Assembly (NCBI GenBank): GCA_946554445.1
Contig: CAMNSD010000004.1
Location: forward strand, 62,001 to 126,000
DNA length: 64,000 bases
Source of the DNA: an uncultured Lachnospiraceae bacterium
GTDB taxonomy: Bacteria > Bacillota > Clostridia > Lachnospirales > Lachnospiraceae
Direction of reading: 5' to 3'
Part shown: piece after piece, positions 1-64,000 of the stretch
Layout of the letters: each line of letters begins with the position of its first letter
Numbering within the stretch: position 1 is the first letter of the stretch
Position numbers and translations under genes: made by a program
The notes under the pieces: model-generated
What the model saw: only the letters and a program-made list of their open reading frames with translations
The model's database searches: none
Told to the model about the DNA's origin: nothing

Positions 1-693
1 CATGCCGCACTGAATCTCATCCAGGATCATCAGGATGTCCCGCTCATCGCAAAGCGCCCTGACTTGACGCATAAATTCTTCCGTGGCCGGATAAATGCCA
101 CCCTCCCCCTGCACAGTCTCAAAGAGGATGGCACAGGTCTTGTCCGTCACCTGGGACGCCACGCTGTCAAAGTCATTTAAATCGGCAAACTTGATATGAC
201 CGATCATCGGCTCGAAGGCATCCCTGTAATGGGGATTACCGGTGACCGACAACGCTCCCATGGTCCGTCCGTGGAAAGAATGGTTCATGGCAATGATCTC
301 ATGGTCCGCAGTACCGTCCTTCAAATAAGCATATTTCCGCGCCGTCTTGATGGCGCCCTCAACGGCTTCCGCCCCGCTGTTGGTAAAGAATACCCTGTCC
401 ATGCCAGAAATCTCTTTCAACTTCTTCGCCGCCTCGATGGCTGGCAGGTTATAATAATAATTGGAGGTATGGATAATTTTGTCAATCTGCGCCTTTAAGG
501 CATCATTGTATTCTTTATTTTGATACCCTAAGGCAAAGACTGCAATACCAGACACAAAATCCAGGTATCTTTTCCCATCCATATCATAGAGATATACGCC
601 CTCTCCCTTCTCAAAAACCACCTGATAGCGGTTATATGTGTGTAAAAGGGCTTTCTCCGCTTCTTCTATATAGGCCTGCATTGTACTACTCAT
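1..693 (-). CDS. argD: Acetylornithine aminotransferase, partial (C-terminus off the left edge)
   Basis: PLP-dependent aminotransferase converting N-acetylglutamate semialdehyde to N-acetylornithine, step four of arginine synthesis. Translating the minus strand from the ATG at 693 gives 231 open codons running off the window. Visible are an N-terminal YDMDGKRYLDFVSGIAV block, the NSGAEAVEGAIKTARKYA segment of class-III aminotransferases, HSFHGRTMGALSVTGNP, and an ETVQGEGGIYPA stretch followed by ILDEIQCGM with the PLP-ring Asp. GGAG lies 6 nt before this ATG; an in-frame ATG at 705 has a worse-placed site. It lies 81 bp downstream of argB and is probably the last gene of an argJ-argB-argD transcript. 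The catalytic lysine is outside the window, so completeness cannot be judged. Confidence 0.93.
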   Translation of the reverse strand, partial: MSSTMQAYIEEAEKALLHTYNRYQVVFEKGEGVYLYDMDGKRYLDFVSGIAVFALGYQNKEYNDALKAQIDKIIHTSNYYYNLPAIEAAKKLKEISGMDRVFFTNSGAEAVEGAIKTARKYAYLKDGTADHEIIAMNHSFHGRTMGALSVTGNPHYRDAFEPMIGHIKFADLNDFDSVASQVTDKTCAILFETVQGEGGIYPATEEFMRQVRALCDERDILMILDEIQCGM

Positions 694-774
694 GTCGTTC
701 TCCATTCCTTGCAGCTTTCTATGATGTCATTCCCCGTTCCAAAGTCTGCATCCTCTTTCTGCCTGTTCTCTTCT

Positions 775-1680
775 CTATATTCCCCCATGCGTGCCAATCC
801 CGTCATCATCTGCAATGATAGCGGTTCCGATACCCTGATTCGTAAAGATTTCCAGAAGCAGGCAATGGGCAATCCGCCCGTCCAGAATATGGACTCTTCC
901 TACGCCTTCCCGGATGGCCTCCGTACAATTGTGCAGTTTAGGCAGCATGCCGCCGCCGATGAAACCGCCCTCGATCAATTCCTCCGCCTGGGATGCTGTC
1001 AATCGTGATATAAAACTCGATTTGTCGTTAATATCCTTATACAGTCCTTCAATATCTGTCAGGAATACCAGCTTATCCGCTCCCACCGCCTTAGCAATGG
1101 CGCAGGCCGCATCGTCCGCATTGATATTGTAAGTCTGGAACTGATCGTCCAAACCGATCGGCGCCACAATGGGAAGGAAGTCTTTTTCCAGAAGATCGTA
1201 TAGAACCTTCGGATCCACATGGGTGATATCGCCCACATAACCGATGTCCTCACCCTCAAAATATTTCTTATCGCAGGTCAGCAGTCCGCCGTCCTTGCCG
1301 CTGACACCCACAGCCCTGACACCCAGTTCGCTGACCATGCGCACCAGATTCTTATTAACCTTGTTGAGGACCATCTCTGCAATCTCCATGGTCTCATCGT
1401 CCGTCACCCGAAGACCGCCCACAAACCTGGCCTCCTTGCCCACCTTGCCTACCCAGCGGCTGATCTCCTTGCCGCCCCCATGCACAATAATGGGCTTAAA
1501 GCCTACCAGCTTTAAGAGCGTCACATCTTTGATCACATTGCGCTGCAGTTCCTCGTTGCTCATGGCACTGCCGCCGTACTTGACCACGATGATCTTGCGG
1601 TTAAATTTCTGAATATAAGGGAGCGCCTCGATTAAGACCTCCGCTTTTTCCAGGATCTTGTTCATCTCCTGCTGTTCCAT
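775..1680 (-). CDS. argB: Acetylglutamate kinase
   Basis: Phosphorylates N-acetylglutamate with ATP, the second arginine step and often the feedback-controlled one. The 301-residue protein has the amino-acid-kinase pattern: [11 protein letters not shown] near residue 30, [10 protein letters not shown] near 65, [11 protein letters not shown] near 90, SGKDGGLL near 125, [12 protein letters not shown] near 190 and a C-terminal [10 protein letters not shown] motif. The length is normal. It sits 27 bp downstream of argJ and 81 bp upstream of argD on the same strand, so the three are almost certainly one transcript. The N-terminus carries a helix ([20 protein letters not shown]) of the kind found in hexameric, arginine-inhibited forms; that regulatory reading is inference. 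Confidence 0.96.
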
Positions 1681-1707
1681 TTTGTTTCCTCTTTTCTGTC
1701 TTTGTTC

Positions 1708-2931
1708 TTAACTGCGGTAGTCCGCGTTAATCTTCACATAATCGTAGGTCAGATCGCATCCCCAGGCAGCGGCGCTCTCCTCGCCCCGCTTCATGTCCAC
1801 GATCACCCGCACTTCCGGCGCCGAGAGAATCTTCGTGGCCGCTTCCTCATCATAATCCGTCAGCATGCCGTTCTGACAAATCTGCATCCTGTCTTCATCG
1901 CTCTCGCAGAAAATATCCACCTGCTCCGGATCAAAGTCCACCCCGGCATAACCGAGCGCGCACATGATCCGTCCCACATTAGCGTCATGTCCGTAAATCA
2001 TAGCCTTCGTGAGACTGGAACAGACCACGGATTTACTCAAAGTCCGGGCCTCCTGTTTGGTGGCCGCATGAATGACTTTCGTCTCAAACAGTGCGGTGGC
2101 GCCTTCCCCATCCCCAGCCATCTTCTTAGCCAGCGTTGTATTTATATAATTAAGGGCCTCCCTAAATTTATCATAATCTTCATTTTTCTCAGTAATCTCC
2201 GGATTCCCCGCCAGGCCGTTGGCCAACACAATCAGGGTATCATTGGTGGAAGTATCTCCATCCACCGAAATCATATTGAAGGTATCTACCACATCCTCCC
2301 GCAGAGCCTCCTGCAGAAGTTCCTTGGAAATAGCCAAATCCGTGGTTACAAATCCCAGCATGGTACACATATTGGGATGAATCATCCCGGAACCCTTGCA
2401 CATACCTCCCACGATAACCTTTTTACCGCCTATCTCAATCTCCACCGCTGCCTGCTTGGGTACAGTATCCGTGGTCATCATGGCTTCCACCGCCGCCTGT
2501 CCGGCCTCCAAGGTGTCCGCCTTCACAGCCGCTAGTTTCTCCACGCCGGCCATAATCTTGTCCACCGGAAGCTGCCACCCAATGACGCCCGTGGATGCTA
2601 CCAGCACCGAATCCTCCGGAATATCCAATACCTGGGCCGCCTTCGCCGCAGTCTGTCTGCAGCAGTCATATCCCTGCTTCCCCGTACAGGCGTTGGCAAT
2701 CCCAGCGTTGACAATGACCGCCTGAGCATAAGGGGAATGCTCCACCACTTCCTTATCCCAGAGCACCGGCGCCGCCTTTACCACATTGCTGGTAAAAACA
2801 CCCGCCGCCTTGCAGGGCACCCGGCTGTAGACCATGGACATGTCCTTCCTGTTCTGATATTTGATTGCCGCCTCCACGCCGGCTGCCTCAAACCCCAAAG
2901 CCGCCGTGACACCGCCTTCTATAATTTTCAT
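1708..2931 (-). CDS. argJ: Bifunctional ornithine acetyltransferase / N-acetylglutamate synthase
   Basis: ArgJ recycles the acetyl group from N-acetylornithine to glutamate and in bifunctional forms also uses acetyl-CoA. The 407-residue product shows the hallmark self-cleavage region KGSGMIHPNMCTMLGF about halfway, where the Thr after C becomes the N-terminal nucleophile of the beta chain, and a C-terminal DLTYDYVKINADYRS ending. The ATG at 2931 is preferred over the upstream in-frame start at 2982 because GGAGGAG lies just before it and the protein then begins MKIIEGGVTAA, the family's usual start. It is the first gene of the argJ-argB-argD cluster; argC, often next to argJ, is 40 kb away. 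A promoter is visible upstream. Confidence 0.96.
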   Translation of the reverse strand: MKIIEGGVTAALGFEAAGVEAAIKYQNRKDMSMVYSRVPCKAAGVFTSNVVKAAPVLWDKEVVEHSPYAQAVIVNAGIANACTGKQGYDCCRQTAAKAAQVLDIPEDSVLVASTGVIGWQLPVDKIMAGVEKLAAVKADTLEAGQAAVEAMMTTDTVPKQAAVEIEIGGKKVIVGGMCKGSGMIHPNMCTMLGFVTTDLAISKELLQEALREDVVDTFNMISVDGDTSTNDTLIVLANGLAGNPEITEKNEDYDKFREALNYINTTLAKKMAGDGEGATALFETKVIHAATKQEARTLSKSVVCSSLTKAMIYGHDANVGRIMCALGYAGVDFDPEQVDIFCESDEDRMQICQNGMLTDYDEEAATKILSAPEVRVIVDMKRGEESAAAWGCDLTYDYVKINADYRS

Positions 2932-2980
2932 AAGAATCCTACTCCTCCATACGCATTTCCAAACTAACACACCATCCATC

Positions 2981-3009
2981 AATATACATCAAATCCACTG
3001 TCAATGCAA
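2981..3009 (-). promoter_or_regulatory. Predicted sigma-A promoter of argJBD
   Basis: On the minus strand TTGCAT (3009-3004) and TATATT (2986-2981) are separated by exactly 17 nt, about 50 nt upstream of the argJ ATG. The same hexamer pair (TTGCAA, 17 nt, TATATT) precedes argG. Both are read from sequence only. Confidence 0.5.
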
Positions 3010-3025
3010 CTCACGATATCCTCTT

Positions 3026-3811
3026 CTATCCAAGTTCTTCCCCCAGCACCTTCTCCAACTCCGTCACCATAGTATCCACAACAGAAACTGCCGCCGGATC
3101 CCTATACATATTCTGCATCAATGCCCTGATATTCCTCTCAAAATTATCCGGCAGCACCCGGCACTCCTTCACGCAGATCTCCAAAAGCCGCTTCTCTCCG
3201 GGATGAAGTTTCTCATTCATGGCAAAGATCACATCAAAATAAGACGCCAGGAACTTATTTACCTCCTGGTTGATGCTGATCAAATCTCCCCGCCTCATAG
3301 CCTTGTTGATCTGGAAAAGATACGCACCCATGCCATATTTGATCAATTTCATATTATGGCTGATGACATTCTGTTTGAGTGCCTGAGGATATCTTACCAC
3401 ATACTTCTGCTTGGCCGCCGCCAGACGCCCACCCTTATCATAGGCAATGCGTCCGATCAACAGGCTGTGCCACATACAGGTGGTATAACCGTCCCGGGCC
3501 TTATGCTCTTCCACCACTTCCCTGATACCTAATAAGAACTCGTCCAGATTGCGGTAGATGATGTTCAGCTGTATCCCATCTTCCATGATACAGCTGTCCG
3601 TATACTCCCGGTAACAATTTCCCAGTTCCATGCTGCTGCTGTATTTCTGCAGCACAGCCTTTCTGACCGCTTCGAGAACCGGCTCTTTCCAGTAAACATA
3701 GACGTCATAGTTCGAATATGCATCGTTTTTCTTAAGGGCGCGCGAACCGCCGATCGCCATCGCCTCTATCTGCGCAAATCTCGCATATTCATTGAAAATA
3801 TCCTGTACCAT
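3026..3811 (-). CDS. Nucleotidyltransferase-fold protein, DUF4037-like
   Basis: The 261-residue protein starts with an MNT-type nucleotidyltransferase core: AIGGSRALKKNDAYSNYDVYVYW near residue 20, i.e. the G-G-S plus (S/D)xD pattern that binds Mg-NTP, though the first acidic residue appears as N in SNYDVYVY. A long helical C-terminal half follows (NVISHNMKLIKYGMGAYLFQINKAMRRGD), resembling DUF4037 proteins related to aminoglycoside nucleotidyltransferases. GGGAGC lies 9-14 nt upstream. It stands 19 bp beyond the ArsC-like gene, so the two may be co-transcribed. The substrate is unknown; antibiotic modification is one option and tRNA- or protein-directed NMP transfer is another. Confidence 0.7.
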   Translation of the reverse strand: MVQDIFNEYARFAQIEAMAIGGSRALKKNDAYSNYDVYVYWKEPVLEAVRKAVLQKYSSSMELGNCYREYTDSCIMEDGIQLNIIYRNLDEFLLGIREVVEEHKARDGYTTCMWHSLLIGRIAYDKGGRLAAAKQKYVVRYPQALKQNVISHNMKLIKYGMGAYLFQINKAMRRGDLISINQEVNKFLASYFDVIFAMNEKLHPGEKRLLEICVKECRVLPDNFERNIRALMQNMYRDPAAVSVVDTMVTELEKVLGEELG

Positions 3812-3829
3812 ACTCTTTTGCTCCCGGTG

Positions 3830-4189
3830 CTATTTTGTCAGAATCTCCTCCCACGCGCTCTCTTTAAATCCCGGAAATACCCCCTTATCGCTCACAAGAA
3901 GCGGTCTCTTGACCAACATTCCGTCCGTGGCAAGAAGCGCAAGCTGTTCCTCATTACTCATATCCGGAAGTTTATCTTTCAGTCCCATCTCTTTATAGAG
4001 CAGTCCGCTGGTATTAAAAAAGCGCTTCAGAGGCAGCCCACTCTTTTCCTGCCAGCTTCTCAGTTCATCCAAACTCGGATTTTCCTCCTTGATCGGGCGG
4101 CCCTCATAGGCAATGCCCTTTGCTTCCAGCCATTTTAAGGCTTTCTGGCAGGTGGAACATTTCGCATAATAAAGTACTATGGGTGTCAT
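3830..4189 (-). CDS. ArsC/Spx-family thioredoxin-fold reductase
   Basis: The 119-residue protein has an N-terminal CxxC redox pair (YYAKCSTCQKALKWLEAKGI), a central helix-rich segment (SGLPLKRFFNTSGLLYKEMGL) and the C-terminal VKRPLLVSDKGVFPGF block typical of the ArsC/Spx/YffB superfamily. The R-P pair after TDGMLVK matches the anion-binding Arg and cis-Pro. It lacks obvious Spx features, so a glutaredoxin- or thioredoxin-linked reductase of unknown substrate is the safer call than arsenate reductase; there is no ars operon nearby. The start at 4189 is chosen over 4222 because GGGAGG lies 8 nt upstream and the protein then begins MTPIVLYYAKCSTC. Confidence 0.8.
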   Translation of the reverse strand: MTPIVLYYAKCSTCQKALKWLEAKGIAYEGRPIKEENPSLDELRSWQEKSGLPLKRFFNTSGLLYKEMGLKDKLPDMSNEEQLALLATDGMLVKRPLLVSDKGVFPGFKESAWEEILTK

Positions 4190-4282
4190 ATCTGATTCCT
4201 CCCTATTCAACCTTGCCATCATTTTATCAGGACTTTCCAGCTTAATGCAATCGTTATTCTATAAAAAAGTAATTTTACCCGT

Positions 4283-5242
4283 CTACCCTTCCTTGACCAT
4301 ATTGTCCAGAAAGATCATATTATTGACCGTAATCTCCGCCCGCCACCAGTTCTTGCTGACCGCCCAGGCCTGAGGATACTCTTCCCAGTCCCAAGTCACT
4401 GTGTATCCGCCGTCCGGCATCTGCGTTTTCCTGATAAACTCGCACTCGCACTGCACCGCCTCACGATTCTTTTCGTAGAAAATAGACTCCTTTTTCTGGA
4501 AAAACTGGGACGGTTTACAGACATAGCTGTTCTCCCAACTGGAAACATCCTTCGTAATGGTCGCAGACACCAATTCCTGCAAAAGCGCCGTCAGCCGTTC
4601 CATCTCAAAACATTCACAAAGACCTGCCCCGATGATGTCTTCCCGCAGCTGTATAAAACAGGACAACACATGCATATCCTGTGGGTCGCCAATCTTAAAC
4701 AGTTCCTCTATCGCATTCTGTGCGATCCGAAGCGCCGTCTTTCCAAAAGTACATTCCGCACCCGCATATCGCAGCACAAATCCGGCCAGGGAAGCCGTTG
4801 GATTATAACGGTTTCCAAACAGATAATCGTCCGTCTCCTGCTGCCAGGGCGCCCTGGGATAAGTCCACCAAGGTGCATGGGGATAGTCGTTATTCGTCGG
4901 TATGACATTACTCCACTTTTCCCCATCAAAATCTACTGTCTGTTCTAAATAGCGCAGCATCTCCCGAATCATCGGATTGGCATTATGTAAACCTCCAATC
5001 TCCCGCAATGCCACCGTTGCCCGCCATACCTGCATAGGGGAAGAATTAGGATTCATGCAATCCTCTTCCAAACCATGCCCAAAACCGCCATCTTCATTCT
5101 GGTAAACAGACAAGGCCGCCGTCACCTCCTGGGCGCTGCCCTGTTCAAAATGATACCGCCATCTCGCCACATCCAGCTGGCGGGCATTACGGTATACAAA
5201 CTTCCTTGCTTTTTCAAAAACTTCTCTGTCCTGTTCTCTCAT
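4283..5242 (-). CDS. Alpha-toroid (prenyltransferase/terpene-cyclase-like) protein of unknown function
   Basis: A 319-residue soluble protein with repeats resembling the QW motifs of alpha/alpha6 toroids: YQNEDGGFGHGLEEDCMNP near residue 47 and a C-terminal QMPDGGYTVTWDWEEYPQ block. These occur in squalene-hopene cyclases and prenyltransferase beta subunits, but the protein is about half the length of a cyclase, has no DXDD catalytic motif that I can see, and no signal peptide, so enzymatic activity is not supported. AAGGAGG lies 10 nt before the ATG. It is followed by the ArsC-like gene with a 93-bp gap and preceded by an AraC regulator. I do not recognise a specific function. Confidence 0.65.
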   Translation of the reverse strand: MREQDREVFEKARKFVYRNARQLDVARWRYHFEQGSAQEVTAALSVYQNEDGGFGHGLEEDCMNPNSSPMQVWRATVALREIGGLHNANPMIREMLRYLEQTVDFDGEKWSNVIPTNNDYPHAPWWTYPRAPWQQETDDYLFGNRYNPTASLAGFVLRYAGAECTFGKTALRIAQNAIEELFKIGDPQDMHVLSCFIQLREDIIGAGLCECFEMERLTALLQELVSATITKDVSSWENSYVCKPSQFFQKKESIFYEKNREAVQCECEFIRKTQMPDGGYTVTWDWEEYPQAWAVSKNWWRAEITVNNMIFLDNMVKEG

Positions 5243-5311
5243 GATTGGGAATCCTCCTTGTCAAACTAGTATGTTTTTCTCATCTTATAGCAGCTTCCCA
5301 ATCCTGTCTTG

Positions 5312-6154
5312 TTAAAAAGCGACAGTTTTTCTGGCCAGGGCACATGCCTGTGGGATCGTCATCCCGTGATAACGCTTAAATTCTCGCATAAGATGAGCCT
5401 GGTCCGTATATTGTAACAGGCAGACTTCATCCATGACCTGTCTGCCAGATGCCGTAAGGATATCCCGCCAGAGATTCTGATAGCGCACCAGCGATGCGAA
5501 CCTTTTGGGCGAAATGCCCATATTTTCCTGGAAAACACGCTGTATCTGCCTGTCGCTCACATGAATGTCCCGCGCAAGCTCATGTATCCGCAGGGCGCCC
5601 CGCTGCGAAAGAATCTCCGCCACGGCTTCCATGAAGATCGTATCTTCCCGCCGTAAATCCATTCTTCCAAGCAAAGCTACCTCCGCCAGTCTCACCCGCT
5701 CCTCTATCGCCGCCGTCTCCCACAATTTCTGCCCCAGTTCACGTACCAGCCAGGAATAATAGATTGATGCATCCCCACAGAAATTCCTGCATGCCCGCAT
5801 GGGTTCCTCCGAGAAAAGGACCGCGCTCCAGGCATAGAAACGAATGCCAAAAATGGATAAATGTAAACGTCCCACTGGACTGTCACTACTGAGTACCGCC
5901 CTGTCATCCATGCCGCAGAACCCGCTATATAGCTGATTATTCGTATAATCGCACGTAAATATGATATCCATACAGGTATCCGGCACCACCACATTCTGTT
6001 CTGTTACGCCGGTCTCTTGCAGATAGATATCTTTACTTCCCCAAAAACAACGGATGTAGGGCTTTAGCGCCGCACAGGGCTCCATCTCCACATAAGTCTC
6101 GCTGCGTTGATATGGCGTTGCCGTAAGGGGCCTATAATTATTAAAGTATTTCAA
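5312..6154 (-). CDS. AraC-family transcriptional regulator
   Basis: The 280-residue protein ends in two helix-turn-helix units: LRIHELARDIHVSDRQIQRVFQ and the FKRYHGMTIPQAC signature of the AraC second helix, with an intervening NMGISPKRFASLVRYQN. The N-terminal 150 residues resemble DUF6597-type sensor domains (MEPCAALKPYIRCFWG, VVVPDTCMDIIF). It starts with TTG at 6154, directly after the TAA of the MATE transporter gene; GGGAGG lies 8 nt upstream inside that gene's last codons, so translation is coupled. It probably regulates the transporter operon and perhaps itself. Confidence 0.88.
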   Translation of the reverse strand: MKYFNNYRPLTATPYQRSETYVEMEPCAALKPYIRCFWGSKDIYLQETGVTEQNVVVPDTCMDIIFTCDYTNNQLYSGFCGMDDRAVLSSDSPVGRLHLSIFGIRFYAWSAVLFSEEPMRACRNFCGDASIYYSWLVRELGQKLWETAAIEERVRLAEVALLGRMDLRREDTIFMEAVAEILSQRGALRIHELARDIHVSDRQIQRVFQENMGISPKRFASLVRYQNLWRDILTASGRQVMDEVCLLQYTDQAHLMREFKRYHGMTIPQACALARKTVAF

Positions 6155-7510
6155 TTATTTATCCTCCCGCATCACAGACTGCCGCCGGTATACCCACACC
6201 AGACACAGGCACAAGAACACATCCGCCAGAATCCAGGCCAGGACCTCTCCCCAGAAGACTCCCGCCCGGCCAATCTTTTTTGTCAGCAAAAAGGCGCATC
6301 CCACCCGCATAGCCAGCTGCAGGAAACTGGAACACATGGGCAGCAACGTATTGCCCATGCCCTGCACGCAGGCTCTTATGATATAGAGCAGATACAAAAG
6401 CCAGAAAAAAGCTGCCAGTATCCTAAGAAACGTACAGCCAATCTCCAACGTCTCCGCCAGAATGCTTTCCTCTCCCGACAGAAAACAGGCAAGAATCAGC
6501 CTGCCAAAGGTTAACATAACAAATGACATAATCCCTGAAGTCACAAGTCCCAGCACACAGGCGGCGCCAAGTCCCTTTTTCACTCTTCCATAGTCGCCCG
6601 CTCCCGCGTTCTGTCCTGTGTAGGACACCACCGCATAACTGTAAGAGACTGCCGCCGTCTCCAATAATCCGTACAGTTTATTGGCCGCCGTAAAACCTGC
6701 CACAAAAATCGTTCCGAAACTGTTGATCACTGACTGCACTGCCACGCCGCCGAGTCCTGTGATTACATTCTGCATACCCATTGGGATTCCCAGCTTAAGA
6801 AGCCGCCAGAACCTTTCCGGCTGAAATTTATAATCTTCCCGTCCAGGCATCGTATATCCTCCTGTCTTGACCGCCCACAGACAATATCCTGCCGCTAACA
6901 GCTGCGACAACAAAGTGGCAAACGCAGCTCCGAACACTCCCAGATGTAAAATCACCACGAATAAAAAATCCAGGACCATATTACAGACCGCCGCTAAGGA
7001 AACCGCCACAAGCGGCGTCCGGCTGTCCCCCACCGCCCGCAGATACGCCGCCAGCATATTATAACAGAAAGAAATACAGACTCCGCCATAGAGTGTCCGC
7101 AGGTAGGTCTGCGCCATCCCCATCGTATCCTGCGGCGTGTGAAGCAAGCGCAAAATCGGTTTACATAACATCAATCCAGCTGCCGTAAATAGAATACCAA
7201 GAATCAGACACAGGCAGATACTATCGCCCATATCTTCTTGCAATCCCTTCTCATCATGACTGCCAAACCGCCCCGCCATGCTAATGGAAAATCCCTGGGT
7301 GATTCCCTGTACACACCCAAACATAACAAACACCAGCCACTCTGTTGCTCCCAGAGCCGCCAGTGCCGTCACACCCAAATATTTTCCCACGATCATCGTG
7401 TCCACAAAAGTATATAACTGCTGAAACACATTGCCGATCATCAAAGAGAAAGCAAAGCCGAATAACAGGGCAAACGGATTGCCCCTGGTCATGTCCTTCG
7501 CACCTTTCAT
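6155..7510 (-). CDS. MATE-family multidrug/metabolite efflux transporter
   Basis: The 451-residue integral membrane protein has about twelve hydrophobic segments in two similar halves. The N-terminal half reads GNPFALLFGFAFSLMIGNVFQQLYTFVDTMIVGKYLG, the usual MATE beginning, and the second half contains PMGMQNVITGLGGVAVQSVINSFG. Members export cationic drugs or metabolites using Na+ or H+ gradients. AAGGA stands a few nt before the first ATG (7510); an ATG six codons later (MTRGNP) is a possible alternative. The AraC gene starts on the base after the stop codon, and the coiled-coil protein gene ends 27 bp upstream. Confidence 0.93.
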   Translation of the reverse strand: MKGAKDMTRGNPFALLFGFAFSLMIGNVFQQLYTFVDTMIVGKYLGVTALAALGATEWLVFVMFGCVQGITQGFSISMAGRFGSHDEKGLQEDMGDSICLCLILGILFTAAGLMLCKPILRLLHTPQDTMGMAQTYLRTLYGGVCISFCYNMLAAYLRAVGDSRTPLVAVSLAAVCNMVLDFLFVVILHLGVFGAAFATLLSQLLAAGYCLWAVKTGGYTMPGREDYKFQPERFWRLLKLGIPMGMQNVITGLGGVAVQSVINSFGTIFVAGFTAANKLYGLLETAAVSYSYAVVSYTGQNAGAGDYGRVKKGLGAACVLGLVTSGIMSFVMLTFGRLILACFLSGEESILAETLEIGCTFLRILAAFFWLLYLLYIIRACVQGMGNTLLPMCSSFLQLAMRVGCAFLLTKKIGRAGVFWGEVLAWILADVFLCLCLVWVYRRQSVMREDK

Positions 7511-7536
7511 ATCATCCTTAAACCCGCTCTCTCCTG

Positions 7537-8148
7537 CTATTCAGCAGGCGCTTCGGCATTGACTGCCGCTTCCATGCCCTCCGGCATCTCTACATTCGTC
7601 TCCGCATTCTCAGCGGCCTCTCTGGGATCATCGTATTTCTTCTCTTCCTCTTCACCCCAGAGAGAATCCCATTCTTTATGTTTCTTATCCATGTTCATGG
7701 CCGCCATCTCTTTGGCCATCTGATAAATCTCCATATTGAAATCCATCAGCTTCTTTTCATCCTGAGCAGGCACCCTGTCGCCCCGGCTGATCCTTCTGGC
7801 GATTTCCAGACACTTGGCCATCTCCTCGCCGTACTCTTTCATGGCATCGCCCTGCTGCTTGGCTGCCACGCTGTTAAAGATACCCATTTCCTGATTGGCC
7901 AGATCCTCAAGAACTTTCTCGTTTTTCTTAATCTGTCCGGAAAGGGCGTCTATCTGCCCCTGCAGTTCCTTCTCTCTTGCCAGATACTCCTCCGACAATT
8001 CAAACGTTACCCCAAGCTGCTCACTTTTCTCCTGGGCTTTCTCCATCCTTTTGCGGTTTTCTTCCCGCTGTTTGACATAGTCGCTGCGCTGCCCTCTTAA
8101 GAGGCCCAGCTGCTGCCTGTAGGCTTTCTGCGCTTCCCCAATCTTCAT
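7537..8148 (-). CDS. Acidic coiled-coil protein of unknown function
   Basis: A 203-residue soluble protein rich in Glu, Lys, Gln and Met with long heptad-like stretches between residues 1 and 110 (QREENRKRMEKAQEKSEQL, EKELQGQIDALSGQIKKNEK) and an Ala/Glu-rich tail (EAAENAETNVEMPEGMEAA) that looks disordered. It has no signal peptide, membrane segment or recognised catalytic motif. It lies just upstream of the MATE gene on the same strand. Similar short coiled-coil proteins occur in Lachnospiraceae; I cannot assign a function. Confidence 0.7.
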   Translation of the reverse strand: MKIGEAQKAYRQQLGLLRGQRSDYVKQREENRKRMEKAQEKSEQLGVTFELSEEYLAREKELQGQIDALSGQIKKNEKVLEDLANQEMGIFNSVAAKQQGDAMKEYGEEMAKCLEIARRISRGDRVPAQDEKKLMDFNMEIYQMAKEMAAMNMDKKHKEWDSLWGEEEEKKYDDPREAAENAETNVEMPEGMEAAVNAEAPAE

Positions 8149-8338
8149 GCTATCACTTCCTTATGATGATAAGGCACTTCCCTGTGCCTGTGCTGTTTAT
8201 GAATATCCCGTTTCGTATGTTTTCCTGACGGGGTATTCCATTGCCTATGCTTATATATAGATATCGGCATATTCCATGGATTTCTACAGGTTAAATGGGG
8301 GATTGCTTATCACAACCTGCTTTATCGCCATCTGCGGT

Positions 8339-8953
8339 TTAGCTGTCCATAAGTTCTTCCGTTTTATAAGTTGTGTACCCTTCATAATAATAACTGTAGT
8401 CTATCCCCTTGATATAAATTTCCCGGTCATTTATTTTATCCGTAAGGGCATTTTTCAGAAGGTATTTTATCTCAATATCCTTAATCGGGCTTCTCTCCAT
8501 TGCCAGCAGGTAATCCTCTTTATCAATCCGGCTCCAGTCAACCACCACATGAAGCTCCTGACACAGGATCAAATCCAGCCAGATTCTTGTGGCTCTGCCG
8601 TTTCCTTCCCGGAATGGATGCGCAACATTCATCTCCACATACTTCTCGATAATTTCATCAAAGGTCGACTGCGGCATCTTTTCAATATTTCGAAGCGCTT
8701 CCTGCAAATAAGCCACCGGCGCAAACCTAAAATTCCCCTTGGCAATATTGACTTCCCTGACTTGTCCCGCAAAATCGTAGATTTCTGCAAACAAGTATCT
8801 GTGTATCTGTAAAAGACTGTCCAACGTACCTGGCTGGAGAGTTCGTAAATATCCGCTTTCAAAAAGCTGCGCCGCCCTTCGCTTGCTCATTTTCTCTTCT
8901 GTGCGGGCAAGTTCAGCAGAATCTGTTATATGAAATTTATTTTCAAGTGCCAT
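8339..8953 (-). CDS. Fic-domain protein (AMPylator-like)
   Basis: The 204-residue protein carries a full Fic motif, HPFREGNGRATR, at residues 112-123, with the catalytic His and the Glu that holds Mg, plus the upstream flap region (NIAKGNFRFAPVAYLQEAL). Fic enzymes transfer AMP from ATP to hydroxyl side chains. The start at 8953 is chosen over 8992 because an AGGA-type site lies upstream and the protein then begins MALENKFHITD, the usual start of this subfamily. I see no adjacent VbhA-like antitoxin gene and no clear (S/T)xxxE(G/N) inhibitory helix, so how activity is restrained is unclear. It is followed on the same strand by the coiled-coil gene about 190 bp away. Confidence 0.9.
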   Translation of the reverse strand: MALENKFHITDSAELARTEEKMSKRRAAQLFESGYLRTLQPGTLDSLLQIHRYLFAEIYDFAGQVREVNIAKGNFRFAPVAYLQEALRNIEKMPQSTFDEIIEKYVEMNVAHPFREGNGRATRIWLDLILCQELHVVVDWSRIDKEDYLLAMERSPIKDIEIKYLLKNALTDKINDREIYIKGIDYSYYYEGYTTYKTEELMDS

Positions 8954-8993
8954 AATATCCTGTCCTCTCTGGCTGATATTTTTCCAAATCAAT

Positions 8994-9431
8994 TTATAGC
9001 ATTTTATGATAAAACGCTACGGCGCCACGGATTTCTTCTTCGGTGGGATGCCCTTTGGCGATACCGCCAATCAACTTGAACGGGCCATAGGTATCGTAAC
9101 CCTTACATCCATAGCTTCCCATCACCTTCGCGCCGTTTGCTTCCAGTGTCTTGGTAATATTTTTCACATATCCATCGCTGGGATTCCCACAGGTATAGAG
9201 AAGAAAGACATTCACATCTCTAGGTATTTTTGTGGCAAAGTTTTCTGTACGCTTGTAAAATTTTCCATAGGCAATCCCTGCGGCAAGACCAACCATATCA
9301 TAATCTGACAGGTCTATGGCCTCTGCATTCTCAATGCTGACAACATCCACATTTTGCTCTGCCGCAATTGCCTCCACAAGTTTCTTCGTATTCCCATGAT
9401 GAGTGGATTCATAAATGATGATCGTTCTCAT
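8994..9431 (-). CDS. Flavodoxin-family protein
   Basis: The 145-residue protein begins with the FMN phosphate-binding loop YESTHHGNTKKLVEAIA, equivalent to the T-x-T-G-N-T motif of flavodoxins. A second loop (LAAGIAYGKFYKRTENF) and LLYTCGNPSDGYVKN provide the expected isoalloxazine contacts. It acts as a cytoplasmic electron carrier or flavin reductase; the partner is unknown. It lies 40 bp upstream of the Fic gene on the same strand and may be co-transcribed. Confidence 0.88.
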   Translation of the reverse strand: MRTIIIYESTHHGNTKKLVEAIAAEQNVDVVSIENAEAIDLSDYDMVGLAAGIAYGKFYKRTENFATKIPRDVNVFLLYTCGNPSDGYVKNITKTLEANGAKVMGSYGCKGYDTYGPFKLIGGIAKGHPTEEEIRGAVAFYHKML

Positions 9432-9746
9432 AAAATGTGCCTCCTGTCATTCCAAACAGCTTGAAAGATACAACGCTTCTAAATTTTCATGATAACTATG
9501 ATATAATAGTATCGTTCTATGGCATCAAAATCAACAAAAAGATAAATTACCCTTTTCTTTTATGCATTCAATATAACACTTACCACCGTTTGGATTTAAC
9601 AGGATAAGCAATAGAAATAATTGTACCGCGTAATTACATCACAGCCAGCATCAAGCTCTCTCCGACAAAACAAACCACACAAAATCGGGCATACCACCTG
9701 GCGCAAAGCTATACTACAATTACAGCAACAGCAAAGGAGACAGACC
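9432..9746. other. Divergent intergenic region between flavodoxin and AraC genes
   Basis: A 315-bp AT-rich spacer between divergent genes. A TATAAT hexamer lies at 9502-9507 on the plus strand, without a convincing -35 partner. The AAGGAG ribosome binding site of the AraC/GyrI gene lies near its right end (about 9735). An upstream in-frame start at 9621 is open, but its translation is basic and glutamine-rich and does not look coding. Confidence 0.4.
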
Positions 9747-10604
9747 ATGGAATGGATGAAGGCAATCGGAGACGCCGTAGATTACATCGAGACACATATC
9801 ACAGAAGATATTGACACGGATGCCGTGGCCAGACATGTCTGCATTTCACCCTTTTATTTTCAGAAAGGCTTCAGTATGCTCTGCGGCTACACCGTTGCGG
9901 AATATATCCGGAACCGCAGGCTGGCCCTGGCAGGAGGGGAACTGATTGCAGGCAATGTGAAAATTATCGATCTCGCTCTCAAATACGGTTATGATTCCCC
10001 CGATAGTTTTACGAAAGCCTTTACCCGGTTCCACGGCATCACCCCTTCTATGGCGCGCAAGGAAGGCATAATGTTAAAGTCCTTTGCCCCGCTGAAACTG
10101 ACAATCTCTTTGAAAGGTGGTTATCTGATGGATTACAAGATTACGAAAAAAGAAAGTTTCACGGTACTGGGTTTTTCCCGCACTTTTGTCTACGAAAATG
10201 CCAACCGTGACTGCCCTGCTTTTTGGCAGGAACATTACGCCCAGGGCCGCGGACGGTATGTACACGGCATGTTTGGTGTGAACATTGACTGTTTTATGGG
10301 ACATGAAAGTTTTGAATATCTGATTGCAGATCCCTACAATCCAGCCATGGATATCCCGGAAGGCTTCGTGGTAAAGACCATTCCCGCCTTCACCTGGGCA
10401 GTCTTTCCTTGTATCGGCCCTGCGCCGGATACCATGCAAAACATCAACACCAGAATCTTCTCCGAGTGGCTCCCCGCCTTAAAAGAATATGAACTGGCGG
10501 CAGGTTACTGCATCGAAATGTATGACAATCCGGAAAAATACCCGGAAGGGACTTTGGATGTAAATTATCACGCGGAAATCTGGTTCCCCGTTACTAAGAA
10601 ATAA
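9747..10604 (+). CDS. AraC-family regulator with GyrI-like effector domain
   Basis: The 285-residue protein has an N-terminal AraC DNA-binding domain (residues about 8-110: ITEDIDTDAVARHVCISPFYFQKGF and LKYGYDSPDSFTKAFTRFHGITPS) followed by a GyrI/SOUL-like ligand-binding domain (residues about 125-285) ending LDVNYHAEIWFPV, as in the Rob/SoxS-like BltR/TipAS class. AAGGAG lies 7 nt before the ATG at 9747. Such regulators usually control efflux or detoxification genes in response to lipophilic drugs. No obvious target lies downstream; a strong terminator follows directly, so it is probably monocistronic. The neighbouring flavodoxin gene is divergent and may share control. Confidence 0.9.
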   Translation: MEWMKAIGDAVDYIETHITEDIDTDAVARHVCISPFYFQKGFSMLCGYTVAEYIRNRRLALAGGELIAGNVKIIDLALKYGYDSPDSFTKAFTRFHGITPSMARKEGIMLKSFAPLKLTISLKGGYLMDYKITKKESFTVLGFSRTFVYENANRDCPAFWQEHYAQGRGRYVHGMFGVNIDCFMGHESFEYLIADPYNPAMDIPEGFVVKTIPAFTWAVFPCIGPAPDTMQNINTRIFSEWLPALKEYELAAGYCIEMYDNPEKYPEGTLDVNYHAEIWFPVTKK

Positions 10605-10610
10605 TCATAG

Positions 10611-10652
10611 AAAAGCCCTCGAACCTGTTCTTCACAGTCCCGAGGGCTTTTC
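10611..10652 (+). terminator. Intrinsic terminator after the AraC/GyrI gene
   Basis: AAAAGCCCTCG and CGAGGGCTTTT form an 11-bp stem with a 19-nt loop, starting 7 bp after the stop codon. The A/T ends make it usable on both strands. Confidence 0.85.
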
Positions 10653-10661
10653 TTCTGGTTA

Positions 10662-10679
10662 TTTGAGATCCATTATCCT
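10662..10679. repeat. 18-bp direct repeat, left copy, at the PIN antitoxin stop codon
   Basis: The plus-strand sequence TTTGAGATCCATTATCCT is identical to 11437-11454. On the minus strand it contains the last Gly codon and the TAA stop of the PIN-antitoxin gene. The two copies bracket the toxin-antitoxin module with a 775-bp offset. Confidence 0.85.
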
Positions 10680-10873
10680 TTCATAGATAAGATTTCCTGA
10701 ATAGTATAATCTGGCTGTTCATATTTCTCTTTCGTATAATCGCCAGTACCTCCATTGTCAAATTCCTCTAAATATCTTGCCATTCCAATCGGGCCAAGCG
10801 CTTTTACTAATGCTTCTGTCCCCATTCTCCTAATGTCACTTGGTTTTGCTATTTTAATCTTCTTTGTTGTCAT
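10673..10873 (-). CDS. Probable antitoxin of the PIN toxin
   Basis: A 66-residue basic/acidic protein, MTTKKIKIAKPSDIRRMG followed by TEALVKALGPIGMARYLEEF, resembling the small partners that accompany PIN-domain genes in bacteria and cyanobacteria. The ATG at 10873 has GGAGG 9 nt upstream, inside the 3' end of the PIN gene, so the two overlap by 20 bp and are translationally coupled. The order (toxin first) is the reverse of most VapBC pairs. The final Gly codon and stop lie in an 18-bp direct repeat shared with the surface-protein gene end. Antitoxin function is inferred from position and size. Confidence 0.65.
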   Translation of the reverse strand: MTTKKIKIAKPSDIRRMGTEALVKALGPIGMARYLEEFDNGGTGDYTKEKYEQPDYTIQEILSMKG

Positions 10874-11312
10874 TATCAAATACCTCCATCACATATTCAA
10901 TCGGATTCTTCACATCTACCTTACAAAATATTTTTTTACAATTACGCAAAAATTTCATATCCGTTGTTAAAAGAATCTCTGCCCCTGCTTCTGCACTCGC
11001 CAGATGCAAGCTGTCAAATGCCCTGATATTAGATATTTGCATTATTTCTTTTGCCCTATCTTCTATTTTTTCATCTAATTCTTTCGTATTTGAAATCAGT
11101 GCCTTGTATACCCCTTCCACATTTCCCCGTTTTTCAGGACTAACAATTTTTGATATTTCTATATCCAATATGTCCGAACCAATAATTTCATCTTCCCCTT
11201 CATAGGCTTTCTGCATAATAATCAAAATTGCTTCCCGTTCCAAATAATTTTTAATATTTGATCTATCATCAAACAAACGGTTATAACAACAATTATCCAA
11301 ATAAATTTTCAA
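10854..11312 (-). CDS. PIN-domain ribonuclease (toxin-like)
   Basis: The 152-residue protein starts MKIYLDNCCYNRLFDD, with the first PIN acidic residue at D6, has IGSDILDIEISKI in the middle, and ends with the FDSLHLASAEAGAEILLTTDMKFL block containing the D-x3-A and TxD acidic residues of PIN nucleases. These coordinate metal ions for RNA cleavage. The gene overlaps its likely antitoxin. It lies 135 bp downstream of the giant surface-protein gene on the same strand. A -10-like TATAAT is visible on the minus strand at 11382-11377. Target RNA is unknown. Confidence 0.82.
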   Translation of the reverse strand: MKIYLDNCCYNRLFDDRSNIKNYLEREAILIIMQKAYEGEDEIIGSDILDIEISKIVSPEKRGNVEGVYKALISNTKELDEKIEDRAKEIMQISNIRAFDSLHLASAEAGAEILLTTDMKFLRNCKKIFCKVDVKNPIEYVMEVFDNDNKED

Positions 11313-11436
11313 TAAAAACCACCCCCTATGTATCTCTTTTCAGCAAGAGGCTACTAACTCACCGATATCTGTTTGTATTATAACAAAGATGCTATTAATT
11401 TATGATACCCTAAAATCATCAAAATGGTCAACAACC

Positions 11437-11454
11437 TTTGAGATCCATTATCCT
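11437..11454. repeat. 18-bp direct repeat, right copy, at the surface-protein stop codon
   Basis: Identical to 10662-10679. On the minus strand it holds the final Gly codon and TAA of the 2258-residue surface protein gene. Together the copies enclose exactly the PIN toxin-antitoxin module. Confidence 0.85.
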
Positions 11455-14400
11455 CTATCATTTTGCGGCTCTTTTTCTTTCCTGCGCAACATAATCACAA
11501 CCACTGCCGTCACCACCGCTATCAGAATCAGCCAGATAAAGCAACAGATTCCAAAGAATGTGGGGCAGATATGGCAAAGTTCGCATTTTAGACTGCCGCC
11601 TGCTTCTGTTGTATCTATCTCCGTGTATGCGATGGCATAGCTTGAGAACCGGTCTGTGCCAATCGTGATAGTTCCAGGCACATCATCCATGTCATTCATA
11701 AAGGCATACGCCTCTTCGTGGGCACGGATAATATAAAATTCTCTGCCATCACTTAGCAGTCTTTCAGGAATACCAATCACCACTTCTATCGGTTCATCCG
11801 CCTCGGTAATAGGATTCCAATCGTCCTCTCCAATCTTGATAAACATGGAGATGTCAATATACATGCCAAGTTCAAGCCCCGGCACCTTTTTCTGATACTC
11901 CTCAATGCCTTTTTCTATTAGCGCTTTATCCTGCTCTGGCACCTGATTGGAAATGTCTTTTACGTCAATTCTAATCTCCACGGTTTCGCCGTTATTCACA
12001 AGTTCCAACTGTTCCGGCATCAAAACCGCATTTGCTACAGCAATGGTATCTGTCACGCCTGCAGTATATTCCTGTTCCGCACAGACTACCGTTACAATAA
12101 CCGCACCGCTGCCCACTTGTAAGGCCGTACTCGTTTCAGTCATGCCTTCCACATTTCCTATTGTCACAGGTTCGCCGGATATGACAAGCTCTCCGTTATC
12201 TACGGATACCGTAACAGTCTGCTCTCCGCCCTGTCCCGGCTGCTCGTTCTCTGTTTCGGACGATTTCATAACAGGTTCTTGTGTTCCAGTATCTTCCTGC
12301 CCTTGCTTATCCGCCGATGTGTCTGCCTGCTGCCCCTGTTGATCGTCCGGCATACCCGCCGCTTGCGATTGCTTCAGCTGAGTCTGATTCGTCGGATTCG
12401 TCTGGACTGTCGGCTGTGGTGTGTCTGCGGGAGGCGTGACCGCTGCCGTAGGTCGTGTGACTACCGGTGTACTAGTATTATTGTTGTTCCCTGGTGCATT
12501 ATTGTCATCATTACCACCATCCTCATCCCCATTATTATCATTCCCGCCGCTTCCGCTGATATCATCTTTGTTGCTGCTTCCTCCACTGTTCCCACCGCCG
12601 GATGGAGGGAGTTTGTCCACAAACCGGATCACAATACTGGCCGAAGTCTGGCCTGTTGCCCACGGTGGCAGTTCCACGGTTCCGTTTATCGTTTCTTCAC
12701 CAAGCGTCCCGCCAAAGTCCCCTCCTATGGAACTTGTATCCCATGTGACTGTCCGTTTTTCTGTTCTCGCCGTATATCCTGTTCCCGTGTAGGCCACTGT
12801 GAACTGTGCGGGAAGCCATGCGCCCACTTCCTGCGCTGTATAGCCGCCCTCCCTCTGTTTCTGTAACAGTGTATTCGGGTTCCGGACGGATGCAGTCACC
12901 GGTCTTACGGTCAGGATAACCTCACAATTCTTACCCCCGGCAGAAGCGGTATAGTGGTACGCCGCACCCTTTCGTACAAAACTGTCTGCTGTGGTAAATG
13001 ATGCCTCCTGTACGACTGCCTTTGTCTGATTATCATAAACTGTCTGCACATTACAGTGGTCTTTCAGGTATGCTGTGAGCGCTGCCTGGTTTTCGTTTGC
13101 AGCATCATCCGCATAGACTGTCAGACTGCCTGGCTGTGTGGTAATCCCGGTAACGGCACGTTTCTTAAACTCCACGGCAATCTGCACGCTTGATGCATCA
13201 TCCGGTATGGTATAGAGGTACTTCCATTTTCCTTTCCCGTCTCCTTCATCCCAAGTCATCCCGGAACCTTCGGCATCGGGTGTTCCCACTCCGGGTATGA
13301 TTTCTTTTCCGTCTACTTTGATGACCGGAGTGTATTCTTCCCCGTAGGTTCCGGTAAAGGTTACTGTTTTACCGTCTACATCGGGCGCATCCGGCTTGAG
13401 TACAGTATTTCCAGGCTGCCCTGCGCCTTCGCCCGTAACATTTGGTTCTTCTATCGTCACATAAGTGCGCACTTCAACTTTTGCAGACTCTGAAGCAAAA
13501 TTGTTTCCCGTTGCTTTCTTCCTTACATAAAGTTCATACTCTTTATTCGGATCAAGTCCCGTAAATGCCCCGCTCTCATTTACTTGATCTACATTTTTCC
13601 AGTCAGGCTCTGCGCCTTCCGGCAGGCTCCCTTTTTCCACAAGGATATATTCTTCCCCTGCAGCCGGGCCTATTATCGTTACCGTAGTATCGGTCACCAC
13701 CGTCTGTTTCGGCGCGGGCGCAGCGGGCCTGCCCGGAATATCTATTTTAACGCTGTCGCTGGCAGGAGTCGTCTCCCCGCCCTCCGTCTTTTGCGGATAG
13801 CGTATATAAATGGACGTTCCCGGTTCCATTGGCAGAGAGCCGTCTGCTTCCGGCTGTATCTTACTTCCCGACGGATCATCTGGATTCGTATAAACTTCCA
13901 CTTCCCCAATACCCGCAGGCAGCTTTACGACCTCTTTCTCGCGGTCTATCGTAATATCATGAATCGTAATCTCCGGCGCCTTCTGCAGGGAGATAAAGCT
14001 GACCGCCTTTACATCAGACAGATTCCCGGCGGCATCTTCCAGTACTACATAGACTTTGTGGCTTTCTCCTGACGTAAGTCCTGTCAGGGCAAAGGCATTG
14101 GACGAACCGCCTATGATATTTTCTTTTACATTGCCATTTTGGGCGCCTTTCTCCACTACTTCCTGTGCATTGGGCGCTGTCACTGGATCCACTAGCCAAT
14201 ATACCTTACCGCCCTCTGAGGGAATAAAGGTGATATCCGCGCCCTCCTGCGTGTGGTTTATAGCCGCAGGGCCCTGGTTGAAAGCAGGCCGCCCGGTATC
14301 GCATTTCACCGTGACTGTCTGCCACCCGCTCTCATTACCCGCATTATCCGCCGCTTTTACATAATAGGTGTGTGTACCATCGGTATCTACGGATATGATA

Positions 14401-17400
14401 AACGTTTTTTCATACACAGGAGAAGCACCAGGCAATCCTGACACCGTCTGCTCTGCGCCGTTTTCTCCGTCTTTCCAGACGATCCGGGCAAGGCCGCCGG
14501 AAAGAACGGCCGTATTCTTGTCATCTTTATCATCCGTCACGATCACTGTGACAGAAATCGCCGCGTTATACCAGCCGTTTTCATTGGGTGTCGGCGTATC
14601 GGGCAGGTTGATGGTCACTACAGGCGCATAATCCTCCGCGATGACTTTACCGCCGTCTGTTGTAAGACTTACCTGCGTGATATTGCCGGCCCTGTCCTTA
14701 GCCGTCAGCCGAATCGTACCGGTAAACTCCCTGTTCAGGGCAATCTCGTAATAACCGCTCTTCGCCCCAATCGTCTGAGTCTGCGGTTCGCCGCTGTCAG
14801 GAACTGCCGTATAAGTCACTTCCCCAACCCCAGAGCCGGTATCTGTTATATCATTTTCTGGTATATGGATTATCATACTCTTTTTGCCGATAATCCAGTG
14901 CCAGACGTTTTTTGAGCCATCTGTCACCGTCATGTTGGAAAGATCGATCACCGGCGGCGTTTTATCCAGCTTATAAGGAAATTCCGTCTGATAGATATTT
15001 CCGTTTTCGTCTTTGACATAAATGGTCTTTGTGCTGCCCTCCGTTCCTGTTTCATCCGCAATGATAACGGCAGTATTCCCTATCCCCGCGGGCGTCTCGC
15101 CCACACTGCTGCCGCCCTTGGGGCTAAAGGTGATGTCGGAACTATACCACTCCTCCACGGGCGCAGGATTGACCGCAACATAATCCGCCAGGCTCTTGTC
15201 GGCGGGAAGCGGTCTGTATTGGATTGTAAACGCCTGACCGGCTGTGCCCTTGTAATTGCCTTTTCCTTCCACTGTAACTGTGGCTGTGCCCGCATTGGTG
15301 TTATTTTGATAGGTAACGGTATAATCTGTGTCTTTGGTCAGGGTATAGAGACCGTCTTTGACCGTCACAGCTGGCATGATGACACTACCGGTATAATAGT
15401 ACGGCCCGGCAGGTACGACTACCATGCTGTCTGTCAGCGTTTTGGGTACAATCTGAAAAGCTGCCGTCCTGGTGCCGGTATAGTTGCCATTTCCCGTAAG
15501 GGTTATTGTATAAGTTCCGGCGGCTGTCCCCTTGTTGCCGCTTATGGCGTAATCCGTTCCTTCGGTCAGCGTCAGTGTCTTTGCGCCCGCCGTAATGGTG
15601 ACACTGTTTATGCCCTTTGTCTGTTCTAACCCTGTGTAGGTCAGAGCCGTGCTATCTAAGGCGACCGTTGCACCGCTTATGTTACAGGCATCGATCTTTA
15701 CCTGTGCAGATCCCGTCACGGTATTATAATTCTCTCTTGTTATTTGATAATACACGGTATACGTGCCGATATTGGTATAGCCAGGATTGGTTGTCAACGT
15801 ATAGCTCCCGGATGCCGTTTCCCTGTATTTCACAGTCGCTCCTGCGGGAGCATTCACCGTAATCCCATGGGCCGCCGCATCATAAGTGCCTGTGTAACCG
15901 CTTGCCGTCACGCCCGTCATATCCGCCTTCGTAATTTCAAAGGTGACAGCCGCCGTCTTGCCGCCAATGGTCAGTTTCGCCGTGGCGGTTCCGGCATTGG
16001 TATTATTGGTATAACGAATCTTTGTATCGTCCGGCTGATCCGCGCCGGTTCCCGCCCAGCTGTCACTGTAAGTAATTGTGGCCGGTTTGAGCGCGCTCCC
16101 GGTATAGGTCAGATCCGCGCCGCTCTTGACAGAAAGGGTGGCTGTGGCGGAGTGACCGCAGTTATCCGCGCATGTCTCCGTAATGACCGCCCCGCTTGCG
16201 GCATAAGATAAGGTATGGGTATGGGCAACAAGGAGAATCTGATTATTTACGAGTTTTAATTCTCTGTTCCCTATGTTATCTCCTGTCAGATGAAGATACG
16301 CCAAATCCGACTCCGTTATCGTATAGTCGGAGCCCTCCGCGACCACCGAACCATCGGTAAAATTTGCCTGCGGATTGATGTAAATGTCTGCGCCGGACGA
16401 AAGCGGTCCGTCCAGATAGAACTTCTTCCCACTGCTCATCCACAGTCCCCCGCCTTCCTCGCCGATGATTGGGGAACCGGAGAGATAAAGTGCAACCCAA
16501 TCCTTAATGAAACCCTTCATACATCCGCCGGATACATATGCTGAGTTTGCCCTAATATCATTGCCTACTTCACCACCTCCAAGCCACGTTCCACCTGTCA
16601 TATAAAGAGTAGCACTTTTAGGATGATTCTCACTCGGTCTTATATTAGATAATCCTAACAGTGTTCCCCCTTCTATATGAATTTTTACATCCATATTTTT
16701 AAAAACATCTACTAATTCCCCACGTTCTCCAGTTCCCGTTTCTTCATCCTGATAGCCGTAATAGTCATTCACCCATGTGGCAACCACACCGGAATCTGTC
16801 AAATCAAAACCGCTGTCTACATCTCCGTATCCCTGAAAGGAATAGTTGATACCGGACTTACTACTAATCTCCCCTAAATTGGCCAGATCAATAGGCGTAT
16901 CAGAACCGGTATAATATACCTTCGTCTTATCACCCTCCCCTGCCTTCAAAGTAAGATTATTTCCCATAGCATAAACCTGCGATCCAACACTTCCCCAACC
17001 CCTGACAGGCGCATAGCCGGTTCCGCCCCATGCGGGAAGTTCCGCATATAAATCCGTCTCTCCCATAATCTGGGCATACTCCCACCATGCCATGAGATTT
17101 GTATAGATTTCTTCCGGTATCTGTGCCTGTTCTGCCTCCGTAAAAGCGTCATATTCTTTCCTTAAAGCCTCCGCCTCCGGGACCGCTTCCAAAAAGCGCT
17201 CTTCCCACGCTTCGTACCCTTCTTCCTCCTCGCCGGGGGCGTCCTCCAACATAGCCTCCAGATCCGGCAGGGCTTCGGCGCGTTCTATAAAGAGCAGGAT
17301 GTTCTCTCCCACCGTCACCCGGATTTTGGGCAGGCTGACACCCTCCGCCAGAGTATATTCTTCCGGCAGAGACGCTGTAAAAAGATAAACTCCTACCGTA

Positions 17401-18224
17401 TTTTCATCATAGTCCGGTTCGCTGTGCCAGGTGACACCTTCTATGAGAATCGTCTCTTCGTCATCTGTTTCGCAAACCTTCTCTTCTACCGTCACAATAT
17501 TTTCCGCCTGGTATTCCGGCATGGTAACGGTATGAGTTTCCTGTCTGAGTCCTGTTTTTTCTGATTTTATTTTTATGCTGTCTGTGGCATTGGCTTCATT
17601 CCGCCCTGTGGAATCTGAAGCTGCTTCCTTATCTTGGCCTTGTACAACTGTAATTTCGCCAGAGTTATTATTTTCATCCTGACTGTTTTCATCACCAGTT
17701 TCATTGGTGCTATGATTCTTATCTTTGTCGTTCTCGTCTCCGACTTCGTCCGTACTGTCGTTCTCATCCCTGCCATCTTCACCGTCAGTTTCGTCAGGAC
17801 TGTCGCTCTCATCCCCGCCGTTTTCACCGTTATTTTTGTCCAAACCGGCCTTATCCTCATCCGTTATCTCTCCGGTGTTTAAGCCGCCGTCATCCTTTTG
17901 GGCATCATCTGCCTGGTCGTCATCCTCTTCGGGTATATCCTCATTGCCCTTTCTGGTAACGACCGCCTCCAGCGTATCCGGCAGGGACAACTCATCAAGC
18001 CCTGTCCCCAACGGTACTGTCTGTTCCCTGACCTCCTCCGGCAGTGTGACAAAATCAGACACATACTGTCTGTCTTCCCTTTCTGATTCCCCGGCCGCAA
18101 AGACAGATAGTGCTGTCACGATGTTGGGATTTGCCGTAAGCAGCATACCCAAACTGAGCATTCCCGTCAGTATGCGCAGACGCCTCTTTTTTCTTGATTT
18201 AAACCATACACGTTGTTCAGTCAT
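11448..18224 (-). CDS. Giant membrane-anchored surface protein with tandem Ig-like repeats
   Basis: A 2258-residue secreted protein. Residues 1-44 form a signal peptide (basic start, hydrophobic core, cleavage near VFAA). An Asp/Asn/Glu-rich low-complexity stretch follows (about 85-210), then a region of repeated GG-turn strands suggestive of a beta-solenoid (MTGGTWLGGGEVGN, ALYLSGSPIIGEEGGG; about 530-640), and many Ig/MBG-like repeats (TYTGSALKPATITYSDS, GNGNYTGTRTAAFQI, GKGNYKGTAGQAFTI). A Ser/Gly/Asn- and Thr/Pro-rich linker precedes a C-terminal domain. The anchor is a membrane helix (FFGICCFIWLILIAVVTAVV) with a basic RRKEKE tail; there is no LPxTG. Likely an adhesin or mucus/polysaccharide-binding protein. 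Its long leader carries a pentanucleotide repeat and a terminator-like hairpin. Its stop codon lies in an 18-bp repeat. Confidence 0.9.
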   Translation of the reverse strand: MTEQRVWFKSRKKRRLRILTGMLSLGMLLTANPNIVTALSVFAAGESEREDRQYVSDFVTLPEEVREQTVPLGTGLDELSLPDTLEAVVTRKGNEDIPEEDDDQADDAQKDDGGLNTGEITDEDKAGLDKNNGENGGDESDSPDETDGEDGRDENDSTDEVGDENDKDKNHSTNETGDENSQDENNNSGEITVVQGQDKEAASDSTGRNEANATDSIKIKSEKTGLRQETHTVTMPEYQAENIVTVEEKVCETDDEETILIEGVTWHSEPDYDENTVGVYLFTASLPEEYTLAEGVSLPKIRVTVGENILLFIERAEALPDLEAMLEDAPGEEEEGYEAWEERFLEAVPEAEALRKEYDAFTEAEQAQIPEEIYTNLMAWWEYAQIMGETDLYAELPAWGGTGYAPVRGWGSVGSQVYAMGNNLTLKAGEGDKTKVYYTGSDTPIDLANLGEISSKSGINYSFQGYGDVDSGFDLTDSGVVATWVNDYYGYQDEETGTGERGELVDVFKNMDVKIHIEGGTLLGLSNIRPSENHPKSATLYMTGGTWLGGGEVGNDIRANSAYVSGGCMKGFIKDWVALYLSGSPIIGEEGGGLWMSSGKKFYLDGPLSSGADIYINPQANFTDGSVVAEGSDYTITESDLAYLHLTGDNIGNRELKLVNNQILLVAHTHTLSYAASGAVITETCADNCGHSATATLSVKSGADLTYTGSALKPATITYSDSWAGTGADQPDDTKIRYTNNTNAGTATAKLTIGGKTAAVTFEITKADMTGVTASGYTGTYDAAAHGITVNAPAGATVKYRETASGSYTLTTNPGYTNIGTYTVYYQITRENYNTVTGSAQVKIDACNISGATVALDSTALTYTGLEQTKGINSVTITAGAKTLTLTEGTDYAISGNKGTAAGTYTITLTGNGNYTGTRTAAFQIVPKTLTDSMVVVPAGPYYYTGSVIMPAVTVKDGLYTLTKDTDYTVTYQNNTNAGTATVTVEGKGNYKGTAGQAFTIQYRPLPADKSLADYVAVNPAPVEEWYSSDITFSPKGGSSVGETPAGIGNTAVIIADETGTEGSTKTIYVKDENGNIYQTEFPYKLDKTPPVIDLSNMTVTDGSKNVWHWIIGKKSMIIHIPENDITDTGSGVGEVTYTAVPDSGEPQTQTIGAKSGYYEIALNREFTGTIRLTAKDRAGNITQVSLTTDGGKVIAEDYAPVVTINLPDTPTPNENGWYNAAISVTVIVTDDKDDKNTAVLSGGLARIVWKDGENGAEQTVSGLPGASPVYEKTFIISVDTDGTHTYYVKAADNAGNESGWQTVTVKCDTGRPAFNQGPAAINHTQEGADITFIPSEGGKVYWLVDPVTAPNAQEVVEKGAQNGNVKENIIGGSSNAFALTGLTSGESHKVYVVLEDAAGNLSDVKAVSFISLQKAPEITIHDITIDREKEVVKLPAGIGEVEVYTNPDDPSGSKIQPEADGSLPMEPGTSIYIRYPQKTEGGETTPASDSVKIDIPGRPAAPAPKQTVVTDTTVTIIGPAAGEEYILVEKGSLPEGAEPDWKNVDQVNESGAFTGLDPNKEYELYVRKKATGNNFASESAKVEVRTYVTIEEPNVTGEGAGQPGNTVLKPDAPDVDGKTVTFTGTYGEEYTPVIKVDGKEIIPGVGTPDAEGSGMTWDEGDGKGKWKYLYTIPDDASSVQIAVEFKKRAVTGITTQPGSLTVYADDAANENQAALTAYLKDHCNVQTVYDNQTKAVVQEASFTTADSFVRKGAAYHYTASAGGKNCEVILTVRPVTASVRNPNTLLQKQREGGYTAQEVGAWLPAQFTVAYTGTGYTARTEKRTVTWDTSSIGGDFGGTLGEETINGTVELPPWATGQTSASIVIRFVDKLPPSGGGNSGGSSNKDDISGSGGNDNNGDEDGGNDDNNAPGNNNNTSTPVVTRPTAAVTPPADTPQPTVQTNPTNQTQLKQSQAAGMPDDQQGQQADTSADKQGQEDTGTQEPVMKSSETENEQPGQGGEQTVTVSVDNGELVISGEPVTIGNVEGMTETSTALQVGSGAVIVTVVCAEQEYTAGVTDTIAVANAVLMPEQLELVNNGETVEIRIDVKDISNQVPEQDKALIEKGIEEYQKKVPGLELGMYIDISMFIKIGEDDWNPITEADEPIEVVIGIPERLLSDGREFYIIRAHEEAYAFMNDMDDVPGTITIGTDRFSSYAIAYTEIDTTEAGGSLKCELCHICPTFFGICCFIWLILIAVVTAVVVIMLRRKEKEPQNDRG

Positions 18225-18315
18225 CCTATTCCTCCTATAAGCCGCCTGTCCATTTTGGCGGTCGCTGTATATTTTTAAACGGTTTCCTAATATAAATTTT
18301 GTAAAACAAAATCAC

Positions 18316-18369
18316 AAAAAGCCATTATCCTCACAGAATCCTACTGTTCTGTAAAGATAATGGCTTTTT
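18316..18369 (-). terminator. Intrinsic terminator / possible attenuator in the surface-protein leader
   Basis: AAAAAGCCATTATC and GATAATGGCTTTTT make a 14-bp stem with an internal ACAGAA/TTCTGT extension. It lies about 90 nt upstream of the surface-protein ATG on the coding strand and is followed by TTTTTGTG on that strand. With no gene ending nearby on the minus strand, it is either an attenuator of the surface gene or the relic of a lost upstream gene's terminator. Confidence 0.7.
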
Positions 18370-18379
18370 AATGATAATT

Positions 18380-18499
18380 TTATAGAGCGGATATCAAAAA
18401 AAGGACACAGTTCACCGAAGGCTTGGCTTGGCTTGGCTTGGCTTGGCTTGGCTTGGCTTGGCTTGGCTTGGCTTGGCTAAGGGTATCCTTTCGTATCAT
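18380..18499 (-). CDS. Possible leader ORF across the pentanucleotide repeat
   Basis: An ATG at 18499 opens a 39-codon frame that reads MIRKDTL, then four SQAKP units encoded by the CAAGC repeat, then SVNCVLFLISAL and a TAA at 18380-18382, 11 nt before the terminator arm. AAGGAG lies 10 nt upstream. The same bases contain a TTGACA that could instead be the -35 box of the downstream gene, in which case this frame would not be transcribed. Each gain or loss of one 5-nt unit would shift the frame. There is no homology that I recognise. Confidence 0.3.
   Translation of the reverse strand: MIRKDTLSQAKPSQAKPSQAKPSQAKPSVNCVLFLISAL
18421..18478. repeat. Pentanucleotide tandem repeat (GCTTG), 11.6 copies
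   Basis: An uninterrupted run of eleven GCTTG units plus GCT. It lies about 200 bp upstream of the surface-protein start codon, between the nearest plausible promoter and the leader terminator. Perfect short tandem repeats of this length are prone to slippage during replication. Confidence 0.97.
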
Positions 18500-18509
18500 T
18501 TCCTGTCAA
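18480..18509 (-). promoter_or_regulatory. Candidate promoter of the surface-protein gene
   Basis: On the minus strand TTGACA (18509-18504) and TACCCT (18485-18480) are 18 nt apart. The -10 box is poor. If used, transcription would start at the edge of the GCTTG repeat. The remaining upstream stretch (18510-18772) is very AT-rich, with other possible promoter elements and a small direct repeat (CACTATGAG, near 18660), and has no gene that I can see. Confidence 0.35.
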
Positions 18510-18772
18510 CTCCTTTTTCGCTACTTTCTGTAAAAAATAGAATTTTATGTATGTAATGGTTATTTTATATTGAAGTATGTCATTTTACTATTGAAATGGT
18601 ACAGATTGCACTTATTGCGGTATACTTTGTATTTTAGTTTACATAACTTACAATTGAGGTCACTATGAGGCCCACTATGAGACTTTATGTGGTTTTCTGT
18701 AATGTTGTTTTTATGGAATTGTGAATGTAAATGGTATAAAAAATATTATATTTTAAAATTGCGCAAAATATA

Positions 18773-18802
18773 TTTACAATTCCGTTTAAAACATGCTATA
18801 GT
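18773..18802 (+). promoter_or_regulatory. Candidate promoter of the Rpn gene
   Basis: TTTACA (18773-18778) and TATAGT (18797-18802) are separated by 18 nt, leaving a leader of roughly 180 nt before the ATG at 18987. Confidence 0.45.
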
Positions 18803-18986
18803 AGGAAAAAGCATATTTTCTACTTAACAAATCAATATTTTCTATATTTTATTCTAAGTTTCAGAAAATCCATGCTTTGCATCCCATTAACCATTGTAAA
18901 AGCAGGAGGATCTGGAACGGTTCTCCTGTACCGGCAGCCAATCTCTTATGTGGAATGTCTGTCGGGTATCATTAAGGAGGACACAA

Positions 18987-19937
18987 ATGAACGAGACAAA
19001 AGTAAATGCAACAAACAAAATTAACGAATCAACCCAAAACCAAACCAAGGTACAGCGCAACTACAAGGATACCGTATTCCGGATGATTTTCCGGGAAAAG
19101 GACAATCTGCTGAGTCTGTACAATGCACTAAACGGCACGGCTTATGATGAGACGGACAATCTGGAGATCACCACACTGGAAAATGCAGTCTATATGAATT
19201 ATAAGAATGACATTTCCTTTGTGTTTGATTTTGAACTGATGCTCTATGAACACCAGTCCACATGCAATCCTAACATGCCGTTACGGGATTTGCTCTATGT
19301 GACCAGAGTGCTGCAGGACCGGGTTAAGGATAAGAATCTGTATAGTAAATCACTTATTAAGATTCCGGCGCCTCGGTTTGTCGTTTTTTATAATGGAACA
19401 GACTGGCAACCGGAACAGCAGATATTGTATCTGTCGGATGCTTTTGAAAAAAAGCAGAACGAACCTTCTCTGGAACTGTCAGTGATTGTGTATAACATCA
19501 ATCTTGGACATAATTGTGAACTGTTGGAAGCATGCCACCTGTTAAAGGAATACGCGCAGTATGTAGCATTAGTCAGGACTTATGCGGAGGAATTACCCTT
19601 GTCAGAAGCCATTGAAAAAGCGGTGGATGATTGTATCAGAAATGGTATCCTTTCAGATTTTTTAGCAAAGAATCGTGCGGAGGCGATAGCGGTGAGTATT
19701 TTTGAATATGACGAAGAGAAACACATGAAAAGTGAGCGCAAGGAATGGCGTGAGATTGGTTACCGGGAAGGCCATGAAAAAGGAATTACTATTGGCCGTG
19801 AAGAGGGCCTTAAGGCAGGCTTTGACCTTCTCAAAACTATGATGGATAACGGAAAAACCGAGGAGGTAAAACGCGCCCTTTCCGACAATGACTACAGAGA
19901 GCAACTATGCCAGGAATATTTATCAAAAACCGAGTAG
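18987..19937 (+). CDS. Rpn-family recombination-promoting nuclease / PD-(D/E)XK protein
   Basis: The 316-residue protein has the Rpn/transposase_31-like core: KDTVFRMIFREKDNLLSLYNALNGTAY, a D-x-E strand (DISFVFDFELMLYEHQST, around residues 75-92) and RFVVFYNGTDWQPEQQILYLSDAF. Rpn proteins are DNA endonucleases linked to RecA-independent recombination and phage defence. The ATG at 18987 has AAGGAGG 6 nt upstream. The C-terminal 80 residues are a charged tail (EWREIGYREGHEKGITIGREEG) typical of the family's variable end. Within it, GGAGG at 19679-19683 stands 8 nt before an in-frame GTG at 19692, matching the gene-within-gene layout described for E. coli RpnL/RpnS. The tail region is duplicated downstream. 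Confidence 0.88.
   Translation: MNETKVNATNKINESTQNQTKVQRNYKDTVFRMIFREKDNLLSLYNALNGTAYDETDNLEITTLENAVYMNYKNDISFVFDFELMLYEHQSTCNPNMPLRDLLYVTRVLQDRVKDKNLYSKSLIKIPAPRFVVFYNGTDWQPEQQILYLSDAFEKKQNEPSLELSVIVYNINLGHNCELLEACHLLKEYAQYVALVRTYAEELPLSEAIEKAVDDCIRNGILSDFLAKNRAEAIAVSIFEYDEEKHMKSERKEWREIGYREGHEKGITIGREEGLKAGFDLLKTMMDNGKTEEVKRALSDNDYREQLCQEYLSKTE
19637..19749 (+). repeat. 113-bp perfect direct repeat, copy 1 (inside the Rpn gene)
   Basis: Identical base for base to 19950-20062 (offset 313). It begins abruptly at CAGAAATGG and covers the internal GGAGG and GTG start. Similarity continues, with mismatches, for about 60 nt beyond the perfect part. Confidence 0.97.
19679..19694 (+). promoter_or_regulatory. 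Internal ribosome binding site and GTG start within the Rpn gene
   Basis: GGAGG (19679-19683), an 8-nt spacer, then GTG (19692-19694) in the reading frame of the host gene. The site is preserved unchanged in the downstream copy (19992-20007). Confidence 0.7.
19692..19937 (+). CDS. Predicted intragenic small protein (RpnS-like) from the internal start
   Basis: Translation from the internal GTG would give an 81-residue protein beginning MSIFEYDEEKHMKSERKEW and sharing the Rpn C-terminus. In E. coli, RpnS proteins made this way from rpn genes bind and block the full-length nuclease. Here the evidence is the near-ideal Shine-Dalgarno spacing, the position at the border between the nuclease core and the variable tail, and conservation in the second copy. 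Expression is inferred. Confidence 0.55.
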   Translation: MSIFEYDEEKHMKSERKEWREIGYREGHEKGITIGREEGLKAGFDLLKTMMDNGKTEEVKRALSDNDYREQLCQEYLSKTE

Positions 19938-19949
19938 TTCAAATTTCAC

Positions 19950-20062
19950 CAGAAATGGTATCCTTTCAGATTTTTTAGCAAAGAATCGTGCGGAGGCGAT
20001 AGCGGTGAGTATTTTTGAATATGACGAAGAGAAACACATGAAAAGTGAGCGCAAGGAATGGC
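19950..20062 (+). repeat. 113-bp perfect direct repeat, copy 2 (downstream of the Rpn gene)
   Basis: Identical to 19637-19749. Its left junction falls 12 bp after the Rpn stop codon with no similarity before it. Confidence 0.97.
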
Positions 20063-20259
20063 ACGAGATTGGTTATCGGGAAGGCCATAAAGTTGGAATT
20101 AATACTGGCCGCAAAGAAGGGATTGAAACAGGCAGCGACAACCTTGCCAAACTGCTGCAATCCCTGACAGAAGCCGGAAAAACCGAGGAGGTCAACCGTC
20201 TCCTCAATGATCATGACTATCGCCAAAAGCTAGTCAAAGAATATTCGGAAATTCTCTGA
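20005..20259 (+). CDS. Orphan Rpn C-terminal cassette / free-standing RpnS-like protein
   Basis: A second copy of the Rpn tail without a nuclease core. From the GTG at 20005 (GGAGG 8 nt upstream) it encodes 84 residues, identical to the first tail for about 18 residues and then diverging: IGYREGHKVGINTGRKEGIETG and a different end, LLNDHDYRQKLVKEYSEIL. An open frame extends upstream to 19888 but only because it overlaps the Rpn 3' end. It could be an extra antitoxin, a donor cassette that replaces the Rpn tail by recombination, or the remnant of a second rpn gene after a deletion. The secreted CHAP-like gene starts 37 bp further on. Confidence 0.6.
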   Translation: MSIFEYDEEKHMKSERKEWHEIGYREGHKVGINTGRKEGIETGSDNLAKLLQSLTEAGKTEEVNRLLNDHDYRQKLVKEYSEIL

Positions 20260-20296
20260 TTGCATTGCGAAACAAAAAAGATGGAGGAACTAAAAA

Positions 20297-21031
20297 ATGA
20301 GAAAATCTATTAAATATCTTGCCAGTGTCCTGTTGGGCGTAATTGTTATGGGACTGCCTGTATCAGCGGCAGAACATAAGGTTACCGATGTGAGCGGGGT
20401 ACTCTATACCAATAACGCCACCGCAGTTTATACAGATGCTGATGGGCAGACACTGTTACTTCCGAAAGTAGATCCGGGACTGCCAATTCTGGTTACGGGT
20501 GTCACTGATAACGGATATTTTAGAATTGACTTAGCTGGTCAAATCCTATACATTCCGGGAAGTGGACTGACGCAGCCAGATTCTACAACACAGACCGCGC
20601 CTGCTCCCGCACCGACTGCGCCGACTATTCCCGAAGCGGCGCCTGCGGCAGATGTAAATCCTAATATCTATAACACGCTGATAGCGCAGAAAGATGTATT
20701 TCCAGAAGGAATGAGTTGGACAAATGAAAATTTTGTGCTATGGAATGGCGGGATTTACTCCGGCGGTTATGGCTGTGCAGGATTTGCGTTTGCTTTAAGC
20801 GATGCGGCTTTCGGAACCGCCCCCGCCAAGATGCATACGGACTTTAACAATATCAGGGTTGGCGATATCGTGCGGATGAACAATGATACACACTCCGTAA
20901 TCGTGTTGGAGGTAAACGCGGATTCCGTTACTGTAGCCGAGGGCAACTATAATTCTTCCGTTCACTGGGGAAGAACGATATCAAGAACTAATCTGCAGGA
21001 ATCCGGCAACAACATCATTACCAGATATTAA
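20297..21031 (+). CDS. Secreted CHAP/NlpC-like protein with SH3-like N-terminal domain
   Basis: A 244-residue exported protein: signal peptide (residues 1-25, MRKSIKYLASVLLGVIVMG, cleavage after VSA), an SH3b-like domain (about 26-95: VLYTNNATAVYTDADGQTL), a Pro/Ala/Thr linker (about 97-125) and a C-terminal papain-like fold. In the last part YGCAGFAFALSD supplies the likely catalytic Cys, NDTHSVIVLEV the His, and AEGNYNSSVHWG the third polar residue. Such proteins usually cleave peptidoglycan, but related secreted cysteine-fold proteins act on other targets. It is on the same strand as the Rpn cassette, 37 bp apart, with a GGAGG site, and its 3' end overlaps the convergent BceB-like gene by 14 bp. 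Confidence 0.75.
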   Translation: MRKSIKYLASVLLGVIVMGLPVSAAEHKVTDVSGVLYTNNATAVYTDADGQTLLLPKVDPGLPILVTGVTDNGYFRIDLAGQILYIPGSGLTQPDSTTQTAPAPAPTAPTIPEAAPAADVNPNIYNTLIAQKDVFPEGMSWTNENFVLWNGGIYSGGYGCAGFAFALSDAAFGTAPAKMHTDFNNIRVGDIVRMNNDTHSVIVLEVNADSVTVAEGNYNSSVHWGRTISRTNLQESGNNIITRY

Positions 21032-23036
21032 AATTCTTCACAATCCGATAATAGGTCTGCGCCGTCATCAGATAACTGCCCGCATACAGAAGCGCCACAG
21101 CCGCCGCCACGCCCACACAGCAACGAATCAACAGCCCGGTATCAAAGAAGCGCAGGGCCGCCAGCAAGACATTGATCATCACCATTCCAGCCGCCGTGTG
21201 TAAAAGCGCACCCACAAGAGGCAGGAAAAACACTAACAGTATCTGTCTGTGTATGGTACTTCTAATCTCGCTGTCACTCATGCCTACTTTCTGCATGATC
21301 TCGAAACTGTTCTGATCCTCATATCCTTCCGACACCTGCCGGAAATACATAATGAGCAGCAGACACATAAAGAATAGAATACCAAAGACCAGGCCAATAA
21401 AGAGCAGGCCTCCGTTCAAGGAGCGATTCTCATCCCTGCCGTCTATTCCATTTTCTATCCACAGAAAGTTCTGCTGCCCCTGGCACCACGCTGACCATTC
21501 TTCTATGAAGCCCTTTCTTTCCGCTTCTTTCCCGTCAAGTAAAATACCCAGATGCCGCTCACCCCTGTGTAAAAAGTCCTCAAAATCCGTAACGCCGTTT
21601 ACTTCGCCCCAGGCTCGTGCAAACCTGTTTAGAGTATCTTCATCCTTTACCACCATCACATACCGCGAAGTAAAGTTAAACATCCGGTTCTTAGCCTGGG
21701 GATAAGGATAAACCTGCTCCGGTTCCTCTTTGACGGATGCCTCCACACCCATAAAATTGACGCTTTCAAAGCCGAACTGCGTCCCGGTGGAATACAGAAG
21801 CACTTCTCCCTCTTCCAGACTCTGGTTCTGTCTCTCTAGACGATTATAGTCATCCAATGTAAGCAAAATAACACTATACTGATCTGCAAAGGCCAGATTT
21901 GCCGCAGATATGAAGGCATTGCTTCCCTGCAGTCTGCCACAGGAAAGTTTCATGGCGTTATAGTAATCCAGCCTTTCTATGTCCTGCCCATATTTTATCG
22001 AAAGTTCCTCCGCCTTTTCTCTGGCTTTTTCGATCACATCACTATGCTCCGAATAAGCTGCCTGCAAGTCATAAGGATAATCATAATAGGCAATCTGATC
22101 CATCCCTGCCCATAAAGTGACCGTACAAGTCAATGTAATTAAAAGCATGGTAGAAAAGATACAGATATTGGACAAGCCCGCCGCATTCTTTTTCATGCGG
22201 TACAACATGCCAGAGATTGTCACCTGATTGGCTGGTCTATAGTAGATACTTTTTCTTGCTTTTAAAAATCTTAAAAAAGCCACGCTTCCCGAAGTGAACA
22301 GGAAATAAGTCCCCAATATCACCAGAAAGACTGCCAGGAAAAAGTCCGTGAAGATCATGCTGTCCAGTTTGCTGGTGATTGAGATATAGTAACCGCACAC
22401 CAGCGTCATCACCCCGATCACAGCCCACAGCCAGATATGCTTTACTTCCCGTTCCCCCTTCTTGCTCTCTGCCATCAATTCGGTAGGTTTCAGCCGATAA
22501 AATTCCCAGAGACTTTTACCATAAACACACACAAATACCAGCGCAAAATACTGGAGCGTCTCTATGACCGCCTCCATGGAAAAATAAAATGCCACCTCCA
22601 CATTTAGCCGCGACATACGAAGTAACAGCAAAAACATCAGTTTATTCAGCACAAATCCCAGTATGATACCCGTAAAGACACTGACCAGATAGAGTCCGGC
22701 ATTTTCCCACAAAAGCATGATGCCGATATGTTTTCTCTCCAATCCCAACAGACTGTAGAGTCCCAGTTCCCGCTTCCGTCTCTTCTGTAAAAAACTGCCC
22801 GCATAGAGCAGGAACAACAGCAGGATAATAGAAAGCAATCCTTTGCCAATACTTAACATCATCCATGCATAAGCCGCCTTTGGCAATCTCTCCATCAGGT
22901 CATTGTGCAGAAGGGAGGAAAAAAGATAGTAACTGAATACGGAAAAGAAACAGGTCAACAGGTAAGGCCGGTAAACCAGCTGATTCTGCTTGACTCCTCT
23001 ATAAGCCATCACAGGCAGTAACTTCATCTTATTCAT
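21018..23036 (-). CDS. BceB-type ABC transporter permease (peptide resistance)
   Basis: A 672-residue FtsX-family permease with about ten membrane helices and the large extracellular domain (about residues 300-525) between helices 7 and 8 that defines BceB/MacB-like peptide-detoxification permeases. It starts MNKMKLLPVMAYRGVKQNQ and ends with three helices and a KNFNIW tail. It overlaps the ATPase gene by 4 bp. With the kinase and response regulator upstream it forms a BceRSAB-type module, which frees lipid II-cycle intermediates from bacitracin-like or lantibiotic peptides and signals transporter flux to the kinase. Confidence 0.92.
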   Translation of the reverse strand: MNKMKLLPVMAYRGVKQNQLVYRPYLLTCFFSVFSYYLFSSLLHNDLMERLPKAAYAWMMLSIGKGLLSIILLLFLLYAGSFLQKRRKRELGLYSLLGLERKHIGIMLLWENAGLYLVSVFTGIILGFVLNKLMFLLLLRMSRLNVEVAFYFSMEAVIETLQYFALVFVCVYGKSLWEFYRLKPTELMAESKKGEREVKHIWLWAVIGVMTLVCGYYISITSKLDSMIFTDFFLAVFLVILGTYFLFTSGSVAFLRFLKARKSIYYRPANQVTISGMLYRMKKNAAGLSNICIFSTMLLITLTCTVTLWAGMDQIAYYDYPYDLQAAYSEHSDVIEKAREKAEELSIKYGQDIERLDYYNAMKLSCGRLQGSNAFISAANLAFADQYSVILLTLDDYNRLERQNQSLEEGEVLLYSTGTQFGFESVNFMGVEASVKEEPEQVYPYPQAKNRMFNFTSRYVMVVKDEDTLNRFARAWGEVNGVTDFEDFLHRGERHLGILLDGKEAERKGFIEEWSAWCQGQQNFLWIENGIDGRDENRSLNGGLLFIGLVFGILFFMCLLLIMYFRQVSEGYEDQNSFEIMQKVGMSDSEIRSTIHRQILLVFFLPLVGALLHTAAGMVMINVLLAALRFFDTGLLIRCCVGVAAAVALLYAGSYLMTAQTYYRIVKNFNIW

Positions 23037-23818
23037 GATTCCTCCTCCCTCTCATATCCCGGCCCCTGCTGTGCCTGCATCACGGTCAGCGCATCGGATA
23101 TCATCCGATACATCTCATCCCGGTCATGGCTGCCCCTGTAAATCTGATGGAACACACAGCCATCCTTGATAAAAAGCACCCGTCCAGCATGGGCCGCTGC
23201 CTGCATACTGTGCGTCACCATAAGAATGGTCTGACCTTCTGCATTGATCTCCCCAAATAGTCCCAGAAGTTTTCCGGAGGCCCTGGAGTCCAGCGCCCCT
23301 GTGGGCTCGTCCGCCAGCACAATATCCGGTCTCGTAATCAGCGCCCTGCATACTGCCGCCCGCTGTTTCTGCCCACCGGACACTTCGTAGGGATATTTAT
23401 CCAACAGGTCGTTGATCGCTAATTTACGGGCAAGGGGTGCAAGCCGCTCCTCCATCTCCCGGTAAGGCACACCTGCCAATACCAAGGGCAGGAAAATATT
23501 ATCCCGCAGGGACATGGTATCCAACAGATTAAAGTCCTGAAAGACAAAGCCCAAGTGATCGCGCCGAAATGCACACAGGTCTTTCTGACTGACTTTGGAA
23601 AGTTCCTGGCCGTTTAACAGTACCTGCCCGCTGGTAGCCGCATCCAGGGAGGCCAGGATATTTAAGAGGGTGGTCTTACCGGAACCAGACTCACCCATGA
23701 TGGCCACATACTCCCCTTTTTCCACGGAAAAGTTTACGTCATTTAATGCCTGCACCTTGACGGAACCAAAGCGGGTAGTATATATTTTCTTTACATTTTT
23801 GACTGTTAGCAGTGGCAT
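23033..23818 (-). CDS. BceA-type ABC transporter ATP-binding protein
   Basis: The 261-residue ATPase has Walker A GESGSGKTTLL (near 40), signature VSGGQKQRAAVCRAL (near 145), Walker B IVLADEPTGALDS (near 165) and the H-loop TH of MVTHSMQAA. It is of the MacB/LolD group that partners FtsX-fold permeases. Its stop overlaps the permease start, fixing the pair. A 180-bp gap with a terminator hairpin separates it from the kinase gene, so bceAB-like and bceRS-like genes are probably separate transcripts. Confidence 0.94.
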   Translation of the reverse strand: MPLLTVKNVKKIYTTRFGSVKVQALNDVNFSVEKGEYVAIMGESGSGKTTLLNILASLDAATSGQVLLNGQELSKVSQKDLCAFRRDHLGFVFQDFNLLDTMSLRDNIFLPLVLAGVPYREMEERLAPLARKLAINDLLDKYPYEVSGGQKQRAAVCRALITRPDIVLADEPTGALDSRASGKLLGLFGEINAEGQTILMVTHSMQAAAHAGRVLFIKDGCVFHQIYRGSHDRDEMYRMISDALTVMQAQQGPGYEREEES

Positions 23819-23947
23819 AAAGTCCTCCTTCTGATAAAATCAACAAATTTTCAACAGACATCCCCGCTGTTTCACACAGACCTTTATCAGGCTGTGAGAA
23901 ATCGGTATTGCCTGTTATCTGTCTTATCTCTGATTTACATCATAAAC

Positions 23948-23987
23948 AAAAAGGAAATGCCCTGCCATGTATCCGGCTTACATTTCC
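23948..23987 (-). terminator. Terminator between the BceS-like and BceA-like genes
   Basis: GGAAATG and CATTTCC form a short stem starting just after the kinase stop codon, followed on the minus strand by TTTTTG. Two TTACATTT direct repeats (about 23979-23986 and 23998-24005) straddle the same stretch and could be part of a response-regulator site for the ATPase-permease promoter; that second reading is weak. Confidence 0.5.
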
Positions 23988-23997
23988 CTGTCGTAAC

Positions 23998-25056
23998 TTA
24001 CATTTTTGTAAGGATTTCCTCTTGGGCAATGCCCAGAAACACCTTGGTCCCCTCATTCCGCCTGGACTCCACATGGATGGATAACCCCAGCCTATCCATG
24101 ATCTGTCTGCACAGATACAGGCCAATGCCTGTGGATTTATTCCCCATACGGCCGTTGTAACCAGTAAATCCCCGCTCAAAGATTCTGGGCAGGTCCCCTT
24201 CCTCAATACCAATCCCCGTATCTTCAATCACAAGATAACGGCACCCTTCTTTCACATGACTGCCCGTCTCATCCGCCCCATAAATGGAGATAGCGCCCTC
24301 TTTCGTGTACTTGAGGGCATTGAACAGTACCTGCTCTATCACAAAGGAAAACCACTTACCATCCGTTACCACCTGGGCATGGCACTCTTCCAAATACAGG
24401 TTCAATCCCGCCCCGCTAAAGAGGATCCAATACTTTTTCAAAGCGCCTTTCACCAGTTCTCCCACATCCAGCCTGGTAAAGGAAAGGTCTGCGGAAATAC
24501 TCTCCATTCTCGCATAATGCAGGGCCATATCCACATACTGGCCTGTCTTAAATACTTCCTCCCGCAGCTGCCTTACTACCTGTATTTCCCCCTCTTCTCC
24601 CGCTACTTTGCTAACATTTTGTAAAAGCAGATCCATGGCCGAAAGCGGTATCTTAATCTGGTGCGTCCACATGGTATAATAGTCCGCCATGTTTTGCTGT
24701 CTCTCATCCAATCGTGTAATCAGCGCTTTTTTCTCCGACTCCTGTGTTGTGACAATCTGCTGGTATCCCTGCTCTATAGCCGAAGAAGTCTGCGGCAGGA
24801 TTTCACCTCTCTCCTCCGCCGCCAGAAGCCGCTGTAACTCCCGATGCTTTCCCTGATATCTGATATAATCCCACACCAGATAACAGCCGCCACAAAAAGC
24901 CGCCAACCCCAGCGCATAAGTCATGTTGGCAAGCACTCCCTCATAACCGTACAGGGCAGCTATCATCATAAAAATAAGCGCCTCCACAACATATAAGAAA
25001 ACCGGAACAATCCGCTCCCGCAGATATGCTGCCAGTATGGAAAATCTTTTGTTCAT
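23998..25056 (-). CDS. BceS-like intramembrane-sensing histidine kinase
   Basis: The 352-residue kinase has two N-terminal membrane helices (VFLYVVEALIFMMIAALYGY and NMTYALGLAAFCGGCYLVW) with almost no extracellular loop, the hallmark of kinases that sense through their partner transporter. The H-box is MWTHQIKIPLSAMDLLL (His near 148), and the ATPase domain shows NALKYT, DTGIGIEEGDLPRIFERGF and STGIGLYLCRQI. It overlaps the response regulator gene by 4 bp. The likely signal is peptide-dependent activity of the BceAB-like transporter next door. Confidence 0.93.
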   Translation of the reverse strand: MNKRFSILAAYLRERIVPVFLYVVEALIFMMIAALYGYEGVLANMTYALGLAAFCGGCYLVWDYIRYQGKHRELQRLLAAEERGEILPQTSSAIEQGYQQIVTTQESEKKALITRLDERQQNMADYYTMWTHQIKIPLSAMDLLLQNVSKVAGEEGEIQVVRQLREEVFKTGQYVDMALHYARMESISADLSFTRLDVGELVKGALKKYWILFSGAGLNLYLEECHAQVVTDGKWFSFVIEQVLFNALKYTKEGAISIYGADETGSHVKEGCRYLVIEDTGIGIEEGDLPRIFERGFTGYNGRMGNKSTGIGLYLCRQIMDRLGLSIHVESRRNEGTKVFLGIAQEEILTKM

Positions 25057-25751
25057 GATTCACCTCCCAGAAAATATCCTACACCCTTCTTGGTCTGAAT
25101 CAGCTGTGAAAGCCCTATCTCCGCCAGCTTCCTGCGCAGACGGTTCATATTCACCGTAAGGGTATTATCATCTACAAAACACTCATCATCCCACAGTCTT
25201 TTCATCAGCATATCCCGGCTTACTACGCCTCCCGACGCCTCAAAGAGCGTCTGTAAGATGCGAAACTCATTTTTGGTCAGTTCTATCCGGCAATTCTTTT
25301 TATGATACAGAAGCGACATATCCGTCATATTTAGCAGAACACCGCGATATTCCAGGACGGTGCCCGGCGCCGTGAACGCATAGGCCCGTCTTAGAAGTGC
25401 CTGCACTTTGGCCTGCAGGATTTCTAAATCAAAAGGCTTCGTCACAAAGTCATCGCCGCCCATATTGACTGCCATCACCACATTCATATTGTCTGACGCA
25501 GAAGAGATAAAAATAATCGGCACCTGGGATATCTTCCGAATCTCGCCACACCAATAATAACCATTATAAAAAGGCAGCCCTATATCCATCAGCACAAGCT
25601 GGGGCTCATACGATGCAAACTGTCCCATCACATCCGCAAAGTCCTTGACAGTCTCCACCTCATAACCCCATTTCTCCAGATATTTACCAATCTGTCCTGC
25701 AATGACTGCATCGTCTTCCACCACAAGTATTCTGTACATTGCTTTCTCCAC
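25053..25751 (-). CDS. BceR-like response regulator (OmpR family)
   Basis: The 232-residue regulator has a receiver domain (RILVVEDDAVIAGQI; phospho-acceptor in LVLMDIGLPFYNGYY) and a C-terminal winged helix (residues about 135-230: LTKNEFRILQTLFEASGG, ending LIQTKKGVGYFLGG). It starts the two-component pair and should activate the ATPase-permease genes. Start: the ORF opens at 25751 with MEKAMYRILVVEDD; the internal ATG (MYRILVV, 25739) is also possible. Confidence 0.94.
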   Translation of the reverse strand: MEKAMYRILVVEDDAVIAGQIGKYLEKWGYEVETVKDFADVMGQFASYEPQLVLMDIGLPFYNGYYWCGEIRKISQVPIIFISSASDNMNVVMAVNMGGDDFVTKPFDLEILQAKVQALLRRAYAFTAPGTVLEYRGVLLNMTDMSLLYHKKNCRIELTKNEFRILQTLFEASGGVVSRDMLMKRLWDDECFVDDNTLTVNMNRLRRKLAEIGLSQLIQTKKGVGYFLGGES

Positions 25752-25823
25752 TCCTCCATCCTTCCCAAGTATAACTTCATCCCTATTAAATTACAACATT
25801 CCTTTTTCCTGCCACGACTACAT

Positions 25824-25868
25824 AAAAAGCAGGGAACTGACCACGCATAAAAGCGATCCATTCCCTGC
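25824..25868 (-). terminator. Intrinsic terminator of the XRE-permease ABC operon
   Basis: GCAGGGAA and TTCCCTGC make an 8-bp stem, followed on the minus strand by TTTTTATG, 26 bp after the permease stop codon. Confidence 0.75.
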
Positions 25869-25893
25869 CTATCCATAAACTAAATCTACAGCG

Positions 25894-27735
25894 TCACTCA
25901 TCCCTCCCCGTCAGCATCTTCATAGGCTCTTTTCGCAAATTCCCGTAAATTCCTGCCGCCGCGATCACAGCCCCTGCTGTCACAACCGCCAGGGCGCATT
26001 CCACCGCTGCTTTCCATGAATCAGCCTGTTCATAGGACATCTCTTCCCTATCCGCTACATCCGTCACCATGCTGTTTCCAAAAGTTTTATCGTAATACTC
26101 TTCCTTTGCAACCCTATCCGCAATTGCTCCCGACAGGCAGCTGCCCGCCGCCGCACCGCATACGCTTCCCACCAGAATCAGCAGAAAAATACCCGAAAAC
26201 AGGGATACAAAACTGTGCCATTTTCGAAAACCCAGGCAGCGTTCCACGGCAGTCCGCTCTTTTTGCTTTAGAATAAAAAGCCAGGAAAAGTAGCCGAGTA
26301 CCATCAGCACCATAGAGACGCCCATGACGATCAGCAGTCTGGCAATATACTTCATATTGTTGATATTTGCCTCCATTTTTGAGTAGCCCCCATCGTAAAA
26401 AGTAATCTCCACATTGGGGATCTGCAGCTTATTCCACTTCTCCATATACTCTTCTATCGTACCGTTTGCAATACAAAAAGAAGTGTTGCTCCCGGTCATA
26501 GGCCCGCTTTCCAGAATATTATCCGCATCGCTGTTCTTCACGGAGCGGCTGGGAATGATAATCTCGTTATAGCCCAGCCCGTAATCGTCTTTTAAGCCCG
26601 ACTGTCCGCCATACATCCCTATAATCCTATAATCACCTTCCTCAAATACAGGGTAAATCTCCCCTTTGGCATTGACCATCGAAAATGCGGCAGCCGAATT
26701 AGTAGCAAATGCTCTTCCCGGCGTCCGTCCATAATTCGCATACAGAAGCGCAAGCGGCAGTTCATCTCCAATCGCAAGCCCTGCACGCTGGGCAAAAAGT
26801 TCTGACACAAGACATACCCTGTCCCCACGCGCATACTCTTCTTCCGCAAACTCCCTGCCCTGGCTGATATAGGCGCTGCCATTGTAGAATGCCATCATCA
26901 GATGAATATCATTTGTGCCTGTTACCGGAAATATATGCAGCATATAATCCAACGAAGCAATCACATTTAACCACCGTTGTCCTCTTTCCGATTCATAAAA
27001 CCCTTCTGTCACCTCATCACAGAAATGACCATCCTCCACCTCGTCCGGCACCTCGTTTCCGTCTATATAGACCTGATCGGATTCCACCACTGGATAGGGG
27101 ATGTATTCTGACACAAACTGCCCTTCAAACTCCTTTCCATCCTTATGTCCCGGATAATCCTGCAGAGACATCACATAAGTCTTATCCTTATAAAGCATCT
27201 CCGGCTTCGGATTGTGGTGATCACAAAAGTTGATGATATTCCCCTCCATAATCCCCTTTCCGGCAAGAACTCGTGTTACCTTAAATTTAATCGGATGATC
27301 AGGAACTGCATCCTCCACCGGCGATCCTTCCACGATCTCACCCATAGCCATCGCCATACCCGTACCGTACATCTCATACTGAGGCATATAGGAACCATAA
27401 AAGCACCGCCGTTCCGGCCCGGACAGATAATCCGCGCCCTCAAAATTCAGCACGGACAACGGTACGTAGGAATTATAGACAGAGGTATTATAGATATGAT
27501 AATCCTTGGTCTCCGCATCCCATATCATTCGTTCCGTTACCTTGTCCGCCTTCTGCTCCACCGTACCGATCGTCATAAAGGACTCCTCATAAGCTTCCAT
27601 CTTTTCCTGATTCATGATTAGAAATCCCCTGCCAATACTGCACAGCGCGGAGGCAAAAATAAGCAGCAGCAAAAACAGGACTGCCCTGCCCTTCATACGC
27701 AAAAGCTGACGGATACTATTCCTAAAAAGCAGCAT
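25894..27735 (-). CDS. ABC transporter permease, FtsX/MacB-like
   Basis: A 613-residue protein with one N-terminal membrane helix (GRAVLFLLLLIFASALCSIG), a large extracellular region (about residues 40-480) and three C-terminal helices (LLIVMGVSMVLMVLGYFSW, ILLILVGSVCGAAAGS, ALAVVTAGAVIAAAG), the MacB layout. The start at 27735 is favoured over 27843 because AAGGAG lies 6 nt upstream and the first residues MLLFRNSIRQLLRMKGRA are the usual permease start; the longer frame would translate through two stem-loops. It is the third gene of an XRE-permease, ATPase, permease unit. The substrate is unknown. Confidence 0.85.
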   Translation of the reverse strand: MLLFRNSIRQLLRMKGRAVLFLLLLIFASALCSIGRGFLIMNQEKMEAYEESFMTIGTVEQKADKVTERMIWDAETKDYHIYNTSVYNSYVPLSVLNFEGADYLSGPERRCFYGSYMPQYEMYGTGMAMAMGEIVEGSPVEDAVPDHPIKFKVTRVLAGKGIMEGNIINFCDHHNPKPEMLYKDKTYVMSLQDYPGHKDGKEFEGQFVSEYIPYPVVESDQVYIDGNEVPDEVEDGHFCDEVTEGFYESERGQRWLNVIASLDYMLHIFPVTGTNDIHLMMAFYNGSAYISQGREFAEEEYARGDRVCLVSELFAQRAGLAIGDELPLALLYANYGRTPGRAFATNSAAAFSMVNAKGEIYPVFEEGDYRIIGMYGGQSGLKDDYGLGYNEIIIPSRSVKNSDADNILESGPMTGSNTSFCIANGTIEEYMEKWNKLQIPNVEITFYDGGYSKMEANINNMKYIARLLIVMGVSMVLMVLGYFSWLFILKQKERTAVERCLGFRKWHSFVSLFSGIFLLILVGSVCGAAAGSCLSGAIADRVAKEEYYDKTFGNSMVTDVADREEMSYEQADSWKAAVECALAVVTAGAVIAAAGIYGNLRKEPMKMLTGRDE

Positions 27736-27779
27736 ACCAAACTCCTTCCTTACCCAATATGCAGGCTGCAAATTCATAC

Positions 27780-27845
27780 GGAGAATGCCGTATTTCAAGC
27801 ATTCTCCTGTGTGAGACGGAGTTGCAAGGCAACTCCGTCTCACAC
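27780..27845 (-). other. Two intercistronic stem-loops between ATPase and permease genes
   Basis: A perfect 17-bp stem (27809-27825 with 27829-27845, loop AAG) begins at the ATPase stop codon, followed by a 9-bp stem GGAGAATGC/GCATTCTCC (27780-27788 with 27799-27807). No T-tract follows, so it is more likely an RNA-stability or processing element than a terminator. Confidence 0.8.
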
Positions 27846-28516
27846 TAGCGTACCTGCTCCATACTTCCGTCCTTCATACGAAATACATGGTCAGTCTCCT
27901 CCGCCACCCGCTGGTTATGGGTGATGACGATTACCGTGTAACCGTCATCATGGGCCAGCTCCTTTAAAAGCGTCACCACATTTTCCTCATTTCCAGAATC
28001 CAGATTGCCGGTCGGTTCATCGGCCAGGATAATCTCCCCGCCTGCTGCCACCGCCCGTGCAATAGCCACCCGCTGCTGTTCCCCGCCGCTCATCATCTTC
28101 GGGAACTGCCTGTATATCCTGGATTCCAAACCAACCCGTTGCAAGAGCCTCTGGGCCTGCCTTGCCGCATCCTTTTTACACATCTTCTTAAATTCCAGAG
28201 GCAGCATCACATTCTCCTGGGCTGTCAGAAGCGGGAAAAGATGGAAAGCCTGATATACCACCGCCGCCTGGTTTAACCGGTAAGCATCCCTGTCCATCCC
28301 GCTTAAAGCCTCCCCCTGCACATAGATCGTCCCCTCACAGGGCTGATCCAGGCCCGCCAGAAGAGAGAGAAAAGTGCTCTTACCGCTGCCCGATTCTCCC
28401 ACGATTGCATAAAACTTTCCTTTCTCAAAAACGCAGCTGACATCCTTTACCGCATCCACCTTCTGATACTTGCTCTGATAACTGTAAGATACATGTTCTG
28501 CACGCAATATCTCCAT
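27845..28516 (-). CDS. ABC transporter ATP-binding protein (LolD/MacB type)
   Basis: The 223-residue ATPase shows Walker A GESGSGKSTFLSLLAG, signature MSGGEQQRVAIARAV and Walker B IILADEPTGNLDSG, with ITHNQRVA as the H-loop. The start at 28516 (MEILRAEHVSYSYQ) has AAGGAG/AAGG sites upstream; a longer frame to 28600 would overlap the preceding gene and begins with non-conserved sequence. It lies between an XRE-permease fusion and a plain permease, and a strong hairpin abuts its stop codon. Likely powers a heteromeric FtsX-type exporter. Confidence 0.92.
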   Translation of the reverse strand: MEILRAEHVSYSYQSKYQKVDAVKDVSCVFEKGKFYAIVGESGSGKSTFLSLLAGLDQPCEGTIYVQGEALSGMDRDAYRLNQAAVVYQAFHLFPLLTAQENVMLPLEFKKMCKKDAARQAQRLLQRVGLESRIYRQFPKMMSGGEQQRVAIARAVAAGGEIILADEPTGNLDSGNEENVVTLLKELAHDDGYTVIVITHNQRVAEETDHVFRMKDGSMEQVR

Positions 28517-28548
28517 TTTTCCTTGTCTCCTTTTCTGCTTGCTTACTC

Positions 28549-30300
28549 TCATCCTTCCACGAACAATGCTTCCATCACACTCACATCCATCAGTTTCCAC
28601 AGGGCCAGACTGTTACCCGCCATATAACATATCCCCACCAGGCCGCCGGCCAGCGCGGAACTGCCTCCATAATTCCCCTGGATCAACACCGAAAGTATGC
28701 TCCCCGCCACAACGCCTGTGACCACTAATATAAACTGTTCCACCCAGAAAATCCGGAAACACTTGCGCCTGTTCAAACCGATGGAGCGAAGCAGCGCCAT
28801 CTCATTTCTCCTGCTCTGCAACAACAGAAGCGTGATCAAATATCCCACTCCCACAATCAATATGAGCAGAAAAGGGAAAAAAAACCTTACTGTGTCAATC
28901 ACCTGCCTCAGATGCTCCGCCGTTCTGATAAAAGTCGCATCGTTGACATTTAATGCCGTGCCATTTAAAGAACCATCCGGAATGGTAGGCGCCGCACTTC
29001 GAAACCCCAATTCCTTCATCTCCTGCTTAAATTCATTCATATACAAAGGATCTGCCAAGACAAAGGAAGCTGAACTCGCAAAGAAGGATATCCCCTCCTC
29101 TGCATAAGAATTTCTCACCGCATGAAAAGGGACGATCACATCCGGCGGCACCACAAACTGGTCGTTCCATCCGCCCCTCATATCCACATACCCGGCAATC
29201 TCGTATTCCACCGTCTGCAAGGGATTCATAAAAAGTTCGGCGTAACGCTCATTCTCCCGATAGTAATACCATTGGCAGAGTGTAATCTTATCCCCCAGCT
29301 TCCAGCCATTCTTCTCTAAAAGCCGTTCGGACACGATACATTTCGCCGCCGTGCCCTGCAGCATGGACGCGTCCTCCCCTGTATTCCACACGATATCACT
29401 CTCTGAGATGCCTCCCAGAGCCTCGATGCAGTTTACCCCTTCCAGAAATAAATTCAGTGTATGCCACTCACCGGGTATGACTTTGTCAACTCCCGCTTTT
29501 AGCCGTACATCCATTTGCAGTTGATCCACATAAACAGAATCCAGAAGTCCCTGCACCAGTTGGTCTTTGATAAAAATACCGGACTGCCTGCTGCCGTCCG
29601 CCGTGGTAATATAGGCATTTACCGGAATCGCTTCCGGCAGCATGGCAAGCTGCTGTTCATTATTGGCAATATTGGACAGATACGTATGGAGCAAAAACAC
29701 TACTAGCATATCCATGAGAATCGTCAAAAGGCTCTTCACCTTATGTCTGCCAATCTTCACTTCCCTGATGGTCTCGTTTTTCCACAAAAGATAAACCGCT
29801 CCGGCGCCGCACAGGATGATCAAAATACCGGCCCACACATAGAAAAATACCGGGTTTTCATACCAGGCGCCGCTTGGGCTCTCCCATAGGCTCTCCGAAA
29901 CCATTCCGGTTTTTTGCCCGGCCAAATATCGGATGCCTACACAGATCAGGTAGAGAATACCGCAGGTACAGGCTCCTAGGAGCACCTGGACTTTCCACAT
30001 CCGCCTTTTCCACTCCTCTTCCTGTCTGGACTGGGAGATGGTCTGTGCCACAATCTGTTCCGCCTCCTGCCTATCTATCTCGGATTCTTCGCTTCTTTCA
30101 CTCTGCATCAACTCTAAGAGGCTCACCCCAAGACACTCCGCCAGCGGCTCCAATATTTTAATGTCCGGAAAACCGGCTCCGTTTTCCCATTTGGAAACAG
30201 CTTTGTCTGAAACATGGATCTGTTCCGCAAGCTGCTTCTGCGTCAGCCCCTTGCCCTGCCTGGCCTCCCGTATGAATCTGCCGAATTTTATGTTATCCAT
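28549..30300 (-). CDS. XRE DNA-binding domain fused to an FtsX-type ABC permease
   Basis: The 583-residue protein begins with a cytoplasmic helix-turn-helix domain (residues about 3-62: GKGLTQKQLAEQIHVSDKAVSKWENG, then ILEPLAECLGVSLLELM), a linker, then membrane helices (VLLGACTCGILYLICVGI, FFYVWAGILIILCGAGAVY), a large external domain (about 215-440) and three C-terminal helices around LRSIGLNRRKCFRIFWVEQF. The start at 30300 has GGAGG 5 nt upstream. The fusion implies a permease that also binds DNA, perhaps controlling its own operon in response to transport. It is the first gene of the three-gene unit and is preceded by a structured leader. Confidence 0.88.
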   Translation of the reverse strand: MDNIKFGRFIREARQGKGLTQKQLAEQIHVSDKAVSKWENGAGFPDIKILEPLAECLGVSLLELMQSERSEESEIDRQEAEQIVAQTISQSRQEEEWKRRMWKVQVLLGACTCGILYLICVGIRYLAGQKTGMVSESLWESPSGAWYENPVFFYVWAGILIILCGAGAVYLLWKNETIREVKIGRHKVKSLLTILMDMLVVFLLHTYLSNIANNEQQLAMLPEAIPVNAYITTADGSRQSGIFIKDQLVQGLLDSVYVDQLQMDVRLKAGVDKVIPGEWHTLNLFLEGVNCIEALGGISESDIVWNTGEDASMLQGTAAKCIVSERLLEKNGWKLGDKITLCQWYYYRENERYAELFMNPLQTVEYEIAGYVDMRGGWNDQFVVPPDVIVPFHAVRNSYAEEGISFFASSASFVLADPLYMNEFKQEMKELGFRSAAPTIPDGSLNGTALNVNDATFIRTAEHLRQVIDTVRFFFPFLLILIVGVGYLITLLLLQSRRNEMALLRSIGLNRRKCFRIFWVEQFILVVTGVVAGSILSVLIQGNYGGSSALAGGLVGICYMAGNSLALWKLMDVSVMEALFVEG

Positions 30301-30340
30301 ACTAACCTCCATGTCAGAGCAGTTTACTGCGATGACACGC

Positions 30341-30476
30341 GATGAGAAATTCGCGCAGGCGATTTCTCATCTGCGATCAAGGCATATTTGAGACTCTGAC
30401 TCAAATTGCCGATTGAAAAATAAGGTCATCAGACTTATTTTTCAATCTAACCCCCATGATTCCACTTTGTGGAATC
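30341..30476 (-). other. Cluster of four stem-loops upstream of the XRE-permease gene
   Basis: Four inverted repeats in tandem: GATGAGAAAT/ATTTCTCATC (30341-30350, 30362-30371), TTTGAG/CTCAAA (30387-30392, 30400-30405), a 14-bp stem (30411-30424, 30434-30447) and GATTCCAC/GTGGAATC (30458-30465, 30469-30476). They lie between a terminator and the start codon, so they would form the leader RNA or frame the promoter. Confidence 0.75.
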
Positions 30477-30534
30477 TCAAATCTTCCATGTCAAGACAGC
30501 TTCTGCCTATACTTTCTTTTATACGCCAACCATA

Positions 30535-30564
30535 TAAAAAGAGCAATCTACGAATTGTAGACTG
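30535..30564 (-). terminator. Intrinsic terminator after the 59-residue protein gene
   Basis: On the minus strand CAGTCTAC and GTAGATTG pair over 8 bp (one G-U) and are followed by CTCTTTTTATA, 19 bp after the stop codon of the small gene. Confidence 0.7.
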
Positions 30565-30582
30565 CCCTGAAATGCTGGGGTT

Positions 30583-30762
30583 TTATGCATTTTGCTTTCT
30601 GTTTCGTTGTATAACAGAACTCTTAAATGCCTTATACATTGCAGGTGATAATTCCGGAGAATCCTCATCAAACACGATCGGTCTTTTCTTTGCCTCCATT
30701 ACTTCCCGTAACTGCTCTTCCGTCGGATTTTGCCCTTTATTAATAGTGTATGTTCTGGTCAT
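30583..30762 (-). CDS. Small conserved protein (59 aa), antitoxin-like
   Basis: The minus strand from ATG 30762 encodes 59 residues: MTRTYTINKGQNPTEEQLRE, a middle with KKRPIVFDEDSPELSP, and a basic tail. The pattern TEEQLREVMEAKKRPIVFDEDSPELSPAM is split by me for length; the segment PIVFDEDSPELSP is characteristic of small Firmicutes proteins commonly found beside RelE/HicA-like toxins. GAGAGG lies 7 nt upstream. No toxin gene follows; the gene ends at its own terminator. Antitoxin function is inference only. Confidence 0.65.
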   Translation of the reverse strand: MTRTYTINKGQNPTEEQLREVMEAKKRPIVFDEDSPELSPAMYKAFKSSVIQRNRKQNA

Positions 30763-30836
30763 AATATAACCTCTTCTCTACTTCGTAATCATCTCCTAAT
30801 TTTCATGTATATTATAACATACAAATATATCTTTTT

Positions 30837-32402
30837 CTATATAGGTCCATACTTATCCTGCCCTTCCTCCCACACATAGACAACAGGGATTTCTTCTCCG
30901 GCCGCATTATCCCACATGCCTGCCACAAAAGACTTACCTGTTCCCTGTTCAAAAATCACGGAAAATTCGCCGGGACTGCAGTTGGGAATCTCTTTCCCCA
31001 ATAACTCAAGTTCCCCGTCCTTTCTCACTGTGTACAGAGCATACAAATTGACCGCGGAAGAACCATAACTTCCGATTGTAAAATCGGGACAGCTATCCTG
31101 GTTGTAATCCGTAACCATAATCTCAAAGGTTCCGGGAAAGTTCAGCCGTTTCCCTTCAGCAAAGTCCTGATTCAACTCCCGCTTCGATAATACTTCGCCT
31201 TCCGCATCCGTTACAGCCAGATAATATGCGCCTATATAGTTTTCCTCATAAATACCGCCGCCCAGGCCAAACTCTTCCGCACTGCCATATATTCCCTCTT
31301 CCAGCCAGAGTTCCACGATATATATGCCATCTTCCGTTTCCAGTTCTTTCCGGCAGATACGGTACTCTTCCAGTTCCCATGGCCCATCCCCGGTATATTC
31401 CTCATCCTCGTGCCAGAAACCATCCTCACTGATGCGCCACCATTCATCCACCTGAAAAGCACCGTTCTCATAGCCGAGTACGGCAAACAATCCATACCAC
31501 GACCATTTGTCAAACAGATGGAGTTTGCACACCAGTTTCTCTTCTCCGTTATCATTCAGAATAAAGTTATCCCAGACAGTACTCTCCATCTCCTCATTAA
31601 AACAATTGCCATAGGACAGATCTTCCCACTGATAGGTGTTGATTGGCACCAGGGTTTCATAATCACCTACCGATACGCGAATCAGGTTTTCATGTATCTC
31701 GTGAGCGGGCTCCTGATACATAAGAATGGTCTGCTCATAGCCTTCCCCAGACTCCTGAAAAGGCAGCTTCGCCTTCTCGTATGCATCGCCGTGTTTCTCA
31801 TAAATCACCATATCCCCAAAACCGCGCATATCCGTACTAGTATCATAAGTAAGGGAAAAGATAATCTCATTTTCCCCGTCCCCGTTGATATCCGCTCCCT
31901 TCACATGCGGAAATCCTGTGCCATACACTCCTTTCTCCATATCGATTATGATGCCGTTTCCCAGTTCAATCCGATAATGGCAAAATTCTGTGTCCCCCAC
32001 AGGCTCCCGATAAACCCTGTCATAGATGCCGTCGTTATCATAATCCTGCTCCCGGAACTCCTGACCGATACTGCCGCTGTAGGCATCCTCATAGCCAAAG
32101 TAGCTCCAATGGTCAAAGGGAGATTCTTCCGTATATTCTCCATCCTCGCTGCTCTTTGCAGACTCTTCTACAGCAGTTCCTGTCACTTCGGATACCATCT
32201 TTTCATTTTCTTCGCTGTCACCTGTAGTCTCGTCTGGACTTTCCAGCTTTTCCGGATTTTCCTCCTGCTTCGCTGCTGTCTGTTCCTGCTCCCTGACATC
32301 CGCTTCCCCTGTTTTACAGCCGCTTAAGACAACCACTGCCACCATCAGGAGTACGATATTTCCTATCCATGCCTTTTTGATTTTTCCTAAAAAAAACATC
32401 AT
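30837..32402 (-). CDS. Lipoprotein with FG-GAP/VCBS-like repeats
   Basis: The 521-residue protein has a type-II signal peptide (KAWIGNIVLLMVAVVVLSGC; lipobox LSGC), an acidic Glu/Ser/Thr-rich linker, then a domain with Ca-binding-like loops: DYDNDGIYDRVYREP, DINGDGENEIIFSL and DYNQDSCPDFTIGS, as in FG-GAP/VCBS beta-propeller repeats. It would be anchored on the outer face of the membrane. The ATG at 32402 (MMFFLGKIKK) is chosen because GGAGG lies 9 nt upstream; the frame is open further to 32453. Ligand and role are unknown. It stands alone between two oppositely characterised regions, on the same strand. Confidence 0.85.
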   Translation of the reverse strand: MMFFLGKIKKAWIGNIVLLMVAVVVLSGCKTGEADVREQEQTAAKQEENPEKLESPDETTGDSEENEKMVSEVTGTAVEESAKSSEDGEYTEESPFDHWSYFGYEDAYSGSIGQEFREQDYDNDGIYDRVYREPVGDTEFCHYRIELGNGIIIDMEKGVYGTGFPHVKGADINGDGENEIIFSLTYDTSTDMRGFGDMVIYEKHGDAYEKAKLPFQESGEGYEQTILMYQEPAHEIHENLIRVSVGDYETLVPINTYQWEDLSYGNCFNEEMESTVWDNFILNDNGEEKLVCKLHLFDKWSWYGLFAVLGYENGAFQVDEWWRISEDGFWHEDEEYTGDGPWELEEYRICRKELETEDGIYIVELWLEEGIYGSAEEFGLGGGIYEENYIGAYYLAVTDAEGEVLSKRELNQDFAEGKRLNFPGTFEIMVTDYNQDSCPDFTIGSYGSSAVNLYALYTVRKDGELELLGKEIPNCSPGEFSVIFEQGTGKSFVAGMWDNAAGEEIPVVYVWEEGQDKYGPI

Positions 32403-32508
32403 TAGAGATTTCCTCCTCTGTCTGTCTCCACCGACAATATCCTCATGCGCCACTTCATCAATAGTTCAATATCCGTAAACTCTGCTTTTCGTATTTTTAT
32501 ATCCATGA

Positions 32509-32931
32509 TTAAGCACTCGCTTTCATAACTATCGGCAGTCTTGCCGTGTCGGGTTTTCCGTTGCTGTTAAGTGGTATCTGCGGCATTTTTACAATAAATT
32601 CAGGTATCATAAATTTGGCAAGGTTTTCCGAAAGTTCTTTGCGAACTTCGGACACTCTTATTTCCTGTGTGGACGGAACAATATAGGCTGTCATATATGA
32701 AAGCCCGTCCTCGTCCGTAAATGCCCTCACAACAGCCTGCTCTATGCCGCTGCATTGATAAAGCCTTGCTTCCACTTCCATAACCTCAACACGTTTTCCG
32801 TATATCATAATCTGTGTGTCCTTGCGGTGTAGAAAGGCAATGTCGCCGCTTGGGAGAAAATAGACCAAATCTCCGCTATGATAGATTACACCGCTGTCAA
32901 GATAGATTACTGCAATAAGAAGCGAAGCCAT
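32509..32931 (-). pseudogene. Truncated adenylation (AMP-binding) domain, C-terminal part only
   Basis: The 140-residue ORF matches only the end of an NRPS/DltA-type adenylation domain: core A7 YHSGDLVYFLPSGD, A8 LHRKDTQIMIYGKRVEVMEVE, and A10 near PLNSNGKPDTARL with the catalytic Lys. The first 350 or so residues, including the nucleotide-binding motifs, are missing, so adenylation is impossible alone. Yet it has an ATG with GGAGGG about 10 nt upstream and an intact frame, and is the last gene of the MarR-controlled cluster (51 bp after the radical SAM gene). It could be a relic or a reused lid domain. Confidence 0.8.
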
Positions 32932-32982
32932 ATTATATTTATCCCTCCTCCATTTTGTGATATTGATAGATACTGATACGTT

Positions 32983-33870
32983 TCATGTTTTTTTCACTGC
33001 CGATTTTTTTATTTCACTGTGATAGAAATAATTGACAATTACGGGCGGGGCATTAAAGTCCTTATGTATGCTGTCATCATTTGTCACATAATCAAGCCCG
33101 ATTTCGGCGGCAAAGGCTTTACATTCTTTGTCAAGGTTTATCCAGAAACTTAAGTCTTTGCAATCGTATATTTCATGGTACAGAGGGTAAAGCTGCGGGT
33201 ACTTTTCCCGTATGTAATCCATAATGACGGTTTTGTAACCACCCCGCAGGTTAAGGTTCTCCAACCATATCAGATTGCATTGTGACATTGCCTGCCGGAT
33301 AATCGCTTTTATATCCGTAATGCCGGGAAATATCGGGGAGATAAAGCAGGTAGTCCGCACGCCCGCAAGATAAAACGCTTTCATGGCGGCAAGCCGTCTT
33401 TCTATAGAAACGGCATTATCCATATCCTCCCGAAAATTTTCGTCCAGTGTGTTAATTGACCACGAAACACGGGCATTGGGAAACGTCTTTATCAAATCAA
33501 GGTCACGCAGTATCAGATCGGATTTTGTGGCAATGCTTAACTTTGCGCAGCTTCCTTTTAGCTGTTCCAGTAAAGCCCTTGTGCGCCCGTAGGTTTCTTC
33601 CTGTGGATTGTAAGGGTCAGTGACAGAACCGATAAACAGCTCCTTGTCTTTGTACTTTCCGGGGTTTTTGATTTCTTTCCAGTATTTTATATCTAAGAAA
33701 GTCCCCCAATCCTCCGTATGCCCCGTAAAGCGTTTCATAAAGGACGCATAACAGTATTTGCAGGCATGGGTACACCCTGCATACGGATTTACGGAATATT
33801 CACAAACAGGAAGGTTGGATTTTGATAAAATGCTTTTTACTTCAACCTCTTTTATCTTTAATGACTCCAT
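32983..33870 (-). CDS. Radical SAM protein, SPL/Rv2578c-like
   Basis: The 295-residue protein has the radical SAM cluster motif CTHACKYC (C-x3-C-x2-C) within YSVNPYAGCTHACKYCYASFMKRF, the N-terminal signature of SplB/Rv2578c-type proteins, then GSVTDPYNPQEETYGRTRALLEQL and NARVSWSINTLDENFREDMD. It would bind a [4Fe-4S] cluster and cleave S-adenosylmethionine; the substrate is unknown. The ATG at 33870 follows the nitroreductase TAA by 2 bp, with GGGAG 10 nt upstream, so the two are coupled. It is the fifth gene of the MarR-led operon and ends in a basic IKKSAVKKT tail. Confidence 0.9.
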   Translation of the reverse strand: MESLKIKEVEVKSILSKSNLPVCEYSVNPYAGCTHACKYCYASFMKRFTGHTEDWGTFLDIKYWKEIKNPGKYKDKELFIGSVTDPYNPQEETYGRTRALLEQLKGSCAKLSIATKSDLILRDLDLIKTFPNARVSWSINTLDENFREDMDNAVSIERRLAAMKAFYLAGVRTTCFISPIFPGITDIKAIIRQAMSQCNLIWLENLNLRGGYKTVIMDYIREKYPQLYPLYHEIYDCKDLSFWINLDKECKAFAAEIGLDYVTNDDSIHKDFNAPPVIVNYFYHSEIKKSAVKKT

Positions 33871-33872
33871 CC

Positions 33873-34484
33873 TTACCACGCTCCCATATGTATTTGCTTA
33901 TCAGGCTTTGTATCGTACTGTTCCAAAACCAGTTCATCCTCCTTCGGATACCCGATGCCTATAAAGCAGGGCGTCATCCAGCCATTCGGTACGCCAAGTT
34001 TATCAAGCACAATGTTATGCTCTTTATTCAGCGGTATGCGCAGGGAATAGCCAAGCCCCTCATTGATAACGGCGAGCATCATGTTTTCAGCGACACACCA
34101 TGCAGTGGTAAGGGGATTCAGCTTGCTCACCCACTCGGCGTTGAGCCGGGCGCATTTGAATAAGGGAACGATTACGTATGGACAGTCCACAAGCATTGTA
34201 TACTGCCTCGGCATAGCATAAGCATACATTTTTTGCGCAAGATTGAGCTTCCTGTTTTCGTATTTGCCCTTGTCAAATTTCTCTGCAATGTATTTGGCAT
34301 AGCCAAAAGCATTTTCCTTTTCTTCTTTTGTATGGAGAACAATAAACTGCCAGTTTCTGTAATGATCCCATGAGGGTGCTTTCATTCCCGCTTCAATAAT
34401 GCGTTTTATCACTTCAAACGCAACATCCCTGTCCGTCCATTCCCTGCTGGTTCTTCTCCTGTCTATCACTTCATTAAATTCCAC
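33873..34484 (-). CDS. Nitroreductase-family protein
   Basis: The 203-residue flavoprotein starts with GTG at 34484 (AAGGAGG 9 nt upstream). Residues 1-50 contain the FMN-phosphate Arg cluster RRRTSREWTDRDV and AGMKAPSWDHYRNWQF; the C-terminal part has AENMMLAVINEGLGYSLRIP and CFIGIGYPKEDE, both expected. Such enzymes reduce nitro compounds, quinones or enones with NAD(P)H. It sits between the DUF1848 and radical SAM genes on one transcript. Confidence 0.9.
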   Translation of the reverse strand: MEFNEVIDRRRTSREWTDRDVAFEVIKRIIEAGMKAPSWDHYRNWQFIVLHTKEEKENAFGYAKYIAEKFDKGKYENRKLNLAQKMYAYAMPRQYTMLVDCPYVIVPLFKCARLNAEWVSKLNPLTTAWCVAENMMLAVINEGLGYSLRIPLNKEHNIVLDKLGVPNGWMTPCFIGIGYPKEDELVLEQYDTKPDKQIHMGAW

Positions 34485-34498
34485 TTCATCAATCCTCC

Positions 34499-35446
34499 TT
34501 AAAGTGTAAATATCGTCTGTCCATCTATCTGTTTTTTGGCAAGAAAACTTTTCTGTGCGCCCTGTATTACAACATCTGTATCTTTCAGTTCTCCGAGCAA
34601 AAGCGGAGAGTTTGGATTATGGTATTTATAGTTTTCAAATGCCTTCTGTGGGTTTTTGTTGGCGTAACAGTATTTGCAGCCATTCATGCAGGTATCATAA
34701 GCCCCTATGTCCCGGCTTTCGATACAGTGGCAGCCCTGTCTGGTGCCTTTATGCTTTAAGTCCTTAAAGATAATACCGTTGGCATTTCCCAAAATAGTAA
34801 GCGTCATGCAGCCGGAAGAATGGATATGATAACGGGAAAAATCGCCATTTGTTCCGCAAGTCTGAACGTAAATGCCGTATCTTTCCGCAATCGCTCCAAG
34901 CCCCTGTGCCAGTGCGTCCATATCCTGTTCGGACAGGGGGATAAGCTCCGGCATATTGCTTTCCAGTTTTTTATACATTTCCACAAAGCTGAAAATACAG
35001 CGGTCAATGTATGGGGAAAGCACCTTTGCCATACGTTCAAAGGTTTCTAAGTGCCTTTTTATAGTATATTCCTTTGTCAGCAGAACGGGGTCATACCTCC
35101 ATGCAATCCGCTGTTTTCCAACGATTTTGGACAGTTTGATTAAGGTTTCCATGCTTTCCTCTATGCCCGGAACGCCCGGCTCAATCTCTTTTCCGTAAGC
35201 GGTAATCGTGTAGTGGAAGTAAGTATTGAAACGGTCTGTGATCTCATGCAGACGTGGCAGTATGGGCTTGTAATTCTTAGAGCAGAACACAACGCAGTCT
35301 ACCGTGTCCGGTGTCAGTTCATAGCGTGTTACCTTGTTTGGAAACAAGGGATTGCGTGAAAGTGCGTACCCTTGCGAAAAACGGTTCAAGAGCCATTCCG
35401 TGTAATATTGGACGGTATCTGTCCGTCCTCCTGTGTTGATAATCAT
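34499..35446 (-). CDS. DUF1848 family Fe-S protein
   Basis: The 315-residue protein has the DUF1848 ending: CHCIESRDIGAYDTC and CMNGCKYCYANKNP, i.e. C-x3-C-x2-C resembling a radical SAM/SPL cluster site but placed at the C-terminus. The N-terminal part (MIINTGGRTDTVQYYTEWLLNRF, VVFCSKNYKPILPRL) matches a TIM-barrel-like start. The function of the family is unknown. GGAGG lies 7 nt before the ATG. It lies in the MarR-led operon, 14 bp upstream of the nitroreductase, next to a second protein with the same CKYCYA motif. Confidence 0.88.
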   Translation of the reverse strand: MIINTGGRTDTVQYYTEWLLNRFSQGYALSRNPLFPNKVTRYELTPDTVDCVVFCSKNYKPILPRLHEITDRFNTYFHYTITAYGKEIEPGVPGIEESMETLIKLSKIVGKQRIAWRYDPVLLTKEYTIKRHLETFERMAKVLSPYIDRCIFSFVEMYKKLESNMPELIPLSEQDMDALAQGLGAIAERYGIYVQTCGTNGDFSRYHIHSSGCMTLTILGNANGIIFKDLKHKGTRQGCHCIESRDIGAYDTCMNGCKYCYANKNPQKAFENYKYHNPNSPLLLGELKDTDVVIQGAQKSFLAKKQIDGQTIFTL

Positions 35447-35503
35447 TTCTGTACCTCCGTTTTACCATTTGCCAAAATGCAGCGTGCTTGTTGGACGCTC
35501 CAC

Positions 35504-35746
35504 CTATTCTAAAACGGCAGCGTTCTTTGCGAGATAGCCAAGACCGATATAACAGGGCAGCATATAGTCTTTTGTGGCGTGAACGGTTTCCGCTACCTGT
35601 AAGCCCTCGTTTTCTACGGGAATACGCATAGAGCCGGAGTCTTGTATTCCTGCGGCAACGATACGTTCCAGTACATCAGCAGAAATAGGCTCTGCGGTCA
35701 AATCTCTAACATTCCTGCGGTTATTGATTACTTGATAAAATTCCAT
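35504..35746 (-). pseudogene. Nitroreductase with a large in-frame internal deletion
   Basis: An 80-residue ORF that joins the nitroreductase N-terminus (MEFYQVINNRRNVRDL, ISADVLERIVAAGIQ) directly to a family C-terminus (GSMRIPVENEGLQVAETV, YMLPCYIGLGYLAKN). About 100 central residues, including the second FMN-binding and dimer helices, are absent, while the frame, ATG and GAGG site are intact. It overlaps no neighbour but starts 4 bp after the MarR stop. It could be a decayed gene kept only for operon continuity, or a small flavin-free protein with a new role. Confidence 0.8.
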
Positions 35747-35749
35747 AAT

Positions 35750-36202
35750 TTATTCCTCTATTTCCTGATTAACAAGTTTTGTAAGATTCTTTGTAAATGT
35801 CCGTGACAGATCGATGAGCTGTTTTTGTTCCTCTGGCGTAAACATGGACATTGCCGTATCCTCTGCCCATGTAATGTGACGGACTACTTTTTCGCAATAA
35901 GCCCTGCCTGCATCGGTCATCTTCACCAGCTTCTCCCGCTTGTTTTCCTTCCGTTCTTCAACCGTCACATACGCCTCCTTCAGCAAGTTTTGTATGATTA
36001 GATTGACTGTCTGCTTGGACTGGAATGTCCGGCTGCAAATATCTTTTTGCGTCAGTCCTTCCTTTGCATAAAATAGTATATTGACCACTAACAGCGTTTT
36101 CATCAGCATCCCGTTGCGTTTGGCATATTCATCATATAATGCAAATTGCTCATCACGGAATTTACAGTACAGATAGGCATTTTTCTTATCTTCCTTTGTC
36201 AT
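35750..36202 (-). CDS. MarR-family transcriptional regulator
   Basis: The 150-residue repressor has the winged-helix core: YAKEGLTQKDICSRTFQSKQ for the recognition helices, NLLKEAYVTVEERKENKRE for the wing (the D-x-R residues appear as ENKREK) and a C-terminal dimerisation helix. AGGAG lies 7 nt before the ATG. It leads an operon with a truncated nitroreductase, DUF1848, a full nitroreductase, a radical SAM protein and an adenylation fragment. Its own promoter contains a GTCAAT inverted repeat. MarR repressors usually respond to small aromatic or oxidising molecules. Confidence 0.92.
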   Translation of the reverse strand: MTKEDKKNAYLYCKFRDEQFALYDEYAKRNGMLMKTLLVVNILFYAKEGLTQKDICSRTFQSKQTVNLIIQNLLKEAYVTVEERKENKREKLVKMTDAGRAYCEKVVRHITWAEDTAMSMFTPEEQKQLIDLSRTFTKNLTKLVNQEIEE

Positions 36203-36226
36203 TGCATCACTCCTATAGTCAATTTC

Positions 36227-36255
36227 AGTACAGTCAATTTATTGACTATTGACAA
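36227..36255 (-). promoter_or_regulatory. Promoter and probable MarR operator
   Basis: On the minus strand TTGTCA (36255-36250) and TGTACT (36232-36227) are 17 nt apart. The spacer holds a perfect inverted repeat GTCAAT-TT-ATTGAC (36233-36246), with further TTGAC/GTCAA copies on each side (36218 and 36249 regions). A repressor bound there would block the promoter. The rest of the 340-bp gap (36256-36543) shows no gene. Confidence 0.6.
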
Positions 36256-36543
36256 ATTAACACAATCTACATTTTTTTTCAAGACTGCTGGACAAACTTT
36301 AATCTCCAATCATAAAAAGACAATGCTATACATAACACTGCCTTTTCCACATAATGTATATTGCTCTGTATACTGAAAATCAGAACTCTTGTAGTCAATC
36401 TTCTTAACCTCTTAATTCCCGAAAATCGAAATTCTTGAAGTCCAACTTTTGAACTTCTGTAATTCCATTTTTCGGAATGTAACAATACTGATATTAGCTT
36501 CACAGCCTTATCGTTGGCACAGTGAAACCTGTTCTTTACTTCA

Positions 36544-36816
36544 TCAACAGTAAAATATATGTATGCCCGACCTCGCCTGTTCCCTCTGTTCGTTGCTCAC
36601 CATTCTCGGCTTACAGTAAGTAATGTATGATTTTGGCATGGAATAGGTCTTGTCGATGTCCGTTTGGTTTAGCAGCTTGTAGTTTTCAGGATAATCCGCC
36701 ACAAGCCAATCCAGTCTGCACATCACTGACTTATCCCTTGTGTAGACAGTTGCCATCTGTTCTCCGGCGTTATAATTTACCACAGTTTCCATCTCATATT
36801 TTGTCAAGTTTGTCAT
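36544..36816 (-). CDS. Small conserved hypothetical protein
   Basis: A 90-residue protein beginning MTNLTKYEMETVVNYN, with AGEQMATVYTRDKSVMCRLD and a basic ending (KPRMVSNEQREQARSG). Proteins of this type are common in Firmicutes integrative elements and prophages, where they have no known function. The ATG at 36816 is favoured because the frame upstream to 36858 passes through a terminator hairpin. Its presence next to the MarR operon hints at past mobile-element activity but is not proof. Confidence 0.6.
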   Translation of the reverse strand: MTNLTKYEMETVVNYNAGEQMATVYTRDKSVMCRLDWLVADYPENYKLLNQTDIDKTYSMPKSYITYCKPRMVSNEQREQARSGIHIFYC

Positions 36817-36843
36817 AATCTGATATTCTCTTTTTCCCATATC

Positions 36844-36874
36844 AAAAAGGGACTGCATCCCGCAATCCCTTTTC
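36844..36874 (-). terminator. Intrinsic terminator downstream of the CMD-family gene
   Basis: AAAAGGGATTGC and GCAGTCCCTTTTT form a stem with one mismatch followed by T residues on the minus strand, about 70 bp after the CMD-family stop codon. The A-T flanks could also serve the plus strand. Confidence 0.65.
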
Positions 36875-36939
36875 CAGTGTGTTTCTGCCCTGTATTTTGT
36901 TTGATGTACCTATAACTGGCACGCTATATCTATTGCCCC

Positions 36940-37629
36940 TTATGTTTCCGCCGCTTTCTTCACACAATTGATCGCATTCAAACTGCGGGGATACCCAATA
37001 TAGGGCAGGCACTGGGACACCACCCTGATCAGAAACTCCTTGTCATTGCCAAGGTTCATGTTTCCCTTTGCATGGGCTATAAGCTGAGGTTCACATCCGC
37101 CCTGCGCCGCCAAGAAACAGAACGTGATCAGTTCCCGCTGTTTCAAGTCCAGACCACCTCTCGTATAATAATCGCCAAAGCAGTTGGCTGCCAGCCACCG
37201 GTTGATATGCCCTGCTTTCCACGCTTCCTTCATATGTTCCCCGAAAATCTCCGTCTGTACCTCTGCCCCTTTTTCCAGTCTGTTCTCCATGGTTGTTATG
37301 GCCTGTGCCGGCAGCGGCAGCGTAACATCCCTGGCAGTCAGGACATCATTGGTAATGGTCAGAAAGGGTATTACCCTGCCGATTCCAAGATAATCCACCG
37401 CCTGATAAACCACCTCTTTGACCATAACAGGCGTCAGTCCACCGTCCAACGCCCTAGGCAATATCTCCTGATAGATTTCCTTTCCCTGACATCCCAGAAG
37501 AGTCGCGAGGATTGCCAGATAACGTACCTCGTCCGGCAGTTCCTGTCCCGGTTCCTTCAGCACCTCTTCCAGTATAAAATGCTCCGCACGTTCCACAAAT
37601 TCCGGATCCGTTTCCCTGTAATTCATCAT
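36940..37629 (-). CDS. Carboxymuconolactone decarboxylase-family protein
   Basis: The 229-residue protein consists of two CMD/AhpD-like helical units: PDEVRYLAILATLLGCQGKEIYQEILPRAL (first, interrupted here only for description) and LDLKQRELITFCFLAAQGG followed by AHAKGNMNLGNDKEFLI. The AhpD CxxC redox pair is absent, so peroxidase activity is not supported; many such two-unit proteins lack a known reaction. GGGAGGG lies before the ATG. It is 100 bp downstream of a monooxygenase-fold gene and probably shares its transcript. Confidence 0.85.
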   Translation of the reverse strand: MMNYRETDPEFVERAEHFILEEVLKEPGQELPDEVRYLAILATLLGCQGKEIYQEILPRALDGGLTPVMVKEVVYQAVDYLGIGRVIPFLTITNDVLTARDVTLPLPAQAITTMENRLEKGAEVQTEIFGEHMKEAWKAGHINRWLAANCFGDYYTRGGLDLKQRELITFCFLAAQGGCEPQLIAHAKGNMNLGNDKEFLIRVVSQCLPYIGYPRSLNAINCVKKAAET

Positions 37630-37731
37630 CCTTGTACCCTCCCAAATTCTTGTAATGTCCTTACTTCTACATACAATCCGATAATTTCTTTTGCAAATGG
37701 CACTTTGCCGTCTTTAATCAGCAGTGCATTT

Positions 37732-38061
37732 TTATACGATAAACTCTCTGTCAGCCTCGGGTATCCCACCCTCATCGGACACATATCGCTCCACTCTCAT
37801 ATGCAGGTCATACTTTTCCCGAAGTTCTACAATCTTCTCCATCATCGGGGATGCATGATGCCTGTCAATCGCCGCCTGGTCTTTCCAGCAGTCAATCAAA
37901 AGTACGGTCTCCGGATCCGCCATCGGGATAAAATATTCATACCTCAGATTCCCCTCCTCCCCGCGGATTTTGTCAGCCGTTCCGCTGCTCTCCATTTCCT
38001 GGGCAAACTTCCGGGCGCTGCCGTCCTTACCGGTATAATAGATGTTCACAACTATGCTCAT
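37732..38061 (-). CDS. ABM-superfamily (antibiotic biosynthesis monooxygenase-like) protein
   Basis: The 109-residue protein fits the dimeric alpha/beta-barrel fold: VVNIYYTGKDGSARKFAQEM, NLRYEYFIPMADPETVLLID and the central W-x-D-x-x-A-x-x-x-H motif (CWKDQAAIDRHHAS). These proteins oxidise quinols or degrade small aromatics without cofactors. GGAGGAG lies 7 nt upstream. It precedes the CMD-family gene. Confidence 0.85.
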   Translation of the reverse strand: MSIVVNIYYTGKDGSARKFAQEMESSGTADKIRGEEGNLRYEYFIPMADPETVLLIDCWKDQAAIDRHHASPMMEKIVELREKYDLHMRVERYVSDEGGIPEADREFIV

Positions 38062-38090
38062 GATTATTCTCCTCCTTTTTCCATTATAGC

Positions 38091-38303
38091 TTACGCGCTG
38101 AGTATTGGCATCGAAATACCGTTGATGTACGCATAGCCTGCTTTAGAAGCTGCATATCTTTCCATTTGAGCCTCAAAGGATTCAATCCTTTGACGAGTTT
38201 CACAAACCTTTTCCTGTTTGGTCTGCTTTACCCAGTTGTTCTTCATTGCCGTATAAATAGATTCGGCCTTTCTTCCCATAGCGATGTTATTATGCCTTTT
38301 CAT
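38091..38303 (-). CDS. Small hypothetical protein
   Basis: A 70-residue basic protein (MKRHNNIAMGRKAESIYTAM, a Gln/Lys/Glu-rich middle, ending in a hydrophobic GYAYINGISMPILSA). AGGAGGAG lies 5 nt before the ATG at 38303; the ORF is open to 38321. It stands 29 bp upstream of the ABM-family gene. I do not recognise it. Confidence 0.5.
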   Translation of the reverse strand: MKRHNNIAMGRKAESIYTAMKNNWVKQTKQEKVCETRQRIESFEAQMERYAASKAGYAYINGISMPILSA

Positions 38304-38363
38304 TTTTTCTCCTCCTGTCATTATCCAACATATAGATGCCCATCAAAATCCGGCCATCCCTTC

Positions 38364-38402
38364 ACAAAAAATATAGATGCTCCCTACCGGAACACCTATA
38401 TT
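38364..38402 (-). terminator. Intrinsic terminator of uxuB
   Basis: On the minus strand AATATAGGTG pairs with CATCTATATT (10 bp, one G-U) and is followed by TTTTTTG, about 105 bp after the uxuB stop codon. Confidence 0.8.
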
Positions 38403-38508
38403 GTAAATCCACTTATTAACAATGTCTAATACCTATATTAAATATTAATAGATAACTAAAAGGCATATTTTAATTAGGAATCAACCAATCAACCATCAAT
38501 CACCACCC

Positions 38509-40128
38509 CTATGCACTTATGTACTTATGCACGGTAGCTCTGACAGCGCCGGGACCGGCGAGCATTTCACGAAACATTGTCTCAATCTTTTCTCCCAAAC
38601 CAGTCTCATAAATATTTACGTAGAAAATACGCTCATTCGAAAGGATTGCCCTTAACTGGTCGGTAAACGTCTCAGGCTGTCCCACTACGATCCCCTTTAA
38701 CTGCTCCTGGATTTCCTCCTTCATAGGATCGGGGGCCAACTCATATTCCCTGCCTTCATCATCCACCGCCAGCATATACCGAAGCCAGCCGGCAATCCCC
38801 AGTGGAATCGCCTTAAGCCGGGAAGCATCCCCGTATTTTGCCACATATGCCTTAATGGTTTCCCCGAAGCGAATCCCCACCATCTGGGACACATCTACCG
38901 CAAGACGAAGGTTTGTATCACCCAAATATTCATTGGGAAACCGGTCATAAAAAAGTTCATCCACAAATTTCTGTGGGGAAATGATTCCCGGATCCGGCAC
39001 CACAGGCAGCCCTTCATCATAGGCTACCATGCGGGCCATTTGCATCATATCCGCATCCGTATTCAACATCCGGGCAAACAGATCATATCCCAATGCCACC
39101 CCAAGAGGCCCGGTGGCGGAATGCACCGGATTCAGGCATACGGTCACTTTCATGCGTTCAGACAGATTCACGGTCTCTCGGTCAGCCATATATACGCCAA
39201 AGCCCTTTTCCAAAGCCGGTCTGCCGTTAGGAAAACTGTCTTCTATCACGAGATACTGCGGTTTCTCGGCATTGACGAAGGGTGCGATATAGGTCCGCTT
39301 GCCGGTAATTACCGGCTGCATATTTTCCACGCCCAACTTCTCAAGGTCATCGGCAATCTGCTCACTGGGGCGCGGTGTGATCTTATCGATCATGGTCCAG
39401 GGGTAAGCAACCGTTTTTTCATTTCCCACATAGGCCGCAAACCCTTCTTCTACGAAACCTGCCCTCTGCCACTCTTGTGTCATGGTCAACACGGATTCCC
39501 GCAGTTTAGCCCCATTCTGGGAACAGTTGTCCATGGAAACCAGAGCCAAAGGATATGCTCCTGCCTGATACCGTTCATAGAGCATAGCCGTCAGCACTGC
39601 CATTGCTCCCACGGCTTTGTCCGGTCCCTCCTGAATATCAGCTTCCACAAAAGGAAACCAAGTGTCATCCGCTTTCTGCAGCGCATATCCTTTCTCAGTA
39701 ATTGTAAAAGAGACCAACTGCAGAGACGGACTTCTAAAAATTTCTTTCAACCGGTTCCACTGCCCTGGGACCGATGACTGGGCTTTGACTGCCTCAGCCA
39801 TGGATCCCAATACCTTGTATTCCCTGGTTCCGTCCCCGTGCAGAAGTACGCTCAGTCCCAGGTTATCATAGGGCTCATAAATTTTATCTACCACATCATA
39901 ATCAAAGGTCTCGACACAGGTAATCCCCCGGTCCATCGCCCCTTCTTCCAAAAGGCCGTCTGCAATACCGCCGATAAAGATACGAAAAATATTACCGATT
40001 CCAAAATGCACCCATACCGGCTCCTTTTTCGCCTTTTCAGAAACCGCCTCCACATCGTATCCTGGAAGGGCGATTCCCGCCTCTTCCCAGGGCGCACGGT
40101 TTTTGATCCCATCCATTGTCAGTTTCAT
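38509..40128 (-). CDS. uxuB: Mannitol dehydrogenase-family oxidoreductase, probably fructuronate reductase
   Basis: The 539-residue NAD-dependent enzyme has an N-terminal Rossmann segment (VWVHFGIGNIFRIFIGGIADGLL), then LVSMDNCSQNGAKLRESVL with the conserved N residues, TMIDKITPRPSEQ and a central VCLNPVHSATGPLG motif with the catalytic Lys/His region of polyol dehydrogenases. This branch (about 540 residues) usually acts on D-fructuronate/D-mannonate in glucuronate breakdown. GGAGGG lies 6 nt before the ATG at 40128. It is followed by its terminator and preceded by a BASS-type transporter 75 bp away, which may import its substrate. UxuA and UxuC are not in view. Confidence 0.85.
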   Translation of the reverse strand: MKLTMDGIKNRAPWEEAGIALPGYDVEAVSEKAKKEPVWVHFGIGNIFRIFIGGIADGLLEEGAMDRGITCVETFDYDVVDKIYEPYDNLGLSVLLHGDGTREYKVLGSMAEAVKAQSSVPGQWNRLKEIFRSPSLQLVSFTITEKGYALQKADDTWFPFVEADIQEGPDKAVGAMAVLTAMLYERYQAGAYPLALVSMDNCSQNGAKLRESVLTMTQEWQRAGFVEEGFAAYVGNEKTVAYPWTMIDKITPRPSEQIADDLEKLGVENMQPVITGKRTYIAPFVNAEKPQYLVIEDSFPNGRPALEKGFGVYMADRETVNLSERMKVTVCLNPVHSATGPLGVALGYDLFARMLNTDADMMQMARMVAYDEGLPVVPDPGIISPQKFVDELFYDRFPNEYLGDTNLRLAVDVSQMVGIRFGETIKAYVAKYGDASRLKAIPLGIAGWLRYMLAVDDEGREYELAPDPMKEEIQEQLKGIVVGQPETFTDQLRAILSNERIFYVNIYETGLGEKIETMFREMLAGPGAVRATVHKYISA

Positions 40129-40203
40129 GCTTATCCCTCCATCATTTATTATTGTTGGCAAATGATGAACCTGGTTTTATAAAAACATTTTTTCTCAGAA
40201 CTT

Positions 40204-41157
40204 TTATGCCTCATCGCTCCATCTATTATAAATGTTCGCTAAAATAGCACCGGATATATTATGCCATACTGAGAAGATTGCACCGGGCACCGTTGCCATT
40301 GCCAGATCCGGAAATGCCGAACCGGCAAGACTGGTAGCCAACCCGGAGTTCTGCATCCCGATCTCCACCGACAATGCCTTGGTTTTGGACACGTTGAGCT
40401 TTAACAGCTTGCCCAGGCCGAATCCGCATGCATAGCCCAGCAGGTTATGTAAGATAACGACTGCAAATACCACGATTCCTGTAGAGAATATCTTCTCTGC
40501 GTTATGGGATACCACGGATGCAACGATCATGCAGATTGCAATTACCGAAACGGTCGGCAGGATCGTAACCAGTTTTTCCGTAACCTTCCCAAACAGCTTA
40601 TTGATGATAAATCCAAGCGCGATCGGTATGATCACGACTTTAATAATAGAAAGAAACATATTCATGGGATCGACCGTTACGGTGGTTCTCAGTAACAGCC
40701 AGGTAATCGCCGGTGTGAGCAGGGGCGCCAAAATCGTATTCACGCTGGTCATCCCCACAGACAACGCCACATCTCCCTTGGACATATAGGTAATCACGTT
40801 GCTGGATGTGCCGCCCGGACAGGTCCCTACAAGGATTACGCCTGCAAGCAGCGCTGCATCCAGTCCAAAAACCTTTCCCAGACCAAACGCCAGAAGCGGC
40901 ATAATCGTAAACTGTGCTACACATCCTATGATAATATCTTTCGGTCTTGTAAATACCAGTTTAAAATCCTCCAGTTTCAGGGTAAGCCCCATGCCGAACA
41001 TAACGATCATCAGCAGGTAATTTACCCAGCTTGTCTGGATCCATGTGCATGAAACCGGCACAAATAATGCCAATGCCGCAATCGCAAGCACAATAAGCGC
41101 CATAAACTTTCCAAAAAAATTACTGATTGTTTCTAATACTTTCATTTCCTCATCCAT
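40204..41157 (-). CDS. BASS-family (bile acid:sodium symporter-like) transporter
   Basis: The 317-residue protein has about nine to ten membrane helices and the family signature GMGLTLKLEDFKLVFTRPKD plus the GTCPGGTSSNVITYMSKGDVALS crossover motif. Family members import organic acids, pantoate, pyruvate or bile acids with sodium. The start is uncertain: ATG 41157 has an AAAGG site, and ATG 41145 (MKVLETISNFF) is equally possible. It sits directly upstream of uxuB, so a hexuronate-type acid is a reasonable guess for its substrate. Confidence 0.88.
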   Translation of the reverse strand: MDEEMKVLETISNFFGKFMALIVLAIAALALFVPVSCTWIQTSWVNYLLMIVMFGMGLTLKLEDFKLVFTRPKDIIIGCVAQFTIMPLLAFGLGKVFGLDAALLAGVILVGTCPGGTSSNVITYMSKGDVALSVGMTSVNTILAPLLTPAITWLLLRTTVTVDPMNMFLSIIKVVIIPIALGFIINKLFGKVTEKLVTILPTVSVIAICMIVASVVSHNAEKIFSTGIVVFAVVILHNLLGYACGFGLGKLLKLNVSKTKALSVEIGMQNSGLATSLAGSAFPDLAMATVPGAIFSVWHNISGAILANIYNRWSDEA

Positions 41158-41267
41158 TCCTTTCCTTTTCTCATCGGTTTCCCCCGAAGTCCTCACAGTG
41201 ATTCCCTGTGCTTGTAGCAGTATCCCTCCTTCCCTCGCCCGGACATCACACTTTCCCTCTGGTTACT

Positions 41268-41711
41268 CTATCCGTTAAATGCCGTGATATTGGCTTCATT
41301 CAGGGTAAAGTCATAATAATTTAAATCCTCACGCTTCGTCCAACCGATACGCTTCCAAAACGCGTTACCCACATCATTCTTCGTAAAGGCGATCAGCGAC
41401 ACCTTATTGATCTGTTCCGCCTTGAGGGCCTCCATGCAAAAGACCACCATCGCTTTGCCAATCCCCCGCATACGGTACTCTTCCGCCACACATACATGAT
41501 ACAGGCATCCCCGCCTGCCATCGTGTCCACAGAGAATCGCCCCCACAATCCTTCCATCTTCCACCGCCACCACACTGGTATCGGGATTGCGCGTAAGAAA
41601 ACGCGCCACCCCCTCCCTGGAATCATCCAGGCTCCGGATGGCAAATCCTTTGATCGACATCCACAGCGCCTTCACCCCGTCATAATCTTCTATCGTCATC
41701 CTGCGTATCAT
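41268..41711 (-). CDS. GNAT-family N-acetyltransferase
   Basis: The 147-residue enzyme has the acetyl-CoA pyrophosphate-binding loop VAEEYRMRGIGKAMVVF (R-x-x-G-x-G/A) and the upstream beta-strand VAVEDGRIVGAILCGHDG. The start at 41711 has GGGA 6 nt upstream and begins MIRRMTIEDYDGVKAL, the usual GNAT start. The substrate is unknown. It lies downstream of PrdX on the same strand. Confidence 0.9.
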   Translation of the reverse strand: MIRRMTIEDYDGVKALWMSIKGFAIRSLDDSREGVARFLTRNPDTSVVAVEDGRIVGAILCGHDGRRGCLYHVCVAEEYRMRGIGKAMVVFCMEALKAEQINKVSLIAFTKNDVGNAFWKRIGWTKREDLNYYDFTLNEANITAFNG

Positions 41712-41785
41712 ATACTGTCCCTTTCCACTCTCTGTCCTTCCCGCACATAACCCTACTGCCCTCTTCATCTCTTCCGTGTATCTTC

Positions 41786-42388
41786 TCACTCCCCCACAAG
41801 CGTCACCGGCGTATAGTCATGCTTCACATAAGGAAGAAACTTTTCCAAAATATCCTTAGTGCGAATCTTCAGGCTGGAAGTATTTACACAGGGATGACAG
41901 CCCACGAACTCATCCGCCAAGATATCCCTGTCGATCAAAAGCCGCACCCGGTTATCTTTATCATTCATCAGGCCCATCACACTCACCGAACCGGGCGTGA
42001 TATCCAAAAACGCCTCCATATACTCTGCACCCGCAAAGGAAAGCCTTGCACTGCCAATCTGACTGGAAAGTTCCTTGGTCTTAAACTTTTTCGTGCCGGG
42101 CATCATCAGCATATAAAAATCCGTCTTCTGGGAATTACATAGAAAAAGATTCTTACAGATATGGATTCCCAGTTTACTGTCCACATCATGACAGTCCTCC
42201 ACAGTGGCCGTCACCCCATGGTCCAAGCGCAGATAAGGGATATTCAGTTTCTCAAGCAGTTCATATACTGCCATTTCCTTTAAAAGTCTGCCATTGGGTG
42301 AGGGTTTCATGTCAACTGGCATAATTGCCATCTCCCGCTCCTCTGCCTGTATGCTATCTGCCTGTATGCTATCTTCCCGTATATTCAT
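41786..42388 (-). CDS. Prolyl-tRNA deacylase-like protein (PrdX/YbaK family)
   Basis: The 200-residue protein matches the stand-alone editing domain that hydrolyses Ala-tRNA(Pro): CKNLFLCNSQKTDFYMLMMPG with the conserved Lys, and ITPGSVSVMGLMNDKDNRVRLLIDRD with the GxxSxxGL motif; GCHPCVNTSSLKI ends the domain. The start at 42388 has GGAG 7 nt upstream; 42331 is an alternative. Between them lies a 15-bp tandem duplication giving DSIQADSIQA, absent from the conserved domain. It acts in the cytoplasm as a translation proofreader. Confidence 0.9.
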   Translation of the reverse strand: MNIREDSIQADSIQAEEREMAIMPVDMKPSPNGRLLKEMAVYELLEKLNIPYLRLDHGVTATVEDCHDVDSKLGIHICKNLFLCNSQKTDFYMLMMPGTKKFKTKELSSQIGSARLSFAGAEYMEAFLDITPGSVSVMGLMNDKDNRVRLLIDRDILADEFVGCHPCVNTSSLKIRTKDILEKFLPYVKHDYTPVTLVGE

Positions 42389-42507
42389 CTTCCTGCTCCT
42401 CATTTCCATACAGCACAATTTTCCGTCCTGTCATTCATCTGCCCCTTCCTACATCTCAACTGAAAACGCCACCTCTCCTTCGTTCTCAATCATTTCAGGG
42501 TATAATC

Positions 42508-42996
42508 TCAATACCCAAAAGTCCCCTCCAGGGATTCGTCCTCATCAATCCACTGCTGTACCGGAATCGCCCGATACTCCGTATCCGTATCCCTGACATA
42601 CACGGTCTCAATTCCCGCATTAATAATCTGCCGTTTACACATGGAGCAGCTGCAGGAATTTTTCACATACTCTCCCGTATCCGCCTCCACACCGGTCAAA
42701 TACATGGCGCTGCCGATCATCTTATCCCTAGAAGCGCTGATGATCGCATTGGTCTCCGCATGCACGCTGCGGCACAGTTCATAGCGTTCTCCCCTGGGAA
42801 TGGCCAGCTTTGTGCGGATACACTCCCCCACATCGGTGCAGTTTTTCCTTCCCCTGGGTGCTCCCACATATCCTGTGGCAATCACCTCGTCATTCTTCAC
42901 AATGACGGCTCCATAATGTCTGCGCAGACAGGTAGAACGCTGCGCCACCATCTTCGCCAAGTCCAGATAATAGTTTACTTTATCTCTTCTCTCCAT
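42508..42996 (-). CDS. Deoxycytidylate (dCMP) deaminase
   Basis: The 162-residue zinc enzyme deaminates dCMP to dUMP for dTTP synthesis. The active site is complete: HAE at residues 79-81 (CRSVHAETNAI) and the CxxC pair at 117-120 (CSCSMCKRQI), with RHYGAVIVKNDEVIATGYVGAPRG before them. GGGAGA lies upstream of the ATG. The 42-kb location beside PrdX and GNAT genes suggests no dedicated operon. A pair of long stem-loops separates it from argC. Confidence 0.92.
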   Translation of the reverse strand: MERRDKVNYYLDLAKMVAQRSTCLRRHYGAVIVKNDEVIATGYVGAPRGRKNCTDVGECIRTKLAIPRGERYELCRSVHAETNAIISASRDKMIGSAMYLTGVEADTGEYVKNSCSCSMCKRQIINAGIETVYVRDTDTEYRAIPVQQWIDEDESLEGTFGY

Positions 42997-43034
42997 CCCT
43001 ATCTCCCTTCCAAAAATATACAGTTTCAGCGCCC

Positions 43035-43125
43035 GGAAGAATGTATGCCGCAGGCGACATTCTTCCCGACATAATTTAGTGATACTTGGGGTATGTATTT
43101 TATACCCCTAGTGTCACTTTATGTC
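43035..43125 (-). other. Two long stem-loops between argC and the dCMP deaminase gene
   Basis: GGAAGAATGT/ACATTCTTCC (43035-43044, 43057-43066) and a near-perfect stem of about 24 bp (43068-43094 with 43102-43125) starting 5 bp after the argC stop. No T-tract follows on the minus strand, so they are RNA-stability or spacer elements rather than standard terminators. Confidence 0.75.
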
Positions 43126-43129
43126 ATTT

Positions 43130-44197
43130 TTACGGAAACATCGGCACCAGTTCCAGTCCTTCGCTCTCCACCAGACCAAACATCAGGTTCATGTTCTGCA
43201 CCGCCTGTCCAGCCGCGCCTTTGACCAGATTGTCCAAAGCCCCCATCATAATGACTCTGCCCGTGCGCTCATCAATCACGAAATTAATGTCCACGTAATT
43301 GCTGCCTTCCACCCACTTCGTCTCCGGGCATACGCCTTTTTCCAGAACACGGACAAATTTTTCTTTCTGATAATACTTATCATACACGGCCTTTACTTCC
43401 TCATAGGAAGGCAGCGCCATCTGTCCATCCGCTTTCTTTATCGGCAGAAGCTTTGCATAGGCCGTCACCAGGATACCTCTGTTCATGGGCACCAGATGGG
43501 GCGTGAAATTCAGAATAATCTCTTTCCCCGCCGCATATCCAAGCTGTTCCTCTATCTCCGGTGTATGTCTGTGACTCGCCACGCCATATGCTTTGATATT
43601 CTCGTTCACCTCACAGTAAAGATTCGGCACCTTCGCGCCGCGTCCCGCCCCGGATGTCCCGCTCTTGGCGTCTATGATCAACGTCTCCGTGTCAATCAGC
43701 CCTTCTTTTACCAGCGGATAGGCTGTGAGAATGGAACAGGTAGTATAACAGCCCGGATTAGCTACCAGACGGGCGCCTTTCACATCCTCCCTGTTGATCT
43801 CACACAGCCCGTAAACTGCTTCTTTTATGTATTGAGGCGACTTATGCTCGATGCCATACCATTTTTCATAAGTAGAAACATCTTTGATACGGAAATCGGC
43901 GCTTAAGTCCACCACCTTTACTTTAGAAAGAATATCCTCATTCATCATGGAAGCACAGAAGCCCTGGGGCGTGGCCGTAAAGATCACATCCACCTGTTTC
44001 GCCAGTTCTTCCATATTGTCATCCATGCACTTCGCATCCACAATCTGAAACATATTCTGGTACACTTGCGCATACTTCTGGTCGATATAACTGCGCGATC
44101 CGTACCAGACCACCTCCACCTTGCTGTGGGCAGTGAGAATCCTCACCAACTCGCCACCCGCATATCCTGTGGCCCCTATAATTCCCGCTTTTATCAT
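43130..44197 (-). CDS. argC: N-acetyl-gamma-glutamyl-phosphate reductase
   Basis: NADPH-dependent third step of arginine synthesis. The 355-residue protein (longer type) begins KAGIIGATGYAGGELVRIL with the Rossmann GxTGxxG, has the catalytic Cys in RLVANPGCYTTCSILTAYPL, and ASHRHTPEIEEQLG with the active-site His. AAAGGAG lies about 11 nt before the ATG. It is alone here, 40 kb from argJ-argB-argD and 1.1 kb from argG, with which it is divergent. Confidence 0.96.
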   Translation of the reverse strand: MIKAGIIGATGYAGGELVRILTAHSKVEVVWYGSRSYIDQKYAQVYQNMFQIVDAKCMDDNMEELAKQVDVIFTATPQGFCASMMNEDILSKVKVVDLSADFRIKDVSTYEKWYGIEHKSPQYIKEAVYGLCEINREDVKGARLVANPGCYTTCSILTAYPLVKEGLIDTETLIIDAKSGTSGAGRGAKVPNLYCEVNENIKAYGVASHRHTPEIEEQLGYAAGKEIILNFTPHLVPMNRGILVTAYAKLLPIKKADGQMALPSYEEVKAVYDKYYQKEKFVRVLEKGVCPETKWVEGSNYVDINFVIDERTGRVIMMGALDNLVKGAAGQAVQNMNLMFGLVESEGLELVPMFP

Positions 44198-44266
44198 GTA
44201 TCGTCCTGCTCCTTTCTTATCGGTACAGATTCCAATAAATCCTTTAGAAGTTCCTGCTATATATAC

Positions 44267-44680
44267 CTATTCAATCACCAGTTTAGCATAGGTCTCTCCC
44301 GCTTCCTCATATTCTTTGTTGTAAACATGCTTTCCTATGATACTTCTCAACTTCTTAATATCTTCCAAATCCGGAGCCGCAAATTCCAAATAGCAGATCT
44401 GAGAACCGGCCTCATTTAATGCCTCATAAAAATCTGAGATATGACAGTAAAACTTATCCAAAATATCCTCCAGCGGATACTGGGAGATCTCTTCTGCCGA
44501 TTCCCCCTCCGCAAACTCCGGCTCCTGCTCAAATGACAGGGATGTCACATATAGGATCTCATCTTTCTCTTTATACGCATAGATTCCCTGCTCGATTTCC
44601 CTGTATTTTTGTTTTTTGAAGAGCGAAAGGCCGCCTGCCTTACGATATTTTTCTGCATCATAGTTTTTAATATTTTTCAT
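44267..44680 (-). CDS. Hypothetical acidic protein
   Basis: A 137-residue soluble protein: MKNIKNYDAEKYRKAGGLSL, then KYREIEQGIYAYKEKDEILY, an acidic stretch (EQEPEFAEGESAEEISQ), and LEFAAPDLEDIKKLRSIIGK. No catalytic motif, signal peptide or membrane segment is visible. The start is uncertain: GGGAGG lies 15 nt before ATG 44680, and an ATG at 44695 abuts it. The neighbour upstream is a small Cys-rich protein, and argC lies downstream on the same strand. Confidence 0.6.
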   Translation of the reverse strand: MKNIKNYDAEKYRKAGGLSLFKKQKYREIEQGIYAYKEKDEILYVTSLSFEQEPEFAEGESAEEISQYPLEDILDKFYCHISDFYEALNEAGSQICYLEFAAPDLEDIKKLRSIIGKHVYNKEYEEAGETYAKLVIE

Positions 44681-44717
44681 GGTTATGTTATGCATCCTCC
44701 CTGCCGCCATCAATTTG

Positions 44718-44969
44718 TCACAAAATATGATTATACTTTTGACATATTTCACACAGTCCAAACTCATTAACCCTCATGGGACTAAAATATTTCCTGATAT
44801 ATCGAGCCGCAGCGGTCGTATATTCTCCCTGGCCCCAATTTGTGGTTAACTCTTTTGGGAGATCTGGATCATATCCTGTACTGCCGCAGCAAATACATGT
44901 ATTTATCCATTTCTTCAACTTGGGATACTGCCTGATATAATCCAATCCCTCATTGTTACTGTATTCCAT
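44718..44969 (-). CDS. Small Cys-rich hypothetical protein
   Basis: An 83-residue protein with a probable zinc site made of CICCGSTGYDP near residue 25 and a C-terminal FGLCEICQKYNHIL. It begins MEYSNNEGLDYIRQYPKLKK. Similar short proteins occur in Clostridia; the role is unknown. It is 37 bp upstream of the acidic hypothetical gene on the same strand. Confidence 0.55.
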   Translation of the reverse strand: MEYSNNEGLDYIRQYPKLKKWINTCICCGSTGYDPDLPKELTTNWGQGEYTTAAARYIRKYFSPMRVNEFGLCEICQKYNHIL

Positions 44970-45201
44970 ATAGTCTCCTGTTAATCAGTTACAAAATCAA
45001 AAATAGCGTACAGTTTCATTTTTTCACGCTACTTTAATATATCACGCTGGAAACCGCTTGACAATCACTACCGCTTTATCTACCCGCTTTCCTGTTCTTA
45101 CCTGCCCTTTATCTCTTGCATTGTATAACTATACATTATAATTGCATAATATTCAATATATTTTTCTTTTTATGCATAAAAAACAATAATATTCATATAA
45201 A

Positions 45202-45247
45202 TATGCATAAATTTACACTTGCAATCTATGTTATCTTGTTGTATATT
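45202..45247 (+). promoter_or_regulatory. argG promoter with a candidate ArgR box
   Basis: TTGCAA (45219-45224) and TATATT (45242-45247) are separated by 17 nt, about 100 nt before the argG ATG. The 18-bp stretch TATGCATAAATTTACACT (45202-45219) abuts the -35 box and resembles the ARG-box consensus at about 13 of 18 positions; other TGCATA/ATTCA-like half sites lie upstream (45135-45200). The remainder of the 379-bp gap is AT-rich without genes. Confidence 0.45.
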
Positions 45248-45348
45248 GTTTTAAGGATAAACGCGGCCTGTTATTTTTCGGGCGATATGCGTATAGATAG
45301 AAACCTATATAACAATTTCATTACATATTTTAAATGGAGGAAACTGAA

Positions 45349-46572
45349 ATGAAAGAAAAAGTAGTTCTTGCGTACTCCGGCGGACTTGATACCACCGTTA
45401 TCATTCCCTGGCTGAAAGAAAATTTTGACTATGAAGTAATCTGCGTGTGCGGCAACTGCGGCCAGGCGGAGGAACTTGACGGCTTAGAGGAGCGTGCCCT
45501 CTCAAGCGGCGCTTCCAAACTCTATATCGAAGATTTGACTGACGAATTCTGCAATGACTTTATCATGCCCTGTGTACAGGCCCATGCAGTCTATGAGAAC
45601 AAGTATCTGCTGGGCACTTCCATGGCAAGGCCTGTCATCGCTAAGAAGCTGGTAGAGATTGCCCGCAAAGAAGGCGCTACCGCCATCTGTCACGGCGCTA
45701 CCGGCAAGGGCAACGACCAGATTCGTTTTGAACTGGGCATCAAAGCGCTGGCTCCCGACTTAAAGATTATCGCCGCATGGCGGAACGAGAAATGGACTCT
45801 AAGTTCCCGTGAGGAAGAGATCGAATACTGCCGTCAGCACGGCATCCATCTTCCTTTCTCCGCAGATTCCAGTTACAGTCGAGATCGTAACTTATGGCAC
45901 ATCAGCCATGAGGGATTGGAACTTGAGGATCCTGCCAATGAGCCCAACTACGAACATCTTCTGGTACTGGGCACCACGCCCGAAAAGGCACCTGAAGAGG
46001 GAGAATATGTGACCATGACCTTTGAAAAGGGTATTCCGACCTCTGTCAATGGCAAGGAAATGAAAGTGGCCGATATTATTGCTACCCTAAATGAATTAGG
46101 CGGCAAACACGGCATCGGCATCGTGGATATCGTGGAAAACCGCGTGGTGGGCATGAAATCCCGCGGCGTCTACGAGACACCTGGCGGCACCATTCTTTAC
46201 GAAGCACACCAGCAGCTGGAGGAATTGATCCTCGACCGCGACACCTACGCCCTCAAACAGGATATGGGCAATAAGTTTGCACAGATTGTCTATGAAGGCA
46301 AGTGGTTCACCCCTCTGCGCAAAGCGGTACAGGCTTTCATCGAATCTACACAGGAATATGTGACAGGCGAAGTGAAGTTCAAACTCTATAAAGGGAACAT
46401 CATCAAGGCTGGCACCACTTCACCGTACTCACTCTACAATGAGAGTATCGCTTCCTTCACCACCGGCGATATGTACGACCATCACGATGCGGAAGGCTTT
46501 ATCAACCTGTTTGGTTTATCCAGCAAAGTACGTGCGATGAAGATGCAGGAAAATGGCGTAAAGCTTATATAA
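45349..46572 (+). CDS. argG: Argininosuccinate synthase
   Basis: Joins citrulline and aspartate with ATP, the seventh arginine step. The 407-residue enzyme has the N-type PP-loop [15 protein letters not shown] at the start, then [35 protein letters not shown] and [15 protein letters not shown], all family landmarks. The ATG at 45349 has GGAGG 8 nt upstream. It is monocistronic, ended by a terminator; argH is not in the window. Its promoter resembles that of argJ. Confidence 0.97.
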
Positions 46573-46631
46573 GACAGTTTCGTTTCATAAGCAGTATATT
46601 TTCAAGATATATAAGATATATAATAAAAATA

Positions 46632-46665
46632 GGGAGCATCTGTCGTTTGGATGGATGCTCTCTTT
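46632..46665 (+). terminator. Intrinsic terminator of argG
   Basis: GGGAGCATC and GATGCTCTC pair over 8-9 bp around a 12-nt loop, followed by TTTG, 60 bp after the stop codon. The next gene converges from the right, so it may serve both. Confidence 0.75.
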
Positions 46666-46672
46666 GTAAACG

Positions 46673-47098
46673 TTAAGAAATATCATATTTATTTTGGTAG
46701 TACTCTGATAAAAGTTGAATCAGCTTGTCCGCTGTTTCTACTTGCTGAACCGTTTCTTCTTTGGATGTAATATAGAAAGTGTCATAATCACTGGCATGAC
46801 GAATCTCTTCAGCTTTAACGATTTTTCTCCCCATTTCCCGTGGAAATATCCCTGCTGCCACATAATTCTTATTAAAATACGCCAATGTATCCTTGTGACG
46901 TTTAAAAGCAACTCCTTCTAACGCCAATATAGCTGAAACCGCATGGAAAATTGCATAATAAGCACGATTATTTGCTCCACGATATGACTCTGCCTTAAGC
47001 AGCACATATGCGGCCTCTAAATCCTCCTTAGCTACCTGTAAACGATAACCGGCCACATCCTTTTTATCACCCATATTTACAGATTCAGGCTGCTTCAT
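46673..47098 (-). CDS. HEPN-domain protein (toxin of a HEPN-MNT pair)
   Basis: The 141-residue protein has the HEPN helical bundle (GYRLQVAKEDLEAAYVLLK) and the RNase motif R-x6-H in NNRAYYAIFHAVSAILAL, followed by FKRHKDTLAYF. HEPN proteins cleave RNA or are inactivated by AMP transfer from their partner nucleotidyltransferase. The start at 47098 is chosen because it begins MKQPESVNMGDKKD and overlaps the MNT gene by 14 bp. It is downstream of its likely antitoxin, the usual order for this type. Confidence 0.85.
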   Translation of the reverse strand: MKQPESVNMGDKKDVAGYRLQVAKEDLEAAYVLLKAESYRGANNRAYYAIFHAVSAILALEGVAFKRHKDTLAYFNKNYVAAGIFPREMGRKIVKAEEIRHASDYDTFYITSKEETVQQVETADKLIQLLSEYYQNKYDIS

Positions 47099-47426
47099 AT
47101 AAAGAAATCCCCTCCTTCGCCACATTTGAATAAAACGGATATGCTTGGGACCAATAGTTAAAATGATCGATATTCTTGACTACAGGCATAAGCCAAATAT
47201 CATAAGCCACATTATAATCAAACCCAAGTTCCGACAAAGCATCTGAATACTTACTTAAATTATCTTCAGGTAGATCTACCAATACCATTAAATCCACATC
47301 AGAATCTGGCCTGAAATCACCACGAGCATAAGATCCATATAAAATAACCTGCTTTAAATGCGTTCCATATATATTTTGTATTGCTGCAACATATTCACCA
47401 ATTAACTTCCTCATCATTTGCGGCAC
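47085..47426 (-). CDS. MNT-domain nucleotidyltransferase (antitoxin of a HEPN-MNT pair)
   Basis: The 113-residue protein has the minimal nucleotidyltransferase motif GSYARGDFRPDSDVDLMVLVD with both catalytic Asp residues. In characterised pairs it adds AMP units to a HEPN tyrosine, neutralising it. The start is GTG 47426 with GAGGG 7 nt upstream; an ATG at 47417 has no suitable site. It overlaps the HEPN gene, giving translational coupling. Confidence 0.88.
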   Translation of the reverse strand: MPQMMRKLIGEYVAAIQNIYGTHLKQVILYGSYARGDFRPDSDVDLMVLVDLPEDNLSKYSDALSELGFDYNVAYDIWLMPVVKNIDHFNYWSQAYPFYSNVAKEGISLYEAA

Positions 47427-47668
47427 AAAATCACCCTCTTTACTAATAAAAATTTTATTATATTATACTTGTTTCAAGTAAATCATTCAATCAAATTCTC
47501 CGGCCACATCGCTTTTTCTACTAATTATATTCTGTATTTGACATCCATCTCAACTATACATTACTCACACGGGGGTTTTTTTTCATAAATGGATATGATA
47601 TGATATACGGAAAGAATCTATTTCACAAAAGACACATGTTATCCATCCAAGGGGACATACTGATATAT

Positions 47669-47962
47669 ATGGACGTAATTACATTAATTATTATATATTT
47701 CGCTGTCGTAAACTTCATAAGCTTCGTAGTCATGGGCGTGGACAAATACAAAGCCAAAAAGCGCGCTTGGCGTATTCCTGAATCCACCCTGTTCGTACTG
47801 GCCATCATCGGCGGAAGTATCGGATCGATTGCAGGGATGCACCTGTTCCATCATAAAACGCGGCACTGGTATTTTCTGTATGGAATGCCGGCGATTCTGG
47901 TCATACAAATTTTATTGGTTTTGGCGCTTGTTTTTTCACCGATTGAGTTTTTGATCATGTAA
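47669..47962 (+). CDS. DUF1294 small membrane protein
   Basis: The 97-residue protein has three membrane helices and the family motif MGVDKYKAKKRAWRIPESTL, followed by LAIIGGSIGSIAGMHLFHHKTRHWYF. The function is unknown. The start at 47669 (MDVITLIIIYF) matches the usual family start, although the AAGGGG site lies 14 nt away; upstream starts at 47600 and 47636 add non-conserved residues. It is monocistronic and faces degV across a structured repeat. Confidence 0.85.
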   Translation: MDVITLIIIYFAVVNFISFVVMGVDKYKAKKRAWRIPESTLFVLAIIGGSIGSIAGMHLFHHKTRHWYFLYGMPAILVIQILLVLALVFSPIEFLIM

Positions 47963-47964
47963 GT

Positions 47965-48081
47965 GGCGTAAATTCCTTCGGAATTAACGCCTCGAGTTCC
48001 GCTTCGCGGACTCGGATGTGCGGTAGATTTTTGTAATTTCCTTCGGAATTAACGCCTCGAAGACCGCTTCGCGGGCTCGGG
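47965..48081. repeat. Two tandem palindromic repeat units (TTCGGAATTAACGCCTCGA type)
   Basis: Two copies, at about 47965-48015 and 48034-48081, each with a first hairpin around CCTTCGG (AATTCC/GGAATT) and a second around CCGCTTCGCGG (CGAG/CTCG). Related sequence occurs at 59261-59375. They lie between convergent genes. No T-tract is present. Confidence 0.85.
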
Positions 48082-48091
48082 CATTTATCAT

Positions 48092-48928
48092 TTAGAGTGT
48101 CATGATTACGCCGCCGTCATTGGCATACATACTGCTGATTCCAGCGGTATCCATAATGACCACATCGCGATATGAAGCCCTCTTCTCCATCAGTCTGCGC
48201 ACATATTGCGCGCGCTCCGGACAGTTGCAGTGCGTGATCATCAGCGTTCTCTCCTTTGGATTCTCCACATCGGCCACAATGTTATCCGCCATTTTAGCCA
48301 GCGCCTTATTGATGCCGATTGCTTGACCCTTTTGTTCGATGACGCCCAGATTGCCTATCATCACAGGTTTTATGTTCAATGTGGAAGCCACCAGCGCCTT
48401 AACACCGCTCAGACGGCCGTTCTTGCGGAGCGTCTCCAGATTATCCAGCACAAAATACGTGCGCATCTGTCTCTTAAAAATCTCCACCTTCTCCACCGTC
48501 TCCTCAAAAGAGAGCCCAGCTTCCTTATATTCCACTATCTTCATGGCCAGCTGTGTCTCCCCGCAGCTAGCGGATTCGGAATCTATGACATGAATCTTTT
48601 TCGCGCCATATTTTTCCTCATAAAGGCTCTTCCCCAGTTCCGCGCTGTTATAGCTGCCGCTCAAATGGGAAGAAAGCGTTATCGCATAGACCTCCTCGGC
48701 TTCATCGTGATAGGCCTCCCTGTACTTTTCCGGGGAAGGGCAGGAAGATTTCGGGCAAAGCGGATAAGCCGCCACCCGTTGCAAAAAATCCTTCTGATCA
48801 AAGGTCTCATCATCCAATATTTCATAATCCCCGATTTCCAAGGTCAACGGCACTCTCTGGAAACGCGCATCTTCTTTATACTGCACCGGCAGTTCACAGC
48901 AACTGTCTACCACAATTTTATAACTCAT
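48092..48928 (-). CDS. DegV-family fatty-acid-binding protein
   Basis: The 278-residue protein begins YKIVVDSCCELPVQYKED and carries CPKSSCPSPEKYREAY with the conserved S-S/C-P, ITLSSHLSGSYNSAELG, ESASCGETQLAMKIVE and NLETLRKNGRLSG, all typical of DegV/FakB, which presents fatty acids to a kinase. GGAGG lies before ATG 48928. No fakA-like gene is nearby, so whether it acts as FakB is inferred. Confidence 0.93.
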   Translation of the reverse strand: MSYKIVVDSCCELPVQYKEDARFQRVPLTLEIGDYEILDDETFDQKDFLQRVAAYPLCPKSSCPSPEKYREAYHDEAEEVYAITLSSHLSGSYNSAELGKSLYEEKYGAKKIHVIDSESASCGETQLAMKIVEYKEAGLSFEETVEKVEIFKRQMRTYFVLDNLETLRKNGRLSGVKALVASTLNIKPVMIGNLGVIEQKGQAIGINKALAKMADNIVADVENPKERTLMITHCNCPERAQYVRRLMEKRASYRDVVIMDTAGISSMYANDGGVIMTL

Positions 48929-49092
48929 AAAGCCTCCACAACCATTCCACATAGTTTTCATTACCACTTATGATAACATGGATTGCTATTTGTTGTAAAT
49001 AGGGTTTTACATTTTTCCAGATACCTGTTGGATTTTGTGGGTGATTATGATATAACAAATATAACGTTTAAAAATAAAGAAAGGTATCCTAT

Positions 49093-49596
49093 ATGATCGC
49101 GCTAAAAATCACCAACATAAAACAATTCATGGCAAAACTTCTCGGCAGCGAGGATTTTGATAATTTTCTTCTGGAAGAGGCTTCTATTAGCACCTACAAT
49201 ACCTTTATGATAGACGGCCGCCAGAACAGGGATTTTTATTCCTCTGAAGAATGGGAATATAAAGAACTGCGGCCTTATGAATTTTCCACCTGGAAAAAAC
49301 TAAGGCCCATCTGTTTTGAACTGATTAAGGGAAAACACACGCCCACGGCCTTCCGGTTCGTCCTGCATCTGATTCCTGACCATGCGGCCTCTATTTTACA
49401 AAGAGGCGATACCGCCGTGACGCCGCAGCAAGTGAGGGCCTTCGTCCTCAACATTAAATATGACGGCACCACCCTCATGCTAGTCACCGGCACCTCCTTC
49501 CATACTTTCCTGATGGATAAGACGCCGGACGCACTCTGGGATAGCGCCGTCAAACAATTTCTTGCGAAACAGGAAATCTCCTTTGAACAGCTGTAA
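49093..49596 (+). CDS. DUF5721-like hypothetical protein
   Basis: A 167-residue soluble protein: MIALKITNIKQFMAKLLGSE, LEEASISTYNTFMIDGRQNR, FRFVLHLIPDHAASIL and VRAFVLNIKYDGTTLMLVTG. It resembles a small family restricted to Clostridia, which I recall as DUF5721. AAAGG lies about 8 nt before the ATG. It is monocistronic, divergent from degV; its role is unknown. Confidence 0.75.
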   Translation: MIALKITNIKQFMAKLLGSEDFDNFLLEEASISTYNTFMIDGRQNRDFYSSEEWEYKELRPYEFSTWKKLRPICFELIKGKHTPTAFRFVLHLIPDHAASILQRGDTAVTPQQVRAFVLNIKYDGTTLMLVTGTSFHTFLMDKTPDALWDSAVKQFLAKQEISFEQL

Positions 49597-49659
49597 TCAA
49601 TTTCTTGGAAGCAGCTGCGCGACTTCCGCTCCGCAAATTTCAAACTGAGCCACAGCTTC

Positions 49660-50013
49660 TTAAAACCAAATACCTCCATGCATCATGGCATAATCGACTG
49701 CTGCCAGCATCATGGCAAAGAACAGCATTAGCGCCAGCATGATCACTGCCGGAAAATCATATACAAATTTCTCTCCTGCCCGACCGCTTTTGTGATTTTC
49801 CACCAGGATTTCTATCCCTAACAGGATGAAAACAATCGGCCAGAGTCGAAATATAATATAATAATGAAATGTTGGTACAACAATATGTATCAAAAACATG
49901 ACGCCAAAGCATATCAATGTCAAGCCAAAGGTCACCGAACCTACCCGTCTGGTCCGTACCACTTCATTCCCATTTTCCTTCGTACTTTGTTCTCCCCGTG
50001 TCTCCATATCCAT
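49660..50013 (-). CDS. Small membrane protein, LiaF/DUF5668-like N-terminal region
   Basis: A 117-residue protein with a charged N-terminus, then GSVTFGLTLICFGVMFLIHIV, IIFRLWPIVFILLGIEILVE and a last helix (VIMLALMLFFAMMLAAVDYA). The RxWPxxxxxxGxExL pattern occurs in DUF5668/LiaF-type membrane segments. GGAGG lies 9 nt before ATG 50013. It is the last of a cluster sigma factor, membrane protein, TM2-like protein, and this one, which may form a small envelope-stress regulon. Confidence 0.75.
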   Translation of the reverse strand: MDMETRGEQSTKENGNEVVRTRRVGSVTFGLTLICFGVMFLIHIVVPTFHYYIIFRLWPIVFILLGIEILVENHKSGRAGEKFVYDFPAVIMLALMLFFAMMLAAVDYAMMHGGIWF

Positions 50014-50109
50014 ATACGCTTTCCTCCCACACAAGCACCAACCTGTATTTCCGTAGGAAACATGTGTGCCTGTTTTCCATAATCTATTTTTCCGACGACA
50101 GTGGACAGT

Positions 50110-50706
50110 TTATTTTGCTGAAAATTCGTCGTCATCTTTCTGTCCAATCTGCATCATCTGCTGTGTCCCGTTGGCATCCGCCGCCTCAAGCGCATTCTTT
50201 TTGCCCCGAAGCAACGCCACACCAAACCAGATGATGGCAATCGCGATCACAGCCCTCGGCACATCGTCCCGCATAAAATAGTAAATTGCCTTTAGAATCG
50301 GATTGTCCCATCCAAGGATTCCGCGCAGTAATTCAAAAGCTAGATTCCACAGCATATACAGGCCAATAACGATTAGCACCACTGCTATTATTTTTTTACT
50401 TTTTTGATCTACTTTTACCTGCCGATTTCCAATTCCATCGAGCCCGAAAAGATAGGTGTCCTCCATAGCCATAAAGTTCTCGTCATCCAGCCCGCCAATA
50501 TTATTGGCATGGAAAAAACTGTAAACATACAGCGTAATTGGCAAAACTGTCAAGGCCCCGATATTTGTAATGGATACAACTATGAGCAGTACCATAAAGC
50601 CAAGCATGAAGCTAAGGCCCATCTTCATAAATCCCATGTACATATGTCCTGCCCCCGGCCACAGGGATAAGATAAATAACCAAAACCTGTTTTTCTTTTT
50701 CTTCAT
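50110..50706 (-). CDS. Membrane protein with TM2-like N-terminus
   Basis: A 198-residue protein: basic start (MKKKKNRFWLFILSLWPG), then AGHMYMGFMKMGLSFMLGF as in TM2 domains, more helices near residues 100-125 and 145-165, and an acidic tail (QKDDDEFSAK). GGGAGG lies 9 nt before the ATG. It follows the ECF sigma factor genes on the same strand. Function unknown; proteins of this kind often accompany LiaF/PspC-like envelope regulators. Confidence 0.75.
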   Translation of the reverse strand: MKKKKNRFWLFILSLWPGAGHMYMGFMKMGLSFMLGFMVLLIVVSITNIGALTVLPITLYVYSFFHANNIGGLDDENFMAMEDTYLFGLDGIGNRQVKVDQKSKKIIAVVLIVIGLYMLWNLAFELLRGILGWDNPILKAIYYFMRDDVPRAVIAIAIIWFGVALLRGKKNALEAADANGTQQMMQIGQKDDDEFSAK

Positions 50707-50735
50707 TGTCTCATTCCTCCCATTAAATTGTCTTG

Positions 50736-51239
50736 TTAAAAGATTTGTTTCCTGAAATCTCTAATCTTATTTTCAATGCCGTTAAAATAAGCCTCCCTGG
50801 CGCCTGCTCTCTCCTGCTCTTCCCGATATTTCTGCCAGGTGCGGTCTATCTGTTTTTGCCTCTCCAATGCCCCCTGCTGTATTTCGTCCATATCTGCCTG
50901 CTCTTGTCTAAGTTCCTGTCTAAACGCCTGACCGAAAATACTGCCTGACGATTGCACGCCATCCCTCTCTCCCACGGGCACCAGGAATAGCACTGTCAGG
51001 GCCGCTGCCATGCCCACCAACACTTTAGCCCGATAGGAAAAAAGCTGTAGCTTCTGCGCCGTCTGTCTCTGTTTTCTTATCTGCAGAAGTATATTTTCCT
51101 TCAAATGAACCGGAGCATGCAGCAGTTCCCGCTCTTCCACCTGCTCTATCAGTCTGGCAAGTTCCTCCTCGCTTAACATCCCGGTGGCAGGTGACTGACG
51201 TTTATACATTTTTTGTTTGTCTTCTATATTATGTATCAT
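50736..51239 (-). CDS. Membrane protein coupled to the ECF sigma factor, probable anti-sigma factor
   Basis: A 167-residue protein with a cytoplasmic N-terminus (residues 1-75, including ATGMLSEEELARLIEQVEE), one membrane helix (VLVGMAAALTVLFLVPVG, about 90-107) and a charged external tail with heptad-like stretches (QELRQEQADMDEIQQGALE). Its ATG overlaps the sigma factor's stop (ATGA), the arrangement of sigma/anti-sigma pairs. There is no zinc-binding HxxxCxxC motif, so it is not a ZAS-type anti-sigma factor; the role is inferred from position and topology. Confidence 0.7.
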   Translation of the reverse strand: MIHNIEDKQKMYKRQSPATGMLSEEELARLIEQVEERELLHAPVHLKENILLQIRKQRQTAQKLQLFSYRAKVLVGMAAALTVLFLVPVGERDGVQSSGSIFGQAFRQELRQEQADMDEIQQGALERQKQIDRTWQKYREEQERAGAREAYFNGIENKIRDFRKQIF

Positions 51240-51799
51240 GCGCCTTTCTCCTTTATATACATCTTGCGTAACATGGCTCTTGCCCGATAAACCTGCGTCT
51301 GTACTGTTTTTAATTTGGCACCCCGTTTTGCGGCAATCTCAGCCATGTCCATTTCCTCGTAATAATAAGCCCTGGCAATCTCATCATAAGGCGGTTTCAG
51401 AGACAGACATCTGGCCAGCAGTGTTTCCCTTACTTCCTTTTCCAGACAGATGCTCTCCGGTGTCTGCCGCACTGCCCGTTCATCCTGGCTGCCTTGTATC
51501 ACACGCCTGTTTCCACCGGTATCCGGCCCCCGCACATCCTCCATTCCCACATCTGCCATGGGAATACTGCGTCTGCCTGCGCTCTGCATGTAATCCAGAC
51601 ACTTGTTCGTGGCAATCCTGCAAATCCATGCTTTCTCGTACTTACCATCAAATTCTGCCAGATGCTTATAGGCGGAAAGAAAAGTGTCCTGGGTCAGATC
51701 CTCGGAGGCAAAATAGTCCGATGTCATCTTATAACAAATAGAAAAAACAAGATGTTGGTAGGAATCAATCAGCGCTGATAATTGTTCTTCCCGTCCGAT
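51236..51799 (-). CDS. ECF-type RNA polymerase sigma factor with no canonical start codon
   Basis: Region 2 reads LIDSYQHLVFSICYKM, SEDLTQDTFLSAYKHLAEFD and WICRIATNKCLDYM; region 4 reads PPYDEIARAYYYEEMDMAEIAAKRG and VQTQVYRARAMLRKMY. The first ATG (51727) lies inside region 2, so real translation must start upstream, where the frame is open for about 30 codons back to a TGA with no ATG, GTG or TTG in frame. AGGAGG at 51808-51813 stands 8 nt before an ATC (51797-51799), the best placed codon; I use it provisionally (187 residues). Its partner is the overlapping membrane protein. Confidence 0.75.
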   Translation of the reverse strand: MGREEQLSALIDSYQHLVFSICYKMTSDYFASEDLTQDTFLSAYKHLAEFDGKYEKAWICRIATNKCLDYMQSAGRRSIPMADVGMEDVRGPDTGGNRRVIQGSQDERAVRQTPESICLEKEVRETLLARCLSLKPPYDEIARAYYYEEMDMAEIAAKRGAKLKTVQTQVYRARAMLRKMYIKEKGA

Positions 51800-51875
51800 A
51801 CTATCTACCTCCTTCCCTCACGTCTCTATCTACTATAACGAACCTGTCTGACGATTGTCTTCATTTTTTATAAAA

Positions 51876-52235
51876 TTATTTTTTGGGCTTCGGTTTGAAT
51901 ACCAGACTCGCCAGATAACCAAACACCAACGCCGCCGAACAGCCCACCGCTCCAGTCTTGAAACCGCCCTGGAACAGCCCGATAAAGCCGCTCTCACCCA
52001 CGGCCTCCTTCACGCCTTTCATCAGGATATTGCCATAACCCAGCAGAGGCACACTGGCGCCCGCGCCCGCAAATTCCATAAAAGGTTCGTACCAGCCAAA
52101 GAAGCTGATCACAGCGCCTGTACAGACCAACAACACCATGATACGTCCTGGCAGAAGCTTGGTCTTTTCCATCAGGATCTGTACCAGCGCGCAGATTATG
52201 CCGCCCACCCAGAAAGCATTGAAATAATCCATCAT
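51876..52235 (-). CDS. spoVAE: Stage V sporulation protein AE
   Basis: The 119-residue membrane protein matches SpoVAE: FNAFWVGGIICALVQILMEK, LLPGRIMVLLVCTGAVISFF, FAGAGASVPLLGYGN and VGCSAALVFGYLASLVFKPK. It is part of the SpoVA channel that moves Ca-dipicolinate into the spore and out at germination. GGAGG lies 8 nt before ATG 52235. It is separated from spoVAD by five genes (rubredoxin fusion, aroK, ridA and others), and spoVAC is not visible. Confidence 0.9.
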   Translation of the reverse strand: MMDYFNAFWVGGIICALVQILMEKTKLLPGRIMVLLVCTGAVISFFGWYEPFMEFAGAGASVPLLGYGNILMKGVKEAVGESGFIGLFQGGFKTGAVGCSAALVFGYLASLVFKPKPKK

Positions 52236-52383
52236 GTCCCATTCCTCCACATACAGAATTTCCTGCACATTTGTATCCTTTTCACTTATTTTCCATCCGA
52301 CAGCAAAGATACCTGTGCAAGAATATTTTTACTGTTAGTCTTTGTTAATTTACAAAGAATATACCAAAAGGAATTTCTGACAT

Positions 52384-52437
52384 AATAAAAAGGAATGTGC
52401 CATCGGGGCTACTGCCTTTAGGACACACTCCTTATTA
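52384..52437 (-). terminator. Intrinsic terminator of the flavin reductase-rubredoxin gene
   Basis: On the minus strand AAGGAGTGTG and CACATTCCTT pair around a 24-nt loop and run into TTTTTATTA, starting 15 bp after the stop codon. Confidence 0.75.
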
Positions 52438-52451
52438 ACAAGATATTTATA

Positions 52452-53069
52452 CTACTGCGTCACTTTCTCAAAATCAGAGGCCGGATGCTTGCACAACGGA
52501 CAGATAAAGTCCGCCGGCAGTTCTTCTCCCTCATAGACATAACCGCAGACCGTACAACGCCATACCGTCTTACCTGTCTGAACATCCTTGGCGGGCTGGG
52601 GTTTGATTGACGACTGATAGTAGGCATAAGTAGCGGATGGCGTATCCGCCAACACTTCCATGTCATCCACAGATGCGATAAACAGCGTGTGGCTGCCCAG
52701 ATCCACTTCCTGTTCCACCGTAGCGCTGATATAGCTGTTGATCCCGGCTGTTACATAATACAGGCCGTTGGCGCTTCGCTTGCAGTCTGCATACCCTGCA
52801 AATTTATCCACCTCACGCCCGGACTGGAAGCCAAAATGCTTGAACAGTTCAAACTCCGCCGCCTCACTGATGATAGAAATATTAAATTTGCCACTCTTTT
52901 TGACCAGATCATGAGTGAAATTAGACTTATTCACTGCGATACTGATCCTGTTAGGCTCAGAAGTCACCTGCTGCGCCGTGTTGATGATACAGCCGCTGTC
53001 CCTGCCATCCGCTGCAGATGTCAGTACGAATAAGCCGTATGATAATTTATACATTGCTTTTTTGTCCAT
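52452..53069 (-). CDS. Flavin reductase-rubredoxin fusion protein
   Basis: A 205-residue protein: residues 1-155 form a flavin reductase-like FMN-binding barrel (YKLSYGLFVLTSAADGRDSG, INTAQQVTSEPNRISIAVNK) and the end is a rubredoxin domain with two CxxC pairs (WRCTVCGYVYEGEELP, FICPLCKHPASDFEKV). Similar fusions (high-molecular-weight rubredoxin, Hrb) pass electrons to flavodiiron proteins in oxygen or NO reduction. AAAGGAG lies 11 nt upstream. It is separated from aroK by 8 bp and probably shares its transcript. Confidence 0.9.
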   Translation of the reverse strand: MDKKAMYKLSYGLFVLTSAADGRDSGCIINTAQQVTSEPNRISIAVNKSNFTHDLVKKSGKFNISIISEAAEFELFKHFGFQSGREVDKFAGYADCKRSANGLYYVTAGINSYISATVEQEVDLGSHTLFIASVDDMEVLADTPSATYAYYQSSIKPQPAKDVQTGKTVWRCTVCGYVYEGEELPADFICPLCKHPASDFEKVTQ

Positions 53070-53077
53070 TTGATAAA

Positions 53078-53605
53078 CTACTCCTTTCCATAATTGCTGT
53101 AATAGGTAACAGCGCTATAATCTCCGACAATCTTCTCCACAATCTCCCGGATCGACAACCCTTCACACGCTACCGTAATATCGGCATACTTTTCATAGAG
53201 CGGAAGCCGCTCTTCATAAAGTGCGGTAAGATCTTGCCCCGCCCGCAGCGTCACGCCCCGCTCATCCAGGTCACCTAACCGCTCCCTGATATCCGCAAGA
53301 GGAAGCGACAGATACACAATCTTTCCAATCTCCTTATAATGCGCCATAGCCCGCTCCCCATAGACCGCACTGCCGCCGGTGGCAATCACCGTCCGGTCTG
53401 TCCGGATGGATTCGTTTACTTCCTCCTCCACCCGCCAGAACCCTTCCACGCCCTGTTCGGCAATGATCTCATGCAGAAGCTTACCCTCCCTGCCCTGAAT
53501 CACCAGGTCCGCATCCATAAAGGCATATCCCAGCTTCTTAGCCAGCACCACACCCACGGTACTCTTTCCTGCGCCGGGCATTCCGATTAAAATTATGTTT
53601 TGCAT
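53078..53605 (-). CDS. aroK: Shikimate kinase
   Basis: The 175-residue P-loop kinase begins IILIGMPGAGKSTVGVVLAKKLG (Walker A), has FMDADLVI with the shikimate-binding Asp, FWRVEEEV for the FRxxE contact, IATGGSAV for the GG(G/S)-x(V) loop, and the lid LRAGQD. It makes shikimate 3-phosphate in chorismate synthesis. The Shine-Dalgarno site is weak (AAAGG is distant), which may mean coupling to an upstream frame. Genes around it are not aromatic-pathway genes. Confidence 0.93.
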   Translation of the reverse strand: MQNIILIGMPGAGKSTVGVVLAKKLGYAFMDADLVIQGREGKLLHEIIAEQGVEGFWRVEEEVNESIRTDRTVIATGGSAVYGERAMAHYKEIGKIVYLSLPLADIRERLGDLDERGVTLRAGQDLTALYEERLPLYEKYADITVACEGLSIREIVEKIVGDYSAVTYYSNYGKE

Positions 53606-53630
53606 ATATTATGTAAACCAATTGCCTTTC

Positions 53631-54008
53631 TTATTTCAAATATGCAATCACTTCCACCTCGCAGAGTACATCTTTGGGAAGCTGTTTGACCGCCACACAA
53701 CTCCGCGCCGGTTTCTCGGTAAAATATTTCTCATACACTGCGTTAAAAGCTGCAAAATCCGCCATTTCTGCGAGGAAACAGGTGGTCTTTACCACCTTGG
53801 TATAATCTGTGCCTGCCTCTGCCAAGATAGCGCCCACATTCTTCATGGCCTGCTCCGCCTGCTCGGTCACGTCTTTCCCGGTAATCTCTCCTGTAGCCGG
53901 ATCAATCGGAATCTGCCCGGATGCAAAGAGAAAATCTCCTGCAATGATTCCCTGAGAATAGGGGCCAATAGCCGCCGGTGCCTTGTTTGTCGATACTTTA
54001 GTTAACAT
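53631..54008 (-). CDS. ridA: RidA-family enamine/imine deaminase
   Basis: The 125-residue protein has the family pattern NKAPAAIGPYSQGIIAGDFLFASGQIP split across the start, GKDVTEQAEQAMKNVGAIL, and the C-terminal ARSCVAVKQLPKDVLCEVEV with the catalytic Arg and Glu. It hydrolyses reactive 2-aminoacrylate arising from PLP enzymes. GAGAGG lies 8 nt upstream. It lies 25 bp before aroK on the same strand. Confidence 0.93.
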   Translation of the reverse strand: MLTKVSTNKAPAAIGPYSQGIIAGDFLFASGQIPIDPATGEITGKDVTEQAEQAMKNVGAILAEAGTDYTKVVKTTCFLAEMADFAAFNAVYEKYFTEKPARSCVAVKQLPKDVLCEVEVIAYLK

Positions 54009-54047
54009 AATATTTATCCTCTCTTTCTTTTCCTTACTACAATTCTC

Positions 54048-54281
54048 TCACGCATCCCCAAATCTTACTTTCACATAAAATCCTCTGGCGTTCTCGATGA
54101 TCTCCGTCACCACGCCTTCCCGCTCCAGTAATCTCTCCCGGAAAGGGAAATTGCCGGACATGGCAAGGGACGGATCAATTGTATAATAATAGTTGCTGGG
54201 AAGAACCCCTTCCGTCACCGTGACTTTGTCTCCTTCTTTCAAAAGACCGGGGCGCTCCATCTTAAATTCCATCTCCCGCAT
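54048..54281 (-). CDS. Small conserved hypothetical protein
   Basis: A 77-residue protein beginning MREMEFKMERPGLLKEGDKV, with EGVLPSNYYYTIDPSLAMSG, and ending in a beta-rich ENARGFYVKVRFGDA. The sequence suggests a small beta barrel. GAGG lies 8 nt before the first ATG; the next ATG (54272) abuts a GGGAG. It lies 39 bp upstream of ridA. Function unknown. Confidence 0.7.
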   Translation of the reverse strand: MREMEFKMERPGLLKEGDKVTVTEGVLPSNYYYTIDPSLAMSGNFPFRERLLEREGVVTEIIENARGFYVKVRFGDA

Positions 54282-54340
54282 CTGATCTACCTCGTTTATG
54301 ATAGAGATTCTCTTAACATATCATACACACACTCAGCTGT

Positions 54341-54520
54341 TTAATCCTGTCCACGAATAACCTCCTCTATAGACGATGGCGGTATATTCTCAAACAAATG
54401 CTCCAGTTCCTCATTTAAGTCAAGCGCCGCTGCAATCTTGATCAATGAAAGAAAAGAGATCTCCTCACAATAAAAATCTGTATTTCTCCCGGTGTTTTTG
54501 TAAAAATGAAAAAGTTGTAT
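54341..54520 (-). pseudogene. Remnant of an XRE/HipB-like regulator (C-terminal part)
   Basis: A minus-strand frame without a start codon, open for 59 codons, contains EISFLSLIKIAAALDLNEEL followed by EHLFENIPPSSIEEVIRGQD and a TAA. This is how the helix-turn-helix regulators next to HipA kinases end. The frame is blocked upstream by a TGA, and the helix-turn-helix itself is missing, so the gene is broken. It is one of two decayed fragments in this 620-bp gene-poor gap. Confidence 0.65.
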
Positions 54521-54708
54521 TCATGGATAATATTTTATTCTAAATATAATATTTTTGCAAGAATTAGATAATATACTAGTCTTTCTTAAAGTTACTGATG
54601 TCTTCCAAGCAATAATATTTCTACTGAAAACTTTTTTTATTTATTGCAAAAGATTTCAGTAGAATTTTATTACAGAAACAGTCATTTGCATCTATCGAAT
54701 AATTTCCT

Positions 54709-54843
54709 ATGTGGAAAGTCATAGAAAAGCCGGGAAATGTTATTTATCTTGAATTGCTTTATATGGGATACGAGATCCAGGTATATAATAATAATGGAAA
54801 AGAAATTGATTTTCTGCTTATGAAGAATCTGGATGATTTTTAA
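54709..54843 (+). pseudogene. Remnant of a DUF4143-type AAA+ ATPase (C-terminal end)
   Basis: A 44-codon plus-strand frame, MWKVIEKPGNVIYLELLYMG then YEIQVYNNNGKEIDFLLMKN, matches the end of AAA ATPases with a DUF4143 domain (the E-N-x-V-Y-x-E-L-x-x-x-G-Y and E-I-D-F motifs). The remaining 350 or so residues are absent. The stretch 54520-54708 is AT-rich and shows no other recognisable coding. Confidence 0.65.
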
Positions 54844-54854
54844 AAAGCCTGATA

Positions 54855-54896
54855 GGAAACGGCAGGAACAGTCCCCATAGCTGCCCTGCCGTTTCC
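54855..54896 (-). terminator. Intrinsic terminator of spoVAD
   Basis: GGAAACGGCAGG and CCTGCCGTTTCC form a perfect 12-bp stem starting 8 bp after the spoVAD stop, followed on the minus strand by TATCAGGCTTTTT. Confidence 0.88.
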
Positions 54897-54903
54897 ACTC
54901 TTT

Positions 54904-55923
54904 CTATGCACACTCATAATGCTCCAAAACCACCCCATGGGCAATGCCCGGTATGGTCTGGCCTTCATTAAAACTGGTCTTACTCAAAAGCGCCCCCGTG
55001 GGTACGAAAAGCACTCTCTTCCAGACGCCTTCCTGCAATTTCTTTAAGATATAAGCCGACAGTACCACTGCACTGCAGCCGCATCCGGAACCGCCCGCAT
55101 CCGTATGCTGTTTCTCACTCTCAAAAATCTCTATCCCACAGTCCATATGCTGTTTGGTGATGTCAATCTGCATTTCCGCAAGCAGGTCAAACAGCAGTTT
55201 CTGACCTACCATGCCCAGGTCTCCAGTGATGATCTTATCATAATCCTTGGGTGCCCTGCCGAAGTCCTCTAAATTCTGTCTAATCGTATCGGCCGCAGCG
55301 GGGGCCATACATGCGCCCATATTCATGGAATCCTTAATCCCATAATCTACAATCTTCCCGATGGTGACGCCCTCCATGACGGCGCATACCTGCTCACCGG
55401 GCTGGGCCGAGAGAATAAAAGCGCCGCTGCCCGTCACCGTCCAAGTGGCAGATTTGGGCCGCTGGTTGCCATAGGCCAGAGGGAAACGAAACTCCTTCTC
55501 CGCACTGGCAAAATGGCTGGAAGTAATACAGGCGACCTTCTGGGCAAAAGCACTCGCCACGGCCATTCCTCCCATGGCAAGGGACAAACCGCAGGTAGAA
55601 CAAGCCCCATAAAGCCCCACATGGGGCACCTGATACCCCGCCAACCCAAAACTGCTGGCAATGGACTGCCCTAACAAATCACCTGCAAAGACCATCTGTA
55701 GATCGTCTTTTACCAGTTTTGCCTTGCCAAGAGCAATTTCCAGCGCCTCCTTCTGCAAGCTGCTCTCCGCATCCTCCCAGTTCTGGGCGCCAAACATATC
55801 GTCATACCCGGCCTTATCAAACAACTTGCCCATGGGGCCCTGGGCTTCCTTACTGCCCACGATGGATGCACTGCTGATGATATAGGGTTTACATGTAAAC
55901 TGAACACTCTGCTTTCCTAACAT
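54904..55923 (-). CDS. spoVAD: Stage V sporulation protein AD
   Basis: The 339-residue protein has a thiolase-like fold: KPYIISSASIVGSKEAQGPMG at the start, GLYGACSTCGLSLAMGG at the pseudo-active site, TSSHFASAEKEFRFPLAYGNQRP divided in the text, GSGCGCSAVVLSAYIL and VLFVPTGALLSKTSFNEG at the end. SpoVAD binds dipicolinic acid in the spore inner membrane complex. AAGGAG lies 8 nt before ATG 55923. It stands alone, away from spoVAE and any spoVAC, with its own terminator. Its promoter should be forespore-specific; I could not identify a sigma-G site with confidence. Confidence 0.93.
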   Translation of the reverse strand: MLGKQSVQFTCKPYIISSASIVGSKEAQGPMGKLFDKAGYDDMFGAQNWEDAESSLQKEALEIALGKAKLVKDDLQMVFAGDLLGQSIASSFGLAGYQVPHVGLYGACSTCGLSLAMGGMAVASAFAQKVACITSSHFASAEKEFRFPLAYGNQRPKSATWTVTGSGAFILSAQPGEQVCAVMEGVTIGKIVDYGIKDSMNMGACMAPAAADTIRQNLEDFGRAPKDYDKIITGDLGMVGQKLLFDLLAEMQIDITKQHMDCGIEIFESEKQHTDAGGSGCGCSAVVLSAYILKKLQEGVWKRVLFVPTGALLSKTSFNEGQTIPGIAHGVVLEHYECA

Positions 55924-56096
55924 GCCGCTATCTCCTTTACTCATACCGGACAGCGTATGTAACCGCCGTCAACCTGTTTTATAATGATAGTATGCATGTT
56001 TTTTCTTTTCATTATTCCCGTCATTATTCCCGATTCCCGTGCAATCCAAAACTGCGCATAAAATACCCGCATTGGGGGAATTTTATGGTATAAATG

Positions 56097-56768
56097 TTAT
56101 GCCTCCACCGGAATCATATCATACGCGATGTCCTGATCCTCCTGACTGCAGACCGCCACACAATAATCCCCAAATTCATCATATTCTTTCATATGATAGT
56201 ATTTGGCATCCACCTTATGCCGCACCCGGATCCTCTGACTCTCCTCGTCCACATGGACTGCAAAATCCGAAAGTGGCAGCGACATGCCCCTGCCGGTGAC
56301 TTTTAGGAAGCTCTCTTTCATCGTCCAGATGCGAAACATCCTCCTTGTCCGCTCCGTTTCCTCCTCCACCGCATACAGCCAATTCTGTTCCTCCTCGGCA
56401 AAGAATCGGTCCGCTACTTTAAGACGCCCCTGTCTGATCTGCTCAATATCATTCCCAACCGGATGGTCCCCGATACTGCAGATGGCATAGTCTCCCGAAT
56501 GGGAAAGAGAAAAATGAATCTCTGAATGATATTTTAAGACAGGTTTTCCCCATTTTCCAATCTCATATTCAACGCTGCGCTCCCGCAATCCATAGGCCGC
56601 CAGCGCATGATCCAGCAAAAGTCCCGCTCCCAGACTTCTGTTTTTGTCCTTTTCATGTTTTAGGAGCGCCGCCTTCTGCTGTCTGTAAGGCGACAAGATC
56701 TTAATCTTCTCCTGAAACAATGCTTCGTTATCAAAACACCGTACATCCATATAGTACGTATAAATCAT
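56097..56768 (-). CDS. 4'-phosphopantetheinyl transferase (Sfp type)
   Basis: The 223-residue enzyme has the P1-P3 motifs of Sfp-type transferases: KPVLKYHSEIHFSLSHSGDY, VGNDIEQIRQ (Mg-binding D-x-E) and WTMKESFLKVTGRGMSLPL. It loads CoA-derived arms onto carrier proteins of NRPS/PKS or fatty acid synthesis. GGAGG lies 6 nt before ATG 56768. No carrier protein or synthetase gene is intact in the window; the adenylation fragment at 32.5 kb is the only related trace. It is downstream of the helicase gene on the same strand. Confidence 0.92.
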   Translation of the reverse strand: MIYTYYMDVRCFDNEALFQEKIKILSPYRQQKAALLKHEKDKNRSLGAGLLLDHALAAYGLRERSVEYEIGKWGKPVLKYHSEIHFSLSHSGDYAICSIGDHPVGNDIEQIRQGRLKVADRFFAEEEQNWLYAVEEETERTRRMFRIWTMKESFLKVTGRGMSLPLSDFAVHVDEESQRIRVRHKVDAKYYHMKEYDEFGDYCVAVCSQEDQDIAYDMIPVEA

Positions 56769-56799
56769 GTCCAACCTCCATAACGCCTCTATAGACTTC

Positions 56800-59040
56800 T
56801 CAGATTCTCCTTCCTCCTATCCTGCCATAACAGCGCTCGCAGACCGGATACGCATAATCCCACATAAGCGGTCTGCCGCAGATGCGGCATTTTTTCTCAA
56901 ACTGCCCTTTGTCCTCCTTAAGCATCTCACCAATCTCATGCTGGGCCCACTCCCTATTGGCTGCCACCTCTTCCTTATCGACTACCCAAGCCATCCTAGC
57001 GGAAAACTGGGTATACAAATCAAGCTGTTTGTAATAGGATTCCAGCCCTTCCAGTGAAAAATCCTTGGGCAGCATCGGACATTCCCGTTGTTTCTCCGGT
57101 CTTTCACAATAGCGCAGCCATAACTGCAGCACATCCCGGTCCTTCACATCAAAAGGACAGGTGATTAGCGTAAGCACCAGCTTCCTATCATCCATATAGG
57201 GAATTTTCTTCCTGTAATTCTTCAGATACTTATATTTGTTGATACTTTCCGCCATGGAGATTTTGTCATACATGGGCAGGTCACGAGTCTTTTCCCAGGC
57301 CGCTATGACTTCGTCCAGTTCCAGGTCGATATCCAGCAAAACTTCCGGGAAACCGACTCGGGCACGCTTGAGCGGATAAAAGGGCTCCGCCAGCTTCTTA
57401 CCCACATATTCCATATCCATAGCAGACTGTACATATCCCACATCATAATAGCCGTACCGACCGGCCCGGCCCGCAATCTGCCTGATCTCCTCTGCTAGCA
57501 GTCTGCGCATGCCCACCCCATCAAACTTGGTAGTGCTCATAAAGATCACACGTCGAATAGGCAGGTTGATGCCCATGCCGATGGCATCCGTGGCCACCAC
57601 GACCTGGTTATAACCTTCCGTAAAAAGACGCACCTGCTCCTGTCTGGTCTGGGGCGGCAGATTCCCGTAAATAACACTGGCTTTGATCCCCTTGCTTTCC
57701 AGTTCCGCCGCAATGGCCAGCACATTTTTCTTGGAAAAAGCAATCAAGGCATCTCCCTGTGCCACGTCATGTTCCATATCATAACGTTGTGGAATAAATT
57801 CCAACTTGGTATTGCGTTCATGAGTGACAATCTCATAGGTATCACCGCATCGTTCGATCATCTTCACCAGCAGATCTTTCGCCGTGCCGGAACTGCACAC
57901 ATGAATCTCCTCCGCCCGGATGCCAAGGATTGCTCTCGTCCAATAACTGCCCCGATTCTCATCCGCCATCATCTGTGCCTCGTCAATCACGGCGATATCA
58001 TAGACTTCCCGGATGTTTAAAATCTCCACTGTGGAGGCCTGTACAAAACTGCCCGGCGTAAGGATTGTCTCCTCACCAGTGATCATATTGCAGGGGATGC
58101 CGGATGCCATCATCCTGTCATAGACTTCCAGCGCCAAAAGCCGCAATGGCCCCAGATAGATGCCCCGGTATGCCTGCCTGAGTCTCTGCAAAGCCTGGTA
58201 GGTCTTTCCGCTGTTGGTGGGACCGATATGCAGGATGAAATGTCGTTTCATGCCCCGCGCCTCCGGATACTGTTTCTCCGGCTCCGCCTCCATCAGTTCC
58301 TCAATCCGCTGTCCTACCAGATACTGCATATAGTCTTCTCTATAGATTTCATAGAGGGACTTTTTCTGTAAAAGCGCCGCCGTCTTCTCCATGGCCGCAA
58401 TATCATCCGGCACGGCGCCCGACGCCATTTTTTTCAGGAAAGAAATATCCAGTCTGGCTAACATCCTGACAATCCGCCGGTATCTTTTCAGCCACGAAGT
58501 ATCACGCACCACCACCGTATAACCGATCGTGGCTGCCTTCTTGTGCAGTTCCTTCATATCCGCCAATACCTGGTGGTTCTCCTGTTTCTTTTTGCGGGCA
58601 ATACGGCGTTCCAGCTGTCCCAGCTGTTTCTCCGTTCCCCGGATCAAACGACGGTCCGAATCCGGCACAAACTGCAGGAACGCCTTTTCGTAGACCTTCC
58701 ATACCTGTTCTGACACCTCATCCTGGACTCTGCCCTGACCACCCTGTCTTTTTTCACTTCGTTCCGCGCTATCCTTTCCTGGGCTGTCCTGCACGATACT
58801 GTCCTGCCCCTTATCATTCTGTCCGGCATTTTTCTTTCCCAATGTGTCCTGTCCGGCGGATTGCTCCACTCTCTGTGCCACGTCCACAGCGCCCTTCTTT
58901 TTCCTGCGCCGCCGTCTTTTTTTCTGTACTGTCCCCGAATCCTTTACCTGTGTATTCTCCCTATCGTCTCGGTCAGCCGCCTGACTGCTTTCCTGTTCCC
59001 CAACAGTTTGTATCCCTGTTGTCTTTTTCTCATCCTGCAT
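56800..59040 (-). CDS. SUV3-like DExH RNA helicase with zinc-ribbon tail
   Basis: The 746-residue protein starts with an acidic/basic low-complexity region (about 1-110, including KKRRRRRKKKG), then a helicase core: motif I GPTNSGKTYQAL, motif Ia LGPLRLLALEVYDRM, motif II DEAQMM, motif III SSGTAKDLL, motif V VVATDAIGMGINLPI and motif VI QIAGRAGRYG. The C-terminal helical part is followed by a zinc ribbon (CRICGRPLMW and CERCYG). This matches Clostridia proteins related to the mitochondrial degradosome helicase SUV3, presumed to unwind RNA for decay or ribosome work. It is the first gene of a pair with the PPTase. Confidence 0.9.
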   Translation of the reverse strand: MQDEKKTTGIQTVGEQESSQAADRDDRENTQVKDSGTVQKKRRRRRKKKGAVDVAQRVEQSAGQDTLGKKNAGQNDKGQDSIVQDSPGKDSAERSEKRQGGQGRVQDEVSEQVWKVYEKAFLQFVPDSDRRLIRGTEKQLGQLERRIARKKKQENHQVLADMKELHKKAATIGYTVVVRDTSWLKRYRRIVRMLARLDISFLKKMASGAVPDDIAAMEKTAALLQKKSLYEIYREDYMQYLVGQRIEELMEAEPEKQYPEARGMKRHFILHIGPTNSGKTYQALQRLRQAYRGIYLGPLRLLALEVYDRMMASGIPCNMITGEETILTPGSFVQASTVEILNIREVYDIAVIDEAQMMADENRGSYWTRAILGIRAEEIHVCSSGTAKDLLVKMIERCGDTYEIVTHERNTKLEFIPQRYDMEHDVAQGDALIAFSKKNVLAIAAELESKGIKASVIYGNLPPQTRQEQVRLFTEGYNQVVVATDAIGMGINLPIRRVIFMSTTKFDGVGMRRLLAEEIRQIAGRAGRYGYYDVGYVQSAMDMEYVGKKLAEPFYPLKRARVGFPEVLLDIDLELDEVIAAWEKTRDLPMYDKISMAESINKYKYLKNYRKKIPYMDDRKLVLTLITCPFDVKDRDVLQLWLRYCERPEKQRECPMLPKDFSLEGLESYYKQLDLYTQFSARMAWVVDKEEVAANREWAQHEIGEMLKEDKGQFEKKCRICGRPLMWDYAYPVCERCYGRIGGRRI

Positions 59041-59212
59041 GGTTATTCTCTTTTCCTAAATTTTATCTCTCTTCCTAACGGATACTCTATCCTGTATCGA
59101 CTGTAGCAACGGATATTCTGGTATTTTCAATCTTTTTTCATCATAACATTATTTAATCCTCACTCGCAAGCTTAGTATATCCCTGTGCGAAAAAAATGAG
59201 TACCAAATAAAA

Positions 59213-59241
59213 TTGATTTTATAGTGATATTGCTCTAAAAT
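59213..59241 (+). promoter_or_regulatory. Predicted promoter of the HD-GYP / histidine kinase operon
   Basis: TTGATT (59213-59218) and TAAAAT (59236-59241) are 17 nt apart, about 160 nt before the first start codon. The leader would contain the stem-loops at 59261-59375. Confidence 0.5.
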
Positions 59242-59260
59242 AAAAAGTAATAAAAGTAAA

Positions 59261-59375
59261 CTCCTTCGGATGTTAACAAATCGAGCATAGCTCGATTGCG
59301 ACATTCGCTTCGCGGACTCGGCTGATAACCCTTCCATGTTAACTTCGCGAGATCCGCTTCGCGACTCGTACATCA
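59261..59375 (+). repeat. Palindromic elements in the signalling-operon leader
   Basis: CTCCTTCGGATGTTAAC, a perfect ATCGAGC-ATA-GCTCGAT hairpin, then CGCTTCGCGGACTCGGC and a decayed second unit with CCGCTTCGCGACTCG. The CTTCGG and CGCTTCGCGGACTCGG cores match the repeats at 47965-48081. Confidence 0.75.
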
Positions 59376-59402
59376 CGTTACTGGTATTAATCGAGGTGCT
59401 TT

Positions 59403-60491
59403 ATGAAGAATGTTATTTTGGTAGTGGATGATGATAAGACCAATTTGGCGCTGGCACAGAAGATTCTTGGTGCCCAGTATCGTATTGCCGCCGCCATCTC
59501 CGGCGCGACCGCTTTAAAATATCTGGAAAACCACCGTCCCGATTTAATCTTGCTGGATATCAATATGCCGGGGATGGATGGTTTTGAGGTTATGGAAAGG
59601 CTGCGGGCAAATGTTGCCACCGAATCGATTCCCGTTATCTTTCTGACGGCAGACAACCTTGCTGAGACAGAGATCAAATGTTTTCAGATGGGAGCACTGG
59701 ATTTCGTTGGTAAGCCCTTTGTTCCGGATATCCTCTTAAGCCGTGTCAGCAAGACCATCGAACTTGACCAGTACCGGCATAATCTGGAAAACATGGTGAA
59801 CACCCAGGCGGAAAAAATCACGGAAAACGCCAGACGTCTGGGCATGATCCAGGAGTCTGTCATCATCGGCATGGCCAATCTGATTGAGAGTCGTGATGGC
59901 AGCACCGGCAAACACGTAAAAAATACACAGACCTACGTGAAGATGATCGCCGATGAACTGTATGCAAGAGGCCTGTTCCGGGAAGAGTTAACACCCGATT
60001 ATATCCAGGATCTCTGCAAGGCCGCCCCACTCCATGATGTAGGAAAGATTAAGATTTCCGACGCCATTCTGCAAAAACCCGGCAGACTGACGCAGGAAGA
60101 ATTTGAAACCATGAAGTTACATACCACGCACAGCCGCCAGATTATCAAGACCATCATCGGTGATATCGAAGACGAACACTATGTACATATGGTGGAAGAT
60201 ATCGCCATGTATCACCATGAGCGTTATGATGGCACCGGATATCCTACCGGTCTGACGGCAGAGAACATTCCCCTCTCCGCGAGAATCATGGCCGTTGCCG
60301 ATGTGTTCGATGCCCTCTATGAGGAACGCTGCTATAAGCCACCGGTCCGCCCCATTGAACGCATCATGCAGATTATGTCCGAAGGCAGGGGCACGCAGTT
60401 TGATCCTGTCATACTCGATGTGTTCATGGAACTGCTGCCGCAGCTGAAAGAATTGCTGCACATCTGTCCGGAGAATCCGGACAATAACTGA
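59403..60491 (+). CDS. Response regulator with HD-GYP phosphodiesterase domain
   Basis: The 362-residue protein has a receiver domain (ILVVDDDKTNLALAQKI; phospho-acceptor in LILLDINMPGMDGFEVM, about residue 51) and an HD-GYP domain (about 155-350) with HDVGKIKISDAIL and HHERYDGTGYPTGLTAENIP, the metal and GYP signature. Such proteins break down cyclic di-GMP on phosphorylation. GAGG lies 6 nt before the ATG. It is the first gene of an operon with the hybrid kinase 49 bp downstream, which may phosphorylate it. Confidence 0.95.
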   Translation: MKNVILVVDDDKTNLALAQKILGAQYRIAAAISGATALKYLENHRPDLILLDINMPGMDGFEVMERLRANVATESIPVIFLTADNLAETEIKCFQMGALDFVGKPFVPDILLSRVSKTIELDQYRHNLENMVNTQAEKITENARRLGMIQESVIIGMANLIESRDGSTGKHVKNTQTYVKMIADELYARGLFREELTPDYIQDLCKAAPLHDVGKIKISDAILQKPGRLTQEEFETMKLHTTHSRQIIKTIIGDIEDEHYVHMVEDIAMYHHERYDGTGYPTGLTAENIPLSARIMAVADVFDALYEERCYKPPVRPIERIMQIMSEGRGTQFDPVILDVFMELLPQLKELLHICPENPDNN

Positions 60492-60540
60492 TTTGATGAG
60501 GAGAGTTTCCCGATCGTAGAGGAAAGGATGGTAATCGGTT

Positions 60541-63393
60541 GTGGATAATAATCAGTCAAAGACATCTCCGTCACACAAAAAACTAGAACGTACCGTACTC
60601 GCTGTACTGACCTTGTATACATTAGCCATGTTTTTTACCAGCCAGCTTTATGGTTGGAGTACTTATGTCAAAGAATTTATCTTCTTTCCCATGGCAGCGG
60701 GATGGTTCGTCTATTTTCAGGAATCTTGGAATCATGAGCGCAGGGCCCGGTTCATAGCCGTCATGGTCTGGATCAATTTTATTCTTTTTGCGCTAAATAC
60801 GGACAGTTTTCCTTCTATGCTCATCACCATGGCAGGCGTTATTGCTCTGCTCAGTATTTTCTGTATCCGACAGATTGTTTATCTTGGGCTGATCATCCCG
60901 ATTTTTATCTTTCTCTATCACGGCCTGATTGCTAGAACGATCAGCTTCGCCAATATCCACGACATCCTCCGGTTCTGTATCCAGTTCTTCTCTCTCTACA
61001 CTGTATCCGCAGTCATGTGGATCATTATCAGGGACCGTCAAGAAACCAGCGAACAGCTAATGGAAAACATCCAGGAACTGGAAATTGCCGAACGCAGCAA
61101 AGACGACTTTCTGGTAAACGTCTCCCATGAGATCCGCACCCCCATCAACGCGGTCTGCGGTTTGAGCGAGGCAATCCTACAAGAAGACCTCCCTGCTTCT
61201 GTCTGGCGCGATGTGATAGACATTCAGACCGCTGGGCGCAATCTTCTCTCTACCGTCAGCAATATCTTGGATTTCTCGGAACTGGAAAGCGGCAGACTGG
61301 AACTGGCGGAAGAAAGTTATAACATCACCTCCACAATCACCGACATCATCAACACCGCAATGACTATGGATAACGGCCGGCGTCTGGAACTGATTGTGGA
61401 CTGCGATGCCAATCTGCCCAGCAACCTGTTGGGGGATGAGCAGAAACTGCGCCGCATTATCCTAAACCTGATCGGAAATGCCATCAAATTTACCAAAGAA
61501 GGCGGCATCATCCTGCGTATCAAAAGCCGTAAGGAAGAATACGGCATTAATCTGATGGTCAGTGTAAAGGATTCTGGCATCGGCATCAAACGCGCCGATA
61601 TGGAAAAAATCTTTACCAGTTTCAGTCAGGTGGACTCCAAGCGCAACCGTGAGGAAGGCGGTGTCGGCCTGGGACTGGCTATCACTCAGGCGCTCGTGCG
61701 CAGTATGGGCGGCTTCATCACCGTGGACAGCATCCCCGGAACGGGAAGTGAATTTTTGTTTACGGTACCGCAAAAAGTGTTGGACGAGACACCCATTGTA
61801 TCCATTAAAAACAAGAAAAACCTCTTTGCCGCCTGCTATATTAATCTGGATAAATACAACTATTCTGTTATCCGTGAAGGTTATGAAAGCTGTATCAACC
61901 ATATCGCCAGTCAGTTCGGCATCCCCTTCCGTGTATGTCGGAACCTGCCGGAGTTAAAACGTCGGATGGAAAACGAATCCTACTCCCATATTTTCATCGG
62001 TTGGGAAGAGTACAATGAAGACCGCAGTTTCTTTGAAAATCTTGCCCAGGATTGCACCGTGGTGCTCTTCTTAAACTATGGACAGGAAGTGTCTGTACGG
62101 GGCAATATGCTCCGCATCTATAAACCCTTTACCGTGCTGTCCATTGCCGCAGTTTTCAACGGGCAGAAACTAATCCAGAATGAAGAACAGCATATCATGC
62201 TGCACAATAAGTTTGTCGCTCCTACGGCAAAAGTCTTAGTGGTAGACGATAATGCCATGAACCTTAAAGTCATGGCCAGACTCCTTCTGCCTTATCAGAT
62301 TAAAGTCATTATGGCAGGAAGCGGCCAAGAAGCTTTGAACACTCTGAACACACCGGAATTTGACTGTGTCTTCCTTGACCATATGATGCCAGAGATGGAC
62401 GGTGTAGAGACACTGCATAATATCCGCCAGAAACCCGGCGCATATTATCAGTCACTTCCCATCATCGCCTTTACGGCCAACGCCATAGGCGGTGCCAGGG
62501 AAATGTTCCTCTCTGAAGGATTTAATGATTTTATTGCCAAGCCGATTGAATTGAGTGTCTTGGAACGACTGCTCCGCCGTTATATTCCGATACAGAAACA
62601 AATGCTTGTCGAAGAAGACACCTCTGCTTCGGACGGTACTTCCGCCGCAGATTCTTCTGTCTCTTTTGATATAACGGAAACGGCAGACAATACCAGGGAA
62701 GAAGCCGACGCCAAGGCCCTTGCCCTTTTGACCAGGTTCGGAATCAATATCGAACAGGGCTATTCTTACTGCGGAGATCAGGAAGGTCTGCGTGAAATCA
62801 TGGGAATTTTTCACGCAGAAGGCCCCAAGCGTCAGGAGCAGCTTGCCCATTTGTTTCAGGAGCAGGACTGGAAAAATTATGTGATCACGGTACATGCCCT
62901 AAAAGGAAACGCCAAAGGTATCGGCGCCGAAGCTCTCTCAGAACTTGCGAGGCAGCTTGAAATGGCTGGCAAGGAAAACCGAATCGACTATATCTTAATG
63001 CACCATGAAGAACTGATGGAAAACTATAGACGGCTTCTGCATGCCCTGCAAGATAGCGCCTTCCTCTATCCAAACGGTCCGGCAAAACAAGAACAGACTG
63101 CCGTCACCAACAAAGACGGCATTGACAGCGCACCCCCTCTTTCCACAGCAACAGAAGTGGATGAACAATCATTGTCCAACCTGATCAGTCAGTTGGAGGA
63201 TAAACTGTCCGCTTTTGAAAATGAGGGCTTGGAAGAACTTTTTGACAGGCTTACAGCCCTTCAATACCGCGGGATTCCACTTGCAGGGCTTTCGGAAAAA
63301 CTTCGGTTGATGACATACGACTTTGATTTCTTAAGCGCTTCCGAAGCGTTGACTGCCTGGAAAGAATCCCAGACAGACACCAATGCCAATTAA
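60541..63393 (+). CDS. Hybrid sensor histidine kinase with receiver and HPt domains
   Basis: A 950-residue multidomain kinase: N-terminal membrane region with about five helices (residues 20-160), HisKA with NVSHEIRTPINAVCGLSE (phospho-His near 195), HATPase (LIGNAIKFTKEGG, DSGIGIKRADMEKIF, GLGLAITQAL), a degenerate receiver-like segment (about 425-550), a full receiver (VLVVDDNAMNLKVM; Asp in CVFLDHMMPEMDGVETL) and an HPt domain (TVHALKGNAKGIGAEALSEL). It starts with GTG at 60541; the AAAGGA site is about 12 nt away, so translation may be weak or coupled. The phosphorelay could end in the HD-GYP regulator. Confidence 0.93.
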   Translation: MDNNQSKTSPSHKKLERTVLAVLTLYTLAMFFTSQLYGWSTYVKEFIFFPMAAGWFVYFQESWNHERRARFIAVMVWINFILFALNTDSFPSMLITMAGVIALLSIFCIRQIVYLGLIIPIFIFLYHGLIARTISFANIHDILRFCIQFFSLYTVSAVMWIIIRDRQETSEQLMENIQELEIAERSKDDFLVNVSHEIRTPINAVCGLSEAILQEDLPASVWRDVIDIQTAGRNLLSTVSNILDFSELESGRLELAEESYNITSTITDIINTAMTMDNGRRLELIVDCDANLPSNLLGDEQKLRRIILNLIGNAIKFTKEGGIILRIKSRKEEYGINLMVSVKDSGIGIKRADMEKIFTSFSQVDSKRNREEGGVGLGLAITQALVRSMGGFITVDSIPGTGSEFLFTVPQKVLDETPIVSIKNKKNLFAACYINLDKYNYSVIREGYESCINHIASQFGIPFRVCRNLPELKRRMENESYSHIFIGWEEYNEDRSFFENLAQDCTVVLFLNYGQEVSVRGNMLRIYKPFTVLSIAAVFNGQKLIQNEEQHIMLHNKFVAPTAKVLVVDDNAMNLKVMARLLLPYQIKVIMAGSGQEALNTLNTPEFDCVFLDHMMPEMDGVETLHNIRQKPGAYYQSLPIIAFTANAIGGAREMFLSEGFNDFIAKPIELSVLERLLRRYIPIQKQMLVEEDTSASDGTSAADSSVSFDITETADNTREEADAKALALLTRFGINIEQGYSYCGDQEGLREIMGIFHAEGPKRQEQLAHLFQEQDWKNYVITVHALKGNAKGIGAEALSELARQLEMAGKENRIDYILMHHEELMENYRRLLHALQDSAFLYPNGPAKQEQTAVTNKDGIDSAPPLSTATEVDEQSLSNLISQLEDKLSAFENEGLEELFDRLTALQYRGIPLAGLSEKLRLMTYDFDFLSASEALTAWKESQTDTNAN

Positions 63394-63414
63394 CAGAAAG
63401 GCCGGGTAACATTC

Positions 63415-64000
63415 ATGTTGAAACGAATTCATCGATTTATGAAAAAATTGTTTTCCCCACAGCTGGAATTTCACGAGCGGCTTCTGCGCATGGTTCTGTC
63501 CCTGGTATTTGCCGCTTCCGTAATCGGTACGGGACGTGTCGCATTGGGCGCTGATTCCAGGATACTTATGGCACTGATCCCGATGTGTGTTCTCTCCGCT
63601 CTCTCCATCTGGATTGTGGTGGAATGCCGTAATGCCAGACTGGCGTCCTGGCTGCTGATCATCGGCACGAATGTAATCCTTTTCCCGTTTCTTTTTATCT
63701 TAAGCGGCGGGATAGACAGCGGTACGCCCATATGGTTCGTGCTGGGGCTCATCTATATTTTCCTGCTCTTTGAGGGGAAATCCTTCTGGCTCGCCATGCT
63801 CTTATCCGCCGCCTCTTTTTTGATAACATACATAACGGCCTATTTTTATCCGAATCTCATACCGCCTGTGGAACGTTTCTACACCTTCACAGACTCCTAC
63901 GTGACGCTGTTGTTTATCAGCTGCTTCATCGGTATCCTTTTAAAAATCCAATCGAAGACTTACGATCAGGAAAAGAAGCTGGCGGAAGAACAGAAAGCGG
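63415..64000 (+). CDS. Membrane sensor protein, partial (C-terminus off the right edge)
   Basis: The open frame from ATG 63415 gives MLKRIHRFMKKLFSPQLEF, then six or seven hydrophobic segments (LLRMVLSLVFAASVIGTG, ILMALIPMCVLSALSIWIVV, LLIIGTNVILFPFLFILSGG, FVLGLIYIFLLFEG, LAMLLSAASFLITYITA, YVTLLFISCFIGILL) and the start of a coiled coil (KTYDQEKKLAEEQKA). This is how membrane-bound histidine kinases or diguanylate cyclases begin. It lies 21 bp after the hybrid kinase, in the same operon. The output domain is outside the window. Confidence 0.85.
   Translation, partial: MLKRIHRFMKKLFSPQLEFHERLLRMVLSLVFAASVIGTGRVALGADSRILMALIPMCVLSALSIWIVVECRNARLASWLLIIGTNVILFPFLFILSGGIDSGTPIWFVLGLIYIFLLFEGKSFWLAMLLSAASFLITYITAYFYPNLIPPVERFYTFTDSYVTLLFISCFIGILLKIQSKTYDQEKKLAEEQKA

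What the first reader, a model, noticed from the sequence alone, without database searches (positions are those of the whole stretch)
18987..20259. Rpn nuclease with an intragenic start and an orphan, free-standing C-terminal cassette
The Rpn-family gene (18987-19937) has GGAGG 8 nt before an in-frame GTG (19692) where the conserved core gives way to the variable tail. The 113 bp around this site (19637-19749) recur without a mismatch at 19950-20062, 12 bp after the stop codon, followed by a divergent tail with its own stop at 20259. Established: in E. coli, rpn genes carry an internal start that makes RpnS, which inhibits full-length RpnL. Inference: the second copy may be an extra antitoxin, or a silent cassette that can replace the Rpn tail by recombination through the 113-bp identity, switching inhibitor and specificity together. 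Recombination between the copies would delete exactly 313 bp and yield a new tail in frame or out depending on the frame: the offset 313 is not a multiple of 3, yet the repeat-mediated join keeps the host frame because each copy reads in its own frame.
Basis: partly seen in the sequence, partly recalled or inferred. Interest (0 to 1): 0.82.

Follow-up and report, generated by a model that had tools for sequence, protein, structure and literature searches.

The report
Swapped tail of a nuclease toxin
In a bacterium related to common gut species, a gene for a probable DNA-cutting toxin seems to have gained a new tail segment, which also encodes its antidote, while the old tail survives just behind it with its own start signal; this shows how such toxin-antidote genes could change both partners at once.

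Summary
In detail: 19637-19749 recurs without mismatch at 19950-20062, each copy with GGAGG and an in-frame GTG, and different tails follow. In a sister species' syntenic locus (L044) the single rpn gene carries the downstream tail type, so the cassette is the older tail, displaced by a newer one related to other rpn genes. GGAGG plus start codon is kept in 101 of 107 homologues, against at most 14 in 1000 synonymous-codon resamplings. E. coli rpnE/ypaA has a like layout: of 5426 genomes, 5363 carry the downstream tail and 3101 the upstream one, and in two fetched strains rpnE itself carries the ypaA tail. Intragenic antitoxins, downstream RpnS copies and fusions are published for E. coli (PMC10327210), so this is a new member of a known kind. 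Additions: polarity, a codon-level test of the start, and the likeness to displaced CDI/Rhs modules. Whether the displaced tail is made or neutralises anything was not tested. A conserved RNA-like leader before rpn genes was noticed.

The parts
18773..18802 (+). promoter-like site TTTACA-18-TATAGT with TG before the second hexamer
   Evidence: consensus scan; 7 sites found in the region against 6.0 expected, so weak evidence
18859..18986 (+). conserved 5' leader: hairpin GUUUCAGA/UCUGGAAC with UGCUUU/AAAGCA inside, then CUCCU able to pair with the ribosome-binding site AAGGAGGAC
   Evidence: alignments of the window and 34 related leaders and consensus fold; single-sequence fold of 18815-18990 z -3.26; no Rfam match on the leader
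18987..19937 (+). rpnL: Rpn-type PD-(D/E)XK nuclease (probable), 316 aa, tail type 1
   Evidence: D75, E88, H89 and Q90 are invariant columns in 48 sequences
19637..19749 (+). junction repeat, copy 1
   Evidence: identical to 19950-20062
19679..19683 (+). internal ribosome-binding site GGAGG
   Evidence: GGAGG kept in 103 of 107 homologues; null mean 9.4, maximum 20
19692..19937 (+). rpnS1: predicted intragenic antitoxin, 81 aa, start GTG at 19692
   Evidence: codon 236 is GTG in 65, ATG in 41 and ACG in 2 of 108 rows
19938..19949 (+). 12-bp linker between rpn stop codon and repeat copy 2
19637..19949 (+). 313-bp unit present here and absent from the syntenic sister gene (exact ends are ambiguous within the repeat)
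   Evidence: alignment to L044 shows one gap of 289 bp in the tail region, that is 313 less the 24 bp by which the L044 tail is longer
19950..20062 (+). junction repeat, copy 2
19992..19996 (+). ribosome-binding site GGAGG of the cassette
20005..20259 (+). rpnS2: displaced older tail, free-standing ORF of 84 aa, start GTG at 20005
   Evidence: its distal part groups with the L044 tail at 96/96 support; dN/dS 0.17 to L044 over 46 codons

Best explanation
This is an Rpn gene whose C-terminal tail was exchanged at the junction that holds the internal ribosome-binding site. Before the exchange (a state still seen in the sister species) the gene ended in tail type 2. A tail of type 1, from another rpn lineage, came in between the core and tail 2, and about 113 bp of the junction was duplicated. 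Because the internal start lies at the junction, the exchange gives RpnL and its intragenic antitoxin RpnS the same new tail in one step. The old tail stays downstream with an intact ribosome-binding site, GTG start and open frame, and is most likely still translated from the rpn mRNA as a free-standing RpnS2. Shown here: the repeat, the syntenic single-tail state, the groupings of the tails, the conserved internal start, and two like states in E. coli. Inferred: translation of both small proteins, inhibition of RpnL1 by RpnS1, and the role of RpnS2 (neutralising type-2 toxin left over after a switch or coming from relatives).
For: Synteny and breakpoint: L044 matches the window on both sides (upstream pieces 85-93%, downstream 85-90%), and the alignment runs core, junction, tail 2, stop codon, downstream gene, with one 289-bp gap in the tail region (313 less a 24-bp longer L044 tail). 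L053 also matches on both sides further out and its tail is closer to type 2. Tail affinity: to the L044 tail the cassette's distal 46 aa are 0.87 identical and the gene's own tail 0.45; the own tail is best matched (0.70) by genes with only 0.76-0.79 core identity. Tree: cassette + L044 96/96; own tail with L002/L139/L134 80/51, weak. Recency: 0 of 113 differences between the copies, 10 of 113 to L044 and 8 of 113 to L043. Internal start: 101 of 107 homologues keep GGAGG plus NTG, null mean 5.4, maximum 14; thinned to core identity under 70%, 19 of 23, null maximum 7. Exchange elsewhere: 9 of 49 genes with a core neighbour of at least 85%, the window's among them, have a tail better matched elsewhere; several are partners of each other, so these are fewer than nine events. 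E. coli: K-12 rpnE is followed by ypaA with a repeated junction; in 2 of 2 single-tail strains fetched the tail is 118 of 118 identical to ypaA while the core is 98.9% identical to K-12.
Against: Polarity in the window rests mainly on one sister species (L044). L053 lacks two neighbouring genes, so its rpn may not be the direct counterpart, and its tail was not resolved with the cassette in the tail tree (L125). The immediate donor of tail 1 was not found; its best relatives are about 77% identical in DNA over 135 bp and the support for its grouping is weak. Only one other downstream-tail case of this kind turned up beside 108 distinct full-length genes (L029, cut by a contig end). No internal promoter was predicted before the cassette. 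The low dN/dS covers mostly the time before displacement.
Confidence: 0.72

Rival explanations
1. The tail was displaced as described, but the downstream copy is an inert fossil: it is not made or has no partner, and will decay.
For: RpnS proteins are reported as specific for their own RpnL, and one added 4-aa repeat abolished inhibition (PMC10327210); the two tails here differ by a 4-residue gap and are 65% identical. K-12 ypaA is annotated as a pseudogene. One free-standing tail elsewhere (L145) is broken after 15 aa.
Against: The ribosome-binding site, start and frame are intact in the cassette. ypaA protein (RpnES) was detected with a tag in E. coli (PMC10327210). Six other loci of the genus without an intact core keep ribosome-binding site, start and open tail.
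Confidence: 0.35
2. The cassette is a reversible switch: recombination across the 113 bp deletes the 313-bp unit and restores tail 2 in part of the population.
For: Exact 113-bp identity with matching phase; a single-tail-2 gene is the natural state of the sister; E. coli has both states, 5363 of 5426 genomes with the downstream tail and 3101 with the upstream tail.
Against: Deletion would lose tail 1 from that chromosome, so it is one-way unless tail 1 is acquired again. No population data were available for this species.
Confidence: 0.15
3. The 3' end of the gene was duplicated in tandem and the copies then diverged, with no exchange.
For: Zhong et al. report that E. coli downstream copies cluster with their own upstream tails. 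The tails here are alignable along their length.
Against: The distal part of tail 2 is 0.87 identical to the L044 tail but shares only 55% over 60 columns with tail 1; tail 1 is closer to other lineages. The junction is identical while the adjoining tail is not.
Confidence: 0.1
4. Assembly artefact: two rpn loci were joined through the shared junction.
For: The copy number of a 113-bp exact repeat can be misjudged from short reads.
Against: The step from tail 1 through the 12-bp linker into the repeat is not itself part of the repeat, so collapsing would not create it (reasoning, no reads seen). A like layout is seen in complete E. coli genomes.
Confidence: 0.03

Closest known systems
E. coli rpnE with downstream rpnES (ypaA), and rpnC with rpnCS (Zhong et al. 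2023, PMC10327210)
   Same: Full-length rpn, stop codon, then a repeated junction with its own ribosome-binding site and start and a second tail; single-tail fusions also occur.
   Different: In K-12 the repeat begins right at the stop codon and the ypaA start follows 12 bp on; here the repeat begins 12 bp after the stop and the GTG 67 nt after it. Here the polarity is visible by synteny (downstream tail older) and the tails are of unlike type; the paper groups the E. coli downstream copies with their own upstream tails. The window's core is distant: hhalign of its profile to RpnE gives E 0.00055 at 30% probability.
Displaced orphan toxin/immunity modules of CDI and Rhs loci (PMC4927057, passages seen)
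   Same: A new C-terminal module integrates and pushes the old one downstream; shared sequence allows recombination; retained immunity is one proposed benefit.
   Different: Toxin tail and antitoxin are the same DNA here, so one exchange changes both. No transposase or integrase was recognised by eye among the neighbouring ORFs (not searched). Secretion was not examined.
C. difficile rpn gene whose RpnS was seen in E. coli (PMC10327210)
   Same: Gram-positive Rpn with internal ribosome-binding site and start.
   Different: No downstream tail is described for it in the parts read.

Membership tests
Rpn / YhgA-like nucleases (PF04754, PF12784) | sequence match to the family profiles | tested here: inconclusive
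   Window protein: Transposase_31 E 0.014, 15.5 bits against a cut-off of 21; NCBIfam gave only flagellar FliH and other models far below cut-off. Of 48 aligned members, 28 match Transposase_31 (best 0.0014) and 10 PDDEXK_2 (best 6.3e-06) at E up to 0.1. hhalign to E. coli RpnE E 0.00055, probability 30%.
Rpn / YhgA-like nucleases (PF04754, PF12784) | PD-(D/E)XK fold with conserved acidic residues | tested here: inconclusive
   AlphaFold2 pLDDT 74.9, pTM 0.64. Best Foldseek match is McrBC chain M, E 0.009, none at 0.001; several top hits are PD-(D/E)XK nucleases by recall. D75, E88 and Q90 invariant; their catalytic role is recalled.
RpnL/RpnS intragenic toxin-antitoxin | internal ribosome-binding site and start codon before the tail | tested here: met
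   GGAGG and NTG in 101 of 107 homologues, null maximum 14
RpnL/RpnS intragenic toxin-antitoxin | tail with a long helix that varies by four-residue repeats, followed by short helices | tested here: met
   model: helix 230-287, then helices 291-299 and 301-312; length gaps of 4 residues between tails 1 and 2 and 8 between tail 2 and L044
RpnL/RpnS intragenic toxin-antitoxin | RpnS made separately and blocking its own RpnL | not testable with these tools
   needs expression experiments
Free-standing downstream RpnS copy | second tail ORF with its own ribosome-binding site directly after rpn | tested here: met
   E. coli comparison
Displaced orphan module (CDI/Rhs type) | downstream module equals the gene's tail type in a relative at the same locus | tested here: met
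   L044
Displaced orphan module (CDI/Rhs type) | secreted polymorphic toxin with a separate immunity gene | not tested
   no search for secretion or immunity genes was run; the antitoxin is inferred to be the gene's own 3' part

The most novel reading that the evidence does not exclude
Rpn genes evolve by tail stacking. The junction is held constant at DNA level because it encodes the antitoxin's ribosome-binding site and start, and it doubles as the recombination handle, so each exchange swaps toxin tail and antitoxin together. The displaced tail is kept as a working antitoxin that protects the cell from old-type toxin during and after the switch, and core-deletion derivatives that keep only leader or junction plus tail are stand-alone antidotes against rpn-carrying relatives.
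Probability: 0.25. Interest if true: 0.75.

Novelty: new member of a known kind. Interest (0 to 1): 0.55.

Why it matters
Zhong et al. leave open how rpn tails diversify while toxin and antitoxin stay matched, and how downstream copies arise. A case with visible polarity, and an E. coli polymorphism covering thousands of complete genomes, make both questions testable. The codon-level signature of the internal start gives a simple way to look for intragenic antitoxins in genomes without ribosome profiling.

Tried and rejected
Frame switching: rejected, since each copy has the same phase in its own ORF. Mobile element: no inverted-repeat pair has arms at both ends of the 313-bp unit, and no transposase was recognised by eye in the ORF list (the neighbours were not searched). 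Internal promoter: none predicted on the + strand between the leader and the cassette. Viral source: a scan of viral contigs with the full protein gave 2 pattern matches, neither a relative. Solved-structure sequence search gave one match, E 0.73. Rfam: two weak matches, both outside the leader and far below gathering score. A genus-wide census of orphan tails was not completed: the match lists were cut, and I fetched 20 chosen regions, so no frequency of free-standing tails is claimed. Core-deletion breakpoints near the internal site may partly reflect how those regions were chosen. Weak tail-like frames of a more distant kind in L158-L161 and L167-L169 were not analysed. Only Foldseek 'pdb' was run for the model.

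Full report
Observation. The sequence is as described. The rpn gene (18987-19937, 316 aa) has GGAGG at 19679-19683 and an in-frame GTG at 19692. 19637-19749 is identical to 19950-20062, with no third exact copy on the + strand of the window. Twelve bases separate the rpn stop codon from copy 2. From the second GTG (20005) an 84-aa frame runs to 20259. The longer 191-nt repeat is 90% identical, and the tails then need a 4-residue gap.

Family. The window protein alone is weakly placed: Pfam Transposase_31 at E 0.014, below the curated cut-off, and no NCBIfam model near its cut-off. Of 48 aligned members, 28 match Transposase_31 and 10 PDDEXK_2 at E up to 0.1. A profile of the 48 aligns with E. 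coli RpnE over 135 columns including the EHQS..NM motif (E 0.00055, probability 30%). The AlphaFold2 model (pLDDT 74.9, pTM 0.64) finds McrBC chain M first (E 0.009; nothing at 0.001). With the invariant D75, E88 and Q90 I take it as an Rpn-type PD-(D/E)XK nuclease; formal membership stays below thresholds. The genome-contig scan kept the best 80 of 156 relatives; the record titles are mostly uncultured Lachnospiraceae.

Internal start. From 173 sequences held (172 loci and a piece of the window), 125 distinct frames and then 108 distinct proteins of at least 240 aa were kept. Codon 231 is GCG in 97 of 97 alanines, codon 232 GAG in 106 of 106 glutamates, and codon 236 GTG in 65 of 65 valines and ATG in 41 further rows; two rows have ACG. 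With one row dropped for missing codons, 107 remain: GGAGG in 103 (synonymous null mean 9.4, maximum 20), NTG at 236 in 105 (61.6, maximum 73), both in 101 (5.4, maximum 14), 1000 resamplings. Thinned to core identity under 85, 70 and 60%: both in 60 of 65, 19 of 23 and 8 of 9; at the strictest thinning NTG alone (8 of 9) equals the null maximum. Four rows of the 107 lack GGAGG and two lack NTG. Codons 225-240 show the strongest synonymous constraint of the nine regions compared (0.79 bits against a mean of 0.24). This is comparative evidence for translation from within the gene, not a measurement.

Direction of the exchange. A sister species (CAMNXA010000009.1, L044; also held as G084) has the same flanking genes. 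Its rpn gene continues from core through junction into tail 2, then the stop codon and the same downstream sequence. The alignment has one 289-bp gap there: the 313-bp unit less 24 bp by which the L044 tail is longer. L053 (also G092) matches window 4338-10604 on one side of its rpn gene and 21035-25754 on the other, so it lies in the same region but lacks the 2258-aa gene and the 20297-21031 gene; its tail is closer to type 2, though the tail tree leaves it unresolved. L043, a second rpn gene about 9 kb away in the sister and not found in the window, has a type-2 body but ends like tail 1, another hint of exchange. In numbers (105 of 108 genes usable): to the L044 tail the cassette's distal part is 0.87 identical and the gene's own tail 0.45; the own tail's best matches are 0.70, in genes with core identity 0.76-0.79. 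The tail tree (35 rows, 64 columns, flagged as few) groups cassette and L044 at 96/96, these with L043 at 81/78, and the own tail with L002, L139 and L134 at 80/51. The copies differ at 0 of 113 sites, against 10 of 113 to L044 and 8 of 113 to L043, so the duplication or last conversion is younger than that split.

How general. Of 49 genes with a core neighbour of at least 85% identity, 9 (the window's included, several being partners of each other) have a tail better matched elsewhere. A tail-like frame directly after a full-length rpn was found for the window and for L029, whose contig ends about 120 bp after its stop codon, inside an 80-bp, 98.75% repeat. Of the 108 genes, 101 have at least 300 bp of downstream sequence held, L029 not among them. 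Two further loci hold tandem full or near-full rpn genes (L113, L119). Weaker tail-like frames of more distant rpn-like genes (for example in L159 and L161) were listed and not analysed. Tails without an intact core also occur: of 13 loci scanned, six distinct ones (L153, L154 = L197, L155, L156, L164, L201) keep GGAGG, NTG and an open tail to a stop codon; L151 is cut by its contig end, L145 is broken after 15 aa, and L157, L163, L166 and L203 gave no match to the pattern. In L153, L154/L197 and L201 the conserved leader lies 78-233 nt before the start codon, which suggests deletion of part or all of the core. These regions were hand-picked from cut lists and give no frequency.

E. coli parallel. 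In K-12, rpnE is followed by ypaA, annotated as a pseudogene; the junction repeat starts at the rpnE stop codon and the alignable tails differ by a 12-nt gap (84% over 177 columns). Six other strains were fetched: four have both tails; OW1E2 and HKUOPY1 have one, and in these the rpnE core is 98.9% identical to K-12 while the tail is 118 of 118 identical to ypaA and 75% over 59 bp to the K-12 rpnE tail. The ypaA distal tail is found in 5363 of 5426 genomes and the rpnE distal tail in 3101 of 5426. In a sample of 60 rows taken at even steps down the ranking, the ypaA match lies under the rpnE gene alone in 26. If the 3101 are a subset of the 5363, about 2262 have the downstream tail only. Polarity in E. 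coli is not established.

What is known. Zhong et al. (PMC10327210; parts 1-3 of 4 read) describe RpnS as an intragenic antitoxin specific for its RpnL, separate downstream RpnS copies (rpnE/ypaA, rpnC), loss of such copies, and fusion of the N-terminal domain with the rpnS region; they suggest RpnL may itself start such recombination. CDI and Rhs loci have displaced orphan modules, with two proposals, immunity or reserve (PMC4927057, passages). Searches of the paper library with RpnS/RpnL (501 papers hold a term, 20 listed), 'recombination-promoting nuclease' from 2017 (23 listed), 'intragenic antitoxin' plus 'Rpn' (2 listed) and CDI/Rhs terms (6 listed) showed no other title or abstract start on displaced rpn tails; most subscription papers are not held, and part 4 and the supplement of Zhong et al. 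were not seen.

Mechanism and limits. The scan found no terminator-like site between rpn and the cassette, so one mRNA may carry both; translation of RpnS2 from GTG 20005 is inferred from the intact site. The distal cassette and L044's tail differ with dN/dS 0.17 over 46 codons, the core with 0.06 over 193, mostly reflecting time before displacement. Whether RpnS2 is a buffer, a reserve or a fossil cannot be decided here.

Noticed in passing
window 18859-18986 and 34 related leaders (alignment A3): Strongly conserved 5' leader before rpn: a hairpin, then CUCCU that can pair with the rpn ribosome-binding site (21 consensus pairs in all), while an upstream GCAGGAG could pair with the same CUCCUG: a switch-like layout. 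Covariation is weak (term -0.73; 2 of 21 pairs with two-sided change) because the sequence hardly varies. 34 of the 38 leaders extracted were aligned with the window. No Rfam match on it.
   Followed up: partly
L187, L188, L200, L209: A variant of the same leader precedes a different protein (starting MNFISLKNDYAFRELF or similar), so the leader is not limited to this rpn group.
   Followed up: no
L153, L154/L197, L155, L156, L164, L201: Tails without an intact nuclease core that keep the internal ribosome-binding site, start and open frame; in L153, L154/L197 and L201 the leader lies close upstream.
   Followed up: partly
L043 (contig CAMNXA010000009.1), not found in the window: The sister species has a second rpn gene on the other side of the neighbouring large gene, with a tail that is type 2 in body and type 1 at its end.
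   Followed up: partly
L053 1-11768 against window 4338-25754: In this relative one rpn gene lies between sequences matching window 10604 and 21035: the 2258-aa gene and the 20297-21031 gene are missing, as if rpn copies flanking them had recombined or the genes came in later.
   Followed up: no
L029 2389-2508: Second tandem case: 80-bp repeat of the junction at 98.75% starting about 40 nt after the stop codon, cut by the contig end.
   Followed up: partly
window 11448-18224, minus strand: Large ORF of 2258 aa next to the rpn gene; by eye a signal-like start and a hydrophobic C-terminal stretch, perhaps a surface protein (not searched).
   Followed up: no
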